A stretch of 44,689 nt of DNA from assembly GCA_017478245.1 (NCBI GenBank), contig JAFVDW010000119.1:1-44689 (forward strand), given 5' to 3'. Origin of the DNA: Lachnospiraceae bacterium (GTDB taxonomy: Bacteria > Bacillota > Clostridia > Lachnospirales > Lachnospiraceae). Below the pieces are notes generated by a model, which was not told the origin of the DNA, made no database searches, and saw only the letters and a program-made list of their open reading frames with translations. Numbering within the stretch: position 1 is the stretch's first letter; every line of letters begins with the position of its first letter. The position numbers were made by a program, and so were the translations under genes. Positions 1 to 44,689 of the stretch are shown here, in pieces.

Positions 1-247
1 CCATGGCAAGATGGCGCAGCACCTGTCCCCGGTACAGCTTCTTAATGTCCCTGATGCGCTCTATGGGCTCACTGCGTGCTCCCTTCTCATCCTTTCCGGC
101 AAGGGGTGCATCATACTTTTCCGACGCATCCTCCAACAGCTCCGGGCGAATCTCCTGCCTGCCGCCATAATAATAGCCATTATAGATGTCGGCAAATCTC
201 TGTGGGTCGCTGAAATACCCCACAAGTACATTATTCTTTTTCCCCAT
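1..247 (-). CDS. Rpn-family (PD-(D/E)XK) nuclease/transposase-like protein, 5' part only
   Basis: The reverse strand is open from an ATG at 247 to the window edge, giving about 82 codons. The ATG follows a strong Shine-Dalgarno site (AAGGAGG, 6-7 nt before it). The protein starts MGKKNNVLVGYFSDPQRFAD and continues with a YNGYYYGG segment and an IRDIKKLYRG-like segment. This pattern resembles the N-terminus of the recombination-promoting nuclease (Rpn) family of PD-(D/E)XK proteins, which is abundant in Lachnospiraceae and often annotated as putative transposase. The catalytic core should lie beyond the window, so activity cannot be judged. The family call is from recalled similarity; reading frame and start are seen directly. 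Confidence 0.6.
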   Translation of the reverse strand, partial: MGKKNNVLVGYFSDPQRFADIYNGYYYGGRQEIRPELLEDASEKYDAPLAGKDEKGARSEPIERIRDIKKLYRGQVLRHLAM

Positions 248-425
248 ACAATTCCTCCTTTGCGCACTGGCGGAATCCTCTGGGTACAGGCTCCCGCCGT
301 TTATCCTTTCATCTGAGTTACCTGGCGAAATGCCTGATTCACGAAAAAACGAATTATTGAATACTTCAGATGTGATAATATTACCAGAACATATTCGAAA
401 TGTCAACAGAAAATTTACAGTCTAA

Positions 426-452
426 TAGCCGAACATTTTTATCGTTCGGCTA
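426..452 (-). terminator. Hairpin downstream of spoVT, possible weak terminator
   Basis: A 9-bp perfect stem (TAGCCGAAC/GTTCGGCTA) with a 9-nt AT-rich loop lies 20 bp past the spoVT stop. No U-run follows on the spoVT strand, so termination is uncertain. The rest of 248-471 shows nothing else convincing. Confidence 0.35.
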
Positions 453-471
453 TTGCATCAAAATAGGACAT

Positions 472-1017
472 TTACTGTGCCATCTGTCTTCCCAAAAAGC
501 CCGCCGCTGAAAGAATCAGCTTCTGCTCCACTTCCCCCATCCTTCTGCGGTTGTCGTTATCCAACAGTGCCACACTACCGATGATGTCTCCCTCGCAGAT
601 AATGGGCGCTACCGCCTCGTGAAGATACTCTCCTTCCTCATCTTCACACACAGCTATAAAATCTCTGTCCCCTTTAGTCGCCATCACCACCTCGCGATTG
701 TTCATCTTTTCATCCAATTCACGGCTGACTGATTTACTCACCAACTGCTTGTAGCCTCCTGCCGCTGCAATAAACTGATCTCTATCCGCGATAACCGCCG
801 CGTGCCCGGATACCTGTGCAAGACTTTCTGCATATTGTTTGGCAAAGGTGGACATCTCGCCAATGGGGGAATATTTTTTGAGGATGATCTGCCCTTCTCG
901 ATCCGTATAGATTTCGAGAGGGTCACTTTCCCTGATATGGAGAGTTCTACGAATCTCCTTAGGGATAACGACTCTGCCCAGATCATCTATTCTACGCACA
1001 ATTCCTGTTGCTTTCAT
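472..1017 (-). CDS. spoVT: Stage V sporulation protein T (AbrB-type regulator with GAF-like domain)
   Basis: This encodes a 181-aa transcription factor close to the usual SpoVT length. The N-terminal ~50 residues (MKATGIVRRIDDLGRVVIPK, then EIRRTLHIRESDPLEIY) are a typical AbrB swapped-hairpin DNA-binding domain. The remainder matches the GAF-like sensor domain that SpoVT carries. In Bacillus subtilis SpoVT modulates sigma-G-dependent genes in the forespore. The reading frame extends 24 codons further upstream, but the ATG at 1017 is preceded by a GGAGAGAAAGAGG ribosome-binding stretch and starts exactly at the conserved MKATG. In B. subtilis spoVT follows mfd; here the two are separated by the T4P locus and the genes around it. 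Confidence 0.93.
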   Translation of the reverse strand: MKATGIVRRIDDLGRVVIPKEIRRTLHIRESDPLEIYTDREGQIILKKYSPIGEMSTFAKQYAESLAQVSGHAAVIADRDQFIAAAGGYKQLVSKSVSRELDEKMNNREVVMATKGDRDFIAVCEDEEGEYLHEAVAPIICEGDIIGSVALLDNDNRRRMGEVEQKLILSAAGFLGRQMAQ

Positions 1018-1077
1018 ACCTCTTTCTCTCCTTTTTATCAACTTTCCTGCGTTAGTATTATTTGTAAAAAGTGAGAG

Positions 1078-1101
1078 ATTATACCTCATTTGCTTATTTT
1101 A
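1078..1101 (-). promoter_or_regulatory. Possible spoVT promoter
   Basis: A TATAAT hexamer reads on the minus strand at 1078-1083, about 60 bp before the spoVT start. Candidate upstream hexamers (TTGTAA at 15-bp spacing, CTTGTA at 16) are weak. A sigma-G promoter would be expected for this gene, but I could not identify one with confidence. Confidence 0.3.
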
Positions 1102-1219
1102 CAAGATAAATCAAATTCGTGTATGAAGAATTCCCCTGCGTATCTTTTACATAAAAAAGACAGCAATACTTCTCATTATGTTCCATCTCGAAAGCAGTAC
1201 AATTATATATTATTTTTTG

Positions 1220-1248
1220 TTGGACTTCTCTTTCTCATGGTTTATAAT
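1220..1248 (+). promoter_or_regulatory. Sigma-A-type promoter of the degV-family gene
   Basis: TTGGAC at 1220-1225 and TATAAT at 1243-1248 are separated by exactly 17 bp. They lie about 60 bp before the start codon at 1309. This also argues that the coding start is at 1309 rather than at upstream ATGs in the same frame. Confidence 0.7.
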
Positions 1249-1308
1249 AAAATTAGTATGATGTCGTTACGGCATTTGGGGCAAAATATTAGAAGGAAGG
1301 TAGACATT

Positions 1309-2199
1309 ATGGCATTTGTGATTATTACTGACTCGGCTTCGGACATACCAAAGTCAGTGAGTGAAGATTTTGGACTCCATGTAATTCCTACACCAGTCAC
1401 CATTGATGAAACAGACTATTTTGATGGAGATACAATCTATGCTGATGAGTTTTATCGTATTCAACAGGAAAATAAATCTGACATCAAAACCTACCACATC
1501 AGTCAAATGATGTTTTACGACCATTTTCTCCCCTACGCACAGAGGGGGGACGAGGTACTTTACATCTGCTTTTCAACCGGAATCGCCGGCACTTATCAGG
1601 CTGCCAAGCTTGCAAAGGAAGATATTCTGGAGGAGTATCCTGACTTTCAGCTCACGATTGTTGACTCTAAATGTGCATCTGTCGGCTTCGGTCTGGTAGT
1701 CTACAAACTGCTTCTGATGCAAAGGAATGGAGCACCCAGAGAGCTTATATTGGAGGCTGCGCAGTATTTCTGTGAGCATATGGAGCATGTGGTCACTGTG
1801 GGCACGTTGGAATATCTTGCCAGAGGCGGTCGCTTAAGCAAATCCTCCGCTACTATTGGAAATGTGTTGGATATCAAGCCCATCATTATTGTAAACGAAG
1901 AGGGCAAACTGGAGTCCGTGGAAAAAGTCAGGGGTATGAAACGCACCTTGAAGCGTTGTATTGAAATGGTAAAAGAAAAGGGGGCGAAGCTTGATAAACA
2001 GATTATAGGTGTCTGCTATGGCGCGGACCCAACAATCAGTGAACAGGCAAAGCAACTGCTACAAGAGGAATGCCATGTGCAGGAATTTCTCACCGAACAG
2101 GTAGGATGTGCAATCGGTGCACACACCGGTCCTGAAATTCTGGGCATTGTATTTGAAAATGCGTTGGATGAGCGTTTTGAAGCCTATGTTCATCACTAA
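1309..2199 (+). CDS. DegV family fatty-acid-binding protein (FakB-like)
   Basis: The product is a 296-aa DegV-family protein. DegV/FakB proteins bind a single fatty acid and present it to the kinase FakA for incorporation into phospholipid. Visible family motifs are the N-terminal ITDSASDIP strand-turn, the STGIAGTYQAA ligand-loop segment, and EYLARGGRLS in the second domain. The frame is open for 73 codons upstream, but the ATG at 1309 has a Shine-Dalgarno site (AGAAGGAAGG), lies just after a good promoter, and gives the usual family length. No fakA is visible nearby. Multiple DegV paralogues per genome are common, so the ligand specificity is unknown. Confidence 0.9.
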   Translation: MAFVIITDSASDIPKSVSEDFGLHVIPTPVTIDETDYFDGDTIYADEFYRIQQENKSDIKTYHISQMMFYDHFLPYAQRGDEVLYICFSTGIAGTYQAAKLAKEDILEEYPDFQLTIVDSKCASVGFGLVVYKLLLMQRNGAPRELILEAAQYFCEHMEHVVTVGTLEYLARGGRLSKSSATIGNVLDIKPIIIVNEEGKLESVEKVRGMKRTLKRCIEMVKEKGAKLDKQIIGVCYGADPTISEQAKQLLQEECHVQEFLTEQVGCAIGAHTGPEILGIVFENALDERFEAYVHH

Positions 2200-2225
2200 C
2201 TCATTAAATGATTGGTACTGTTTCA

Positions 2226-2264
2226 AAAAGGGTCCGGAAGACAAACCATCTTCCGGACCTTTTT
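2226..2264. terminator. Bidirectional rho-independent terminator between degV and cheY
   Basis: A perfect 11-bp stem (GGTCCGGAAGA at 2231-2241 with TCTTCCGGACC at 2249-2259) with a 7-nt loop is flanked by an A-run on the left and a T-run on the right. It can therefore end transcription of both convergent genes. Confidence 0.9.
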
Positions 2265-2265
2265 A

Positions 2266-2628
2266 TTAAGACTCCAATACCTTCTCAATGATATTCTGAA
2301 CTTCCTGACTCTCGTAAGGCTTTGATATAAACTCTGCCGCTCCGCACTTGATGGCACGAACCATTTTCTCACGCTGTCCAGCCGCAGTAATCATAACCAC
2401 CTTAGCATCACCATCCAGTTTACGGATGAGCTGTAAAGCCTCAAGTCCATCCAACTTCGGCATAGTTATATCCATTGTGACAAGATCCGGACGCAACTCC
2501 TTGTACTGCAAATAGCCCTCTTCACCGTTCACACACTCTGCTACGATATTGTGTCCGGCATTCTCAAGAATCTCTCTGAGAATCTTTCGGGATGTTCTGG
2601 AATCATCTACAATCATTATATTAGCCAT
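2266..2628 (-). CDS. CheY-like single-domain response regulator
   Basis: This is a 120-aa stand-alone receiver domain. The acidic pair is at residues 8-9 (MIVDDS), the phospho-acceptor aspartate is in the TMDITMPKLDG segment, and the switch Thr (MITAAG) and conserved Lys (SKPY) are present. There is no output domain, so it should act by protein-protein contact like CheY. It is the second gene of a two-gene unit behind a CheX-like protein, 32 bp downstream of it. CheX proteins are CheY-P phosphatases, so the pair probably forms a phosphorylation switch. Neither a CheA kinase nor a flagellar switch gene is visible here, and the adjacent T4P locus makes the pilus a plausible target. The last point is inference. 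Confidence 0.88.
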   Translation of the reverse strand: MANIMIVDDSRTSRKILREILENAGHNIVAECVNGEEGYLQYKELRPDLVTMDITMPKLDGLEALQLIRKLDGDAKVVMITAAGQREKMVRAIKCGAAEFISKPYESQEVQNIIEKVLES

Positions 2629-2660
2629 TATACTATCCTCACTTCTTCACAACAGTTATT

Positions 2661-3548
2661 TTACTGCATTTCCACTTTGTTTTCAATCGATACGGCAAAA
2701 TCTACTCGTTTCCCCTTAATATAAATGGGAAGAACCAGGAACTCTTTGCCGGTCAATGCCATAATCTCATGAGAAAATTCCGGTGGCAGAAGGTCTGTCT
2801 CCTCACCGGTATAACTTAAAGATGTGGCATACAGTCCATTGATACAGTTAATCAGCTCTGCTACTGCATCCAGTGCGTCATCATTCACCTCAGGGAACTC
2901 TTCGTTGCCAAAAATTGTAGCTACAGGAAGCAACGCATCGTCCATACCAAGCAAAGCTGTGGTAAATCCGGGATTGCCTTCCACATGCTGCATCGCACAT
3001 GTATTGGCTGCGCAAAAGTCTGTGAGATACGCTCTGGAAGGATAAATCTCCGTATCCACACATCTCATCAATGTACGGAAGGCTGTTCCCACCAACTCCA
3101 TATACTGCTGACAACTATTGTCCAAAAATACCTTAATAATCCTGTCCGCATCATCACTCTTGAGATCCTCAATGTCAGATGCAGTAAACTGATTCTCCTG
3201 CTGGAAATCCGCCAGATGCTGCTCCAATTCTTCAAAGGTCATCAAGCCCATATTCTCCAAAGCCTGTGCAAATGCAAGATACGCATTGCCCTGCTTCTTC
3301 AACAGTGCTTCCACCTGTCCCTCGGTCAAATATCCCTTCTCCACGGCAATATCACCGAAACGCTTATCCATTGCAGTCTGGAGCATGTTGACGATATCAG
3401 CCTCCTCTGTTGTCATAAGACCCTCAGCCACCGCGATCAGACCGAGCTTCACGCGTGTCTTGTGCTGCTCCTCTGTTGCGCTGTTAAGCTGTTCTGCTGT
3501 CAATACACCTTTCTCTACAAGGTAATTTCCAATAATCCCTGATACCAT
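2661..3548 (-). CDS. CheX-like phosphatase fused to four tandem MshEN-type repeats
   Basis: The protein is 295 aa. Residues ~5-116 form four 24-residue repeats separated by 5-residue spacers, with the conserved Gly at positions 14, 43, 72 and 101 (a 29-residue period). The pattern is (R/K)LGxxLVxxGxLTxxxLxxxL. This is the MshEN unit found at the N-terminus of PilB/GspE-type ATPases, where a 24-5-24 pair can bind c-di-GMP. The C-terminal half is CheX/CheC-like, with AELINCINGLYA holding an ExxN signature (E231, N234) as in CheY-P phosphatases. The start ATG has an AGGAGG site 7 nt upstream. It precedes the CheY gene. Repeats 1 and 4 lack the first Arg, so ligand binding needs testing. Confidence 0.8.
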   Translation of the reverse strand: MVSGIIGNYLVEKGVLTAEQLNSATEEQHKTRVKLGLIAVAEGLMTTEEADIVNMLQTAMDKRFGDIAVEKGYLTEGQVEALLKKQGNAYLAFAQALENMGLMTFEELEQHLADFQQENQFTASDIEDLKSDDADRIIKVFLDNSCQQYMELVGTAFRTLMRCVDTEIYPSRAYLTDFCAANTCAMQHVEGNPGFTTALLGMDDALLPVATIFGNEEFPEVNDDALDAVAELINCINGLYATSLSYTGEETDLLPPEFSHEIMALTGKEFLVLPIYIKGKRVDFAVSIENKVEMQ

Positions 3549-3592
3549 TCATGCTCCTCCTTTTCGAATCATATTCCAATTCCCTAGTTCAA

Positions 3593-3621
3593 ATTATACC
3601 ATACAAATTCATATCATACAA
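3593..3621 (-). promoter_or_regulatory. Sigma-A-type promoter of the cheX-cheY unit
   Basis: On the minus strand TTGTAT (3616-3621) and TATAAT (3593-3598) are spaced by 17 bp, ending 45 bp before the cheX-like start. It indicates that this unit is transcribed separately from the T4P locus upstream. Confidence 0.7.
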
Positions 3622-3663
3622 TTAATTTTCGGCAAATTTGACAATTTTACACTACAATTTTAT

Positions 3664-4581
3664 TTACTGTAGGTCAAAGAGGTTGACACGGGTAAAATCA
3701 AACTTCGTGTACGACAGACCGGTATACTCTGTCTTCTCATAGCCATTCAGACCCTTATAGGTAATTGCACTTCCTACCTCCAGATAGATTCTGAACTTCG
3801 TTCCCTCACTGTTCATCCCATTCTGAATGAGATGATTATCTATCAGTATGTAGTATAAGCCACCACTATCCAGATTACTGCTATCCGCCAACGTGTCATC
3901 CGAAACCTTATAAATCAGTCCATTATTTGCTGCTGATCCGGTAGGCGCTAATACATTGACTCTAATAGAGCCCTCATCCTCATCCTCAAAGGTCTGTGTC
4001 CCGTTCTTATCTACATAGTAAGCATTGACACCGATTGTTCTGGTACCTTTCACGAAGTTGGTATCCTCCACCGTAAAGTAAACCTTCGTATAATCGCTTG
4101 AGATCCCCGCCTCTTCATCCAGATTCATATTGTTTGCCGGGTCGTAGTAGCTATAGGAGGAGGTAATCTTCTCTGCATCCTTACTGCCATGACTCAGTAC
4201 GCTGATCGTAGGTGCCTTATTTCCTGATCTGTAGGACGCAATCATGGTATTGATAAACAGCTTCGCCTCATTTACAGGGTAGTTGCCACCGTTGTAGCCC
4301 GAGTGTCCCACACCTGTGTAAGTGATGTTACCCTTGTTGTAAATATAATAATTGTTTGACACATCATTGGGCGACATGGAATAAATTGTTTCCTGCTTCG
4401 TACCACCATTGAGACGCGGTCCTAAACAGAACCACACTACCAGGTCGCTCTGTCCATCTCCATCGTCATCCGCCGTAAAGTCCAACTGATAATACTGATT
4501 ATGCGTGTTGGTTACTAAAAACTCGTCATCCAAATGGTATGGATACTCTGTAATCTGACCGGAATTGGTCTTGGTAACCAT
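3664..4581 (-). CDS. C-terminal part of the giant T4P-associated secreted protein, separated by an in-frame stop
   Basis: This 305-codon frame is the direct in-frame continuation of the gene at 4603-8931. Only one TAA (4603-4605) and seven codons lie between them, and all are in the same frame. No Shine-Dalgarno site precedes the ATG at 4581, so independent translation is doubtful. It contains a DDDGDGQSD calcium-loop-like motif (4444-4470), a YxxN/GG-rich region, and beta-rich sequence to the end. It most likely encodes the tail of a protein of about 1755 residues whose gene has acquired a nonsense codon, or a sequencing error. Readthrough is also possible. It is the last gene of the T4P locus; a separate promoter for cheX lies just beyond. 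Confidence 0.7.
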   Translation of the reverse strand: MVTKTNSGQITEYPYHLDDEFLVTNTHNQYYQLDFTADDDGDGQSDLVVWFCLGPRLNGGTKQETIYSMSPNDVSNNYYIYNKGNITYTGVGHSGYNGGNYPVNEAKLFINTMIASYRSGNKAPTISVLSHGSKDAEKITSSYSYYDPANNMNLDEEAGISSDYTKVYFTVEDTNFVKGTRTIGVNAYYVDKNGTQTFEDEDEGSIRVNVLAPTGSAANNGLIYKVSDDTLADSSNLDSGGLYYILIDNHLIQNGMNSEGTKFRIYLEVGSAITYKGLNGYEKTEYTGLSYTKFDFTRVNLFDLQ

Positions 4582-4602
4582 CAGGTTGGTAACCTGCGCA
4601 TT

Positions 4603-7600
4603 TTAGTCCGCCGGAATCTCTCCATAATCATTAGACTTATCACTATAATATACCTGATCATATTTAATATTTAAATACTTGTTTGTAAAGGTATAATTCA
4701 ATCCGGTTTCGTTGGATGAAAAGCTGTCTCCACCAGAGCTATGCTTATCCTTCGCATTGATAATGGCATATGTAAAGCCCTGCGTCTCAGGAACTGTTGA
4801 CTGTCTGCCATCCTTGGGCGTGTACGCCATGTCCTTCCCCGCATCCACAACACTATCCCATCTTGCATCGACTGCGTTAAGTCCGGTGCCAGTTCTTAAA
4901 ACCCCCATATCCTCTGCCATCACACCGTAGCGATCCATGCCCACCAGTCCGCGAATCTGTTTGGTCAGATTATAAGAGCATCTGTACTGGTCTGTAATTC
5001 CTGTATCGTTGTTATTTCGATTCGTTATACCCCTTCGTTTGTTTCCATCAGGTCTATATTCATCGTAATTCCAGTACATAAGTGTATCATGCGCAAAAAG
5101 TACACTGCGCCCACTCTCAATATAGTTCTGAATGGCAATACAAGCATTTTTCGAAAAATCACCATACGCATCTGAAAATCCCAGAATCAGCATCCCGTAA
5201 TCTTCCAGAATATCCGGATTGGCATTAAATGCTCTTTCAAACTGAGAGATCGTATAAAATTTCACACGAATGTCATATTCGTTGTCTATACCATCATACC
5301 ACACCTTATCAATGGTACCGCCGTGAACAAGCTTATAGTAGTTATTGTTGTTGGTGGACAAAAGCTCTTCCAGGTTAAATAAGTGCTCTCCCTTACCACC
5401 CCACCAATTCGGTGTTTCTATAGTATCTCGACATATCTGTATAATATCCAAAACCTCTACTGGCTGCCCCATCAGCTTAGTATACCCCTGAACAGAATTA
5501 TGAATCCTGGAATTATTCTTCTGGATAATCAACACCTTCCATGGCAATACACCCTTATAGTCCTTAGGCACCGTACGTGTCAACGTATATGTTCTTCCGG
5601 CATACAGGGACTCTCCCGATTTTAAGGTCTGCCCATTCCATGCCACTGCGATATCTGACATCTTCTCTGTATCGGAGAATTTTCCATCCGCATTGACATC
5701 AATGTACAACTCACAGCCATACTCTGTGCTGTTGGAAGCAGCACCTTCATTGGTAAGCGTAAAGGTATAGCTCAACACATATTGCCCACTCGCATTCTTG
5801 TCAAGCTGATAAATCTGATCCTTTTTGACTCCGTTTACCTGCAGATTTTCCAAATTTACCTTGGGTCTGTTCAAATAAAAATTGAAAGACTCTGAATTGG
5901 CACTAATGTCACTGCTTGCATAGAAATTTGTGCGCTTAGCCTTCAGGGCTTCGTTCACAAATTGATACATATAGGAACTGTTATCAATATGGTCTGCATC
6001 AACAACACGCTCAATATTATCTGAAATTTGCTCTACCTTAATGGAGGAAACCTGATCGTTCCAGTTCACATTTCCTGTGCTTACCCAAGGCAACATATCA
6101 CTGTGATCACCGGTTTCATTATCAGAGGGGTTCGCATTCCATACAAAGGTTTTACTTGCCCCTTTGTAATCATCATCCTGATACAGTGTCACCTGATATC
6201 CTTTTTTTACCTTCAAAGAAGATACATCATCATTCTTTATATGATACTCGTCGCGCAGATTTGACAGAGTATACTCCCCTTTCTGCAGATTAGCACTGTA
6301 TCCTTTGTACTGAATATCCTCATAAAGAGTTACCGGGCTCTCAAAAAATTCATCCGCAACCACAACCGGATAGGAGGCATCCAGGAAAGCATTGAGTGCG
6401 TTCATTTTCTCCAAGGTGATATCATTTCCGCCATAGCGTGTGGGATTGTAATAGTACACATTTTGTCTACGATCACTATTGAGATACTCTGTATCCAAAA
6501 GACCTGCCAACTCCATTGCTACATAGCGTTTATCACCGGTATGATAATAGATTAATCCATCCATATTACTATCATTAAAGACGGTGCTTCCTGTACGAGT
6601 GGTGTTCATATGTTCTCTATCCACACCAATATAAACCATATCATATAACTCATTGATATCTTCAATCTTACCGATATATTCCGCCGTGGTCATTCTGGTG
6701 ATATTGATGGTCGTCTTATTCTCCGCCTTAGGATCCTCCCCAATCCAACTGCGCACCATATCTGCGTTCAAATGTCCCTCTGCCTCCTCCTTAGATGAGG
6801 ATTTTGCAGGCTCTATATCCAGAATATTGAGAACCTTCTTGGCAGCTACATTTCTGCGATACTTATAATTGATTACATGACGAATAACGGTCGCCCGTGA
6901 AATATAAGTTCCCAAAGCTTTATAGGTACCCGACTGATCCGCTGCACGATACTGATTCTCTGCCACTATCTCATCCAGCACTGCCTGGAACCCGTCCTTG
7001 ACCTGTGTGCTGTCTTTATTGTAAATTGTCTCTTTTGCAAAATCATCCCCCAACAGCTTAACAGGGTCAAAGAAGCTATACACATTTTCCGCCACAAAAT
7101 TGCGTTCACTGCCACTTACAGCGTTCTTCAGAAGAGTTTCAATTCCTGTTCTCCCATTATCATCGTACATTGCACTGGGATGTTCCTGTGAAAGCGTTGC
7201 ACTCAAATAGAAAATACGTGTATTTTGCAGTCCCTGACGCACTGTCACATTGTTGTCTGCTCTGGAATAAAGTATCGCTGCGTCCAACAGACATGCAGCC
7301 TGATTGGAAGTAATTGCCCGAATCAGGGCAAACTCCGCATTCTCGCTAATATCCTTACCATCCTCTGCCGCATAACCGACCTGACCGTTTGCAGCCAGAC
7401 CGGAGTTGATATACAATAAATCAAACGGAGGCAGTGCTCCCTCCTGATTTTGTACATATGCGTTCAGTTCCTCGACAGTCATGGTGACAACCTTCACAGG
7501 AAAATCATCAAAATTATCCGTCTGACTGTCCATATCCAGAACCTTCTCGCGGAACCATTCCCGATTTATAAATCCACCCTTATAATAGATACTGCTGGTG

Positions 7601-8931
7601 GACACAGCATATTCCTGTCCATCCTCTGAAGCGATAAAACGATAATTTCCTACTTCACTGATTCGGATACTACCGGTATTCACTGCATAAATAGGGAATC
7701 TATCTGTAGTCTGTCCCATTTCTGCCACAGTCATTCCATCCAAAATGGGATGATACTGAACATGATAGTAAAAAATGGTACTTGACTCAGAGATATATCT
7801 TTGATATACCTCTAACAATTCTTCATCTGTCAACGATTCTCTTTGTGCATCGCCATTAGATACAGTGCCTTGCTCCTCACTGCCAGACGAATTCTCATTA
7901 TCTGTAGGCTCCTGATTACCGGCACCTTCCTCATTATTGCCTGTTTCTTCAGAATTGGAGGTTTCCCCATTATTACCAGTGTTTTCTGTATTGGAAGCCT
8001 CCCCATTATCACCAGGCTCTTCTGTATTGGAAGATTCACCGTTTCCGTTAGCATCTTCGTTATTAGTTGATTCTCCATTTTCTGAAGCTTCTTCGTTTGC
8101 AGAATTATTTTCATCCCCGGAGCCGCTGTTATTTCTATATTGCTGATCAAATTCCTCCGGTGTGGGAATGGGTATCTCCGCCTTGATATCTCCCCAGGTA
8201 GCCGCTGCTACATAGGGACTTTGGGCAGGTAATGTATAAAACATTTCATCGTCAGAAAGACTTGCAATGTTCTCCGCTGTCACCTGCTGCGCTGTGGCAT
8301 AATAATGCTGCAACTGAATATCACGAGACAACAAATCGCTGTAGATTCCATCATAGTAAAAATCAAGCAAATAGTGGTGCTCCTTACGCTGTTTTTCCAG
8401 CTCTTCACCCTCTAACTGACTTTCATCATACACATCAAAATAACCTCGCATAAGTTGCTCTGCAAAGGACAACTGATGGTACCCTTCCTTTTCTGTCTCG
8501 CTCTCCTCGTACTCCTCATAAACTACCGGTGCATTACCCGCATTCAAGCCATATTGCGTTAAAAACGCACTCCATTTTTCCTTTAACCCTTTCATGTATT
8601 GGCTGCGTTCAGCGGCTGTTGGACACTGGCTGAGATTCTGCTGCCAACTGGTCCACTCTCCTGTGTCTTTATTGCGCGTGGAAATAGCCGGCTCGTATCC
8701 CGGAATCAAATAACCTATCTCAGAAGCTGACTCATTGGGAACCAACTCCAAAATGGTGTAGGTACGCCCTTCCGTCAGACGTACTTCCTCTTTCAAATTT
8801 TCAATACCATATAACGTGTCCTTTGCCTGCACCACAAAATCCTTGTTGCGCCCACCAAAATAACCTACACTGGTGGCTATCAGGCAGGCAGAGAGTCCCG
8901 CTGCAATTCTTCGCGCTGTTTTTGCTTTCAT
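4603..8931 (-). CDS. Giant secreted protein in the PilY1-like position of the T4P locus (DUF5057-like), ends at premature TAA
   Basis: The product is 1442 aa to a TAA and would be about 1755 aa with readthrough. It begins with a signal peptide (MKAKTARRIAAGLSACLIA, cleavage probably near residue 36). Residues ~285-356 are six 12-residue acidic Asn/Gly/Glu repeats. Residues ~862-967 look like a beta/gamma-crystallin domain: two YxxxxxxG Greek-key motifs and two calcium signatures, NDDVSS and NDQVSS. An EF-hand-like loop DVNADGKFSDTE lies at 1078-1089. A later stretch (MLILGFSDAYGDF to RSVLFAHDT) resembles a glutamine-amidotransferase-like fold. The whole recalls DUF5057-type proteins near Lachnospiraceae pilus genes, from memory only. 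Its place after four minor prepilins matches PilY1, the calcium-binding tip protein of proteobacterial pili. Function is inferred: surface or pilus-tip adhesin. Confidence 0.75.
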   Translation of the reverse strand: MKAKTARRIAAGLSACLIATSVGYFGGRNKDFVVQAKDTLYGIENLKEEVRLTEGRTYTILELVPNESASEIGYLIPGYEPAISTRNKDTGEWTSWQQNLSQCPTAAERSQYMKGLKEKWSAFLTQYGLNAGNAPVVYEEYEESETEKEGYHQLSFAEQLMRGYFDVYDESQLEGEELEKQRKEHHYLLDFYYDGIYSDLLSRDIQLQHYYATAQQVTAENIASLSDDEMFYTLPAQSPYVAAATWGDIKAEIPIPTPEEFDQQYRNNSGSGDENNSANEEASENGESTNNEDANGNGESSNTEEPGDNGEASNTENTGNNGETSNSEETGNNEEGAGNQEPTDNENSSGSEEQGTVSNGDAQRESLTDEELLEVYQRYISESSTIFYYHVQYHPILDGMTVAEMGQTTDRFPIYAVNTGSIRISEVGNYRFIASEDGQEYAVSTSSIYYKGGFINREWFREKVLDMDSQTDNFDDFPVKVVTMTVEELNAYVQNQEGALPPFDLLYINSGLAANGQVGYAAEDGKDISENAEFALIRAITSNQAACLLDAAILYSRADNNVTVRQGLQNTRIFYLSATLSQEHPSAMYDDNGRTGIETLLKNAVSGSERNFVAENVYSFFDPVKLLGDDFAKETIYNKDSTQVKDGFQAVLDEIVAENQYRAADQSGTYKALGTYISRATVIRHVINYKYRRNVAAKKVLNILDIEPAKSSSKEEAEGHLNADMVRSWIGEDPKAENKTTINITRMTTAEYIGKIEDINELYDMVYIGVDREHMNTTRTGSTVFNDSNMDGLIYYHTGDKRYVAMELAGLLDTEYLNSDRRQNVYYYNPTRYGGNDITLEKMNALNAFLDASYPVVVADEFFESPVTLYEDIQYKGYSANLQKGEYTLSNLRDEYHIKNDDVSSLKVKKGYQVTLYQDDDYKGASKTFVWNANPSDNETGDHSDMLPWVSTGNVNWNDQVSSIKVEQISDNIERVVDADHIDNSSYMYQFVNEALKAKRTNFYASSDISANSESFNFYLNRPKVNLENLQVNGVKKDQIYQLDKNASGQYVLSYTFTLTNEGAASNSTEYGCELYIDVNADGKFSDTEKMSDIAVAWNGQTLKSGESLYAGRTYTLTRTVPKDYKGVLPWKVLIIQKNNSRIHNSVQGYTKLMGQPVEVLDIIQICRDTIETPNWWGGKGEHLFNLEELLSTNNNNYYKLVHGGTIDKVWYDGIDNEYDIRVKFYTISQFERAFNANPDILEDYGMLILGFSDAYGDFSKNACIAIQNYIESGRSVLFAHDTLMYWNYDEYRPDGNKRRGITNRNNNDTGITDQYRCSYNLTKQIRGLVGMDRYGVMAEDMGVLRTGTGLNAVDARWDSVVDAGKDMAYTPKDGRQSTVPETQGFTYAIINAKDKHSSGGDSFSSNETGLNYTFTNKYLNIKYDQVYYSDKSNDYGEIPAD
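7864..8079 (-). repeat. Six tandem 36-bp units encoding a 12-residue acidic linker repeat
   Basis: Translated units read NGESTNNEDANG, NGESSNTEEPGD, NGEASNTENTGN, NGETSNSEETGN and two more degenerate copies. The period is exactly 36 bp and stays in frame, so copy number can vary without a frameshift. It separates the N-terminal domain of the giant secreted protein from its body and probably acts as a flexible spacer. Confidence 0.85.
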
Positions 8932-8952
8932 AATTTTCTCCTCCTCCCCGCC

Positions 8953-9468
8953 TTATGGCGTCGTTCCGTGAAGCTTTACCGGATTACGACAGGTTACATT
9001 CTGTGCAACAGTATATACCTTATCGTCATTCTTGTACTGTATCTCAAAGCGAACCGTCTTGTTGACAGTAAGCTTAGACAAATCCACATTGAAATCCTCT
9101 ACATACTCAGCAAGCAACTCCTCATTCGCCGTCTGTGCTCCGGCAACAAATTCTGAATAATAAATTTTATGGTCGTTTTGTTTCCAGGTGAGCACATAGT
9201 ATGTATCCGCCGCGTCATAGACTGTCAACTTTCTGATACTTCCGGAATCAGAAAAATCCACCTCTGACTTGGCGTCAATCAGCAACTCCATAATCTGGTT
9301 GCTCGCCACCTGCGCCTCGTACTGCAGGTTGACATCCTTGTTCTCTTTTCCGTAGTGCCTTGTCGAGGCATTCAGAAATCCAAGGATTGCAACCGATGCT
9401 ACTGCCAAAATAGCAATCGCCGCCACTAATTCAACTAATGAAAGTCCCGAATTCTTACTACTCTTCAT
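8953..9468 (-). CDS. Type IV prepilin-like minor pilin (PilW/GspJ-like)
   Basis: A 171-aa prepilin with a short basic leader ending in SKNSG, followed by LSLVELVAAIAILAVASVAI. This is a class III signal with Gly at -1, Glu at +5 and a hydrophobic helix. The remainder is a beta-rich globular domain. The frame also has a GTG and an ATG slightly upstream (9477, 9474). I prefer the ATG at 9468 because AGGTGAT, a strong anti-16S match, sits just before it. It lies between the FimT-like gene (28 bp away) and the giant secreted protein (21 bp away). The PilW/GspJ assignment rests mainly on gene order. Confidence 0.75.
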   Translation of the reverse strand: MKSSKNSGLSLVELVAAIAILAVASVAILGFLNASTRHYGKENKDVNLQYEAQVASNQIMELLIDAKSEVDFSDSGSIRKLTVYDAADTYYVLTWKQNDHKIYYSEFVAGAQTANEELLAEYVEDFNVDLSKLTVNKTVRFEIQYKNDDKVYTVAQNVTCRNPVKLHGTTP

Positions 9469-9496
9469 TCGCATCACCTATCAATTCCATTCTACG

Positions 9497-9991
9497 TTAT
9501 TCTCTGTAAATTTTTCCTGTCTTGGGCACTAATCTCATAGTAAATGTACGCTTTCCGTCAGACAATATAATTTTCTGACAATACACATCTGTCGTTCCGT
9601 TAAGCGGCTTAAATGCCCCTGTGCTCCTGTCAAACGCCAGTTCCAGCGGTGCTGCCTCCGTTGCATCCTGCACACCGGTATTCGTCATATAGCGCACACT
9701 CAATCCTCTTTTGCCAATACGCACTTCATCTGTTGCGTTGGAAAGCTTTATATAGACCTCTCCATTCGCTTTTGCATAAAGTTTTATCGTCACATTATTC
9801 TTGCTCATCGCTAATAATCTGGCATTTTCTATATTGGAATCCAGTTGCGCATAGCAGCTTTTGATATTCTGTCCTGTCACCACAGACATAGACATCAACA
9901 CTCCGGCAGACACCACGCTCATGATTGCTATCACCACTATCAATTCTACCAGAGAGAAGCCTCTCGAATCTTGTGTAAGCTCTTTGGTCAT
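9497..9991 (-). CDS. Type IV prepilin-like minor pilin (FimT/GspH-like)
   Basis: A 164-aa prepilin: leader MTKELTQDSRG, then FSLVELIVVIAIMSVVSAGV, with Gly(-1), Phe(+1) and Glu(+5) as prepilin peptidase requires. The C-terminal part, with short strands and a late LSDGKRTFTMRLVPKTGKI stretch, is like the GspH/FimT minor pilins that help prime pilus assembly. An AAGGAGGG site precedes the ATG. It lies 24 bp downstream of the giant PilX-like gene. Together with the PilV-, PilX- and PilW-like genes it completes the minor-pilin set known to form the tip initiation complex in other T4P systems. Confidence 0.8.
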   Translation of the reverse strand: MTKELTQDSRGFSLVELIVVIAIMSVVSAGVLMSMSVVTGQNIKSCYAQLDSNIENARLLAMSKNNVTIKLYAKANGEVYIKLSNATDEVRIGKRGLSVRYMTNTGVQDATEAAPLELAFDRSTGAFKPLNGTTDVYCQKIILSDGKRTFTMRLVPKTGKIYRE

Positions 9992-10015
9992 GTCGCCCTC
10001 CTTCTATCCATCCCT

Positions 10016-13000
10016 TTACTTCTTAGACCAGTTTTCATAGGTAATATACTGTGCGTACTCCGCATAACCTTTGCGGTTGTTCACAGCCTCGCTCTCCTCC
10101 TGCATATAGCTGTCACCATTGATAAAATAATGTGCAACGATGGTCTTGGCGTCATCAGCCTCACTGATCTTGGTCTGCAGGATTTTACGCACCTTCTCGC
10201 GACTGGTTCCAATCGTGTTGACACCGGGTTTTATCTGAATCTTTCCCTTAGCTATGATAATTCCCTCAAAGTCTGCTTCCACCTGCACATCGCCTGTTGC
10301 CAAAATCAGGCACACATTCTGCTGATCTGTACCTATTTTATTGTACTTGAAAGCCGTACTGCTCTCATTGTTTACCACAATCGCCCTTATCGTTTCCGCT
10401 CCGTAGGTATTGGTATACACAGTGCCGTTGGTACCCACACCTGCAAACGCAGACGCATTCACCAGATTATCAAATAAGTCTGTGTTAAATACAGTGGGTG
10501 TACTTTTGAGTTTTTCATAATCATAGGTCAATTTACTTCCTAGCGCGCTGTAATTCTTCTGGTAAGTCAACTCCTCACTCGCCAGATCCGCCAACTGAGT
10601 TGCGTTGAGTGCCGTACCATTGTTACCGGCAGCCTTTATGTCAATCTTTCCTGCACTGTTGGAATGAACCATATTTCCATCCAAGGTCAGACGTGAAAAG
10701 CTGTTGCTGGTTTTCATGGTATTCACATACTGCTTCATGTAGCTTTCCAATTTTGCTTGGTTCGCATAATAATACTCCGAGAAATAGCTGGAGATATATG
10801 CAGGCTCCAAATTTACATAAAAGTATACCATACTGGTTCCACCCTGAACCTGCACGAACACTTCCTGATAACCATTGCCGATAGGGTGGTAGTCGCTCAA
10901 GGACTTATTCAGTCCGGTAATCTTTTTGGTCAGATCCACTTCTTTAAAGTTAGGATGTCCTTCTCCCTTATAATTGGTAAACAGTGCATACTGCTCCATA
11001 CTCATGGGATTCTGTCCAAACACAGTCTTGCCATCCTCTACTCCAATACACTCTGCCGGAACCAAATATGCGATTTGGTTACTCTTGACCTCAATGGATT
11101 CTCCCAGATTGACATTTACATTGCTTGCCTGAATTGAGAACGCAGAGGTGCTCTGTGTCTCATGAACATACTCGCTTCTCGCTGTATTTCTGGTTACATT
11201 ATCACTGCCTGTAAAGTTGATGGTGTATGTGATAACGTCATTAATATACAGATTATTGAGCGTCAATAATCCCACGCCGTTAGAAACGCTCATATCCGCC
11301 GTTGTCGCTGCGCCGCCATTCACGCTATAGGTGATTCTTGCTGCTGTGACTGTATATGCAGCCGAGCTTGCCGCCTGAATTCTCGCTACTGCTCTATCCT
11401 CACCACTATAACTCATACTATATGAAGGGCTTGTGTTCATATTACTGGAAACCACCACACTGCTGTCTGCCTGTTTGCTTGCCGCCTCATCATCGGCAAA
11501 ATATGATTCCCATCGGAAACGGAAAAGTTGACGACTCTCATCGCTGTATTTTCCCTCCTCGGTCGCTCTTACTGCCCAACCATTCGCTTCATCCACATAC
11601 AGATATCTATCTGTATCAGCAATCTTGATATAGTAAAAATCATCCTTACCGCTGTATTCAATTTCAAAGTTCATATTGCCATCGCTGTCTATCACCTCTT
11701 TATCCATAAACAGCGCGCTTGTGATATTGGTTCCATTCACCTGCTTACTGGTGATCTGTCCATAGGCACCGTCACCAACCAAGGTAGAATAGAAATAAAA
11801 GCTTCCATTAGCATTACTCTGTATTACTGTGCGCTCCCAGGCAAGATTCCCATTGCCGACTCCGTCCGCATTTCTATTGACATGGGTGGGAGTACCTGCC
11901 CCATTGTTACCTTCGTTGCACCAATAGCCGCCCTGATCTCCCTGCGCTCCCGGACAATAAATCGTGTAATAGCCAGTCGCCAGACGAAGTTTTCCGTTTG
12001 TACTGCCTGCATTTCCCATGCCTGCCTTATGTACATAGCTGTTAGATACCGTGTAATTATATTCTCCTACCGAGTAATTGATGGAATATGACACGCGTAC
12101 GTCATTCTTTAGCCCTGTGATTGTACAGCACATCACATTACTGCTAAACTGGGAAGCACTCATATCCCTAGTGATATTCTGCTCATTGCCCTCTACCACA
12201 TAAGTAATTGTGGCTGTTGCCAGCTTTTCATTATCCGCCCATTCCTGTGCACCAATGGTCAGATACGCAGTCTCCTCATTGACATATGTCACTGTGATAA
12301 CCGGATCCTTGGCAACCGGTGCATTTCCTACTAAATTGAACGTAAACAACTGGGCAGCGCCACTAACCTTATCTCTGCTTGCATACGCAATCCGATTGCC
12401 TGCTGTACCATTGCCCACCGTAACGTATTTATTATTGTAATCTGACAGCAAAGCATACTGTCCGCCATCTTCATTGATGAACTTTAGCCAGAACTTCTCT
12501 GCCGGTCCGATGGTATTGGCGCCTGCCTTCAGAGAACCGTCCGCCTGCACCGATACATATTGATAATGATTACCTGTATCCTTCAGTGCAACCGTTCCGT
12601 CCGAATTATTGATTAATTGAAACTGTTCCCATGTGCCCACATTTCCAGCAGCAGTACGCACCACCACATTGTTATTATCACTGCACCACAGCAAATTATT
12701 ATATTTCGAGCGTAGTGTATATATACCGGAAGGTAGACTTCCGTTCTGCATTTTTTCGTCATAAGTAGGATCTGTAGGTACAGACACATCCTGTAGCGTC
12801 TGTTGGTCATATGACACATTTCCTGTATTCAGTTCTGCACTTCCTGACAGAAGCAACCTCTCCAGCTTTGTCATATCCAAATCGGACTGTACACCATTAA
12901 TCAGAATGGCACTGCTGGGACCACCTGCTTCCGTGCCGTCTGTTCCATCATTTTTCAGCTTCGTCCCATTGCCATAACCGTAGTACTCTCCGCCGAGTAT

Positions 13001-13927
13001 CACCTTGCTGCCGCTTCCTTTCATAATCAGGTCGTCAGCAACATAGGTCTTTCCTTCTGCATCCAGTACCGCACTTTCCAAATTGAGCTTACTGGTCCAG
13101 AGCTCCGTACCTGTCCCTATCTTCAAGCTGGAAGAACTACCCAGATTGGTGTCCCCCTTGACAACTACACGGTCAGCATTTTGAATGTTCCACTGATCGC
13201 CAACCTTCAGTTCCAAGCCTTCCGAGCCCGCGTACACATTGTCAGAAATATCCACATGAACCGCACCGGAGGCACTTTCCAGCTTTTTGTTGGCAATCAA
13301 CGTATACTGAAATACATCCGGCATATCTGAGGGCTGTATAAAGTTCAAATCCGGCGCACTGATACGAATATCCGTTTCAATAACCGACACAAATCCATCA
13401 TCTGGATTTACATAGCTAACCTGTAGACCAGTTAATACCAACGCTACATAATCGGTGCTCACCAAAGGATCCGGCGCATCCGGATCCGGCACAAGATAAA
13501 CGCTCCCGCCATTTACGCTGAGTGTGGTATTGCTCTCCACATCCGCAGTCAAATAGTTTTTTAATTTATCAAGACTATATTGTCCTACTGGACCACCATC
13601 TTCCAGTTTCGCCTTCAAATCGCTCAACAAGCGATTATTGAAACGATATTTGCGGACGGATTTCGAGGAGGTTGAACCATAGTCCTCCATCACTGCTGTA
13701 TAGGCATTCTTTGCAACAACAGACATCTCCTCCTGCAGTCCCAGATTAATCTGTTCCAGAGCTCCCTCTGCCGAGTAGAAGTTATTCTTTGCCTCACGGT
13801 CTACGCGCTTCATCTGCATATTTAATCCCACCATTGTATACAAGGTGGACACAAGTATACTGACAAAAGCGATAACAACTATTATAATAATCATCGCCGA
13901 ACCGCGATTATCTCTTTTGATTCGCAT
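10016..13927 (-). CDS. Giant PilX-like minor pilin with beta-trefoil and Ig-like modules, predicted pilus-tip adhesin
   Basis: The protein is 1303 aa; PilX/GspK-type pilins usually have 150-350. The N-terminus (MRIKRDNRGSAMIIIIVVIA) is PilX-like: short basic leader, Gly, long hydrophobic helix, and an FYSAEGALEQI segment resembling the PilX AAEAAL region. Glu at +5 is absent. Residues ~396-531 look like a fascin/ricin-type beta-trefoil (IYTLRSKYNN, WEQFQLINNSDGTVALKD, YVTVGNGTAGN). Residues ~540-632 and ~820-922 are two related Ig/CBM-like modules, each ending in a YVH motif. Residues ~640-807 look like a second trefoil (YYTIYC, DRYLYVDEANGW, LFRFRW). The C-terminus has beta-helix-like strands (CLILATGDVQVEADFEG). 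The trefoils suggest carbohydrate or surface binding. Domain calls are by eye. Confidence 0.78.
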   Translation of the reverse strand: MRIKRDNRGSAMIIIIVVIAFVSILVSTLYTMVGLNMQMKRVDREAKNNFYSAEGALEQINLGLQEEMSVVAKNAYTAVMEDYGSTSSKSVRKYRFNNRLLSDLKAKLEDGGPVGQYSLDKLKNYLTADVESNTTLSVNGGSVYLVPDPDAPDPLVSTDYVALVLTGLQVSYVNPDDGFVSVIETDIRISAPDLNFIQPSDMPDVFQYTLIANKKLESASGAVHVDISDNVYAGSEGLELKVGDQWNIQNADRVVVKGDTNLGSSSSLKIGTGTELWTSKLNLESAVLDAEGKTYVADDLIMKGSGSKVILGGEYYGYGNGTKLKNDGTDGTEAGGPSSAILINGVQSDLDMTKLERLLLSGSAELNTGNVSYDQQTLQDVSVPTDPTYDEKMQNGSLPSGIYTLRSKYNNLLWCSDNNNVVVRTAAGNVGTWEQFQLINNSDGTVALKDTGNHYQYVSVQADGSLKAGANTIGPAEKFWLKFINEDGGQYALLSDYNNKYVTVGNGTAGNRIAYASRDKVSGAAQLFTFNLVGNAPVAKDPVITVTYVNEETAYLTIGAQEWADNEKLATATITYVVEGNEQNITRDMSASQFSSNVMCCTITGLKNDVRVSYSINYSVGEYNYTVSNSYVHKAGMGNAGSTNGKLRLATGYYTIYCPGAQGDQGGYWCNEGNNGAGTPTHVNRNADGVGNGNLAWERTVIQSNANGSFYFYSTLVGDGAYGQITSKQVNGTNITSALFMDKEVIDSDGNMNFEIEYSGKDDFYYIKIADTDRYLYVDEANGWAVRATEEGKYSDESRQLFRFRWESYFADDEAASKQADSSVVVSSNMNTSPSYSMSYSGEDRAVARIQAASSAAYTVTAARITYSVNGGAATTADMSVSNGVGLLTLNNLYINDVITYTINFTGSDNVTRNTARSEYVHETQSTSAFSIQASNVNVNLGESIEVKSNQIAYLVPAECIGVEDGKTVFGQNPMSMEQYALFTNYKGEGHPNFKEVDLTKKITGLNKSLSDYHPIGNGYQEVFVQVQGGTSMVYFYVNLEPAYISSYFSEYYYANQAKLESYMKQYVNTMKTSNSFSRLTLDGNMVHSNSAGKIDIKAAGNNGTALNATQLADLASEELTYQKNYSALGSKLTYDYEKLKSTPTVFNTDLFDNLVNASAFAGVGTNGTVYTNTYGAETIRAIVVNNESSTAFKYNKIGTDQQNVCLILATGDVQVEADFEGIIIAKGKIQIKPGVNTIGTSREKVRKILQTKISEADDAKTIVAHYFINGDSYMQEESEAVNNRKGYAEYAQYITYENWSKK

Positions 13928-13946
13928 AACTTCTTTCCCTCCAAAA

Positions 13947-15230
13947 TTAATCCAGAATACTTCCCTTCATAGTAGTAAGCAGTTTCTCTGTTCCTGCTTC
14001 GTAAACGGTCACTTCCGCATCATAAACCCGATTTGCCTCATGACCTGCATACATTACATCCCCCGCAAACAAATCGCTTGCTGCGGAGCCATTGTACTTG
14101 ATATCATACAAAACGCCCGTCACACTATATCCCGGATTTGCCAAATTCTGATAAATATTTGTATAAACCTTCGTCTTTAAATCCGCCTTCTGTACACCTG
14201 TACATGTAAAATCAATCTGCAACTTGCAGGTGTCCTCCGTGGATGCTTCTGTCCTTTTCATGTTCACTGCACTCTGTTCCGTAGTCAATGTATCCAACTT
14301 CTGCTTAAACACATTGAGGCTCACCGGGATATTCTGTGGATTTACATATTCAATCACATCAAAATCCGAGCGAGTAGAATACAATGGTGTAAAATATAGA
14401 TAGATGGCGCGCAAATCCTTTGTATACTGCGCACTATCATAACATACTGATTCACGATCAAAGTCCAAAGAGGAATCACCATATTTCTCATAATGATAAT
14501 GTACCGTAACCGTGGTTCTTCCGCTATTTTCGCTAACCGTAATCGTAATTTTCCGTATGAGCTGTGCCGGAACATCTGTAATGGAGCACTCTGAAATTGC
14601 ACTCATAGTGTAAGCCATCTGCTGAATGCACAGAGCATCCTGCTCCTCATCAATAATAGGCATCTGCACCAAATCCTTGGTGTTATAATTCTGCGCATCA
14701 GCCGTCGTGCCATCTAGCTTGATTCGCACATCGTATTTGCTGCCATCTATATCGACATTCTTCATCTGAAAATAGTACTTGGAATCGGAGTTTGCCACCA
14801 ACTCATAGGTGGTACCACCGTCTGTAGAATAAGTGCTGGCATGATCTGCCAAGCCTGCAAACCCCTTCTTCCTGTCTGTCACAGACGGATCAGGGCTATA
14901 CTCTTCGTTTTTCTTTACTGCGTCATAGCCTCCGGTGGCATTCAGTCGATACTCACCTATGGTGCCCACCTGTGAAGTCGGCATGATTCTGAAATTTACA
15001 CCGGGATAATTGAACTGAGCGGAGATATTTTCCAATCTCTCCGCTTTCAATCCCTCCATCACGCTCTGTGCCAGAGTGGTAGCTCTATGCATCTTCTTTG
15101 CCTTCGTATTGGCACTTGCCGTAGTCACAAAGGAGTGCAGAAAAGGAGTGACTACAATAGCAAGTATAATCATAGCCACCAATACCTCTATTAAGCTAAG
15201 GCCACTGTTATCATCCTTTAACTGCTTCAT
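13947..15230 (-). CDS. Type IV prepilin-like minor pilin (PilV/GspI-like), long form
   Basis: A 427-aa prepilin with leader MKQLKDDNSG followed by LSLIEVLVAMIILAIVVTPF, showing Gly(-1) and Glu(+5). The ASANTKAKKMHRATTLAQSVMEGLKAE segment fits the helix of PilV/GspI proteins. The globular part is about twice the usual size, so this minor pilin may also carry an added surface domain. An AGGAGG site lies 7 nt before the ATG and overlaps the end of the pilO-like gene. It is followed 19 bp later by the giant PilX-like gene, the order seen in proteobacterial pilV-pilW-pilX clusters. Confidence 0.8.
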   Translation of the reverse strand: MKQLKDDNSGLSLIEVLVAMIILAIVVTPFLHSFVTTASANTKAKKMHRATTLAQSVMEGLKAERLENISAQFNYPGVNFRIMPTSQVGTIGEYRLNATGGYDAVKKNEEYSPDPSVTDRKKGFAGLADHASTYSTDGGTTYELVANSDSKYYFQMKNVDIDGSKYDVRIKLDGTTADAQNYNTKDLVQMPIIDEEQDALCIQQMAYTMSAISECSITDVPAQLIRKITITVSENSGRTTVTVHYHYEKYGDSSLDFDRESVCYDSAQYTKDLRAIYLYFTPLYSTRSDFDVIEYVNPQNIPVSLNVFKQKLDTLTTEQSAVNMKRTEASTEDTCKLQIDFTCTGVQKADLKTKVYTNIYQNLANPGYSVTGVLYDIKYNGSAASDLFAGDVMYAGHEANRVYDAEVTVYEAGTEKLLTTMKGSILD

Positions 15231-15241
15231 AAAAAAGCCTC

Positions 15242-15961
15242 CTACTGCTCCTCATCCTCATCTACCGTGACTACCTCATTGGGACTCACGCGAGTACCGA
15301 AAATATTATTCGTTCCAAGCTTGATACCTGACATTTCACTCTTCTCATACTGCTTATCCGTTCCGCTCAAGGTAAACAGACGCATCTCTGTATTGCCCAC
15401 CAAAATACCGGTGTTTCTGTCGTAGGACATTGCCATCGTCTCGATGGTTCTGCTGTTATTATCTTCCACAATATCCTTAATGAACTGCTTCATACCATTG
15501 TATGAAAACTGGTTTGCCAAAGTAATCTTCTGGCTGTAAAGACGGAAGGTACGAGAAGTGTTATTCTCTGCATCTTCCTCGCTCAAAGGAACCGTGGTGG
15601 GACCAATTTCATATAATAATTCCGGATCTTCCATACCTACAGAAGAGATAAAGGTATTGGAATTCCTCGCCTCAAGTCTTGCTGCATAGAGCACTGCATC
15701 CTCCTCCAGGGAATTAGCAGGGAACTGTGCAATCAACTGATTGATATCCTCCACCATGATAGCAGACTCTCTCTCATACTTGGGCTTCTCCTCTTGCCAA
15801 GCCTGCAATTCAGCAATCCTGGTATGCAGGGCATCGCAGTCTCTCTGTAACTGCTCCGTCTCATCCTTATAGGGCAAATATACCATCACCAGTGCGATTA
15901 TGGCTGCAAAAATACCTACGATAGCAGCCAACATGGATAATTCTTTCTTACCGACCTTCAT
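15242..15961 (-). CDS. PilO-like inner-membrane alignment protein
   Basis: A 239-aa bitopic protein. A basic N-terminus (MKVGKKELSM) precedes one transmembrane helix (LAAIVGIFAAIIALVMVYL), then a coiled-coil with DETEQLQRDCDALHTRIAEL, then an alpha/beta domain. This is the PilO architecture; PilO pairs with PilN and links PilM to the assembly platform. The frame is open upstream, but the ATG at 15961 has GGAGGAG 5-6 nt before it and lies only 4 bp after the PilM-PilN stop, indicating translational coupling. Sequence identity to proteobacterial PilO would be low, so the call rests on topology and position. Confidence 0.75.
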   Translation of the reverse strand: MKVGKKELSMLAAIVGIFAAIIALVMVYLPYKDETEQLQRDCDALHTRIAELQAWQEEKPKYERESAIMVEDINQLIAQFPANSLEEDAVLYAARLEARNSNTFISSVGMEDPELLYEIGPTTVPLSEEDAENNTSRTFRLYSQKITLANQFSYNGMKQFIKDIVEDNNSRTIETMAMSYDRNTGILVGNTEMRLFTLSGTDKQYEKSEMSGIKLGTNNIFGTRVSPNEVVTVDEDEEQ

Positions 15962-15965
15962 ATTA

Positions 15966-17606
15966 TTACTCCTCCTGTTCTGCCGCTTCTTCAGTCTCAA
16001 AAATTGTAGCCTTCTCCTGGTCAAGCTGTGCCTTTACCAGATTGTTATATATACAGTTTACAGTGAAGCTGACTGTATGCGCACCGGTATCGCTGATGGT
16101 CTCTGTAACAACAGTGGTATCTACAATAGCAATGCTATTGAAATCTCTCAACTGCTGCAGTACCAAAGCTGCCGCATTTTTATCGGACACTTCTACATTC
16201 AGCGTAACCCCACCGGCTGTTGAGCTCAAAGAAAGCACCAATATCTCAGAGGGCATCTTCTCCTCCAGTTCCTCAATGAACTCCACCAACTGGTCGTTCT
16301 GATTCACCGTCAGACCATACATGGAGCGAACATTTTCCCAGAGCTGTTGGGTGGCAACATACTGATTATGCGCCGTCTCTGCCGGAAGCAAGGTATTGAC
16401 CTGTCTCTCTAGCTTCGCTTTCTCCTGCTGTGCCTGATTGCGGGGAACCCAACCCATGACAGCCAACACACCTGCTACTACCACACCGCCTGCTGCGATT
16501 GCCAGAGGAAGCACCACATTATCGCCGCTTCCCGCTGCCTGTTTGCCTTTTTTCGCCTTAAATACCGTTACCAAATCCAACGGATTCATTCCGGCACCGA
16601 TACATCCCACATAATTGCCCAGTGCATTTTCCACAAAATCCTTGTGAACCGTCAAGCCCTCCACATTGCCCAAAGGAACAGTGAAAAGCCCCAGACGCTC
16701 TTGAACCAACACGCTCATACCGCCGAAGGAGCCGCCGAAGCCGGTGAGCATAACACGCTCGATATTCGTATTCTCCGGCTTGGAGTTGTGGAAGTCAACC
16801 ACGCGGGAGATACCGTTGACCAGCATCTCCAGAGAGCTGTTCATATCCTCCAATGCCTCTAAATCCACAATCCCCTCCCACTGGGAATTGCCAATGTAGG
16901 TATGCTCCTGCAACTCTGTTACCGCTTCAATATAGGTACTGTTATTCCCCTTCTGCACAGCGCGAACCACCTCGTTCACGCCATAAGGAATGCTTCTGAA
17001 GGAGGTCATCACGCCGTCGGAAATAACCATCAGCATGGTGGAATAGCCGTCAATCTTCACCACCATATTCGTACCTTCCTGACAGCTTCTCTTGGTAGCC
17101 TGTAGCAAGCTGTTACCCATATAGTCAATAGCGGCTATTTCCATGCCAAGCATTCTCGCCACGTCAAAATAGCCCTGCAACAGTGTCTCAGGAACCGCCA
17201 TCACCAACACCTTATAGCTGCGCTCCTTACCCTGACCAAGCACGCCCAGAACGGTATGTGCGATACGATAATCAGACAGATCTACAGGGAAATATTCCTC
17301 TGCATTGGCATGAAGCACCTCACCAATACGACTCTCCTTCACATAGGGAATGGTGACCTCACGGCTTGCAATCTTATTGGACGCAATGGTAAACACCAAT
17401 TTCTTCTCTCTGATCTTGTTGTTGTCGAAAGTATCGCGCAATAACTGCACGAAGGACTCTCTGGGGTTGAGCATACCATCCGCAATAACACCCTGGGGTG
17501 TCTCAATGGTGATGCTCTTCTGCACCTTCGGATTCTTCTCCTTGTAATTCATGACGCAGATCTTGGTTAATGCCTGACCTATCTCAATACTTATAACCCT
17601 AGCCAC
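15966..17606 (-). CDS. PilM-PilN fusion protein of the T4P assembly complex
   Basis: The protein is 546 aa. Residues 1-~345 match PilM, an actin-like cytoplasmic ATP-binding protein (ISIEIGQALTKICVMNY, then the ANAEEYFPVDLSDYRI segment and VMLTGFGGSF). A transmembrane helix at ~362-388 (VVLPLAIAAGGVVVAGVLAV) is followed by a coiled-coil and a ferredoxin-like domain of the PilN type (PSEILVLSLSSTAGGVTLNV). In most bacteria PilM and PilN are separate, with PilM docking on the PilN N-terminal tail. Here the contact is covalent. The start is a GTG at 17604-17606 with an AGGAGGAG site. The prepilin peptidase gene lies 91 bp upstream and pilO 4 bp downstream. Confidence 0.85.
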   Translation of the reverse strand: MARVISIEIGQALTKICVMNYKEKNPKVQKSITIETPQGVIADGMLNPRESFVQLLRDTFDNNKIREKKLVFTIASNKIASREVTIPYVKESRIGEVLHANAEEYFPVDLSDYRIAHTVLGVLGQGKERSYKVLVMAVPETLLQGYFDVARMLGMEIAAIDYMGNSLLQATKRSCQEGTNMVVKIDGYSTMLMVISDGVMTSFRSIPYGVNEVVRAVQKGNNSTYIEAVTELQEHTYIGNSQWEGIVDLEALEDMNSSLEMLVNGISRVVDFHNSKPENTNIERVMLTGFGGSFGGMSVLVQERLGLFTVPLGNVEGLTVHKDFVENALGNYVGCIGAGMNPLDLVTVFKAKKGKQAAGSGDNVVLPLAIAAGGVVVAGVLAVMGWVPRNQAQQEKAKLERQVNTLLPAETAHNQYVATQQLWENVRSMYGLTVNQNDQLVEFIEELEEKMPSEILVLSLSSTAGGVTLNVEVSDKNAAALVLQQLRDFNSIAIVDTTVVTETISDTGAHTVSFTVNCIYNNLVKAQLDQEKATIFETEEAAEQEE

Positions 17607-17697
17607 AGTCTCTCCTCCTTTGGCTTTTATCTCAACGCTCTGCTTATAGCGCAGGCGTTATATTCGATTTCAAAATTATTTTACTCCCAAAAATAAA

Positions 17698-18453
17698 TCA
17701 CATAAAAACGTTAAAATACCACTGTAGCATCTTTTCGCCCCAAAGCGTAGCTATCATCAAGCCCAGTGCCAGATAGGGGCCCAACGCCAACATGTGGTCA
17801 GCCTTTGTGACACGCATGCGAATCAGATGCACAATGGAACCTATTATGCAGCCCAACGCAAAAGCCAGAACCGTCAGCTTCCAGCCTAGCAGCAGTCCGC
17901 ATACTGCCATTAATTTCACATCACCGCCGCCCATTCCGCGGCCTTTTGTAATCAAACGTATCAATTCTAAAGGTACACTGACTGAAAGGAGGCCAATTCC
18001 ATAACTGAGCCAATCAGTATAATCAGTAATTACACGAATCAGCCCCAGAGCCAGTATAAATAATACTATACCATCAGGAATAATATAAGTCCTGAAGTCA
18101 ATCACGCTTATCACAATCAGTGCAGAGAACAGTAAGCAGTAGAGTAGGGTTTCGATGCTTACTCCGTACACTGCATAGATAAGTAAATAGAGACCTCCAT
18201 TCAGCCCCTCAATCAGAGGGTACTGAATGGAAATCTTCTGTTTGCATTTGCGGCATTTCCCGCCCAGAAACAGATAACTGAAGATAGGCACCAAATCGTA
18301 CCACTTCAGTTGGTAACCGCAGTTCATGCAATGGGACCTGGACTTGGCAATGCTCTCTTCCTTGGGAATGCGATAGATGCACACATTCAGGAAGCTGCCA
18401 ATCACAATTCCATAGATTAATACTACGATTCCATAAAACACTGTCGGGGTCAT
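17698..18453 (-). CDS. pilD: Prepilin peptidase (A24 family leader peptidase/N-methyltransferase)
   Basis: A 251-aa polytopic membrane aspartic protease that cleaves prepilin leaders after Gly and N-methylates the new N-terminus. The N-terminal domain has the zinc-binding CMNC ... CRKC pairs (HCMNCGYQLKWYDLVPIFSY, GGKCRKCKQKIS). The two catalytic Asp motifs are visible: VIDFRTYIIPD and GGGDVKLM. About eight hydrophobic segments follow. A TTG six codons upstream is in frame, but the ATG at 18453 has AAAGGA at 9-nt spacing and is preferred. It lies 48 bp after the first pilin gene and serves all prepilins encoded in the locus. Confidence 0.93.
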   Translation of the reverse strand: MTPTVFYGIVVLIYGIVIGSFLNVCIYRIPKEESIAKSRSHCMNCGYQLKWYDLVPIFSYLFLGGKCRKCKQKISIQYPLIEGLNGGLYLLIYAVYGVSIETLLYCLLFSALIVISVIDFRTYIIPDGIVLFILALGLIRVITDYTDWLSYGIGLLSVSVPLELIRLITKGRGMGGGDVKLMAVCGLLLGWKLTVLAFALGCIIGSIVHLIRMRVTKADHMLALGPYLALGLMIATLWGEKMLQWYFNVFM

Positions 18454-18501
18454 AGGAAATAGTCCTTTCAAAATATGTCGGTACTGCTCTTCTAAATAAG
18501 A

Positions 18502-18975
18502 TTAGAACGCCCTGGAAGTACCGGAAGTTGCACCAGGTGTATCAATAAATCCGGTAGCATATACCTTAAGGGTGCCGCTCTCATCAACTACCATAAGAGT
18601 AACAGCTGTACTGCTGTTGTTGTAAGTGCTAGATGAAAGCTCTACCGTCTCTCCCAATACAGACTTCAGCTCTTTCTGAAGGGGAACAGTATCAACAAAC
18701 GTAACACTCTTAGGGGAACCAGTCGACGCACTGTTCAATGTAATCGTTCCATTTGTTGTTGGATTCGTTGTAACGCTCTTTGCGATTGTTTCATCTGCAC
18801 ATGCAATCTTCATGTTCTCAGCAATCTCAGCGATTGCGGAGTTGTCCTTCTGCAGACGGGATTTCTCCACATACTTCAGATACTGGGGTGCCAGTACTAC
18901 CATCAATACGCCCATGATAGCGATAACAACAATCAACTCTACCAGGGAAAAACCTTTGTTACTTGTCTTCTTCAT
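18502..18975 (-). CDS. pilA: Type IV pilin, probable major pilin (PilA-like)
   Basis: A 157-aa pilin: leader MKKTSNKG, then FSLVELIVVIAIMGVLMVVL, with Gly(-1), Phe(+1), Glu(+5). The helix continues as APQYLKYVEKSRLQKDNSAI, and the rest is a Thr/Ser-rich beta domain. The frame is open 7 codons further upstream, but the ATG at 18975 has AAGGAG at 9-nt spacing while the upstream ATG has none. It is near-paralogous to the pilin at 19077 through the first ~60 mature residues. It sits in the classical position beside the prepilin peptidase. Which of the two pilins forms the fibre cannot be told from sequence. Confidence 0.85.
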   Translation of the reverse strand: MKKTSNKGFSLVELIVVIAIMGVLMVVLAPQYLKYVEKSRLQKDNSAIAEIAENMKIACADETIAKSVTTNPTTNGTITLNSASTGSPKSVTFVDTVPLQKELKSVLGETVELSSSTYNNSSTAVTLMVVDESGTLKVYATGFIDTPGATSGTSRAF

Positions 18976-19076
18976 AGCTTTTTTCTCCTTTTTCATAATA
19001 AATTTTTATCTTAAACGCCCTCCCTACTCAAAGGACGCTTAATTCATAAACATCGCTTTCCCGCGCTCAATGTACT

Positions 19077-19544
19077 TTAGAATCGCCTTGTTCCAGCCTC
19101 TCCATCAGCCTCATCAATATATCCATTCACATAGACCACAAACACGCCGGACTCATTTCGGACAACAAACTCAACAGCATCTGCCGAGATGCTATATGTA
19201 TTAGAGACGGTTTGATATCCTCCATCCACCACGCCCGCCAATTCTTTTTCCAGCAAGTTGCTTGAAGTGGTCGAAAAAACAATCGTTTTGGTTTCTTTGA
19301 CCCCACCTATAAATCGAAACTCCACCGGTGCGTTTTGTTGAATCATCCATTCCGCAATCTCCTCCTGGGCACATGCCATCTTGATATTCTCCGCAATCTC
19401 ATCGATAGCAGTATTGTCCTTCTGGAGTTTTGTGTGCTCTACATATTTGAGATACTGAGGTGCAAGCACCACCATGAGTACCCCCATGAGTGCCAGCACA
19501 ATCACCAGCTCCACCATTGAAAAGCCTTCATTTCGCTTTCTCAT
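19077..19544 (-). CDS. Second type IV pilin, paralogue of the adjacent PilA
   Basis: A 155-aa pilin with a very short leader MRKRNEG followed by FSMVELVIVLALMGVLMVVL (Gly -1, Glu +5). The helix-to-loop segment LAPQYLKYVEHTKLQKDNTA aligns position by position with the neighbouring pilin. The C-terminal halves are more divergent, except for shared EFVVRNESGVFVVYVNGYID-like strands. An AAGGA site precedes the ATG by 7 nt. It begins 11 bp after the pilC stop and ends 101 bp before its paralogue, consistent with a tandem duplication and subsequent divergence. It may be a minor pilin or an alternative fibre subunit. Confidence 0.83.
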   Translation of the reverse strand: MRKRNEGFSMVELVIVLALMGVLMVVLAPQYLKYVEHTKLQKDNTAIDEIAENIKMACAQEEIAEWMIQQNAPVEFRFIGGVKETKTIVFSTTSSNLLEKELAGVVDGGYQTVSNTYSISADAVEFVVRNESGVFVVYVNGYIDEADGEAGTRRF

Positions 19545-19555
19545 ATACTTTCCTT

Positions 19556-20767
19556 TTACAGGTTATCCAACGCATTGTACATCGCTCCCATAGGTGCAAT
19601 AATCGCCGCCACCATGGTACCTACCACAGCCGCCAACACCAGGATAATCATAGGCTCCATGGCAGCCATCAGGGATGCCACCGCCATCTCCACCTCTTCA
19701 TCATAGTAATCCGCCAACTTAGAAAGCATATCCTCGGTGTTACCTGCTTCCTCACCGATTCTGGTCATCTGATACACCATAGGAGGGAAGAGTCCGCAGG
19801 TCTCTAAGGGCTGGGACAAAGGAACACCCACCATAATCTGGCTTGCTGCATCCTGCATAGCTTCCTTGAACCATACATTGGTCATGGTGCTCGCCACAAT
19901 ATTGGTTGCCTCCGTCAAGGGCACACCGGACGCCAAAAGAGTACTCATGGTTCGCGCCATGGAAGCAGAGGCAGACTTCACTACCACATTCTTTACAGCA
20001 GGTATGGTCAGCGCCGCCTTGCCGAATACATGCTTTCCGGTATCGGAAGCTGCAAACACCTTGATACCCACTACAATCGCTATGACCACAGGCACGATGA
20101 TGTACCAGTATCCGCGAAGGAAATCACTTGCCGCCATCAGCGCCAGCGTTATTCCCGGCAAATCCGTCCCCAAATCCGCAAACATATTTGCATAGGAGGG
20201 GATAACAAATGTCAGCATCAACACTACAACCGCAATCGCCACCAACATCAAGATAATAGGGTAAATCATAGCCTTCTTCACTAACGCCTGAGTCTTGGCA
20301 GAGCGTTCAAAGGAGGTGGACATTCTATCCAATGCCACATCCAAACTACCGGAAGCCTCACCCGCTGCAATCATATGTATCATCAAGTCCGGGAACACCT
20401 TGTGTCTGGACATGGCGCCTGCGAGGGTCTCACCCTTCTCCACGTCCACCCGCACTTCGCGGATTGCCTCCTGTAATTTCTTATTCTCCGTCTGTTCACC
20501 CAACATGCGCAGCGCATCCAGTATCGCCACGCCCGCTCTGGTCATGCTGACAAACTGCCTACACATAACGCCCAAGTCTCTGGGTTGGGGCTTCGCGCTG
20601 AAATCAATATTAATGTCTTTGTTCAAGGCATTCTGCGTTGTCACATCCATGACAATCAAGCCTTGATTTTTCAACTCTCGTTTTACCTGTTCCTCGTTTT
20701 CCGCCTCAATACTGCCTTTTTTTATCTTACCGGCTTTATCGACCGCCTCGTAACCAAAAGTCGCCAT
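19556..20767 (-). CDS. pilC: T4P inner-membrane platform protein PilC
   Basis: A 403-aa GspF/PilC-family platform protein. It has an N-terminal regulatory segment (FGYEAVDKAGKIKKGSIEAE) and two repeated cytoplasmic helical domains, each followed by membrane helices. Family motifs are FVSMTRAGVAILDALRMLGE and the repeat FPPMVYQMTRIGEEAGNTED. PilC sits in the membrane and is turned by PilB to add pilins to the fibre base. It starts 146 bp downstream of pilB and is followed 11 bp later by a pilin gene. Length is typical. The ribosome-binding site before the ATG is weak. Confidence 0.93.
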   Translation of the reverse strand: MATFGYEAVDKAGKIKKGSIEAENEEQVKRELKNQGLIVMDVTTQNALNKDINIDFSAKPQPRDLGVMCRQFVSMTRAGVAILDALRMLGEQTENKKLQEAIREVRVDVEKGETLAGAMSRHKVFPDLMIHMIAAGEASGSLDVALDRMSTSFERSAKTQALVKKAMIYPIILMLVAIAVVVLMLTFVIPSYANMFADLGTDLPGITLALMAASDFLRGYWYIIVPVVIAIVVGIKVFAASDTGKHVFGKAALTIPAVKNVVVKSASASMARTMSTLLASGVPLTEATNIVASTMTNVWFKEAMQDAASQIMVGVPLSQPLETCGLFPPMVYQMTRIGEEAGNTEDMLSKLADYYDEEVEMAVASLMAAMEPMIILVLAAVVGTMVAAIIAPMGAMYNALDNL

Positions 20768-20913
20768 AATGGATATCCATACCTTTCCGCAATTACATTA
20801 TCGTTCTCACATAAGCCAGACAGGATTATGTATCGTCATTTTATCACAAAAGTTTTATACTGTCGCTATCATTTTTCTTATTTCCAAAAAAACATCTGCA
20901 AAAGCCCTTCCCC

Positions 20914-22611
20914 TTATTCGTCGAAGGATACCTTCATCATCTCCGGCACAGAAGTAATTCCATCCAATACCAGTTCCGATGCGCTCATGCGCAACGTGCT
21001 CATGCCGTTTTTCACAGCCTCTGCCTTGATGTCTTCCGCTTTGCCATCCCGGCTGATGATGTGTTTTAAGGTGGGAGACATCTCCATAATCTCGTACACA
21101 CCGATTCGTCCCTTGTAGCCCATGCCTTCGCAGGAAGGGCAACCCACGGGTTCAAAAATCTGTGGCATCTCTCCGGGTCTGCAGCCCAACAGCTCAGCCT
21201 CCTCCGTTGTAGCCATGCGCGCCCTCTTGCACTTCGGGCACAAGCGGCGTACCAGACGTTGGGCGATAACGCCCACCACAGAATCTGCAATCAGGTAGGG
21301 CTCAATTCCCATATCCGTCAAACGGGTAATGGTACTTGCTGCAGAGTTGGTATGCAGGGTACTAACCACCAAATGTCCTGTGATAGAAGCCTGTACTGCG
21401 ATGCTCGCTGTCTCGCCGTCTCGAATCTCTCCAATCATAATAATATCAGGGTCCTGTCGCAGGATGGAGCGCAATGCCGCAGCAAAGGTAAGCTCCGCCT
21501 TAGGATTCACATGCACCTGATTGATACCGTTGATATTCGCCTCCACAGGATCCTCAACCGTGATAATATTCACGTCTTCTCTGTTCAGCTCACTAAGCGC
21601 CGTATACAGTGTGGTAGACTTACCACTACCGGTAGGTCCGGTAACCAGCAGAATACCGTGGGGGTTCGCCAATATATGGTCAAACTGCGCCAGTTCTCTG
21701 GGTTTGAAGCCCAACTGACTTTTCTCTCTGGTCAAAGCATTCTTGGAGGTAAGACGCATAACAATCTTCTCTCCGTATACAGTCGGAAGGATAGATACAC
21801 GGATATCGTACTCCTGCCTATCTACAACCTGTGTGATACGTCCGTCCTGAGGCTTTCTCTTCTCCGCGATATCCATACCGCCGATAACCTTAATACGAGC
21901 GGATATCGCCGGCAGCACACTGGTGCTGTAGGTCGCCTTCTCATACAGCGCGCCATCAATTCGATAACGGACACGCACCTGGCGTTCCATGGGTTCAATA
22001 TGTATATCGGAGGTTCTCTGGCGAACCGCCTTCTCAATCAATTCCTTTACCAACATTACGATCGGGGAGCTGTTGACATCATCCTCTCTCGTATTTTCCA
22101 GGCTTTCCCTCTGCTGCTCTTTCTCCTTGGTGTACGCAGCCAGTGCATCCCCGGAATTCTCCTTCTCGCCATAATACTGATCCAAGGCAAGCATCAGGCT
22201 TCGTGTGGTGGTAACCACCGCCTCCACCTGGAGGTTGGTGATAATGGAAATATCATCCATGGCGTTCATGTCCAACGGATCCACCATCGCCACTCTCAGT
22301 ACATTCGGGTTGTTCTTGTCATACTCGAAAGGGAATACCTTATTCTTCCGCAATACATTGGGGGGTACCAGCTTCAGGATCTTGGTAGGCACATGCACAT
22401 CTCTCAATTCAATGAAATCCAACCCCATCTGACGGCTCAAAGCTCTCACAATCTCTTCCTCCGTCAGCATACCGGAATCCACCAGCACCTCGCCCAGTCG
22501 CTTGCCGCTTCCCTTTTGGGCTCCCAGTGCCTTCGTCAACTGCGCATCTGTCAAGACTCCGTCTGTGACCAGAATGTCGCCCAATCTCATTTTCTTCCTG
22601 ATAAAATCCAT
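20914..22611 (-). CDS. pilB: T4P extension ATPase PilB with MshEN c-di-GMP-binding motif
   Basis: The protein is 565 aa. Residues 9-32 and 38-61 are two 24-residue MshEN motifs (RLGDILVTDG...TKALGAQ and RLGEVLVDSG...VRALSRQ) separated by exactly 5 residues. This is the layout shown to bind c-di-GMP in MshE-type ATPases and in clostridial PilB. The ATPase core has Walker A GPTGSGKSTTLY (~residue 324), Walker B DPDIIMIGEIRDGETA, an HLVVSTLHTN His box, and the CPKC/CPSC zinc tetracysteine. It powers pilus extension on PilC. It is the first gene of the leftward T4P locus. No pilT-like retraction ATPase is present in the window. Confidence 0.95.
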   Translation of the reverse strand: MDFIRKKMRLGDILVTDGVLTDAQLTKALGAQKGSGKRLGEVLVDSGMLTEEEIVRALSRQMGLDFIELRDVHVPTKILKLVPPNVLRKNKVFPFEYDKNNPNVLRVAMVDPLDMNAMDDISIITNLQVEAVVTTTRSLMLALDQYYGEKENSGDALAAYTKEKEQQRESLENTREDDVNSSPIVMLVKELIEKAVRQRTSDIHIEPMERQVRVRYRIDGALYEKATYSTSVLPAISARIKVIGGMDIAEKRKPQDGRITQVVDRQEYDIRVSILPTVYGEKIVMRLTSKNALTREKSQLGFKPRELAQFDHILANPHGILLVTGPTGSGKSTTLYTALSELNREDVNIITVEDPVEANINGINQVHVNPKAELTFAAALRSILRQDPDIIMIGEIRDGETASIAVQASITGHLVVSTLHTNSAASTITRLTDMGIEPYLIADSVVGVIAQRLVRRLCPKCKRARMATTEEAELLGCRPGEMPQIFEPVGCPSCEGMGYKGRIGVYEIMEMSPTLKHIISRDGKAEDIKAEAVKNGMSTLRMSASELVLDGITSVPEMMKVSFDE

Positions 22612-22846
22612 ACCTGTTCCCTCAGCTCTATATATCTAATATTTATTCATGCAATTTCCAGTAAATTGTCGTACTTTTCCACTCGTGGAGTCAATTTTGG
22701 CGATATTTTTCTCATCGTACAAACATTTTACTCCTTATTCTGTGAAAAAACAAGAGGTAACATTGATTTCACGATGATTTTTTCGCGGTACTTTGGTACT
22801 ATTTATTCACTTCATAGTTTATTTTATCGACAACACTTTCCAAAAC
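22612..22846 (-). promoter_or_regulatory. mfd-pilB intergenic region, presumed T4P promoter region
   Basis: This 235-bp AT-rich gap separates mfd from pilB. A weak candidate promoter on the minus strand reads TTGCAT, 16 bp, TATAGA, shortly before the pilB start. A small TCCACGAGTGGA palindrome lies near 22678-22690. I found no convincing terminator for mfd and no c-di-GMP riboswitch signature, so the locus may be partly read through from mfd. Confidence 0.3.
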
Positions 22847-25800
22847 TTAACCCCTTTTTCGTAAAAAGTTTGACATCTGCTTCAGTAGGCTCTCTGTTTT
22901 CTCCAAAAGCAGCTCTGCATCCGTCTCCACCAGTCCGGTTTTGCGATACTTATATGTAAAATATGGATTGCCGTAAGCGGTGAAGCTCAAATCCTTTCCA
23001 CATAGCTTCAGAAGCTGAGGGATATTTGCCGGATCAATTTCCGCATCCGGACGAAACGTAAAGATAATACGTTCATTTTTGCCCTTTATCTCCGTCATAA
23101 AAAGGTCGTGAGCAGCCACACGGATCAGGGCAATGCGCAGAAGATTATCCACCGACTTAGGGATTTCTCCAAAGCGATCCAACAGCTCATCCCGCATATC
23201 ATCCCGCTCTTTCGTATTTTCTATGCCTGCGATTCTCTTATAGATATCCAGTTTTTGTACCTCATTCACAATATAGCTCGCAGGGATAAAGGCATCCACA
23301 TCCAGATCAATCACCGTCGTAAAATCTTCCTTTGTCTCTATGCCCTTCAATTTTTTTACCGCTTCATTCAGCATGTTGCAATACATCTCGTAACCCACTG
23401 CTTCCATATGTCCATGCTGTCTTGTGCCTAACAGGTTGCCGGCGCCGCGAATCTCCAAATCCCGCATAGCAATCTTAAAGCCACTGCCAAGATCAGTAAA
23501 CTCTCTGATGGCGGAAAGGCGCTTCTCCGCCACCTCCTTCAGCATTTTATCTCTTTTGTACATCAGGAATGCGTACGCAGTACGGTTGGAACGTCCCACA
23601 CGTCCTCTGAGCTGATAGAGCTGGGAAAGTCCCAGATTGTCGGAATCATGGATGATCATTGTGTTGACATTAGAGATATCCAGACCCGTCTCAATGATGG
23701 TGGTTGATACCAGCACGTCAATCTCACCCTCCACAAAATCTACCATGATGCGTTCCAACTCATGTTCCTTCATCTGACCATGGGCAAATGCCACATTTGC
23801 CTCCGGCACAAGCGCCGCAATGCGCCCGGCGATGTCTGCTATATTGTTCACACGATTGTATACATAGTAGACCTGTCCGCCTCTTGCCAGCTCTCTGGCG
23901 ATTGCCTCCCGCACCATCTCCTCATTGTACTCACACACAAAGGTCTGTATGGGAAGTCTGTCATTGGGAGCTTCCTCCAACACACTCATATCCCGAATGC
24001 CGATGAGACTCATATGCAGGGTACGGGGAATCGGTGTGGCTGTCAGGGTCAACACGTCCACATTTTCTTTCAAATGCTTGATCTTCTCCTTATGGGTTAC
24101 GCCAAAACGCTGTTCCTCATCTATAATCAAAAGCCCCAGATCTTTGAATTTAATATCGGCAGAAAGCACGCGATGGGTGCCGATTACAATATCCACCATA
24201 CCCTTTTGCAGATCTGCCACTGTCTTTTTCTGTTCTGCCGGGGTGCGGAAGCGGCTCATCAAGTCCACCCGGATAGGGAAGTCTTTCATACGTTGGGTAA
24301 AGGTATTGTAATGCTGCTGGGCAAGAATCGTAGTCGGCACCAGATACACCACCTGTTTTCCCTCGGAAACAGCCTTGAATGCAGCGCGAATGGCAATCTC
24401 CGTCTTACCGTAACCCACATCACCGCAGATGAGTCTATCCATTATCTTTGTGCTCTCCATATCCGCTTTGGTGTCTGCAATCGCCGCCAACTGATCCTCT
24501 GTCTCCTCGAAAGGAAACATCTCCTCGAACTCTTTTTGCCATACAGTATCTTTGCCATACTGATAGCCCTGCGCCTCCTGCCTAAGTGCATAGAGCTCCA
24601 CCAGTTCCTTCGCCACTTCACCCACAGCACTCCGCACCTTAGACTTGGTGCGTTCCCACTCCTTGGTGCCCAGTTTATTGAGCTTCGGCTTTTTGGCATC
24701 GGCAGACGCGTATTTCTGAATCACATCAAGTCCCGTGGCAAGCACATATAGATTCCCTCCGTCACGATAGGAGATTTTGATGTAATCTTTGACTGTTTTG
24801 TCCATCTCAACCTTCTCAATGCCCTGATAAATGCCCAGCCCGTGGGTTTCATGCACCACATAATCTCCAACCTGAAGATCTTCAAAGCGATTAATCTTCT
24901 GCCCCTGATAAACCCTGCGCTTCTTCTTTTTCTTCTTCTCTGCCCCGAAAATATCTGTCTCCGAAAGCACCACAAATTTCAACAACGGATACTCAAATCC
25001 TCTTGCCACATGTCCATAATAGGTCAGCACCTCTCCGGGCAACACACTGCGCTGGGGATCCTCGGTATAAACAGCGCTCACCTCCTGATCTCGCAAATCC
25101 TCCGCCAAACGCTTTGCCCGGGTTCGGGAGCCGGATAACAATAACACGCGATATCCTTTCTTGCGATACTGCTTCAAGTCCTTCACCAAGGTTTCAAAGC
25201 TATTGTGGTAGGAGGGTGTATTCCTGACGTCGATGTCATATTTCTTTTCTGCCTTAAAATATCCTTGTTTGCCGTCCATAGTGGCAATCGTGACCACATT
25301 GCCCTGAAGCAGGCGCGCTGCCACTTGTTCCCCACTGTACAAGATATTCATCTGTCCGGGCAGAATATAACCCTTTTCTGCTCTGCCTGACATGCTTTCT
25401 CTAAATTCCGCCTCTACCGCCTCCGCCGCTTCCTTAATGCGCGCTGGCTCATCCATGAAAAACGCGCACCTTGCAGCAGTTCTCTCTGCCATGTGCTGCA
25501 CAAGTTCAGGCAGGGTCACTGTCTCCTCATAAAAATAACGGATGTAACTTTCCAGATTGGTCTTGCTCTGCAGCTCCAATAATTGTTCCTTCAGTTCTTT
25601 CACCTGGCGGGCAATTCTTGTCGCCTCCTCCGGTCTGTGCGCGTCCCTAAAATATTGCTCCTGCCTCGCTGCCTCCTGCTCCAGTTTGACAAGCCCTCTG
25701 CGAATCCGTTCCTCATCCATGGCAAACTCCGACGCGGGATAAATCCGGATACTCTCCAGCTTCTCGATAGAACGTTGGCTCAAAACGTCAAAGGTCCGAA

Positions 25801-26395
25801 TGGAATCCACCTCATCTCCCCACAGCTCAACTCGATAGGGATTCTCCTCCGTCAGATCATAAATATCTACAATACCGCCGCGCACCGAAAATTGACCGGG
25901 GCTCTCCACCTGATAGCTCTTTTCATATCCCATGGCAACCAGTCTTGCCGCCAGAGAGCCTTCCTCTAAGCTGCCGCCCCGATATACTTCAATCGTATCT
26001 TTTTCATCCATCAGCACCTGTGGGCTCATCAGTGCCGCATAGGTTGTGACGATTGTGACGGGTTTCCCTTCTATGATGCGCCTGATGGTACGAATGCGTT
26101 CTTTCACCAACTGATTTCCATGAATATCCGCCTGAAAAAAAATCAAATCCTTGGCAGGATAAAACATGACATTCTTGTCATAAAATTTGTATTCCTCATA
26201 GAATTCCTTTGCCTTCAGGTCATTATAAGTAACAATGACTTTATATTTTAAGCCATCGCTAAGACCATAAATCATATGTAATTTTTGGGAATCAACACAG
26301 CCTGTCAGGGCAATGGAACCTTTGTCTGCCCGAAGGCACTCCCGCATCTGTTCATATTCTGCAAGCTCTTTCAGCGGAGCAAGTAGTGCATTCAT
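22847..26395 (-). CDS. mfd: Transcription-repair coupling factor Mfd
   Basis: This 1182-aa protein removes RNA polymerase stalled at lesions and recruits UvrA. In order it has a UvrB-like N-terminal module (residues 1-~350), the CarD-like RNA-polymerase-interacting domain (VGDYVVHETHGLGIYQGIEK, ~507), a RecG-like translocase with Walker A CGDVGYGKTEIA (~657), the DEEQ box LLIIDEEQRFGV (~760) and TATPIPRTLHMSL. The C-terminal domain follows. A lysine-rich stretch (KKKKKKRR) just before the RID is a lineage feature. It follows pth by 41 bp, the conserved pth-mfd order of Firmicutes, and is probably cotranscribed with it. Confidence 0.97.
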   Translation of the reverse strand: MNALLAPLKELAEYEQMRECLRADKGSIALTGCVDSQKLHMIYGLSDGLKYKVIVTYNDLKAKEFYEEYKFYDKNVMFYPAKDLIFFQADIHGNQLVKERIRTIRRIIEGKPVTIVTTYAALMSPQVLMDEKDTIEVYRGGSLEEGSLAARLVAMGYEKSYQVESPGQFSVRGGIVDIYDLTEENPYRVELWGDEVDSIRTFDVLSQRSIEKLESIRIYPASEFAMDEERIRRGLVKLEQEAARQEQYFRDAHRPEEATRIARQVKELKEQLLELQSKTNLESYIRYFYEETVTLPELVQHMAERTAARCAFFMDEPARIKEAAEAVEAEFRESMSGRAEKGYILPGQMNILYSGEQVAARLLQGNVVTIATMDGKQGYFKAEKKYDIDVRNTPSYHNSFETLVKDLKQYRKKGYRVLLLSGSRTRAKRLAEDLRDQEVSAVYTEDPQRSVLPGEVLTYYGHVARGFEYPLLKFVVLSETDIFGAEKKKKKKRRVYQGQKINRFEDLQVGDYVVHETHGLGIYQGIEKVEMDKTVKDYIKISYRDGGNLYVLATGLDVIQKYASADAKKPKLNKLGTKEWERTKSKVRSAVGEVAKELVELYALRQEAQGYQYGKDTVWQKEFEEMFPFEETEDQLAAIADTKADMESTKIMDRLICGDVGYGKTEIAIRAAFKAVSEGKQVVYLVPTTILAQQHYNTFTQRMKDFPIRVDLMSRFRTPAEQKKTVADLQKGMVDIVIGTHRVLSADIKFKDLGLLIIDEEQRFGVTHKEKIKHLKENVDVLTLTATPIPRTLHMSLIGIRDMSVLEEAPNDRLPIQTFVCEYNEEMVREAIARELARGGQVYYVYNRVNNIADIAGRIAALVPEANVAFAHGQMKEHELERIMVDFVEGEIDVLVSTTIIETGLDISNVNTMIIHDSDNLGLSQLYQLRGRVGRSNRTAYAFLMYKRDKMLKEVAEKRLSAIREFTDLGSGFKIAMRDLEIRGAGNLLGTRQHGHMEAVGYEMYCNMLNEAVKKLKGIETKEDFTTVIDLDVDAFIPASYIVNEVQKLDIYKRIAGIENTKERDDMRDELLDRFGEIPKSVDNLLRIALIRVAAHDLFMTEIKGKNERIIFTFRPDAEIDPANIPQLLKLCGKDLSFTAYGNPYFTYKYRKTGLVETDAELLLEKTESLLKQMSNFLRKRG

Positions 26396-26436
26396 GATGT
26401 TTCAACCATACCTTTCTCTATATCCATTTCACAAAT

Positions 26437-27006
26437 TCATGCCTTGCGGTTATAGGTATTCATGGCAGCATCCGGTCCTTCTGTCAGAATCATTCGGATA
26501 GCATCCGTCGCTCGTGATACTGCCTCATCCATCCGCACACGCTCATCCTTTGAAAAATGTCCCAACACATAATCCGCCAGATCGTATCCCTTGGGTTTTT
26601 CTCCCACACCCATTTTGATGCGCATAAAGCTGTCGTGTCCCAGATGGGAAATAATGTTTTTTAAACCGTTGTGTCCTCCGGCACTACCCTTCTTGCGCAC
26701 GCGCAACTGTGCCACCTCCAGGCTGATATCGTCCGAAATCACAATCAATTCCGTCCGCTCATCCGCCTTGTAATAGTCTATCAGCTCCCGTACACTTTCG
26801 CCGCTGAGGTTCATAAAGGTCTGTGGCTTGGCAAGAATGCACTTTAAGCCCGCCACATAGCCCTTGCCGATAAGTGCCTTATGCTTTTTTTCTAACACTG
26901 CAATATTTTCCTGCTCTGCTAATTGGTCTATTACATCAAAGCCAATATTATGTCTTGTATTTTCATATTCCTTCTTAGGGTTGCCCAGCCCGACGATTAT
27001 GTACAT
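26437..27006 (-). CDS. pth: Peptidyl-tRNA hydrolase
   Basis: A 189-aa Pth that frees tRNA from peptidyl-tRNA dropped by ribosomes. Visible motifs: MYIIVGLGNPKKEYENTRHN with catalytic His19 (His20 in E. coli), KPQTFMNLSGESV, the VISDDISLE aspartate, and KGSAGGHNGLKNIISHLG. Length and spacing are standard. In B. subtilis the gene is spoVC and is followed by fin and mfd. Here mfd follows directly, 41 bp later. Two tandem promoters lie upstream (27140-27168 and 27222-27250). Confidence 0.97.
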   Translation of the reverse strand: MYIIVGLGNPKKEYENTRHNIGFDVIDQLAEQENIAVLEKKHKALIGKGYVAGLKCILAKPQTFMNLSGESVRELIDYYKADERTELIVISDDISLEVAQLRVRKKGSAGGHNGLKNIISHLGHDSFMRIKMGVGEKPKGYDLADYVLGHFSKDERVRMDEAVSRATDAIRMILTEGPDAAMNTYNRKA

Positions 27007-27139
27007 ATTTTTCCTTTCCCGATATCACTCGCCGAAAAAGGCGCAAAGCCCGAAAACTTAATAAGACTTTACACCTTGATTAAATGGTTGCTATTTAGTT
27101 TTTAATATGTGCACCGTCCTCACATAATTGATAATTTAT

Positions 27140-27168
27140 ATTATAAGGACTTTTTTTGCAGGTGTAAA
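27140..27168 (-). promoter_or_regulatory. Proximal pth promoter
   Basis: On the minus strand TTTACA (27163-27168) and TATAAT (27140-27145) are spaced by 17 bp. The flanks GCTTTACACC and TCCTTATAAT are shared with the second promoter 82 bp upstream. Confidence 0.75.
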
Positions 27169-27221
27169 GCATGTTTCAGTTTTCATACAAGAAATCATCC
27201 GTATTTACGCATTTTAAATAC

Positions 27222-27250
27222 ATTATAAGGATTTTAATATACGGTGTAAA
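27222..27250 (-). promoter_or_regulatory. Distal pth promoter
   Basis: On the minus strand TTTACA (27245-27250) and TATAAT (27222-27227) are spaced by 17 bp, with the same GCTTTACACC/TCCTTATAAT flanks as the proximal copy. The spacer sequences differ, so it is a duplicated promoter framework and not a simple recent duplication. Confidence 0.72.
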
Positions 27251-27360
27251 GCCTTATTAAATTTTCAAGGTACATTCAAATCGGAGAAGTCAAAAGACAG
27301 TTTAATCAGAATAATGGATGTAAAAATTTTAGAAATATCATTGAATTTGAAATTTTTTAA

Positions 27361-27418
27361 GGGCACGCCCGCACCGGCAACCGTAAAGAACCAGTTATCG
27401 ATGCGGGTTGTCGCACCC
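27361..27418 (-). ncRNA. Structured RNA element just downstream of spoVG (terminator-like or unknown)
   Basis: The minus-strand transcript can fold into three stacked helices: GGGTGC (27413-27418) with GTGCCC (27361-27366, two GU pairs), CCCGCA (27402-27407) with TGCGGG (27368-27373), and AACTG (27392-27396) with CGGTT (27379-27383). Internal loops separate them. It lies 20-77 bp after the spoVG stop and is GC-rich in an AT-rich gap. The sequence after it is TTAAAAAATTT and not a clean U-run, so a simple rho-independent terminator is not certain. I do not recognise a riboswitch class. Confidence 0.45.
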
Positions 27419-27437
27419 AAGAACAGCTTTTTATATC

Positions 27438-27716
27438 CTACTCGCCTGCTTCTTCAGGCTCTTCCAACGCTTTCTCATATCTTGCGAGAATGAGTCTCTG
27501 GATATTTTCTCTGGTGGTTGAGTTAATGGGATGTGCTATATCGCGATACTCTCCGTCCACAGCCTTTTTGCTGGGCATAGCAATAAACAATCCATTCTCG
27601 CCCTCGATGACCTTGATGTCATGCACCACAAACTCATCGTCCAGAGTGATGGAAACAATCGCTTTCATCTTGCCTTCTTTTGCGATCTTGCGAACACGAA
27701 CATCTGTTATCTGCAT
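27438..27716 (-). CDS. spoVG: Septation/sporulation regulator SpoVG
   Basis: A 92-aa SpoVG. The family core is clear: [20 protein letters not shown], then [19 protein letters not shown], and the signature [10 protein letters not shown] followed by [12 protein letters not shown]. SpoVG is a small nucleic-acid-binding protein affecting septation, sporulation and RNA metabolism in Firmicutes. A purine-rich AAGGGGG site precedes the ATG. It lies 23 bp downstream of glgD. In B. subtilis spoVG neighbours gcaD and prs and lies a few genes from pth and mfd, so a remnant of that neighbourhood is retained here. Confidence 0.97.
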
Positions 27717-27739
27717 CTGTAAGACCCCCTTATAGTTTT

Positions 27740-28858
27740 CTAAATCATATACCGCTCATTGCGTTCGACTACGATTTTAATCTCGTCTTCTCCCACAAAA
27801 TGTGAGTTTGCCTTAATTGTACCATGACTTTCCACTATACAATTCTCAATATAAGTGTTGTCCCCAATGTACACATCATTTAATATAATAGAATTCTTGA
27901 TTACACAGTTGTTGCCAATATAGCTTTTCTTGAATACCACGGAATCTTCCACCGTTCCATTCACAATACAACCGCTGGAAATCAAGCTGTTTCTTACACT
28001 TACGCCCACATTGTACTTCGCAGGCGGCAGGTCGTCCACCTTAGAATAAATATCAGGATACTGGTTGAAGAAGTAATCCCGCACCTCCGGCTTCAGGAAA
28101 TCCATATTCGTATTATAGTAATCCTCTACAGATGCAATATTACTCCAGTAATCCGTAATCTTGTAGCCATAAATCCGCTTCACATCCTTATAACGGATGA
28201 GAATATCACGCACGAAGTCATAGCGATCCTCCTCCGCGCATTTTTCAATCATCTCAATCAACTGACGGCGGCGAACTACATAAATACCACAGGAAATCGT
28301 ATTGCTCTTAGCCTGCAGGGGTTTTTCCTCAAAATCCTCGATACGATAGTCCTCGTTCATACGGACGGTTCCATACCGGTCAACCTTCGCGCTCTGACCC
28401 ATATCCCGGCACACAACCGTGATATCCGCTTTTTTATCAATATGGTACTCCAACACTTTGTTGAAATCCATCTTGTATACAACATCACCCGATGCAATCA
28501 CTACATAGGGCTCATGGCTGCTTTTCAGAAAGCTTAAGTTCTGATAAATCGCATCTGCGGTTCCCCTATACCAACTGCTGTTGTCTGTAGTTACCGCAGG
28601 CGTGAAAACAAACAGTCCGCCCTGCTTACGTCCGAAATCCCACCATTTTGAGGAATTGAGATGTTCATTCAAGCTTCTTGCATTGTACTGAGTGAATACT
28701 GCCACCTTCTGAATATGCGAGTTGGACATATTACTCAATGTAAAGTCAATACTTCGATAGCTGCCCGCTATGGGCATTGCACACACAGCCCTCTTCTGTG
28801 ACAACTCTTTCATCCGGCGATTATTGCCGCCTGCCAAAATAATTCCAATCGCTCTCAC
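27740..28858 (-). CDS. glgD: GlgD, ADP-glucose pyrophosphorylase-like regulatory subunit
   Basis: A 372-aa nucleotidyltransferase-fold protein with a C-terminal left-handed beta-helix. The N-terminal loop is degenerate compared with Glg[21 protein letters not shown] replaces the GGxGxRLxxLTxxRAKPAV consensus. The SIDFTLSN segment is retained. GlgD is the non-catalytic or weakly catalytic partner that forms a heterotetramer with GlgC and modulates glycogen synthesis in Firmicutes. Its start codon overlaps the glgC stop by one base, so translation is coupled. No glgA or glgB appears in the window. Confidence 0.93.
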
Positions 28859-30129
28859 TATTCATCACCTGCCTTAATCAATGTCCTGCCGCTTGCGAGA
28901 TAGGAATCTACATAATCAGCAGCGCTCGTCACACCAAATACAACCGAATTCTTACCTACCGTGATACCATCGGGTATTACGCTCTTCTCTCCCACTGTGA
29001 CAATTCCGTGGTTATAAATATGAGGAGCTCTGTCATTCTCCACTTCGTCCCCCACACCAAGCTTCACTCCGTTGCCGATCTGCACATTTTCTGCAACGAT
29101 AGCTTTGTTCAGCTCGCAATTCTCACCAATCTTGGTCTGATTCATAATGATGGAATCCCTTACTACAGTGCCTTTTCCGATAGTCACTCCGCACCCAATC
29201 ACCGAATTATAAACCTGTCCATAAATCGCAGAGCCCTCACCTATGATACTGCGCTGCACCACACTTTCATTAGAAAAATACTGGGGCGGCTGAATCTCAC
29301 TCTTGGTGAATATCTTCCAATATTCCTCATATAGATTGAACTCCGGAACAATATCGATGAGCTCCATATTGGCTTCCCAATAAGAATTCAACGTACCTAC
29401 ATCCTTCCAGTAACCGATGAATTCATAAGCATACAAGGGGGCTCCCTTCTCATGGCAATAGGGAATCACATGCTTACCAAAATCCAATGCCGGCTGATCT
29501 GCCATAGCAATCAGTGCTTCCCGCAAGGTTTTCCAATTAAAAATATAGATACCCATGCTCGCCAGATTACTTCTGGGATGCTCCGGCTTCTCCTCAAACT
29601 CCGTAATTCGCTTATTCTCATCTGCGATCATGATACCAAAACGACTTGCCTCCTCCATAGGAACAGGCATAACTGCGATTGTGACCTCCGCGCCGTTGGC
29701 TTTGTGGAAATCCAACATCAGTTCATAATCCATCTTATAAATATGATCACCCGATAGAATCAGCACATATTCCGGATTAAAGCTCTCCATATATTCTATG
29801 TTTTGATAAATGGCGTTGGCGGTACCGGTGTACCACTCACTGTTAGAGCTCTTCTCATATGGGGGCAATACCGTTACACCGCCTATGTTGCGGTCCAAAT
29901 CCCATGGAATACCGATACCGATATGGGAATTTAACCGAAGCGGCTGATACTGCGTCAGCACGCCCACCGTATCCACTCCGGAATTGATACAGTTGGACAA
30001 GGGAAAATCGATAATACGGTACTTCCCTCCGAATGCAACGGCAGGCTTCGCCACCTTGGAGGTCAATACCCCCAAACGGCTTCCCTGACCGCCAGCCAAT
30101 AACATTGCAATCATTTCTTTCTTAACCAT
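28858..30129 (-). CDS. glgC: Glucose-1-phosphate adenylyltransferase catalytic subunit GlgC
   Basis: A 423-aa enzyme making ADP-glucose from ATP and glucose-1-phosphate, the committed step of bacterial glycogen synthesis. It has the intact signature [20 protein letters not shown] followed by [14 protein letters not shown], plus the sugar-phosphate site (DFGKHVIPY), the [12 protein letters not shown] metal-site Asp and the C-terminal beta-helix. A GAGGTGATG ribosome-binding site precedes the ATG. The transcript probably has a leader of about 280 nt containing tandem repeats and a long hairpin. Confidence 0.96.
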
Positions 30130-30197
30130 GTCATCACCTCAATCTAGCCTAAATTTTAAGTCCACCACGTTCGCTGTGCCCGCTCGCACCGCACGCT

Positions 30198-30320
30198 CGC
30201 CGTGCCCACTGTTCACGGGCTTCGCCCACATTCTTCGCCGTGCCCACTGTTCACGGGCTTCGCCCACATTCTTCGCCGTGCCTACTCGTGACTAGCGTCA
30301 CTCGTTCACGGGCTTCGCCC
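30198..30320. repeat. Tandem 38-bp repeats with GGGC-TTC-GCCC mini-hairpins in the glgC leader
   Basis: A 38-bp unit (beginning CGCCGTGCCCACTGTTCACG) occurs at 30198-30235 and again, identical, at 30236-30273. A diverged partial copy from 30274 ends with the same GTTCACGGGCTTCGCCC. Each copy can form a small GGGCTTCGCCC hairpin. There are no spacers, so this is not a CRISPR array. Confidence 0.85.
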
Positions 30321-30324
30321 TATA

Positions 30325-30387
30325 TGCGAACACACAATGATACTCTCGTGGATGCAAGCATCCGTCGAGTATCGTTGTATGTTCGCA
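30325..30387. repeat. Long imperfect hairpin in the glgC 5' leader
   Basis: Arms 30325-30345 (TGCGAACACACAATGATACTC) and 30367-30387 pair at 19 of 21 positions. An inner perfect GGATGC-AA-GCATCC hairpin sits between them. The structure lies just downstream of the probable glgC transcription start. Confidence 0.8.
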
Positions 30388-30412
30388 TGCACGGCTCATT
30401 GCCTATGTGTAC

Positions 30413-30441
30413 ATTATATCATACGCATTACGGAAAGTGAA
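30413..30441 (-). promoter_or_regulatory. Probable glgC-glgD-spoVG promoter
   Basis: On the minus strand TTCACT (30436-30441) and TATAAT (30413-30418) are spaced by 17 bp. Transcription from here would include the hairpin and tandem repeats before glgC. Confidence 0.55.
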
Positions 30442-30596
30442 TATTATTTGCCAAAAAAATGTAGGACTTTTCAATATTTATCTATATTTTTTACAGATTT
30501 TCTACAAATTATTTAATAATTATATCTATGATGCCCAATAATTCTCATCAATCGCATAATTGTTTCTTGTCATTTGTTACAGTTTCGCTGTGGCAC

Positions 30597-30625
30597 TTGT
30601 TTTTTCGCCGGAAAGTGCATATAAT
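30597..30625 (+). promoter_or_regulatory. Sigma-A-type promoter of murC
   Basis: TTGTTT (30597-30602) and TATAAT (30620-30625) are spaced by 17 bp, 35 bp before the murC start. The region 30442-30596 between this and the glgC promoter is AT-rich and shows no further recognisable feature. Confidence 0.75.
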
Positions 30626-30659
30626 CATACATATAATATAAGAAAAGGAAGGTTCCATT

Positions 30660-32057
30660 ATGTACGAGATAGATTTTCAAAATCCCTCCTCCATATATTT
30701 TGTAGGAATCGGCGGCATCAGCATGAGCGGTCTTGCGGAGATTCTTGCCGATGCTCATTTTACAGTATCCGGCTCCGACCGAAGCAAAAGTGCTTTGACA
30801 GAAAGCCTGGAGCAAAAAGGTATCCGGGTTTACTACGGTCAGCGCCGTGAGAATATCACGCCGGACATCGACTGTGTGATTTTCACCAGTGCCATTAAAG
30901 AGGATAATCCTGAATACATCGCCACTGTAGAACTTGGTCTGCCTCATCTGACCCGCGCTGAGCTTCTGGGTCAGCTCATGAAAAATTACAAGACCTCTAT
31001 TGCCATTAGCGGCACTCACGGCAAGACCACGACCACCTCCATGGTGAGCGAGATTCTGCTGCAGGCTGATACAGACCCCACCCTGTCCATCGGGGGGATT
31101 CTAAAGACGATCGGCGGCAATATCCGTGTGGGAGGCTCCGAATATTTTGTGACAGAGGCTTGTGAATACACCAACAGCTTCTTAAGCTTTCTGCCCACCA
31201 TCGGCATTATCCTCAACATCGAAGAGGATCATATGGATTTCTTCAAGGATCTTGCGGATATTCGCCACTCTTTCCGGGCGTTTGCCGAGCTTCTGCCCGC
31301 AGACGGTTATCTGATCGTCAACGGCGAGATTGATGACTATCGCGAAATCACGTCCGGCTTGTCCTGCCGTGTGATCACTTATTGTAATAGTCCCCATACC
31401 AGCGCCGGATTGCCTGCGGACTATTATGCGTCGGATATCAGCTATGATTCATCCGGTCATCCCTCCTTTCAATTACACGACCGCACAGATGCCACTCGCG
31501 AGATTTCTCTGCAGGTGCCCGGCGATCATAATGTGTCAAATGCCTTAGCTGCAATCGCTCTTGCCGACCTTGTAGGAATTGACAGTGATATTTCCGCAAA
31601 AGCTCTGCATTCCTTCACCGGAACTGACAGACGTTTTGAATACAAGGGCAGCATCGGCGGTGTTACTATAATAGATGATTATGCACATCATCCCACAGAA
31701 ATTACAGCAACTTTGTCCGCAGCAGCAAAATATCCCCACAAGACTCTCTGGTGCGTTTTCCAGCCCCACACCTACACGCGCACCAAAGCGTTTCTGGGTG
31801 ACTTTGCCAAGGCGCTCTCTGCGGCAGACCGTATTGTTCTGGCTGACATATACGCAGCCCGCGAGACTGACAATCTGGGAATCAGCTCCGAGACTTTGAA
31901 GCAGGAGATTGAGGCGTTGGGACATGAATGCAGTTATTTTGCCACTTTCGATGAGATAGAAAATTTTCTTTTAGAAAATTGCATAAACGGTGACCTGTTG
32001 ATAACTATGGGTGCCGGAGACGTGCATAAAATCGGCGAAAAACTACTCGGTCAATAA
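30660..32057 (+). CDS. murC: UDP-N-acetylmuramate--L-alanine ligase MurC
   Basis: A 465-aa Mur ligase that adds the first amino acid of the peptidoglycan stem peptide. The N-terminal Rossmann segment is SIYFVGIGGISMSGLAEIL. The ATP loop is SGTHGKTTTTSM (~residue 118-128). The central EACEYTNSFL and the C-terminal DDYAHHPTEI motif (~338) are also typical. An AAGGAAGG site precedes the ATG. Length is standard. It is the first of five rightward genes; a 14-bp inverted repeat followed by a T-rich stretch just after it may end its transcript. Confidence 0.96.
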   Translation: MYEIDFQNPSSIYFVGIGGISMSGLAEILADAHFTVSGSDRSKSALTESLEQKGIRVYYGQRRENITPDIDCVIFTSAIKEDNPEYIATVELGLPHLTRAELLGQLMKNYKTSIAISGTHGKTTTTSMVSEILLQADTDPTLSIGGILKTIGGNIRVGGSEYFVTEACEYTNSFLSFLPTIGIILNIEEDHMDFFKDLADIRHSFRAFAELLPADGYLIVNGEIDDYREITSGLSCRVITYCNSPHTSAGLPADYYASDISYDSSGHPSFQLHDRTDATREISLQVPGDHNVSNALAAIALADLVGIDSDISAKALHSFTGTDRRFEYKGSIGGVTIIDDYAHHPTEITATLSAAAKYPHKTLWCVFQPHTYTRTKAFLGDFAKALSAADRIVLADIYAARETDNLGISSETLKQEIEALGHECSYFATFDEIENFLLENCINGDLLITMGAGDVHKIGEKLLGQ

Positions 32058-32227
32058 TTATCCACAATATCCACAGTGCAGTAGACTTTTAAATATTTTT
32101 TGCACTGTGGATATTTTTATTTTCATTGTGGATATTATGATTTTTTTCGACAAATAAAAAAGTGTGATTCTACCACAGCATCTTTAATTGCAAAGTAATT
32201 TTATCCACATTATCCACACTTTCCACA
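32058..32227. promoter_or_regulatory. Cluster of DnaA-box-like 9-mers between murC and the dnaD-like gene
   Basis: Three exact consensus DnaA boxes TTATCCACA occur at 32058-32066, 32201-32209 and 32210-32218. One-mismatch ATATCCACA copies lie at 32067-32075 (+), 32106-32114 (-) and 32127-32135 (-), and CTTTCCACA lies at 32219-32227. Several abut with no gap, giving a 9-bp period. The sequence between is AT-rich. It lies directly upstream of two primosome-type genes, so DnaA binding with an effect on their transcription, or on replication, is plausible. Confidence 0.75.
32067..32122 (+). terminator. 14-bp perfect inverted repeat with following T-rich run, possible murC terminator
   Basis: ATATCCACAGTGCA (32067-32080) and TGCACTGTGGATAT (32101-32114) form a perfect 14-bp stem with a 20-nt AT-rich loop, followed by TTTTATTTTC. 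The arms themselves contain DnaA-box-like sequences, so the repeat may serve as a terminator, a protein site, or both. Confidence 0.5.
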
Positions 32228-32297
32228 TTTTGGATAGTGCCTCTATGCTTACAGGGCTTTCGGAAATTTGACTATTTTCTTTTTAAAAGCCTTATGC

Positions 32298-32303
32298 TAT
32301 ACT
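32298..32303 (+). promoter_or_regulatory. Extended -10 element of the dnaD-like gene
   Basis: TGCTATACT (TGn plus TATACT) lies 58 bp before the start codon. The upstream -35 (TTTTCT at 17 bp) is poor, as is usual for extended -10 promoters. Three DnaA-box-like sites sit about 70-100 bp upstream of it. Confidence 0.5.
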
Positions 32304-32360
32304 TGGATTTGCTCGTTTAGGGATTCCCTGAATCAACCGGGCATTGAAAGGATTGACACT

Positions 32361-33488
32361 ATGGCACGCTTAACATTATATCAAGACAATTACATCGACT
32401 CCACTGTTGTGTCCAACTGCTTTATCGACGAGTACATGAAGGATGCCAACGACGCACAGCTCAAGGTATACCTTTATCTCATCCGCATGCTGAATGCCAA
32501 TCAGGCTATCAGTGTGTCCGGTATTGCGGACAAGTTCAATCATACGGAGAAGGATGTTATTCGTGCCCTGAAATATTGGGAAAAAAAGAGTCTCCTCACT
32601 TTAGATTATGATGAAGACAAGAATCTGGTAGGTATCCATCTGCGTGATCTGGATGCACAGCCGGTTCAGACCAAACAGACGTCTGTTCCTATGTCGTTCA
32701 TCACGCAGGCTGCTCTGCGCACCGATCCGGGGCAATTCCCCCTGACAGAATCCGCGGGCAATTCCCATGTAAGCTCTGACAGTACTGCCTCCAAGGAGCA
32801 GTTGGACGAGCCGGAGGAGCGTTTCCCCAAACCTGCTTATACCCCCGCTCAGCTTCGGGAATTTAAGGAGCGCAGTGAGACTGCACAATTACTTTTTATT
32901 GCCGAATCCTATAAGGGTGTACCCCTCACTCCGGCGGAGATGAAGTCCATGCTTTTCTTTAAGGATGTGCTGAATTTTTCGGATGATTTGATTGACTATT
33001 TATTACAATACTGCTTCGACCGCGACAAAAAGAATTTCAAATACATAGAACGTGTTGCCATCAATTGGGCAGAGCAGGGAATTACCACTCCCAAGCAGGC
33101 TGAAAAACAGTCTGCACGCTACGACAAGAATGTATATGCGGTCATGAACGAGTTAGGGAAGTCCGGAAGCCCTACTGCCAAAGAGTTGGAATATATCAAT
33201 CGTTGGATGAGGGAATATGGTTTCTCGATGGATATCATTTTCGAGGCATGCGAGCGCACAGTGATGGCGACAGACAAGCATCGATTTGAATATGCGGAAG
33301 GGATTCTCAGCAGTTGGAAGCGTGCAAATGTACACCACAAATCCGATATCCGCAAGATAGATGACAATTACTTGAGACGTCGTTCCACGACCTCCAAGTC
33401 CTCCAACGTCACGACCAACCGATTCAATCAATTTACACAGAACAGCTATGATTTTGACGCGTTGGAAAAAGAAATTTTGAGTAACTAG
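32361..33488 (+). CDS. DnaD-domain primosome protein
   Basis: The product is 375 aa. The N-terminal third resembles a winged-helix domain (YLYLIRMLNANQAISVSG, then IADKFNHTEKDVIRALKYWE). A linker rich in Pro/Ser follows, then two DnaD/DnaB (DDBH2-type) domains. The YxxxIxxxW signature appears as YIERVAINW in the first and YAEGILSSW in the second. Such proteins help load the replicative helicase at origins and restart sites. The frame is open 31 codons upstream, but the ATG at 32361 has an AAAGGA site and starts at the well-formed N-terminus. It is followed 15 bp later by a DnaI/DnaC-like ATPase, its expected partner. Confidence 0.88.
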   Translation: MARLTLYQDNYIDSTVVSNCFIDEYMKDANDAQLKVYLYLIRMLNANQAISVSGIADKFNHTEKDVIRALKYWEKKSLLTLDYDEDKNLVGIHLRDLDAQPVQTKQTSVPMSFITQAALRTDPGQFPLTESAGNSHVSSDSTASKEQLDEPEERFPKPAYTPAQLREFKERSETAQLLFIAESYKGVPLTPAEMKSMLFFKDVLNFSDDLIDYLLQYCFDRDKKNFKYIERVAINWAEQGITTPKQAEKQSARYDKNVYAVMNELGKSGSPTAKELEYINRWMREYGFSMDIIFEACERTVMATDKHRFEYAEGILSSWKRANVHHKSDIRKIDDNYLRRRSTTSKSSNVTTNRFNQFTQNSYDFDALEKEILSN

Positions 33489-33503
33489 TAAGGAGACGCC
33501 TAA

Positions 33504-34487
33504 GTGGCACTGAAAAACGCACAATACGATTCCATTATGAAGTCCTATGAACGGACAAGAGATTACAACCGGGAATTATCCGAGAACAGACGTCGTGCTA
33601 TCTACGAAGCACTTCCCGACTACGCCAGGCTTGACGCTTCTGTTGCAGAGCTTTCAGTCTCTATAGCAAAACAAATGTTGAGCGGAGACGAAGCTGCCTC
33701 ACAGCGTCTTAAGGGGCTTTTGCAGGATATTTCCGTGCAAAAAAAGGAGCTCCTCGCGGCAAACGGTTATCCGGCAGATTATCTGGACCCCATTTATGAA
33801 TGCAGGGATTGCAGGGATACCGGTTACATTGAGACTCCCGACGGACTACGGGAAAAATGTCACTGCTTCCGCAATCAGGAGATTTCTCTCCTGTACGAGC
33901 AGTCCAATATCCGCGATATGCTTTCCACAGAGAATTTCTCAACGCTCTCCTATCAATATTATCAGGGAGAGGATTTAGAACGTTTTCAAAAAGCAGTAGA
34001 TATTTGTAAGAATTTTGTACAAAACTTTAAACATGACTACCACAATCTCTTTTTTTATGGTACAGTAGGTACCGGAAAGAGTTTTTTGTCCGGCTGTGTA
34101 GCCAATGAGCTTCTGCATCGTGGATGCACAGCGATATATTTCAGTTCGCAGGGCTTGTTTGAGACCTTAGCGCGCTATTCTTTTGAGGAGAAATCCAAAG
34201 AAGCTCTTTACAATTTTTATGACGACCTGTACAATAGTGACTTGGTGATAATCGATGACTTAGGGACCGAGCTGACGAATTCCTTTGTGACATCGCAATT
34301 ATTCTCCTGTCTGAATGAGCGCCATCTTCGCAAGAAGGCAACCATTATTTCTACCAATTTGAGCCTGGAGGAGCTGCACAACCGCTATTCGGACAGAATT
34401 TTCTCCCGCATCATCAACCAGTTTGAGCTCTGTAAACTCACTGGACCCGATATTCGTATGTTAAAAAAGCGCAATATGAGCTTTTAA
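33504..34487 (+). CDS. DnaI/DnaC-like helicase-loader ATPase
   Basis: A 327-aa AAA+ protein starting at a GTG with AAGGAG 8 nt upstream. An N-terminal helical region carries a zinc-binding-like cluster (ECRDCRDTGY and EKCHC, ~residues 98-121), as in DnaI. The AAA+ core has Walker A FYGTVGTGKSFLS (~185-197), Walker B LVIIDDLGTE (~242) and a sensor-1-like TIISTNLS. It should load replicative helicase DnaC/DnaB together with the DnaD-like protein encoded just upstream. Phage-type loaders look similar, but the housekeeping neighbourhood argues for the chromosomal copy. Confidence 0.88.
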   Translation: MALKNAQYDSIMKSYERTRDYNRELSENRRRAIYEALPDYARLDASVAELSVSIAKQMLSGDEAASQRLKGLLQDISVQKKELLAANGYPADYLDPIYECRDCRDTGYIETPDGLREKCHCFRNQEISLLYEQSNIRDMLSTENFSTLSYQYYQGEDLERFQKAVDICKNFVQNFKHDYHNLFFYGTVGTGKSFLSGCVANELLHRGCTAIYFSSQGLFETLARYSFEEKSKEALYNFYDDLYNSDLVIIDDLGTELTNSFVTSQLFSCLNERHLRKKATIISTNLSLEELHNRYSDRIFSRIINQFELCKLTGPDIRMLKKRNMSF

Positions 34488-34555
34488 TACATAAATCATT
34501 GTCACATTTGGAGACACTAAGGAAATACACAGGATATAGAAAGTGAGGATTTTTC

Positions 34556-35740
34556 ATGGGAAACCGCGAAGAAAAACGTAATTTGGAGACTATACCCGTT
34601 GGTTCTTTGGGTATCATTGCTTTGGAGGGCTGTAAATCTCTGGGCGAAAAAGTAGATAAGTATCTGGTAAGATGGAGAGCAGAACGCGAGAGCGAGCACA
34701 AAGATTCCCTTGCCTTCGCCGGATATCAGAGAGATTCTTACCTTTTGGACGCCAAGGTTCCCCGTTTCGGGTCGGGCGAAGCAAAGGGTATGATTTTGGA
34801 GTCCGTTCGCGGAGATGACCTTTATCTGTTGGTGGATGTTTTGAATTATTCTATGACATATTCTCTGTGTGGTCACGAGAATCGCATGTCTCCCGATGAC
34901 CATTATCAGGATTTAAAGCGTATTATCGCAGCCGTGGGCGGTAAGGCTCGCCGTATTACAGTCATCATGCCCTTCCTCTATGAGAGTCGTCAGCACAAGA
35001 GAACAACCAGAGAGTCTCTGGACTGTGCACTTGCTCTGCAGGAGTTAGTTTCCATGGGCGTGGACAATATCATTACTTTTGATGCCCATGACCCCAGAGT
35101 TCAGAATGCGATTCCTCTGCACGGCTTTGAAACTGTACAGCCCGCATATCAGTTTGTCAAGGGTCTGCTTAAGAATGTAAAAGATTTAAAGATTGATTCC
35201 GACCATATGATGGTCATCAGCCCTGATGAAGGCGGTATGAAACGTGCTATCTACATCGCCAATGTATTGGGTCTGGATATGGGTATGTTCTACAAGAGAC
35301 GTGACTATACCCAGATTGTAGATGGTCGCAATCCCATTGTTGCTCATGAGTTCCTCGGAACCAGCGTGGAAGGCAAGGATATGATCATTATCGATGATAT
35401 GATCTCCTCCGGTGAAAGTGTTCTGGAAGTAGCTGCGGCTCTGAAAGAACGCAAGGCAAATAAGATTTTTGTATTCGCAACCTTTGGTCTGTTCACCAAC
35501 GGACTGGACAAATTCGACAAAGCTTTCAAGGACGGTATCATTGATAAGATTCTGACTACCAACCTGATTTATCAATCACCTGAATTGTTGGAGCGCGAAT
35601 GGTATATCAACTGCGACCTGAGCAAATACATTGCGTATATCATCGATACTTTAAACCACGACTCTTCCATCAGCGATCTGCTGAATCCTAACGAGCGTAT
35701 TCAGAGTATTGTTGCAAAGTACAAGACCGGTGAACTGTAA
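34556..35740 (+). CDS. prs: Ribose-phosphate pyrophosphokinase, long divergent form
   Basis: A 394-aa protein; classical Prs has about 315. It makes PRPP from ribose-5-phosphate and ATP. The PRPP loop reads DMIIIDDMISSGES and the flexible-loop/active-site region reads FLYESRQHKRTTRESLDCAL, with the metal-site segment TFDAHDPRVQNAIP in place of the usual DLHxxQIQGFF. These match the Prs fold with non-classical residues. The N-terminus has an extra ~40 residues (MGNREEKRNLETIPVGSLGI). A strong terminator follows. The enzyme function is likely; regulation by ADP or phosphate cannot be assumed because of the divergence. Confidence 0.88.
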   Translation: MGNREEKRNLETIPVGSLGIIALEGCKSLGEKVDKYLVRWRAERESEHKDSLAFAGYQRDSYLLDAKVPRFGSGEAKGMILESVRGDDLYLLVDVLNYSMTYSLCGHENRMSPDDHYQDLKRIIAAVGGKARRITVIMPFLYESRQHKRTTRESLDCALALQELVSMGVDNIITFDAHDPRVQNAIPLHGFETVQPAYQFVKGLLKNVKDLKIDSDHMMVISPDEGGMKRAIYIANVLGLDMGMFYKRRDYTQIVDGRNPIVAHEFLGTSVEGKDMIIIDDMISSGESVLEVAAALKERKANKIFVFATFGLFTNGLDKFDKAFKDGIIDKILTTNLIYQSPELLEREWYINCDLSKYIAYIIDTLNHDSSISDLLNPNERIQSIVAKYKTGEL

Positions 35741-35760
35741 TCCCACAGTGCTTTATGAGA

Positions 35761-35785
35761 GCGTGCTCGAAGGAGCACGCTTTTT
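35761..35785 (+). terminator. Rho-independent terminator of prs
   Basis: GCGTGCTC (35761-35768) pairs perfectly with GAGCACGC (35773-35780) around a GAAG loop, followed by TTTTT. Confidence 0.92.
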
Positions 35786-35793
35786 CTGCGCAG

Positions 35794-35828
35794 AATTGTC
35801 AACCATTATATATTTATAGTTGACAATT
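35794..35828. promoter_or_regulatory. BirA-type biotin operator 1
   Basis: Perfect 10-bp arms AATTGTCAAC (35794-35803) and GTTGACAATT (35819-35828) are separated by 15 bp, the layout of BirA operators in Firmicutes. The right arm overlaps the -35 box of the bioY promoter, so bound BirA-biotin should block RNA polymerase. Confidence 0.85.
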
Positions 35829-35848
35829 CTGTTCTTTCGCCTTATACT
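35820..35848 (+). promoter_or_regulatory. bioY promoter, near-consensus sigma-A
   Basis: TTGACA (35820-35825) and TATACT (35843-35848) are spaced by 17 bp. It lies between two BirA-type operators. Confidence 0.88.
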
Positions 35849-35851
35849 CTT

Positions 35852-35885
35852 AATTGTCATCCATAGTCAATAATGGTTGACAATT
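35852..35885. promoter_or_regulatory. BirA-type biotin operator 2
   Basis: Arms AATTGTCATC (35852-35861) and GTTGACAATT (35876-35885) match at 9 of 10 positions with a 14-bp gap. It covers the expected transcription start of bioY. Confidence 0.82.
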
Positions 35886-35913
35886 AAATCATATTACAAA
35901 AGGAGTACCTATT

Positions 35914-36495
35914 ATGAGCACTACAGATTCTTCAACCACACAATCCGTAACCTCTCGCATCCCTGTCCGTCAGATGGCATTAGTCGGTTTGATGACAGCA
36001 GTAATCTGCATACTTGCACCCTTCTCGCTGTCTATCCCCATTAGTCCGGTTCCCATTTCTTTGGGTACACTCGCCATTTACTTCGTTATCACGGTTCTAG
36101 GCATGAAGCTGGGTACCTGCAGCGTTGTGATTTATATTCTTTTAGGGCTTGTAGGATTACCCGTATTCTCCGGCTTCACCGGCGGTGCAGGTAAATTATT
36201 CGGACCCACCGGCGGCTACATCATTGGTTACATATTTATGGCTCTTCTTTGCGGCTTCTTCATTGACCACTGGAAGAACAATGTATTTATGGCTTTTCTG
36301 GGAATGATCTTAGGAACTGCTGTATGCTATCTTTTCGGCACAGCATGGTTAGCCTACCAGTTGTCCCTCACCTTCCCACAGGCATTGATGGCAGGCGTAA
36401 TCCCTTATATCCCCGGTGACCTGGTAAAGCTCCTTCTCGCCATGGCAATCGGCTGGCAGCTTCGCAAGCGTCTGAATAAAGCAGGCCTTATTTAA
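35914..36495 (+). CDS. bioY: Biotin transporter substrate-binding component BioY
   Basis: A 193-aa BioY-family integral membrane protein with about six hydrophobic segments. Family signatures are PISPVPISLGTLAIYF and the block GLPVFSGFTGGAGKLFGPTG followed by GYIIGYI. BioY is the S-component of an ECF-type importer; it works with the shared EcfA/EcfT module, whose genes are not here. AAAAGGAG precedes the ATG. The promoter region carries two BirA-type operators, so expression should fall when biotin is plentiful. It ends 5 bp from the convergent HD-GYP gene. Confidence 0.95.
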   Translation: MSTTDSSTTQSVTSRIPVRQMALVGLMTAVICILAPFSLSIPISPVPISLGTLAIYFVITVLGMKLGTCSVVIYILLGLVGLPVFSGFTGGAGKLFGPTGGYIIGYIFMALLCGFFIDHWKNNVFMAFLGMILGTAVCYLFGTAWLAYQLSLTFPQALMAGVIPYIPGDLVKLLLAMAIGWQLRKRLNKAGLI

Positions 36496-36500
36496 TCATT

Positions 36501-37700
36501 TTACAAAATATCATCAAGCGTCCTGCCCCAATCACCGGAGATATCATTGCTCCCAAGTTTCTTGATTGTGCGGTACGCTTGATAATATATTTTGCTGCGA
36601 CCATCCGCCGTAAGAGACGACAGTTTGCTTTGCAACGAGGAGCTTGCGGCGATGCAGTCCACAATCACAGGATTGTATCTGGTTCCCGCCCCTTTTATCA
36701 GCTCACCTAATAATTCTTCAAAGGTTTTACCGGCAGTATAATTACGCCCAAACACATCTGTGGCAGCATCCACACAATCAGCTATGGAGATGAGATCAAT
36801 CACACCCCGAATCGGAGATTTCGTGTTATCAAACTCTGCGGGATATCCACCCTTTCCATCGTAATATTTATGGTGTCCCAATATCACATCATAATAGGGT
36901 GCAAAGGCTTCATCCTTATTGAGCAGTGCCACTCCTTTTTGCGGATGATTCTTGATAATATCAAATTCTTCACGCGAAAGCTTTCTGCGCTGCTGGTTTA
37001 TCACTTCAGCAATTCCGCATTTTCCCACATCATGTAAAATACCACAGTGTCCTATATAAGAAAGCACCTCTGCCCGCCGCGCAAGAAGCTCCTCCACATG
37101 CTCAATCCCACACGCACCTATCAGTTGTTCGGGATTGACCTCTAGCAGTTCTTGGGCAATCAATATCGCTATCTTAGACACCATCAGACTGTGGATGTAG
37201 GTAATGGGCTGCCTGCAGATCAGCATCTTGAAGAGAAAATCCTCCTTTGCTCCCACACCATTGAGAAAGGGCTCCGTATTAACAAACAACTCCGCACAGA
37301 GAAAATTTACATCCTGGGTCATAAAGGAATAGGGAACACTCTGAAATATATATACAAGCCTCGGTACGATATGCTCTGTAAAATAACCCCTTTCCTTTTC
37401 CAGCTTTTTTGAATCATTAAGCAGCTTGCCGATGGAATACGCAACATTATAATAGTCCAACAATTTATTCATTTCCAGGGCAGAATTGGGGCTTTCCGTA
37501 TCTATGCCGGACACTCCTTCCATAAAGCGAGCCTCGAACTGCTTGATGACCTCTTTTTCCGTAATGTTTCCCTGAATCAATTCACATTTAAGTCTCGCCC
37601 GAAAAAAAGCTCCGTCTACATCCTCTTTGCTTCCTTCTTCGTATAGCGGTTCCAACCTGTGTAGCACCTCTACCAGCTTGTTTTGTTCTCTGAGGAACAA
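36501..37700 (-). CDS. HD-GYP-domain protein, likely C-terminal part of a frameshifted gene
   Basis: A 399-codon frame with a C-terminal HD-GYP domain: GHCGILHDVGK (HD pair ~residue 222) and HHKYYDGKGGYP (~275), a variant of HHExxDGxGYP with one extra residue. HD-GYP proteins hydrolyse c-di-GMP, though some Lachnospiraceae variants are untested. The first in-frame start is a TTG at 37698-37700, inside the upstream gene and lacking a well-placed Shine-Dalgarno site. Adding one T near 37697 would fuse the two frames as VEDVIDT-LFLREQNKLVEV. It is therefore probably one ~640-residue protein split by a -1 frameshift, a programmed shift, or a sequencing error. Confidence 0.75.
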   Translation of the reverse strand: MFLREQNKLVEVLHRLEPLYEEGSKEDVDGAFFRARLKCELIQGNITEKEVIKQFEARFMEGVSGIDTESPNSALEMNKLLDYYNVAYSIGKLLNDSKKLEKERGYFTEHIVPRLVYIFQSVPYSFMTQDVNFLCAELFVNTEPFLNGVGAKEDFLFKMLICRQPITYIHSLMVSKIAILIAQELLEVNPEQLIGACGIEHVEELLARRAEVLSYIGHCGILHDVGKCGIAEVINQQRRKLSREEFDIIKNHPQKGVALLNKDEAFAPYYDVILGHHKYYDGKGGYPAEFDNTKSPIRGVIDLISIADCVDAATDVFGRNYTAGKTFEELLGELIKGAGTRYNPVIVDCIAASSSLQSKLSSLTADGRSKIYYQAYRTIKKLGSNDISGDWGRTLDDIL

Positions 37701-38413
37701 GTATCAATCACATCCTCCACGTTCAAAAACTCTTGCTCAAGCTGCTCCATCCCCATTTTAATCTGCTCGTTTTCACCGTCAAGGGCTTGCACATCCTGCC
37801 TGTTCCACAGACTGTGAATTTTCTCATACAGCTCAAACACCTTGTCTCCCTGGGGCTGATATATCTGTGTAAACTGAATAATCATATTGCGATACGCATT
37901 AAAAAAGTGTTTTCTGACAGAAGGGTCCAGAATAGTGCTATATTCCTGTTCATGCTCCGTAATCTTGGCAAAGTAAGCAGTCCCCTCCCGGGGCATTGCC
38001 TCTCTGATCATCCTGCCATAAAATTCCGTGTATTCAAATCCCATCAAATGGTATAAAAATATCAGCTTTTCCGCATCCTTTTTTGCTTCATAGTATTCAA
38101 TGAGTCTGCTTCCAAGCTTCTTCATCACATAAAAATCATCGTAGGCATCTAAGTAGAGCATCCGAAGAAGCTCATAAAATATCTCTGCACTTTCCTCATT
38201 CAACTCATCCGCAAACACATCCCAGAGCTGTTGAAGCAGACTCTCATTCTCCGCATAAATGTTTCGGATCACCTGCGAGCGCTCCTTCATGAGCCTGGCC
38301 CAGCCATCAAAAGAATACTCCTTTTCAAGAAGCTTATCATTCCATTCATTGAGCAGATCAAAATTCCGCTCATAGGTATCCTTTATGTGCTGCACCAATT
38401 CCTTCGTAACCAT
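37670..38413 (-). CDS. Helical N-terminal partner of the HD-GYP protein (hypothetical)
   Basis: The product is 247 aa, largely helical and charged (MVTKELVQHIKDTYERNFDL onward), and I recognise no domain. The start at 38413 has a GGTGGAGGG site; the frame runs further upstream without one. The final nine residues (CSSENKTSW) look out of character with the regular helical sequence before them. They overlap the start of the HD-GYP frame by 31 bp, supporting a frameshift at this point. It probably forms a tetratricopeptide-like or sensory N-terminal region of one HD-GYP protein. Confidence 0.65.
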   Translation of the reverse strand: MVTKELVQHIKDTYERNFDLLNEWNDKLLEKEYSFDGWARLMKERSQVIRNIYAENESLLQQLWDVFADELNEESAEIFYELLRMLYLDAYDDFYVMKKLGSRLIEYYEAKKDAEKLIFLYHLMGFEYTEFYGRMIREAMPREGTAYFAKITEHEQEYSTILDPSVRKHFFNAYRNMIIQFTQIYQPQGDKVFELYEKIHSLWNRQDVQALDGENEQIKMGMEQLEQEFLNVEDVIDTCSSENKTSW

Positions 38414-38454
38414 ATTGCCCTCCACCTTGACTGCAATAAATACTACTGAAAACA

Positions 38455-38479
38455 ATACACCGGCGTTGTGCCGGTGTAT
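38455..38479 (-). terminator. Rho-independent terminator of the 72-aa gene
   Basis: On the minus strand ATACACCGGC (from 38479) pairs perfectly with GCCGGTGTAT around ACAAC, followed by TGTTTT. It lies 24 bp after the stop of the small gene and before the next start. Confidence 0.85.
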
Positions 38480-38502
38480 GAACATACGACTCTGTCATTA
38501 GC

Positions 38503-38721
38503 TTAGAACAACTTCTTGATTGCTCCCAGCGCATCGGAAGCCTTGTCCACAGTAATTTTAGCCTTTACGCCGTCAACCACTTTATTCACAATGTCATCCG
38601 GAAGATCAACACCCAAAACCTTCTCAACAGCCTTCACGGGGTCCTTTTTGAACTCCTCCATCAGACCGGCATCCTTGGTGACCTTCTCAACAACACTTGT
38701 AATCTGCTCTTTAATATCCAT
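38503..38721 (-). CDS. Small helical protein of unknown function, 72 aa
   Basis: It begins MDIKEQITSVVEKVTKDAGL and contains the pattern FKKDPVKAVEKVLGVDLPDD. That DPxKAxExxLGxDLPD pattern resembles the conserved leader region of nitrile-hydratase-like/Nif11-type precursor peptides and small standalone proteins of Lachnospiraceae. There is no double-Gly cleavage core and no modification enzyme nearby, so a RiPP role is not supported. A GAGGG site precedes the ATG and a strong terminator follows. A large palindromic element occupies its upstream region. Confidence 0.7.
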   Translation of the reverse strand: MDIKEQITSVVEKVTKDAGLMEEFKKDPVKAVEKVLGVDLPDDIVNKVVDGVKAKITVDKASDALGAIKKLF

Positions 38722-38751
38722 CTCTTTTCCCTCTCTTTTTATTTAATTGGC

Positions 38752-38974
38752 AGGTGTTTGCGAAACGTCTTCAGATGTTATGTTGATTGTGCAAGATGTA
38801 TATTTCCATACGCAGACCCTAGCGAGCCGTCGGCACTTAGGCGGTGTACTATGGCACTGTAAGTGCCAGGCGCCTTATGTGCCGCTACGGGGAGGTTGGA
38901 GCGAGAGCGCGTCTGCTATGGAATTGTACGATTTGCACAATTCATGAACAATGATAGATGTTTCGCAATCACCT
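38752..38974. mobile_element. 223-bp palindromic MITE-like element
   Basis: The ends are inverted: AGGTGTTTGCGAAAC (38752-38766) and its near-copy ending at 38974 match at 14 of 15 positions. Pairing continues through about 64 bp per arm, with conserved blocks ATTGTGCAA, TTCCATA and GCAGAC. The centre holds a nested hairpin (CGGCAC...GGCG with its partner) around a perfect TGGCACT-GTA-AGTGCCA stem. It has no plausible gene. It lies between the 72-aa and 842-aa genes and fills most of that 320-bp gap. No clear target-site duplication was found. Confidence 0.7.
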
Positions 38975-39041
38975 AATTTTAATTAGTTATAGTATCAATT
39001 CATATTTTACAACATCTGTACTTGTTTTGCAAATTAATTCA

Positions 39042-41570
39042 CTATTCTCTGCGAAAATAAGTCACAAATCGGTTGCCATTCTCCGCAAACCAGTCCGTAG
39101 AATCATTCATTCCCTTTTTGTACAATGCGTTCGCAGCCGGCTCCATCACCACCACATTATACTCATTAAATCCTGTCAACAGCACTGCTTCCTCGTCTCC
39201 CAGCATTGCTAATACCGGGATGTCCTGATTTACATAATAGAGCACGGCATCCATGTTGCAGCCCGTCAAATCCAATATCTCCACATCATCCAGACTTTCC
39301 CGCAAAATATCCATCACTGTCTCACCGCGTTCCAGAAGCTGCATAGAATTGCGCGTAATCCCCTCATAGCGCAAAATGGTATCCAGGCACACCGCCAGGC
39401 TGTTCCTGTCCTCATCCGCACTGCTTTCCTTTATCGCCATAATCTGATTGCGCGTAGCTCGTTTCGCCTTGCTCCAGATACAATTTCCCCTGCCATCCAT
39501 CACAGTCCCGCTAATCTCATAGGCACGATTTATGGCTGTTGCCGGCGCATCATATACCGCATCCACTCCGTAAGGTCCATAGACAAAGTAGCGCAGCACT
39601 TCCCTTTCCATCGTCAGATGCAACTGTCTGCCACCTTCGAATACCACCTCCTTGGGCGTCTGTACCTTGATACTCTTGGCATCAATCGTATTACGCACCT
39701 GTATCTGTACATATTGCTCGTAGCGGTCGATATTTGCTACCACAATGGTATTCTTCAGCACGCGTTCTTCCGCATTGTTTGTTATCTGATCCGCCGAGAT
39801 CGTCTGATAAGTGTCTGTGTCTATCCTCCGCACCCTCTCCAGCGTAATCTGATTGTCCACGATGGAACAGCCTGTCACATACACATTATTCTGCTGATAT
39901 TCCTTCAACAGCTCTCCCAACGCATTACAGATACATACTTTATACATGGGGAAAAAAATCCTGCCGGAGTTCTCTACCTTGATATCCTCCGTTTTCGCCA
40001 CACCATAAATAATATCCTCTCCCATGAATCCTAGCGGCAGAATCGCCTCTCCCCTGCCCGCCTTTACGACCCGCTGGGAATTATTATTCAAATCCCTCAC
40101 ATTAAGCTGTTCACAGTGATAGATATCGTCGCCGTCCTGCCATACGATAATATCATGAGTCTCCGACACCTGCAGACTCTCATCCCTGGTAATCTGAACC
40201 ATCTCCTGATAGGTTCTCTCCACCAGATCCACAAACAGAACCGTGTTCTCCAAAAACAAAAAAACCTGTTGCTCACGGTTCATATACAGCAGTTGCTGCA
40301 ATTCTGAACGAAGCACCGTAAATGTCCTGTCATAGGGAATATACACCAGTTCCTCTATGGTGTTCAGGGAACTGTCATAGGCATAAATCTGTATGCCGAC
40401 TTCCCCCTCATGCCTTCCACGGTTCATATAGCCATACACAGCGAAGCGCACATTGCCCCCCTCATCCACATCCAAGATTTTTATGGAATGATCGTCATGC
40501 AACGCCCGCTCATCCATATTATCACTGTCATAAAAGCTAAAGAGCACCGCTAGCTTATTCGCCACCACATTATAGCAGATTAATTGTCCATTATCCTCAA
40601 ATACAACAATATTTCCGTCTGCACTCTCGGTCATCATCACGTTCTCATCTGTGATGCCAAGCAGCATCTTGTCATTGGCATACATATGCTCTACATCCAA
40701 CAACTGATTGGTGGTTCGTTCATAGTCCAACAGATACATTCTGTCGGCGGTATAGCGTACCCGATAATATTCCTGAACGCGATAATAAGTCGTATTATGC
40801 CCATCCTCTGTAGAGATATAATAATCCATCAAAAGAGAGGCTGTAGTCCCATCAATCCCGGTAAGTCTTAAATCAGGCTCTCCCACCTCCTGTACCATCA
40901 TATCTCCCCATGTGATCTGTTTAAAGCTGCTGTGAATGTTCACCTTATGAAAAGACTGATTGCTCTCCAACTGCGCATTCGTCTCCAGATATTTGGTCAG
41001 CTCCCTTGCCGCTTCTTTATCATAAAGCCTCTCATGGAAATCCCGTACAAACTCAAATTGTTCCTCTGCATGAAGCTCATCACTCCATATCACATCCGTG
41101 TAGTAACGAACCTCCTCGTCCCCATCCAGAGTCAGTACGATTGCCATAGAATAACGAGTGTCTTTTTCAATCAAGTCCTTGAGCGCAAAATCCACTGTCA
41201 TTTCCTCTGCTCTGGGCTCATAATCTGTCACCCTGGTATTCTCGACCAGTCTATCTCCATCCGTGCTTCGTACCTCAACCGCAATTTCTGCAATTTCCCT
41301 TCCATAGGGTCTTATCTTACATGTGAAATCACGATTCTCCCACAGCACGGTCACATTATCCCTTTGAAATGCCACTTCCATGGGATGTACATAGCCAAAG
41401 AGACGATTGTAAGTATCGTCCCCCTGCACAAACGCCACCACCGGCAGCGTCGCCTTCCCCATCTCCATAGTCATATTGTTATGCCCTTGATTCATCACTC
41501 TTTCCATGACAAACAGGGCTATGAAAAATGTCAGTATAAATACTGCAATCTTAATAATCGTTTTTTTCAT
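39042..41570 (-). CDS. Membrane-anchored 842-aa protein with C39-like C-terminal domain, function unknown
   Basis: An N-terminal transmembrane helix (TIIKIAVFILTFFIALFVM) suggests an extracytoplasmic protein. The middle (~residues 280-600) has repeated beta-strand patterns with acidic turns, such as ADGNIVVFEDNGQLICYNV, suggestive of a beta-propeller. The last ~115 residues resemble a papain-like peptidase C39-type domain: NSLAVCLDTILRYEGI with a potential nucleophile Cys, then ILDLTGCNMDAVLYYVNQDI and AVLLTGFNEYNVVVMEP. The catalytic His expected before the V(V/L)xTG segment is Glu here, so it is probably inactive. It lies 3 bp after the methyltransferase gene, so the two are likely cotranscribed. 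Confidence 0.7.
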   Translation of the reverse strand: MKKTIIKIAVFILTFFIALFVMERVMNQGHNNMTMEMGKATLPVVAFVQGDDTYNRLFGYVHPMEVAFQRDNVTVLWENRDFTCKIRPYGREIAEIAVEVRSTDGDRLVENTRVTDYEPRAEEMTVDFALKDLIEKDTRYSMAIVLTLDGDEEVRYYTDVIWSDELHAEEQFEFVRDFHERLYDKEAARELTKYLETNAQLESNQSFHKVNIHSSFKQITWGDMMVQEVGEPDLRLTGIDGTTASLLMDYYISTEDGHNTTYYRVQEYYRVRYTADRMYLLDYERTTNQLLDVEHMYANDKMLLGITDENVMMTESADGNIVVFEDNGQLICYNVVANKLAVLFSFYDSDNMDERALHDDHSIKILDVDEGGNVRFAVYGYMNRGRHEGEVGIQIYAYDSSLNTIEELVYIPYDRTFTVLRSELQQLLYMNREQQVFLFLENTVLFVDLVERTYQEMVQITRDESLQVSETHDIIVWQDGDDIYHCEQLNVRDLNNNSQRVVKAGRGEAILPLGFMGEDIIYGVAKTEDIKVENSGRIFFPMYKVCICNALGELLKEYQQNNVYVTGCSIVDNQITLERVRRIDTDTYQTISADQITNNAEERVLKNTIVVANIDRYEQYVQIQVRNTIDAKSIKVQTPKEVVFEGGRQLHLTMEREVLRYFVYGPYGVDAVYDAPATAINRAYEISGTVMDGRGNCIWSKAKRATRNQIMAIKESSADEDRNSLAVCLDTILRYEGITRNSMQLLERGETVMDILRESLDDVEILDLTGCNMDAVLYYVNQDIPVLAMLGDEEAVLLTGFNEYNVVVMEPAANALYKKGMNDSTDWFAENGNRFVTYFRRE

Positions 41571-41573
41571 GAA

Positions 41574-42767
41574 TTAATTAACCTTATCCTCAAGCAGTCG
41601 CTCTAATGTGGTGGATATCTGCAAGAATTCCGTCATTTCATCAAAGCGCTTTTTACTCCCTGCGGTCTGCATTTTACCACGCTTTACTGCTCTTATCAAT
41701 AGATTTTTGGGAGTATGCTCCATATCAATAAATTCCAATATCTGTGTATCATACCCATTTTGTTCCAAAAGATTCGCCCGCACCGCATCTGTCACCAGAG
41801 CAGAAAGCCTCTCCTTCAGCAATCCATATTTCAAAATAGGCTGTAAGCTGTCACAGTGAATCTGTCTGTTCACCTCATGCTGACAGCAGGGCACTGCCAT
41901 AATCACCTCCGCGCCCCAACAAATTGCCTTTTCCAGTGCATAATCTGTTGCCGTATCACAGGCATGCAGAGAAACCACCATATCCACTCCTTCTGCGCCC
42001 TCATAGGTACTGATGTCCCCACGTTCAAAGCGCAGGCAGTCATAGTGCAGTTCCTCTGCCAGCTTATTACAATGTTCAATTACATCCTTCTTCAGGTCGA
42101 GACCGATCACCTCTATATCTCTATGCTGCAGTTCATGCAAATAATAATACATTGCAAAGGTAAGATAGGATTTGCCACAGCCGAAATCGATGATCTTAAT
42201 CGTGCGGTCCTTGGGCAGATGCTCCAATACATCCTCGATAAATTCCAGATAGCGATTGATCTGACGAAACTTATCATACTTTGCCTTAGCCACCCTGCCA
42301 TCCGGTGTCTGTACGCCCAACCCAATCAGGAAATCCACCGGCCGCCCTTCCTGTAATATATAGGTCTTCTTCCTGTTGTGAGAAAGCGCCTGCTCTCTGT
42401 TTTCCGCATCTGCACCTTCCCTCTTTGCTGCATCCTGCGTGCCTGCTACCCTGCGCCTCTTAATGGTCATCTTACCCTTTTTACTCACAAGCACTGTAGC
42501 CTCCCATCCCGGCGCCTTGCATTCACACTGCTTAAACAGGGTTTCCAGATATCGCTCAATCCGCTTCACCATCTCATCCGCTCTGAAATTCTCGTGAAAG
42601 ACCTGTGCCCCCCGATACAGGGTCTCCTGAAAAAACAGCTCCTCCTTCAGCAGAACCGGTCGTATCTTCACCTTGCTGCCTCGCTCGGTATCTCTGGAGT
42701 TGCTTAAAATCATCATAACAAGCTCTCTATTTAAAAATTCTTCCAATAATTGTCGTAAATCATTCAT
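41574..42767 (-). CDS. SAM-dependent methyltransferase (Methyltransf_32/RrmJ-like)
   Basis: A 397-aa class I methyltransferase. The SAM site is TIKIIDFGCGKSYLTFAMYY, with the acidic end of strand 2 in EVIGLDLKKDVIEHC and a motif IV-like DMVVSLHACDTATDYAL. The HACDTAT and AVPCCQHEVN segments are typical of the family annotated Methyltransf_32, related to TRM13-like tRNA methyltransferases. An N-terminal region of ~160 residues has an RNA-binding feel (KKGKMTIKRRRVAG). The start is immediately adjacent to the stop of the 139-aa gene. The substrate is unknown, likely RNA. Confidence 0.8.
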   Translation of the reverse strand: MNDLRQLLEEFLNRELVMMILSNSRDTERGSKVKIRPVLLKEELFFQETLYRGAQVFHENFRADEMVKRIERYLETLFKQCECKAPGWEATVLVSKKGKMTIKRRRVAGTQDAAKREGADAENREQALSHNRKKTYILQEGRPVDFLIGLGVQTPDGRVAKAKYDKFRQINRYLEFIEDVLEHLPKDRTIKIIDFGCGKSYLTFAMYYYLHELQHRDIEVIGLDLKKDVIEHCNKLAEELHYDCLRFERGDISTYEGAEGVDMVVSLHACDTATDYALEKAICWGAEVIMAVPCCQHEVNRQIHCDSLQPILKYGLLKERLSALVTDAVRANLLEQNGYDTQILEFIDMEHTPKNLLIRAVKRGKMQTAGSKKRFDEMTEFLQISTTLERLLEDKVN

Positions 42768-43187
42768 TTATATTCCAAATTTTCCTCTTCTTCCGCCATG
42801 TCTTCGTTTATATATTTCATCGCCAAGAAGCACCTGAATCAGCTTCTCCTGCCATGCCCATTTCTCTGTCTGTGCCGCTTCCTCCGGTTCCTGCTCTTCG
42901 CTCTGTAAGATCTCATTGATTGTATGCGCCAGTCTGCAAATACTGTATTTGTCCGGATACTCATCGTAGATCATGCTTCCCTCATAATCTACTTTGTCCA
43001 AAATCTCTGCTACTCTTTTGGCAATCCCTCTGACCTCTTCCGGATATATTCTCTGTAAATACTCCAGATCCTGAATCATCGCATTTTCCTGTTCCTGTCT
43101 GAAATATCCCGGATAAGTCATATAAAAAGGCAACGGAATGTTGGCAGGATGTACCCACGCTCCGCCTGCGCCTGCTATAAAATCCAT
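42768..43187 (-). CDS. Conserved hypothetical protein, 139 aa
   Basis: It begins MDFIAGAGGAWVHPANIPLP and continues FYMTYPGYF, then helices with MIQDLEYLQRIYPEEVRGIA and EYPDKYSICRLAHTINEIL. The C-terminus is basic (YKRRHGGRRGKF). I recognise no domain. Similar small proteins near ATP synthase and methyltransferase genes are, to my recollection, lineage-specific. The start ATG is preceded by AGAGG and lies inside a perfect inverted repeat (43184-43196 with 43224-43236) that could hide it in the mRNA. Its stop abuts the start of the methyltransferase gene, indicating translational coupling. Confidence 0.72.
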   Translation of the reverse strand: MDFIAGAGGAWVHPANIPLPFYMTYPGYFRQEQENAMIQDLEYLQRIYPEEVRGIAKRVAEILDKVDYEGSMIYDEYPDKYSICRLAHTINEILQSEEQEPEEAAQTEKWAWQEKLIQVLLGDEIYKRRHGGRRGKFGI

Positions 43188-43236
43188 ACGCAGTACCTCT
43201 ATGTCATTTTTAATAACATATGCGTACTGCGTATGG
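43184..43236 (-). promoter_or_regulatory. Perfect 13-bp inverted repeat spanning the start codon of the 139-aa gene
   Basis: CCATACGCAGTAC (43184-43196) and GTACTGCGTATGG (43224-43236) are exact inverted copies, 27 bp apart. In the minus-strand mRNA the 3' arm contains the AUG and the loop edge contains the AGAGG site. The gene's next bases (ATTTTAT) follow the stem, so it could control initiation or act as an attenuator for the atp operon. Confidence 0.6.
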
Positions 43237-43260
43237 GATGTTCCTATTCACTTAAAACTT

Positions 43261-43665
43261 CTATCTGATTGCCTCTATTCGCGCAACCGCTCTAAGCAGT
43301 GCCGTCTCTGCACGGGCAACATCCGTCTCAGGAGTCTTGCTGGCAAGACGCTCCTTGGCACGTCTCATCGCCTCCTGCGCCCGATTCTCATCTATTTCAT
43401 GGGGCCATTCCACAATCTCTGCCAGAATCGTTATCTTATCCGGCAAAATCTCTGCAAAACCCGCATGAAGCGCAGCCGTTTTCTCACCCTCATCCTCATA
43501 TATATGCAGAATGCCGGGCTTCACAATAACAGTCAGGGGAATATGCCCCGGAAGCACGCCTATCTCGCCCTCCGTCGTGTTAAATTCCACCATATCCGCC
43601 CTGCCTTCATAAAATATCCTCTCCGGCGTGATGATACGAAGCGAAACACCTTTGTTCTCTGCCAT
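43261..43665 (-). CDS. atpC: F-type ATP synthase epsilon subunit
   Basis: This 134-aa protein forms the inhibitory, rotor-associated subunit of F1. The N-terminal beta-sandwich has VSLRIITPERIFYEGRADMV, then EFNTTEGEIGVLPGHIPLT, the most conserved stretch. The C-terminal helical hairpin is RAQEAMRRAKERLASKTPET and onward. It lies 33 bp after atpD, the standard operon end. Length is typical. Confidence 0.96.
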   Translation of the reverse strand: MAENKGVSLRIITPERIFYEGRADMVEFNTTEGEIGVLPGHIPLTVIVKPGILHIYEDEGEKTAALHAGFAEILPDKITILAEIVEWPHEIDENRAQEAMRRAKERLASKTPETDVARAETALLRAVARIEAIR

Positions 43666-43698
43666 AATGACTGTCCTTTCTGACTATTCTTCCCTAAC

Positions 43699-44689
<991 letters not shown>

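Follow-up and report, generated by a model that had tools for sequence, protein, structure and literature searches.

A giant DUF5057 protein of a Lachnospiraceae type IV pilus locus as a possible PilY1-like tip effector

The pilus locus and its interrupted gene

The window analyzed in this study is a stretch of 44,689 nucleotides from a Lachnospiraceae bacterium. On its minus strand the region 3664..8931 follows PilV-, PilX-, FimT- and PilW-like prepilin genes, as the earlier note had recognized; all of them are read in the same direction, and further type IV pilus (T4P) genes are present as well. The PilW-like gene (8953..9477, minus strand, N_methyl match) is named by its position immediately upstream, at a distance of 21 bases. 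It is preceded on the same strand by a FimT/GspH-like gene identified by profile matches (9497..9991), a giant PilX-like gene of 1303 codons (10016..13927; PilX_N E 2.5e-4, below cut-off) and a PilV-like gene (13947..15230; type_IV_pilV E 8.6e-9, below cut-off). PilO-, PilM-, PilD-, two PilA-, PilC- and PilB-like genes of the same locus occupy 15242..22611 (minus strand), named from a PilM_2 match, two pilin-motif proteins and an ATPase match, the others being read from the translations.

The region had been presented as a single gene, which it is not in this sequence: an in-frame TAA at 4603..4605 (minus strand) divides it into frames of 1442 and 305 codons. The first frame (4603..8931, minus strand) covers a signal-peptide-like N-terminus, an N-terminal region, a first alpha/beta domain with an inserted crystallin domain, a beta-sandwich with an EF-hand-like loop and the start of a second alpha/beta domain. 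The second (3664..4581, minus strand) lies in the same frame, begins with an ATG at 4581 and holds the conserved C-terminal part, which phmmer found in 55 of 72 loci; no clear ribosome-binding site was seen by eye, and a product of its own is doubtful. Intact relatives are open through the region of the stop. Among the 17 closest relatives three are cut by contig ends, one (L137) is split and 13 have single frames of 1930-2354 codons, so the window copy is either broken or wrongly assembled. Decay into a pseudogene, to which we give slightly less than an even chance, would leave the canonical crystallin motifs and the DDDGDG loop described below uninformative for this strain; besides the stop and the intact relatives, a second T4P locus in the same strain speaks for it. 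Against decay, we noted no lesion besides this one, the two pieces are each open and conserved, the source genome, assembled into 119 contigs, may contain a base error here, and split frames occur in two other loci (L137 and L165) among the best 80 of 112 confirmed loci.

The DUF5057 family and its linkage to pilus genes

The longer frame matches the Pfam family DUF5057 (PF16480) with 141 bits against a curated cut-off of 27.9 (E 8.5e-41), and the main match of the profile search covers 5086..6003 (minus strand). The family is found mainly in Lachnospiraceae, and a full-text search returned no paper on it. Among cultured relatives, Kineothrix alysoides and Anaerobium acetethylicum have the gene intact. 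Our collection comprised 153 family ORFs, 135 after removal of redundancy, 132 of which include the C-terminal half.

The PilY1-like position claimed for the window gene is a rule of the family. We examined two overlapping sets of family genes, with some contigs in both, for which 3 kb or more of upstream sequence is available: T4P genes or prepilin ORFs precede the gene in 63 of 64 loci of the first and in 68 of 68 of the second. The first set leaves out six genes with less than 3 kb upstream and three weak C-terminal hits (L102-L104) without T4P genes; the second leaves out 12 loci with less than 3 kb upstream from the best 80 of 112. Conservation of gene order had been set as a test, and homologues lying mostly away from T4P loci are not what was found. 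The linkage spans many genera and reaches another class (L099-L101); in one full member (L052) the 12.8 kb upstream contain no T4P gene. Pilus loci that lack such a protein occur both in the same bacterial family (e.g. L107, L111-L113, L118 and L119, in ORF lists inspected by eye) and in the own genome (L123), so the pilus can do without it. No PilT-family match above its cut-off was found in the own genome, which makes a role in retraction doubtful.

The view that the protein is unrelated to PilY1 by sequence agrees with our searches: PF05567 matched neither of the two window pieces (E <= 0.1) nor any of 25 homologues (E <= 0.01). It was found in none of 299 genomes of the family and in none of 14 control genomes either, so that this count is without a positive control.

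Predicted domains, conserved motifs and the tail

The N-terminus (residues 1-45; 8797..8931, minus strand) is signal-peptide-like in sequence and lacks a prepilin motif. A hydrophobic N-terminal segment is found in 119 of 120 family members by simple hydrophobicity rules; a motif rule detected a prepilin motif in 0 of 120 relatives, and the window piece gave no N_methyl match. Further along the window protein lies a low-complexity linker rich in N, G, E and S (residues 265-365; 7837..8139, minus strand), mostly modeled with pLDDT below 50.

In the model of an intact relative the predicted scaffold is built of two alpha/beta domains that flank a beta-sandwich. For the first of these domains the model is the sole basis of the alpha/beta assignment. 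The sandwich carries the EF-hand-like loop and corresponds to 5461..5871 (minus strand), with boundaries drawn by hand from residues 339-474 of the L134 model. The second alpha/beta domain begins in 4606..5460 (minus strand), would run on past the stop, and has a predicted ThuA-like fold in L134, resembling class I glutamine-amidotransferase-like structures (4jqs, 4e5v and the glutaminase domain of CTP synthetase). The VIA list for model m64341dc3f728 holds crystallin, ThuA-like and sandwich folds; that a beta-propeller is missing from this list excludes nothing. Conserved residues of the second domain (G572, D575, H606 and D607, L134 model numbering) are as compatible with an enzyme as with a scaffold. 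A different explanation is a secreted enzyme or nutrient-binding protein that leaves the cell by way of a pilus-like, type II secretion-like machine, in the manner of PulA and its dedicated system; the filament would push the protein out, and the ThuA-like domain would act on or bind carbohydrate. We regard this explanation as unlikely. Known type II secretion serves the crossing of an outer membrane, which these bacteria do not have, the giant PilX-like pilin resembles a display pilin, and we know of no catalytic activity in the DUF5057 family. As a difference from the ThuA-like and amidotransferase-like structures named above, the domain is here embedded in a pilus-linked multidomain protein.

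The crystallin pair described in the earlier note is a real domain, inserted at residues 866-968 (6028..6336, minus strand): residues 867-960 match the solved beta/gamma-crystallin 3hzb (E 2e-12) and residues 866-954 match clostrillin (E 5e-12). The Pfam profile Crystall scores 16 bits on the window, below its cut-off of 25, and exceeds the cut-off in three of four relatives tested. With clostrillin and Flavollin the window shares the domain fold and two complete N/D-N/D-X-X-S/T-S motifs, NDDVSS (first motif, 6217..6234, minus strand) and NDQVSS (second motif, 6043..6060, minus strand); in contrast to these proteins, the domain here is inserted in a hairpin of a giant protein, and none of 17 relatives has either motif complete. 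In all 17, motif 1 has lost N/D-N/D and retained S/T at position 5, and motif 2 has retained N/D-N/D and lost S/T at position 5. If each calcium site draws ligands from both motifs, one site of the pair may persist in these relatives.

One and the same hairpin takes different inserts. Among 131 proteins with both anchors, window included, it carries a crystallin domain in 16, an Ig-like insert in three (two with a Pfam match, one recognized by eye), a CBM26-like insert in two (over the cut-off in one) and another insert in one; in the remaining 109 the span is just 30-80 residues long. The crystallin domain is limited to tips that group in a single clade of the tree (0.983), and the CBM26 tips make up a separate one (0.979; 99 in another analysis). 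A large secreted-type protein with interchangeable adhesive-type modules would also suit an adhesin of the cell wall whose gene is no more than a passenger of the T4P operon. This seems improbable to us: a C-terminal membrane segment was detected in 0 of 123 members and an LPxTG-like motif in two of 123, and, as noted above, linkage to T4P genes extends over many genera and to the members from another class (L099-L101).

All calcium-type motifs of the earlier note lie, on the minus strand, where it had placed them, namely DVNADGKFSDTE at 5665-5700, DDDGDGQSD at 4444-4470 and the crystallin pair. Three kinds of calcium motif are thus true of the window sequence and not of the family, in which the EF-hand-like loop is the only one of the three that is a general trait. 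When conservation among homologues is taken as the test, this loop (5665..5700, minus strand) holds, being present by a strict pattern in 112 of 130 members scored and missed in 18; of 127 members scored 51 have the DDDGDG loop, and of 17 relatives none has a complete crystallin motif at either site. That the three motifs act as one system was considered and rejected in view of the unconserved crystallin motifs and the partial distribution of the DDDGDG loop. Chance does not account for the EF-hand-type pattern D.[DN].[DN]G in this family: it was counted 253 times in the 132 relatives, and shuffled sequences gave 33.3 on average. In the 56-row alignment A2 the D, D and G of the EF-hand-like loop are listed as invariant, and the loop is flanked by strands 389-395 and 413-416 of the L134 model (pLDDT about 90). 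In the three members from another class of the phylum it is missing in L099 and L101 by one scoring and in L100 and L101 by the other. The DDDGDGQSD loop lies behind the stop and fits the published PilY1 consensus Dx[DN]xDGxxD exactly; DVNADGKFS of the EF-hand-like loop fits it up to the G. Calcium binding is expected of the latter loop.

The protein of the window would end in LFDLQ (3667..3681, minus strand), which fits the conserved tail pattern of the family (mostly LF[DEN]L[DEN]). The pattern is found in 109 of 123 members and absent from 14, among them all three genes of the other class (L099-L101), as compared to four of 1098 other ORFs; the controls comprise ORFs of 300 codons or more, whatever their frame, from the loci retrieved, 19 T4P loci among them, and many are not genes. 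Two of the four tail-bearing controls are giant secreted T4P-locus proteins without a DUF5057 match.

A possible tip effector of monoderm pili

Our preferred reading, which we think may equally well prove right or wrong, is that the DUF5057 member is a pilus-tip effector of Gram-positive bacteria that works like PilY1 without being related to it. DUF5057 proteins would be giant, secreted non-pilin proteins belonging to one kind of T4P locus. The most likely seat of such a protein would be the tip of the pilus, on the complex of minor pilins, the place taken by PilY1 in diderm bacteria; from there it would present a binding module to the surroundings. The conserved tail would be the likeliest contact with the pilus, the EF-hand-like loop in the sandwich would bind calcium and stiffen the scaffold, and the hairpin of the first alpha/beta domain would take interchangeable modules, beta/gamma-crystallin in the window clade and immunoglobulin or starch-binding modules elsewhere. 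Gene place, family membership, predicted folds, the conservation of loop and tail and the exchange of inserts are results of this analysis, and secretion, tip location, docking through the tail, calcium binding and adhesion are inferred. With its stop ahead of the tail, the window copy would not work by this scheme in the present assembly. The fuller version, an undescribed giant non-pilin family that is the monoderm equivalent of PilY1, docked to the minor pilins by its common C-terminal tail, stiffened by a calcium loop of the PilY1 kind and with heads exchangeable in one hairpin, is a tentative proposal that we hold to be somewhat more likely wrong than right. For a control of the pilus by calcium at its tip we offer no more than a hypothesis.

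One source describes PilY1 as a large modular non-pilin tip effector (PMC10191384), and another gives it a C-terminal beta-propeller as conserved core and the EF-hand-like loop Dx[DN]xDGxxD (PMC8833165). Both PilY1/PilC (PF05567; diderm type IVa pili) and the DUF5057 protein are large secreted-type non-pilin proteins, encoded directly with minor pilins, with an EF-hand-like calcium-type loop between beta-strands and a variable binding module. In contrast to PilY1, the DUF5057 protein is without a PF05567 match, has a predicted core of alpha/beta domains and a beta-sandwich where PilY1 has a beta-propeller, and carries its variable module as a mid-protein insert and not as an N-terminal domain; its C-terminal tail may be a further distinction. 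The modular minor pilins PilB and PilC of Streptococcus sanguinis likewise represent adhesive or lectin modules grafted on a pilus component of a monoderm T4P, but they are pilins with class III signal peptides, whereas the DUF5057 protein has no prepilin motif. PulA and TcpF, listed in PMC10191384 as non-pilin tip-located effectors of a T2SS and a T4bP, are also non-pilins served by a type IV filament machine; they come from other hosts and are likened here by role, not by sequence.

In PMC9934059 the PilC/PilY1 non-pilin adhesin is reported absent in monoderms. For the capping of those of their pili that have no modular pilin to do so, DUF5057 offers a concrete and testable candidate in common gut bacteria: the family is conserved and syntenic, its members share a loop of calcium type and a tail of docking type, and their heads can be exchanged. 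If true, an EF-hand-like loop would be known from a second pilus-tip protein that is unrelated to the first, and the target of a pilus could be changed by swapping a single crystallin, immunoglobulin or starch-binding module.

The split gene and its locus

Whereas the earlier note had taken 3664-8931 (minus strand) for one gene, translation of the sequence gives two pieces: an open frame of 1442 codons that starts at 8931 and ends with an in-frame TAA (4603-4605), a stop that had been missed, and a second of 305 codons in the same frame from an ATG at 4581 to 3664. Both pieces were handled separately in all analyses; the DDDGDGQSD loop (4444-4470) falls in the second piece, after the TAA. In 13 of the 17 closest relatives (L125-L141) the gene is one uninterrupted frame of 1930-2354 codons; in three it is cut by a contig end and in one (L137) it is split, as is the DUF5057 gene of a more distant locus (L165). 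Either the window's copy became a pseudogene recently or the assembly contains an error here; the gene as assembled is probably not functional.

A PilW-like prepilin gene (8953-9477, minus strand) lies 21 bases ahead of the 1442-codon frame. Upstream, in one direction, are FimT/GspH-like, giant PilX-like (1303 codons), PilV-like, PilO-like and PilM-like genes and, further on in the same type IV pilus (T4P) locus, genes for a prepilin peptidase, two pilins and PilC- and PilB-like proteins; where no family matched, the name was given by reading the translation. The same genome (2.49 Mb, 119 contigs) has one DUF5057 gene; contig 77 bears a further T4P locus that lacks one. This second locus has no gene for a giant non-pilin protein, encodes a PilW-like prepilin of 761 codons and adjoins topA- and codY-like genes (named from their translations); in a relative (L134) the giant gene itself is near such genes.

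The giant PilX-like prepilin (10016-13927) matched FRG1, Fascin and CBM_56 weakly, each under the Pfam cut-off, and is possibly a second binding component of the same pilus. It ends in ITYENWSKK; a W following N, D or E occurs within the last ten residues of 70 of 89 large ORFs from the fetched loci, chosen by a loose PilX_N-like pattern, a second conserved terminus in the same loci beside the DUF5057 tail. Downstream, on the strand of the DUF5057 gene, 2266-2628 encodes a response-regulator receiver protein and 2661-3548 a protein that scores above the CheX cut-off; the two may connect the pilus to signalling. By eye, the 842-codon protein at 39042-41570 begins with a signal-anchor-like segment; Pfam gave nothing for it at E <= 0.1.

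Family spread and gene order

The window protein matches Pfam DUF5057 (PF16480) with an E-value of 8.5e-41. Counting the window's genome in each case, DUF5057 was matched in 63 of 299 genomes of the family Lachnospiraceae and in seven of 398 across the phylum, three of the seven belonging to another class. No paper on DUF5057 was found in the collection of full texts searched, and among the papers listed on PilY1 and on pili of monoderms, Clostridia, Lachnospiraceae and Blautia, judged from titles and the starts of abstracts, none dealt with such a protein.

The PilY1-like gene position proposed in the earlier note is borne out, homologues lying mostly away from T4P loci not being seen. In a first set, 64 of 70 DUF5057 genes had at least 3 kb upstream, where T4P homologues or prepilin ORFs were present in 63 (all except L052) and PilB, C, D or M in 61. 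In a second set, the best 80 of 112 confirmed loci from named genomes and sharing some contigs with the first, T4P homologues or prepilin ORFs preceded the gene in all 68 evaluable loci, with core genes in 60. Three weak DUF5057 matches (L102-L104) had no T4P linkage. In the three loci from the other class (L099-L101) the T4P genes are divergent, with a PilB-like gene adjoining; their proteins lack the tail and end in DRY or NRY, and the EF-hand-like loop was missing from L099 and L101 in one scoring and from L100 and L101 in another.

In L074 a single T4P locus is followed by a tandem pair of family genes, of 1646 and 1664 codons. The gene also occurs in L138, L150, L153 and L169, labelled Muribaculaceae, Oscillospiraceae, Oscillibacter or Faecalibacterium; L138, a member of the crystallin group, may be misbinned under such a label.

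An exchangeable module and calcium-type motifs

Flanked by YPVVVADEF and DNSSYMYQF, the crystallin domain is inserted into a hairpin of the first alpha/beta domain. It is present in 17/17 close relatives and lacking from 12/12 aligned more distant ones; Pfam Crystall exceeded its cut-off in three of four clade members tested. Counting the window, 131 proteins have both anchors; in these the hairpin holds a crystallin domain in 16, an Ig-like module in three, a CBM26-like one in two and another insert in one, while 109 have a span of merely 30-80 residues. The Ig-like assignments come from Ig_2 in L152 (45.7 bits, cut-off 27), Ig_3 just under the cut-off in L169, and inspection by eye in L153, which had no Pfam match; CBM26 was over its cut-off in L067 (28.3 against 28.1) and below it in L202, and the L170 insert matched an F5/8-type module weakly. 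FastTree, run on 129 tips, unites the crystallin tips in a single clade (0.983) in which the window branches first and to which Kineothrix alysoides (L142, without crystallin) does not belong; the CBM26 tips pair (0.979), and the three Ig tips fall within a group of four (0.516). A 49-tip IQ-TREE tree agrees (CBM26, 99; Ig tips inside a five-tip group, 100; crystallin tips plus L142, 100), the crystallin node itself having lost its support value on rooting. Our reading is that a single hairpin spot has acquired unrelated modules on three or more occasions.

Three kinds of calcium motif had been claimed, and all are in the window's sequence, but only the EF-hand-like loop DVNADGKFSDTE (5665-5700, minus strand) is kept in the family. 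At its aligned site D.[DN].[DN]G occurs in 112 of 130 non-redundant relatives and a relaxed version in 122; counted along the full proteins, the pattern is found 253 times versus 33.3 in shuffles. Its D, D and G are invariant in a 56-row alignment, and in a structure model of L134 the loop lies between two strands with pLDDT ~90. The DDDGDGQSD loop fits the PilY1 consensus Dx[DN]xDGxxD for an EF-hand-like loop, as worded in an excerpt of PMC8833165; of 127 relatives, 51 have the full pattern, 19 a partial one and 57 none; the count in the window's clade is 14/15. Both crystallin motifs, of the form N/D-N/D-X-X-S/T-S (excerpts of PMC3551895 and PMC8639718), are complete in the window and in 0/17 relatives, where the losses are complementary between the two sites. 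The earlier note overrated the calcium theme, but what it saw is real and well placed.

Secretion features, tail and candidate role

By simple rules rather than a predictor, a hydrophobic N-terminal segment was called in 119 of the 120 members whose 5' end is intact, a C-terminal membrane segment in 0/123 and an LPxTG-like motif in 2/123. The final five residues form a strikingly conserved tail: [LIMVF][FLYWH]xLx closes the protein in 109 of 123 members versus 4 of 1098 other ORFs of 300 codons or more from the fetched loci; slid inwards, the pattern fits at most 1/123. L stands at position -2 in 117 members and at -5 in 98, and F at -4 in 91; L099-L101 are among the 14 members without the tail. 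Two of the four other tail-bearing frames (L108, L122) encode giant secreted-type proteins within T4P loci, with no DUF5057 match by Pfam or our own HMM, and two giant T4P-locus proteins with weak matches to that HMM (L105, L117) end in FFMLD and LFDLD. Because these four end in the tail pattern, the tail seems to extend beyond proteins detectable by DUF5057.

A review excerpt (PMC10191384) lists PilC/PilY1, PulA and TcpF as non-pilin tip effectors. In the portion consulted of PMC9934059, S. sanguinis uses modular pilins and PilC/PilY1 is called absent in monoderms, with a similar statement for S. sanguinis in an excerpt of PMC6916266; PilY1 was absent among the 299 Lachnospiraceae-family genomes in a search without a positive control. 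Unlike those modular pilins, the DUF5057 protein has no prepilin motif (0/120 members with an intact 5' end). The chief rival explanation, in which a pilus-like machine serves a secreted enzyme or binding protein, is favoured by the ThuA-like fold and by a profile search of the window's own genome that gave no PilT-family match over the cut-off. Gene place, lack of prepilin and wall anchors, the conserved tail, the calcium-type loop and the exchangeable heads fit a candidate non-pilin tip effector, which is our best reading from sequence. Such a protein would dock at the pilus tip, would be expected to bind calcium, and may present its exchangeable heads to a putative ligand. The DUF5057 family itself is of interest.
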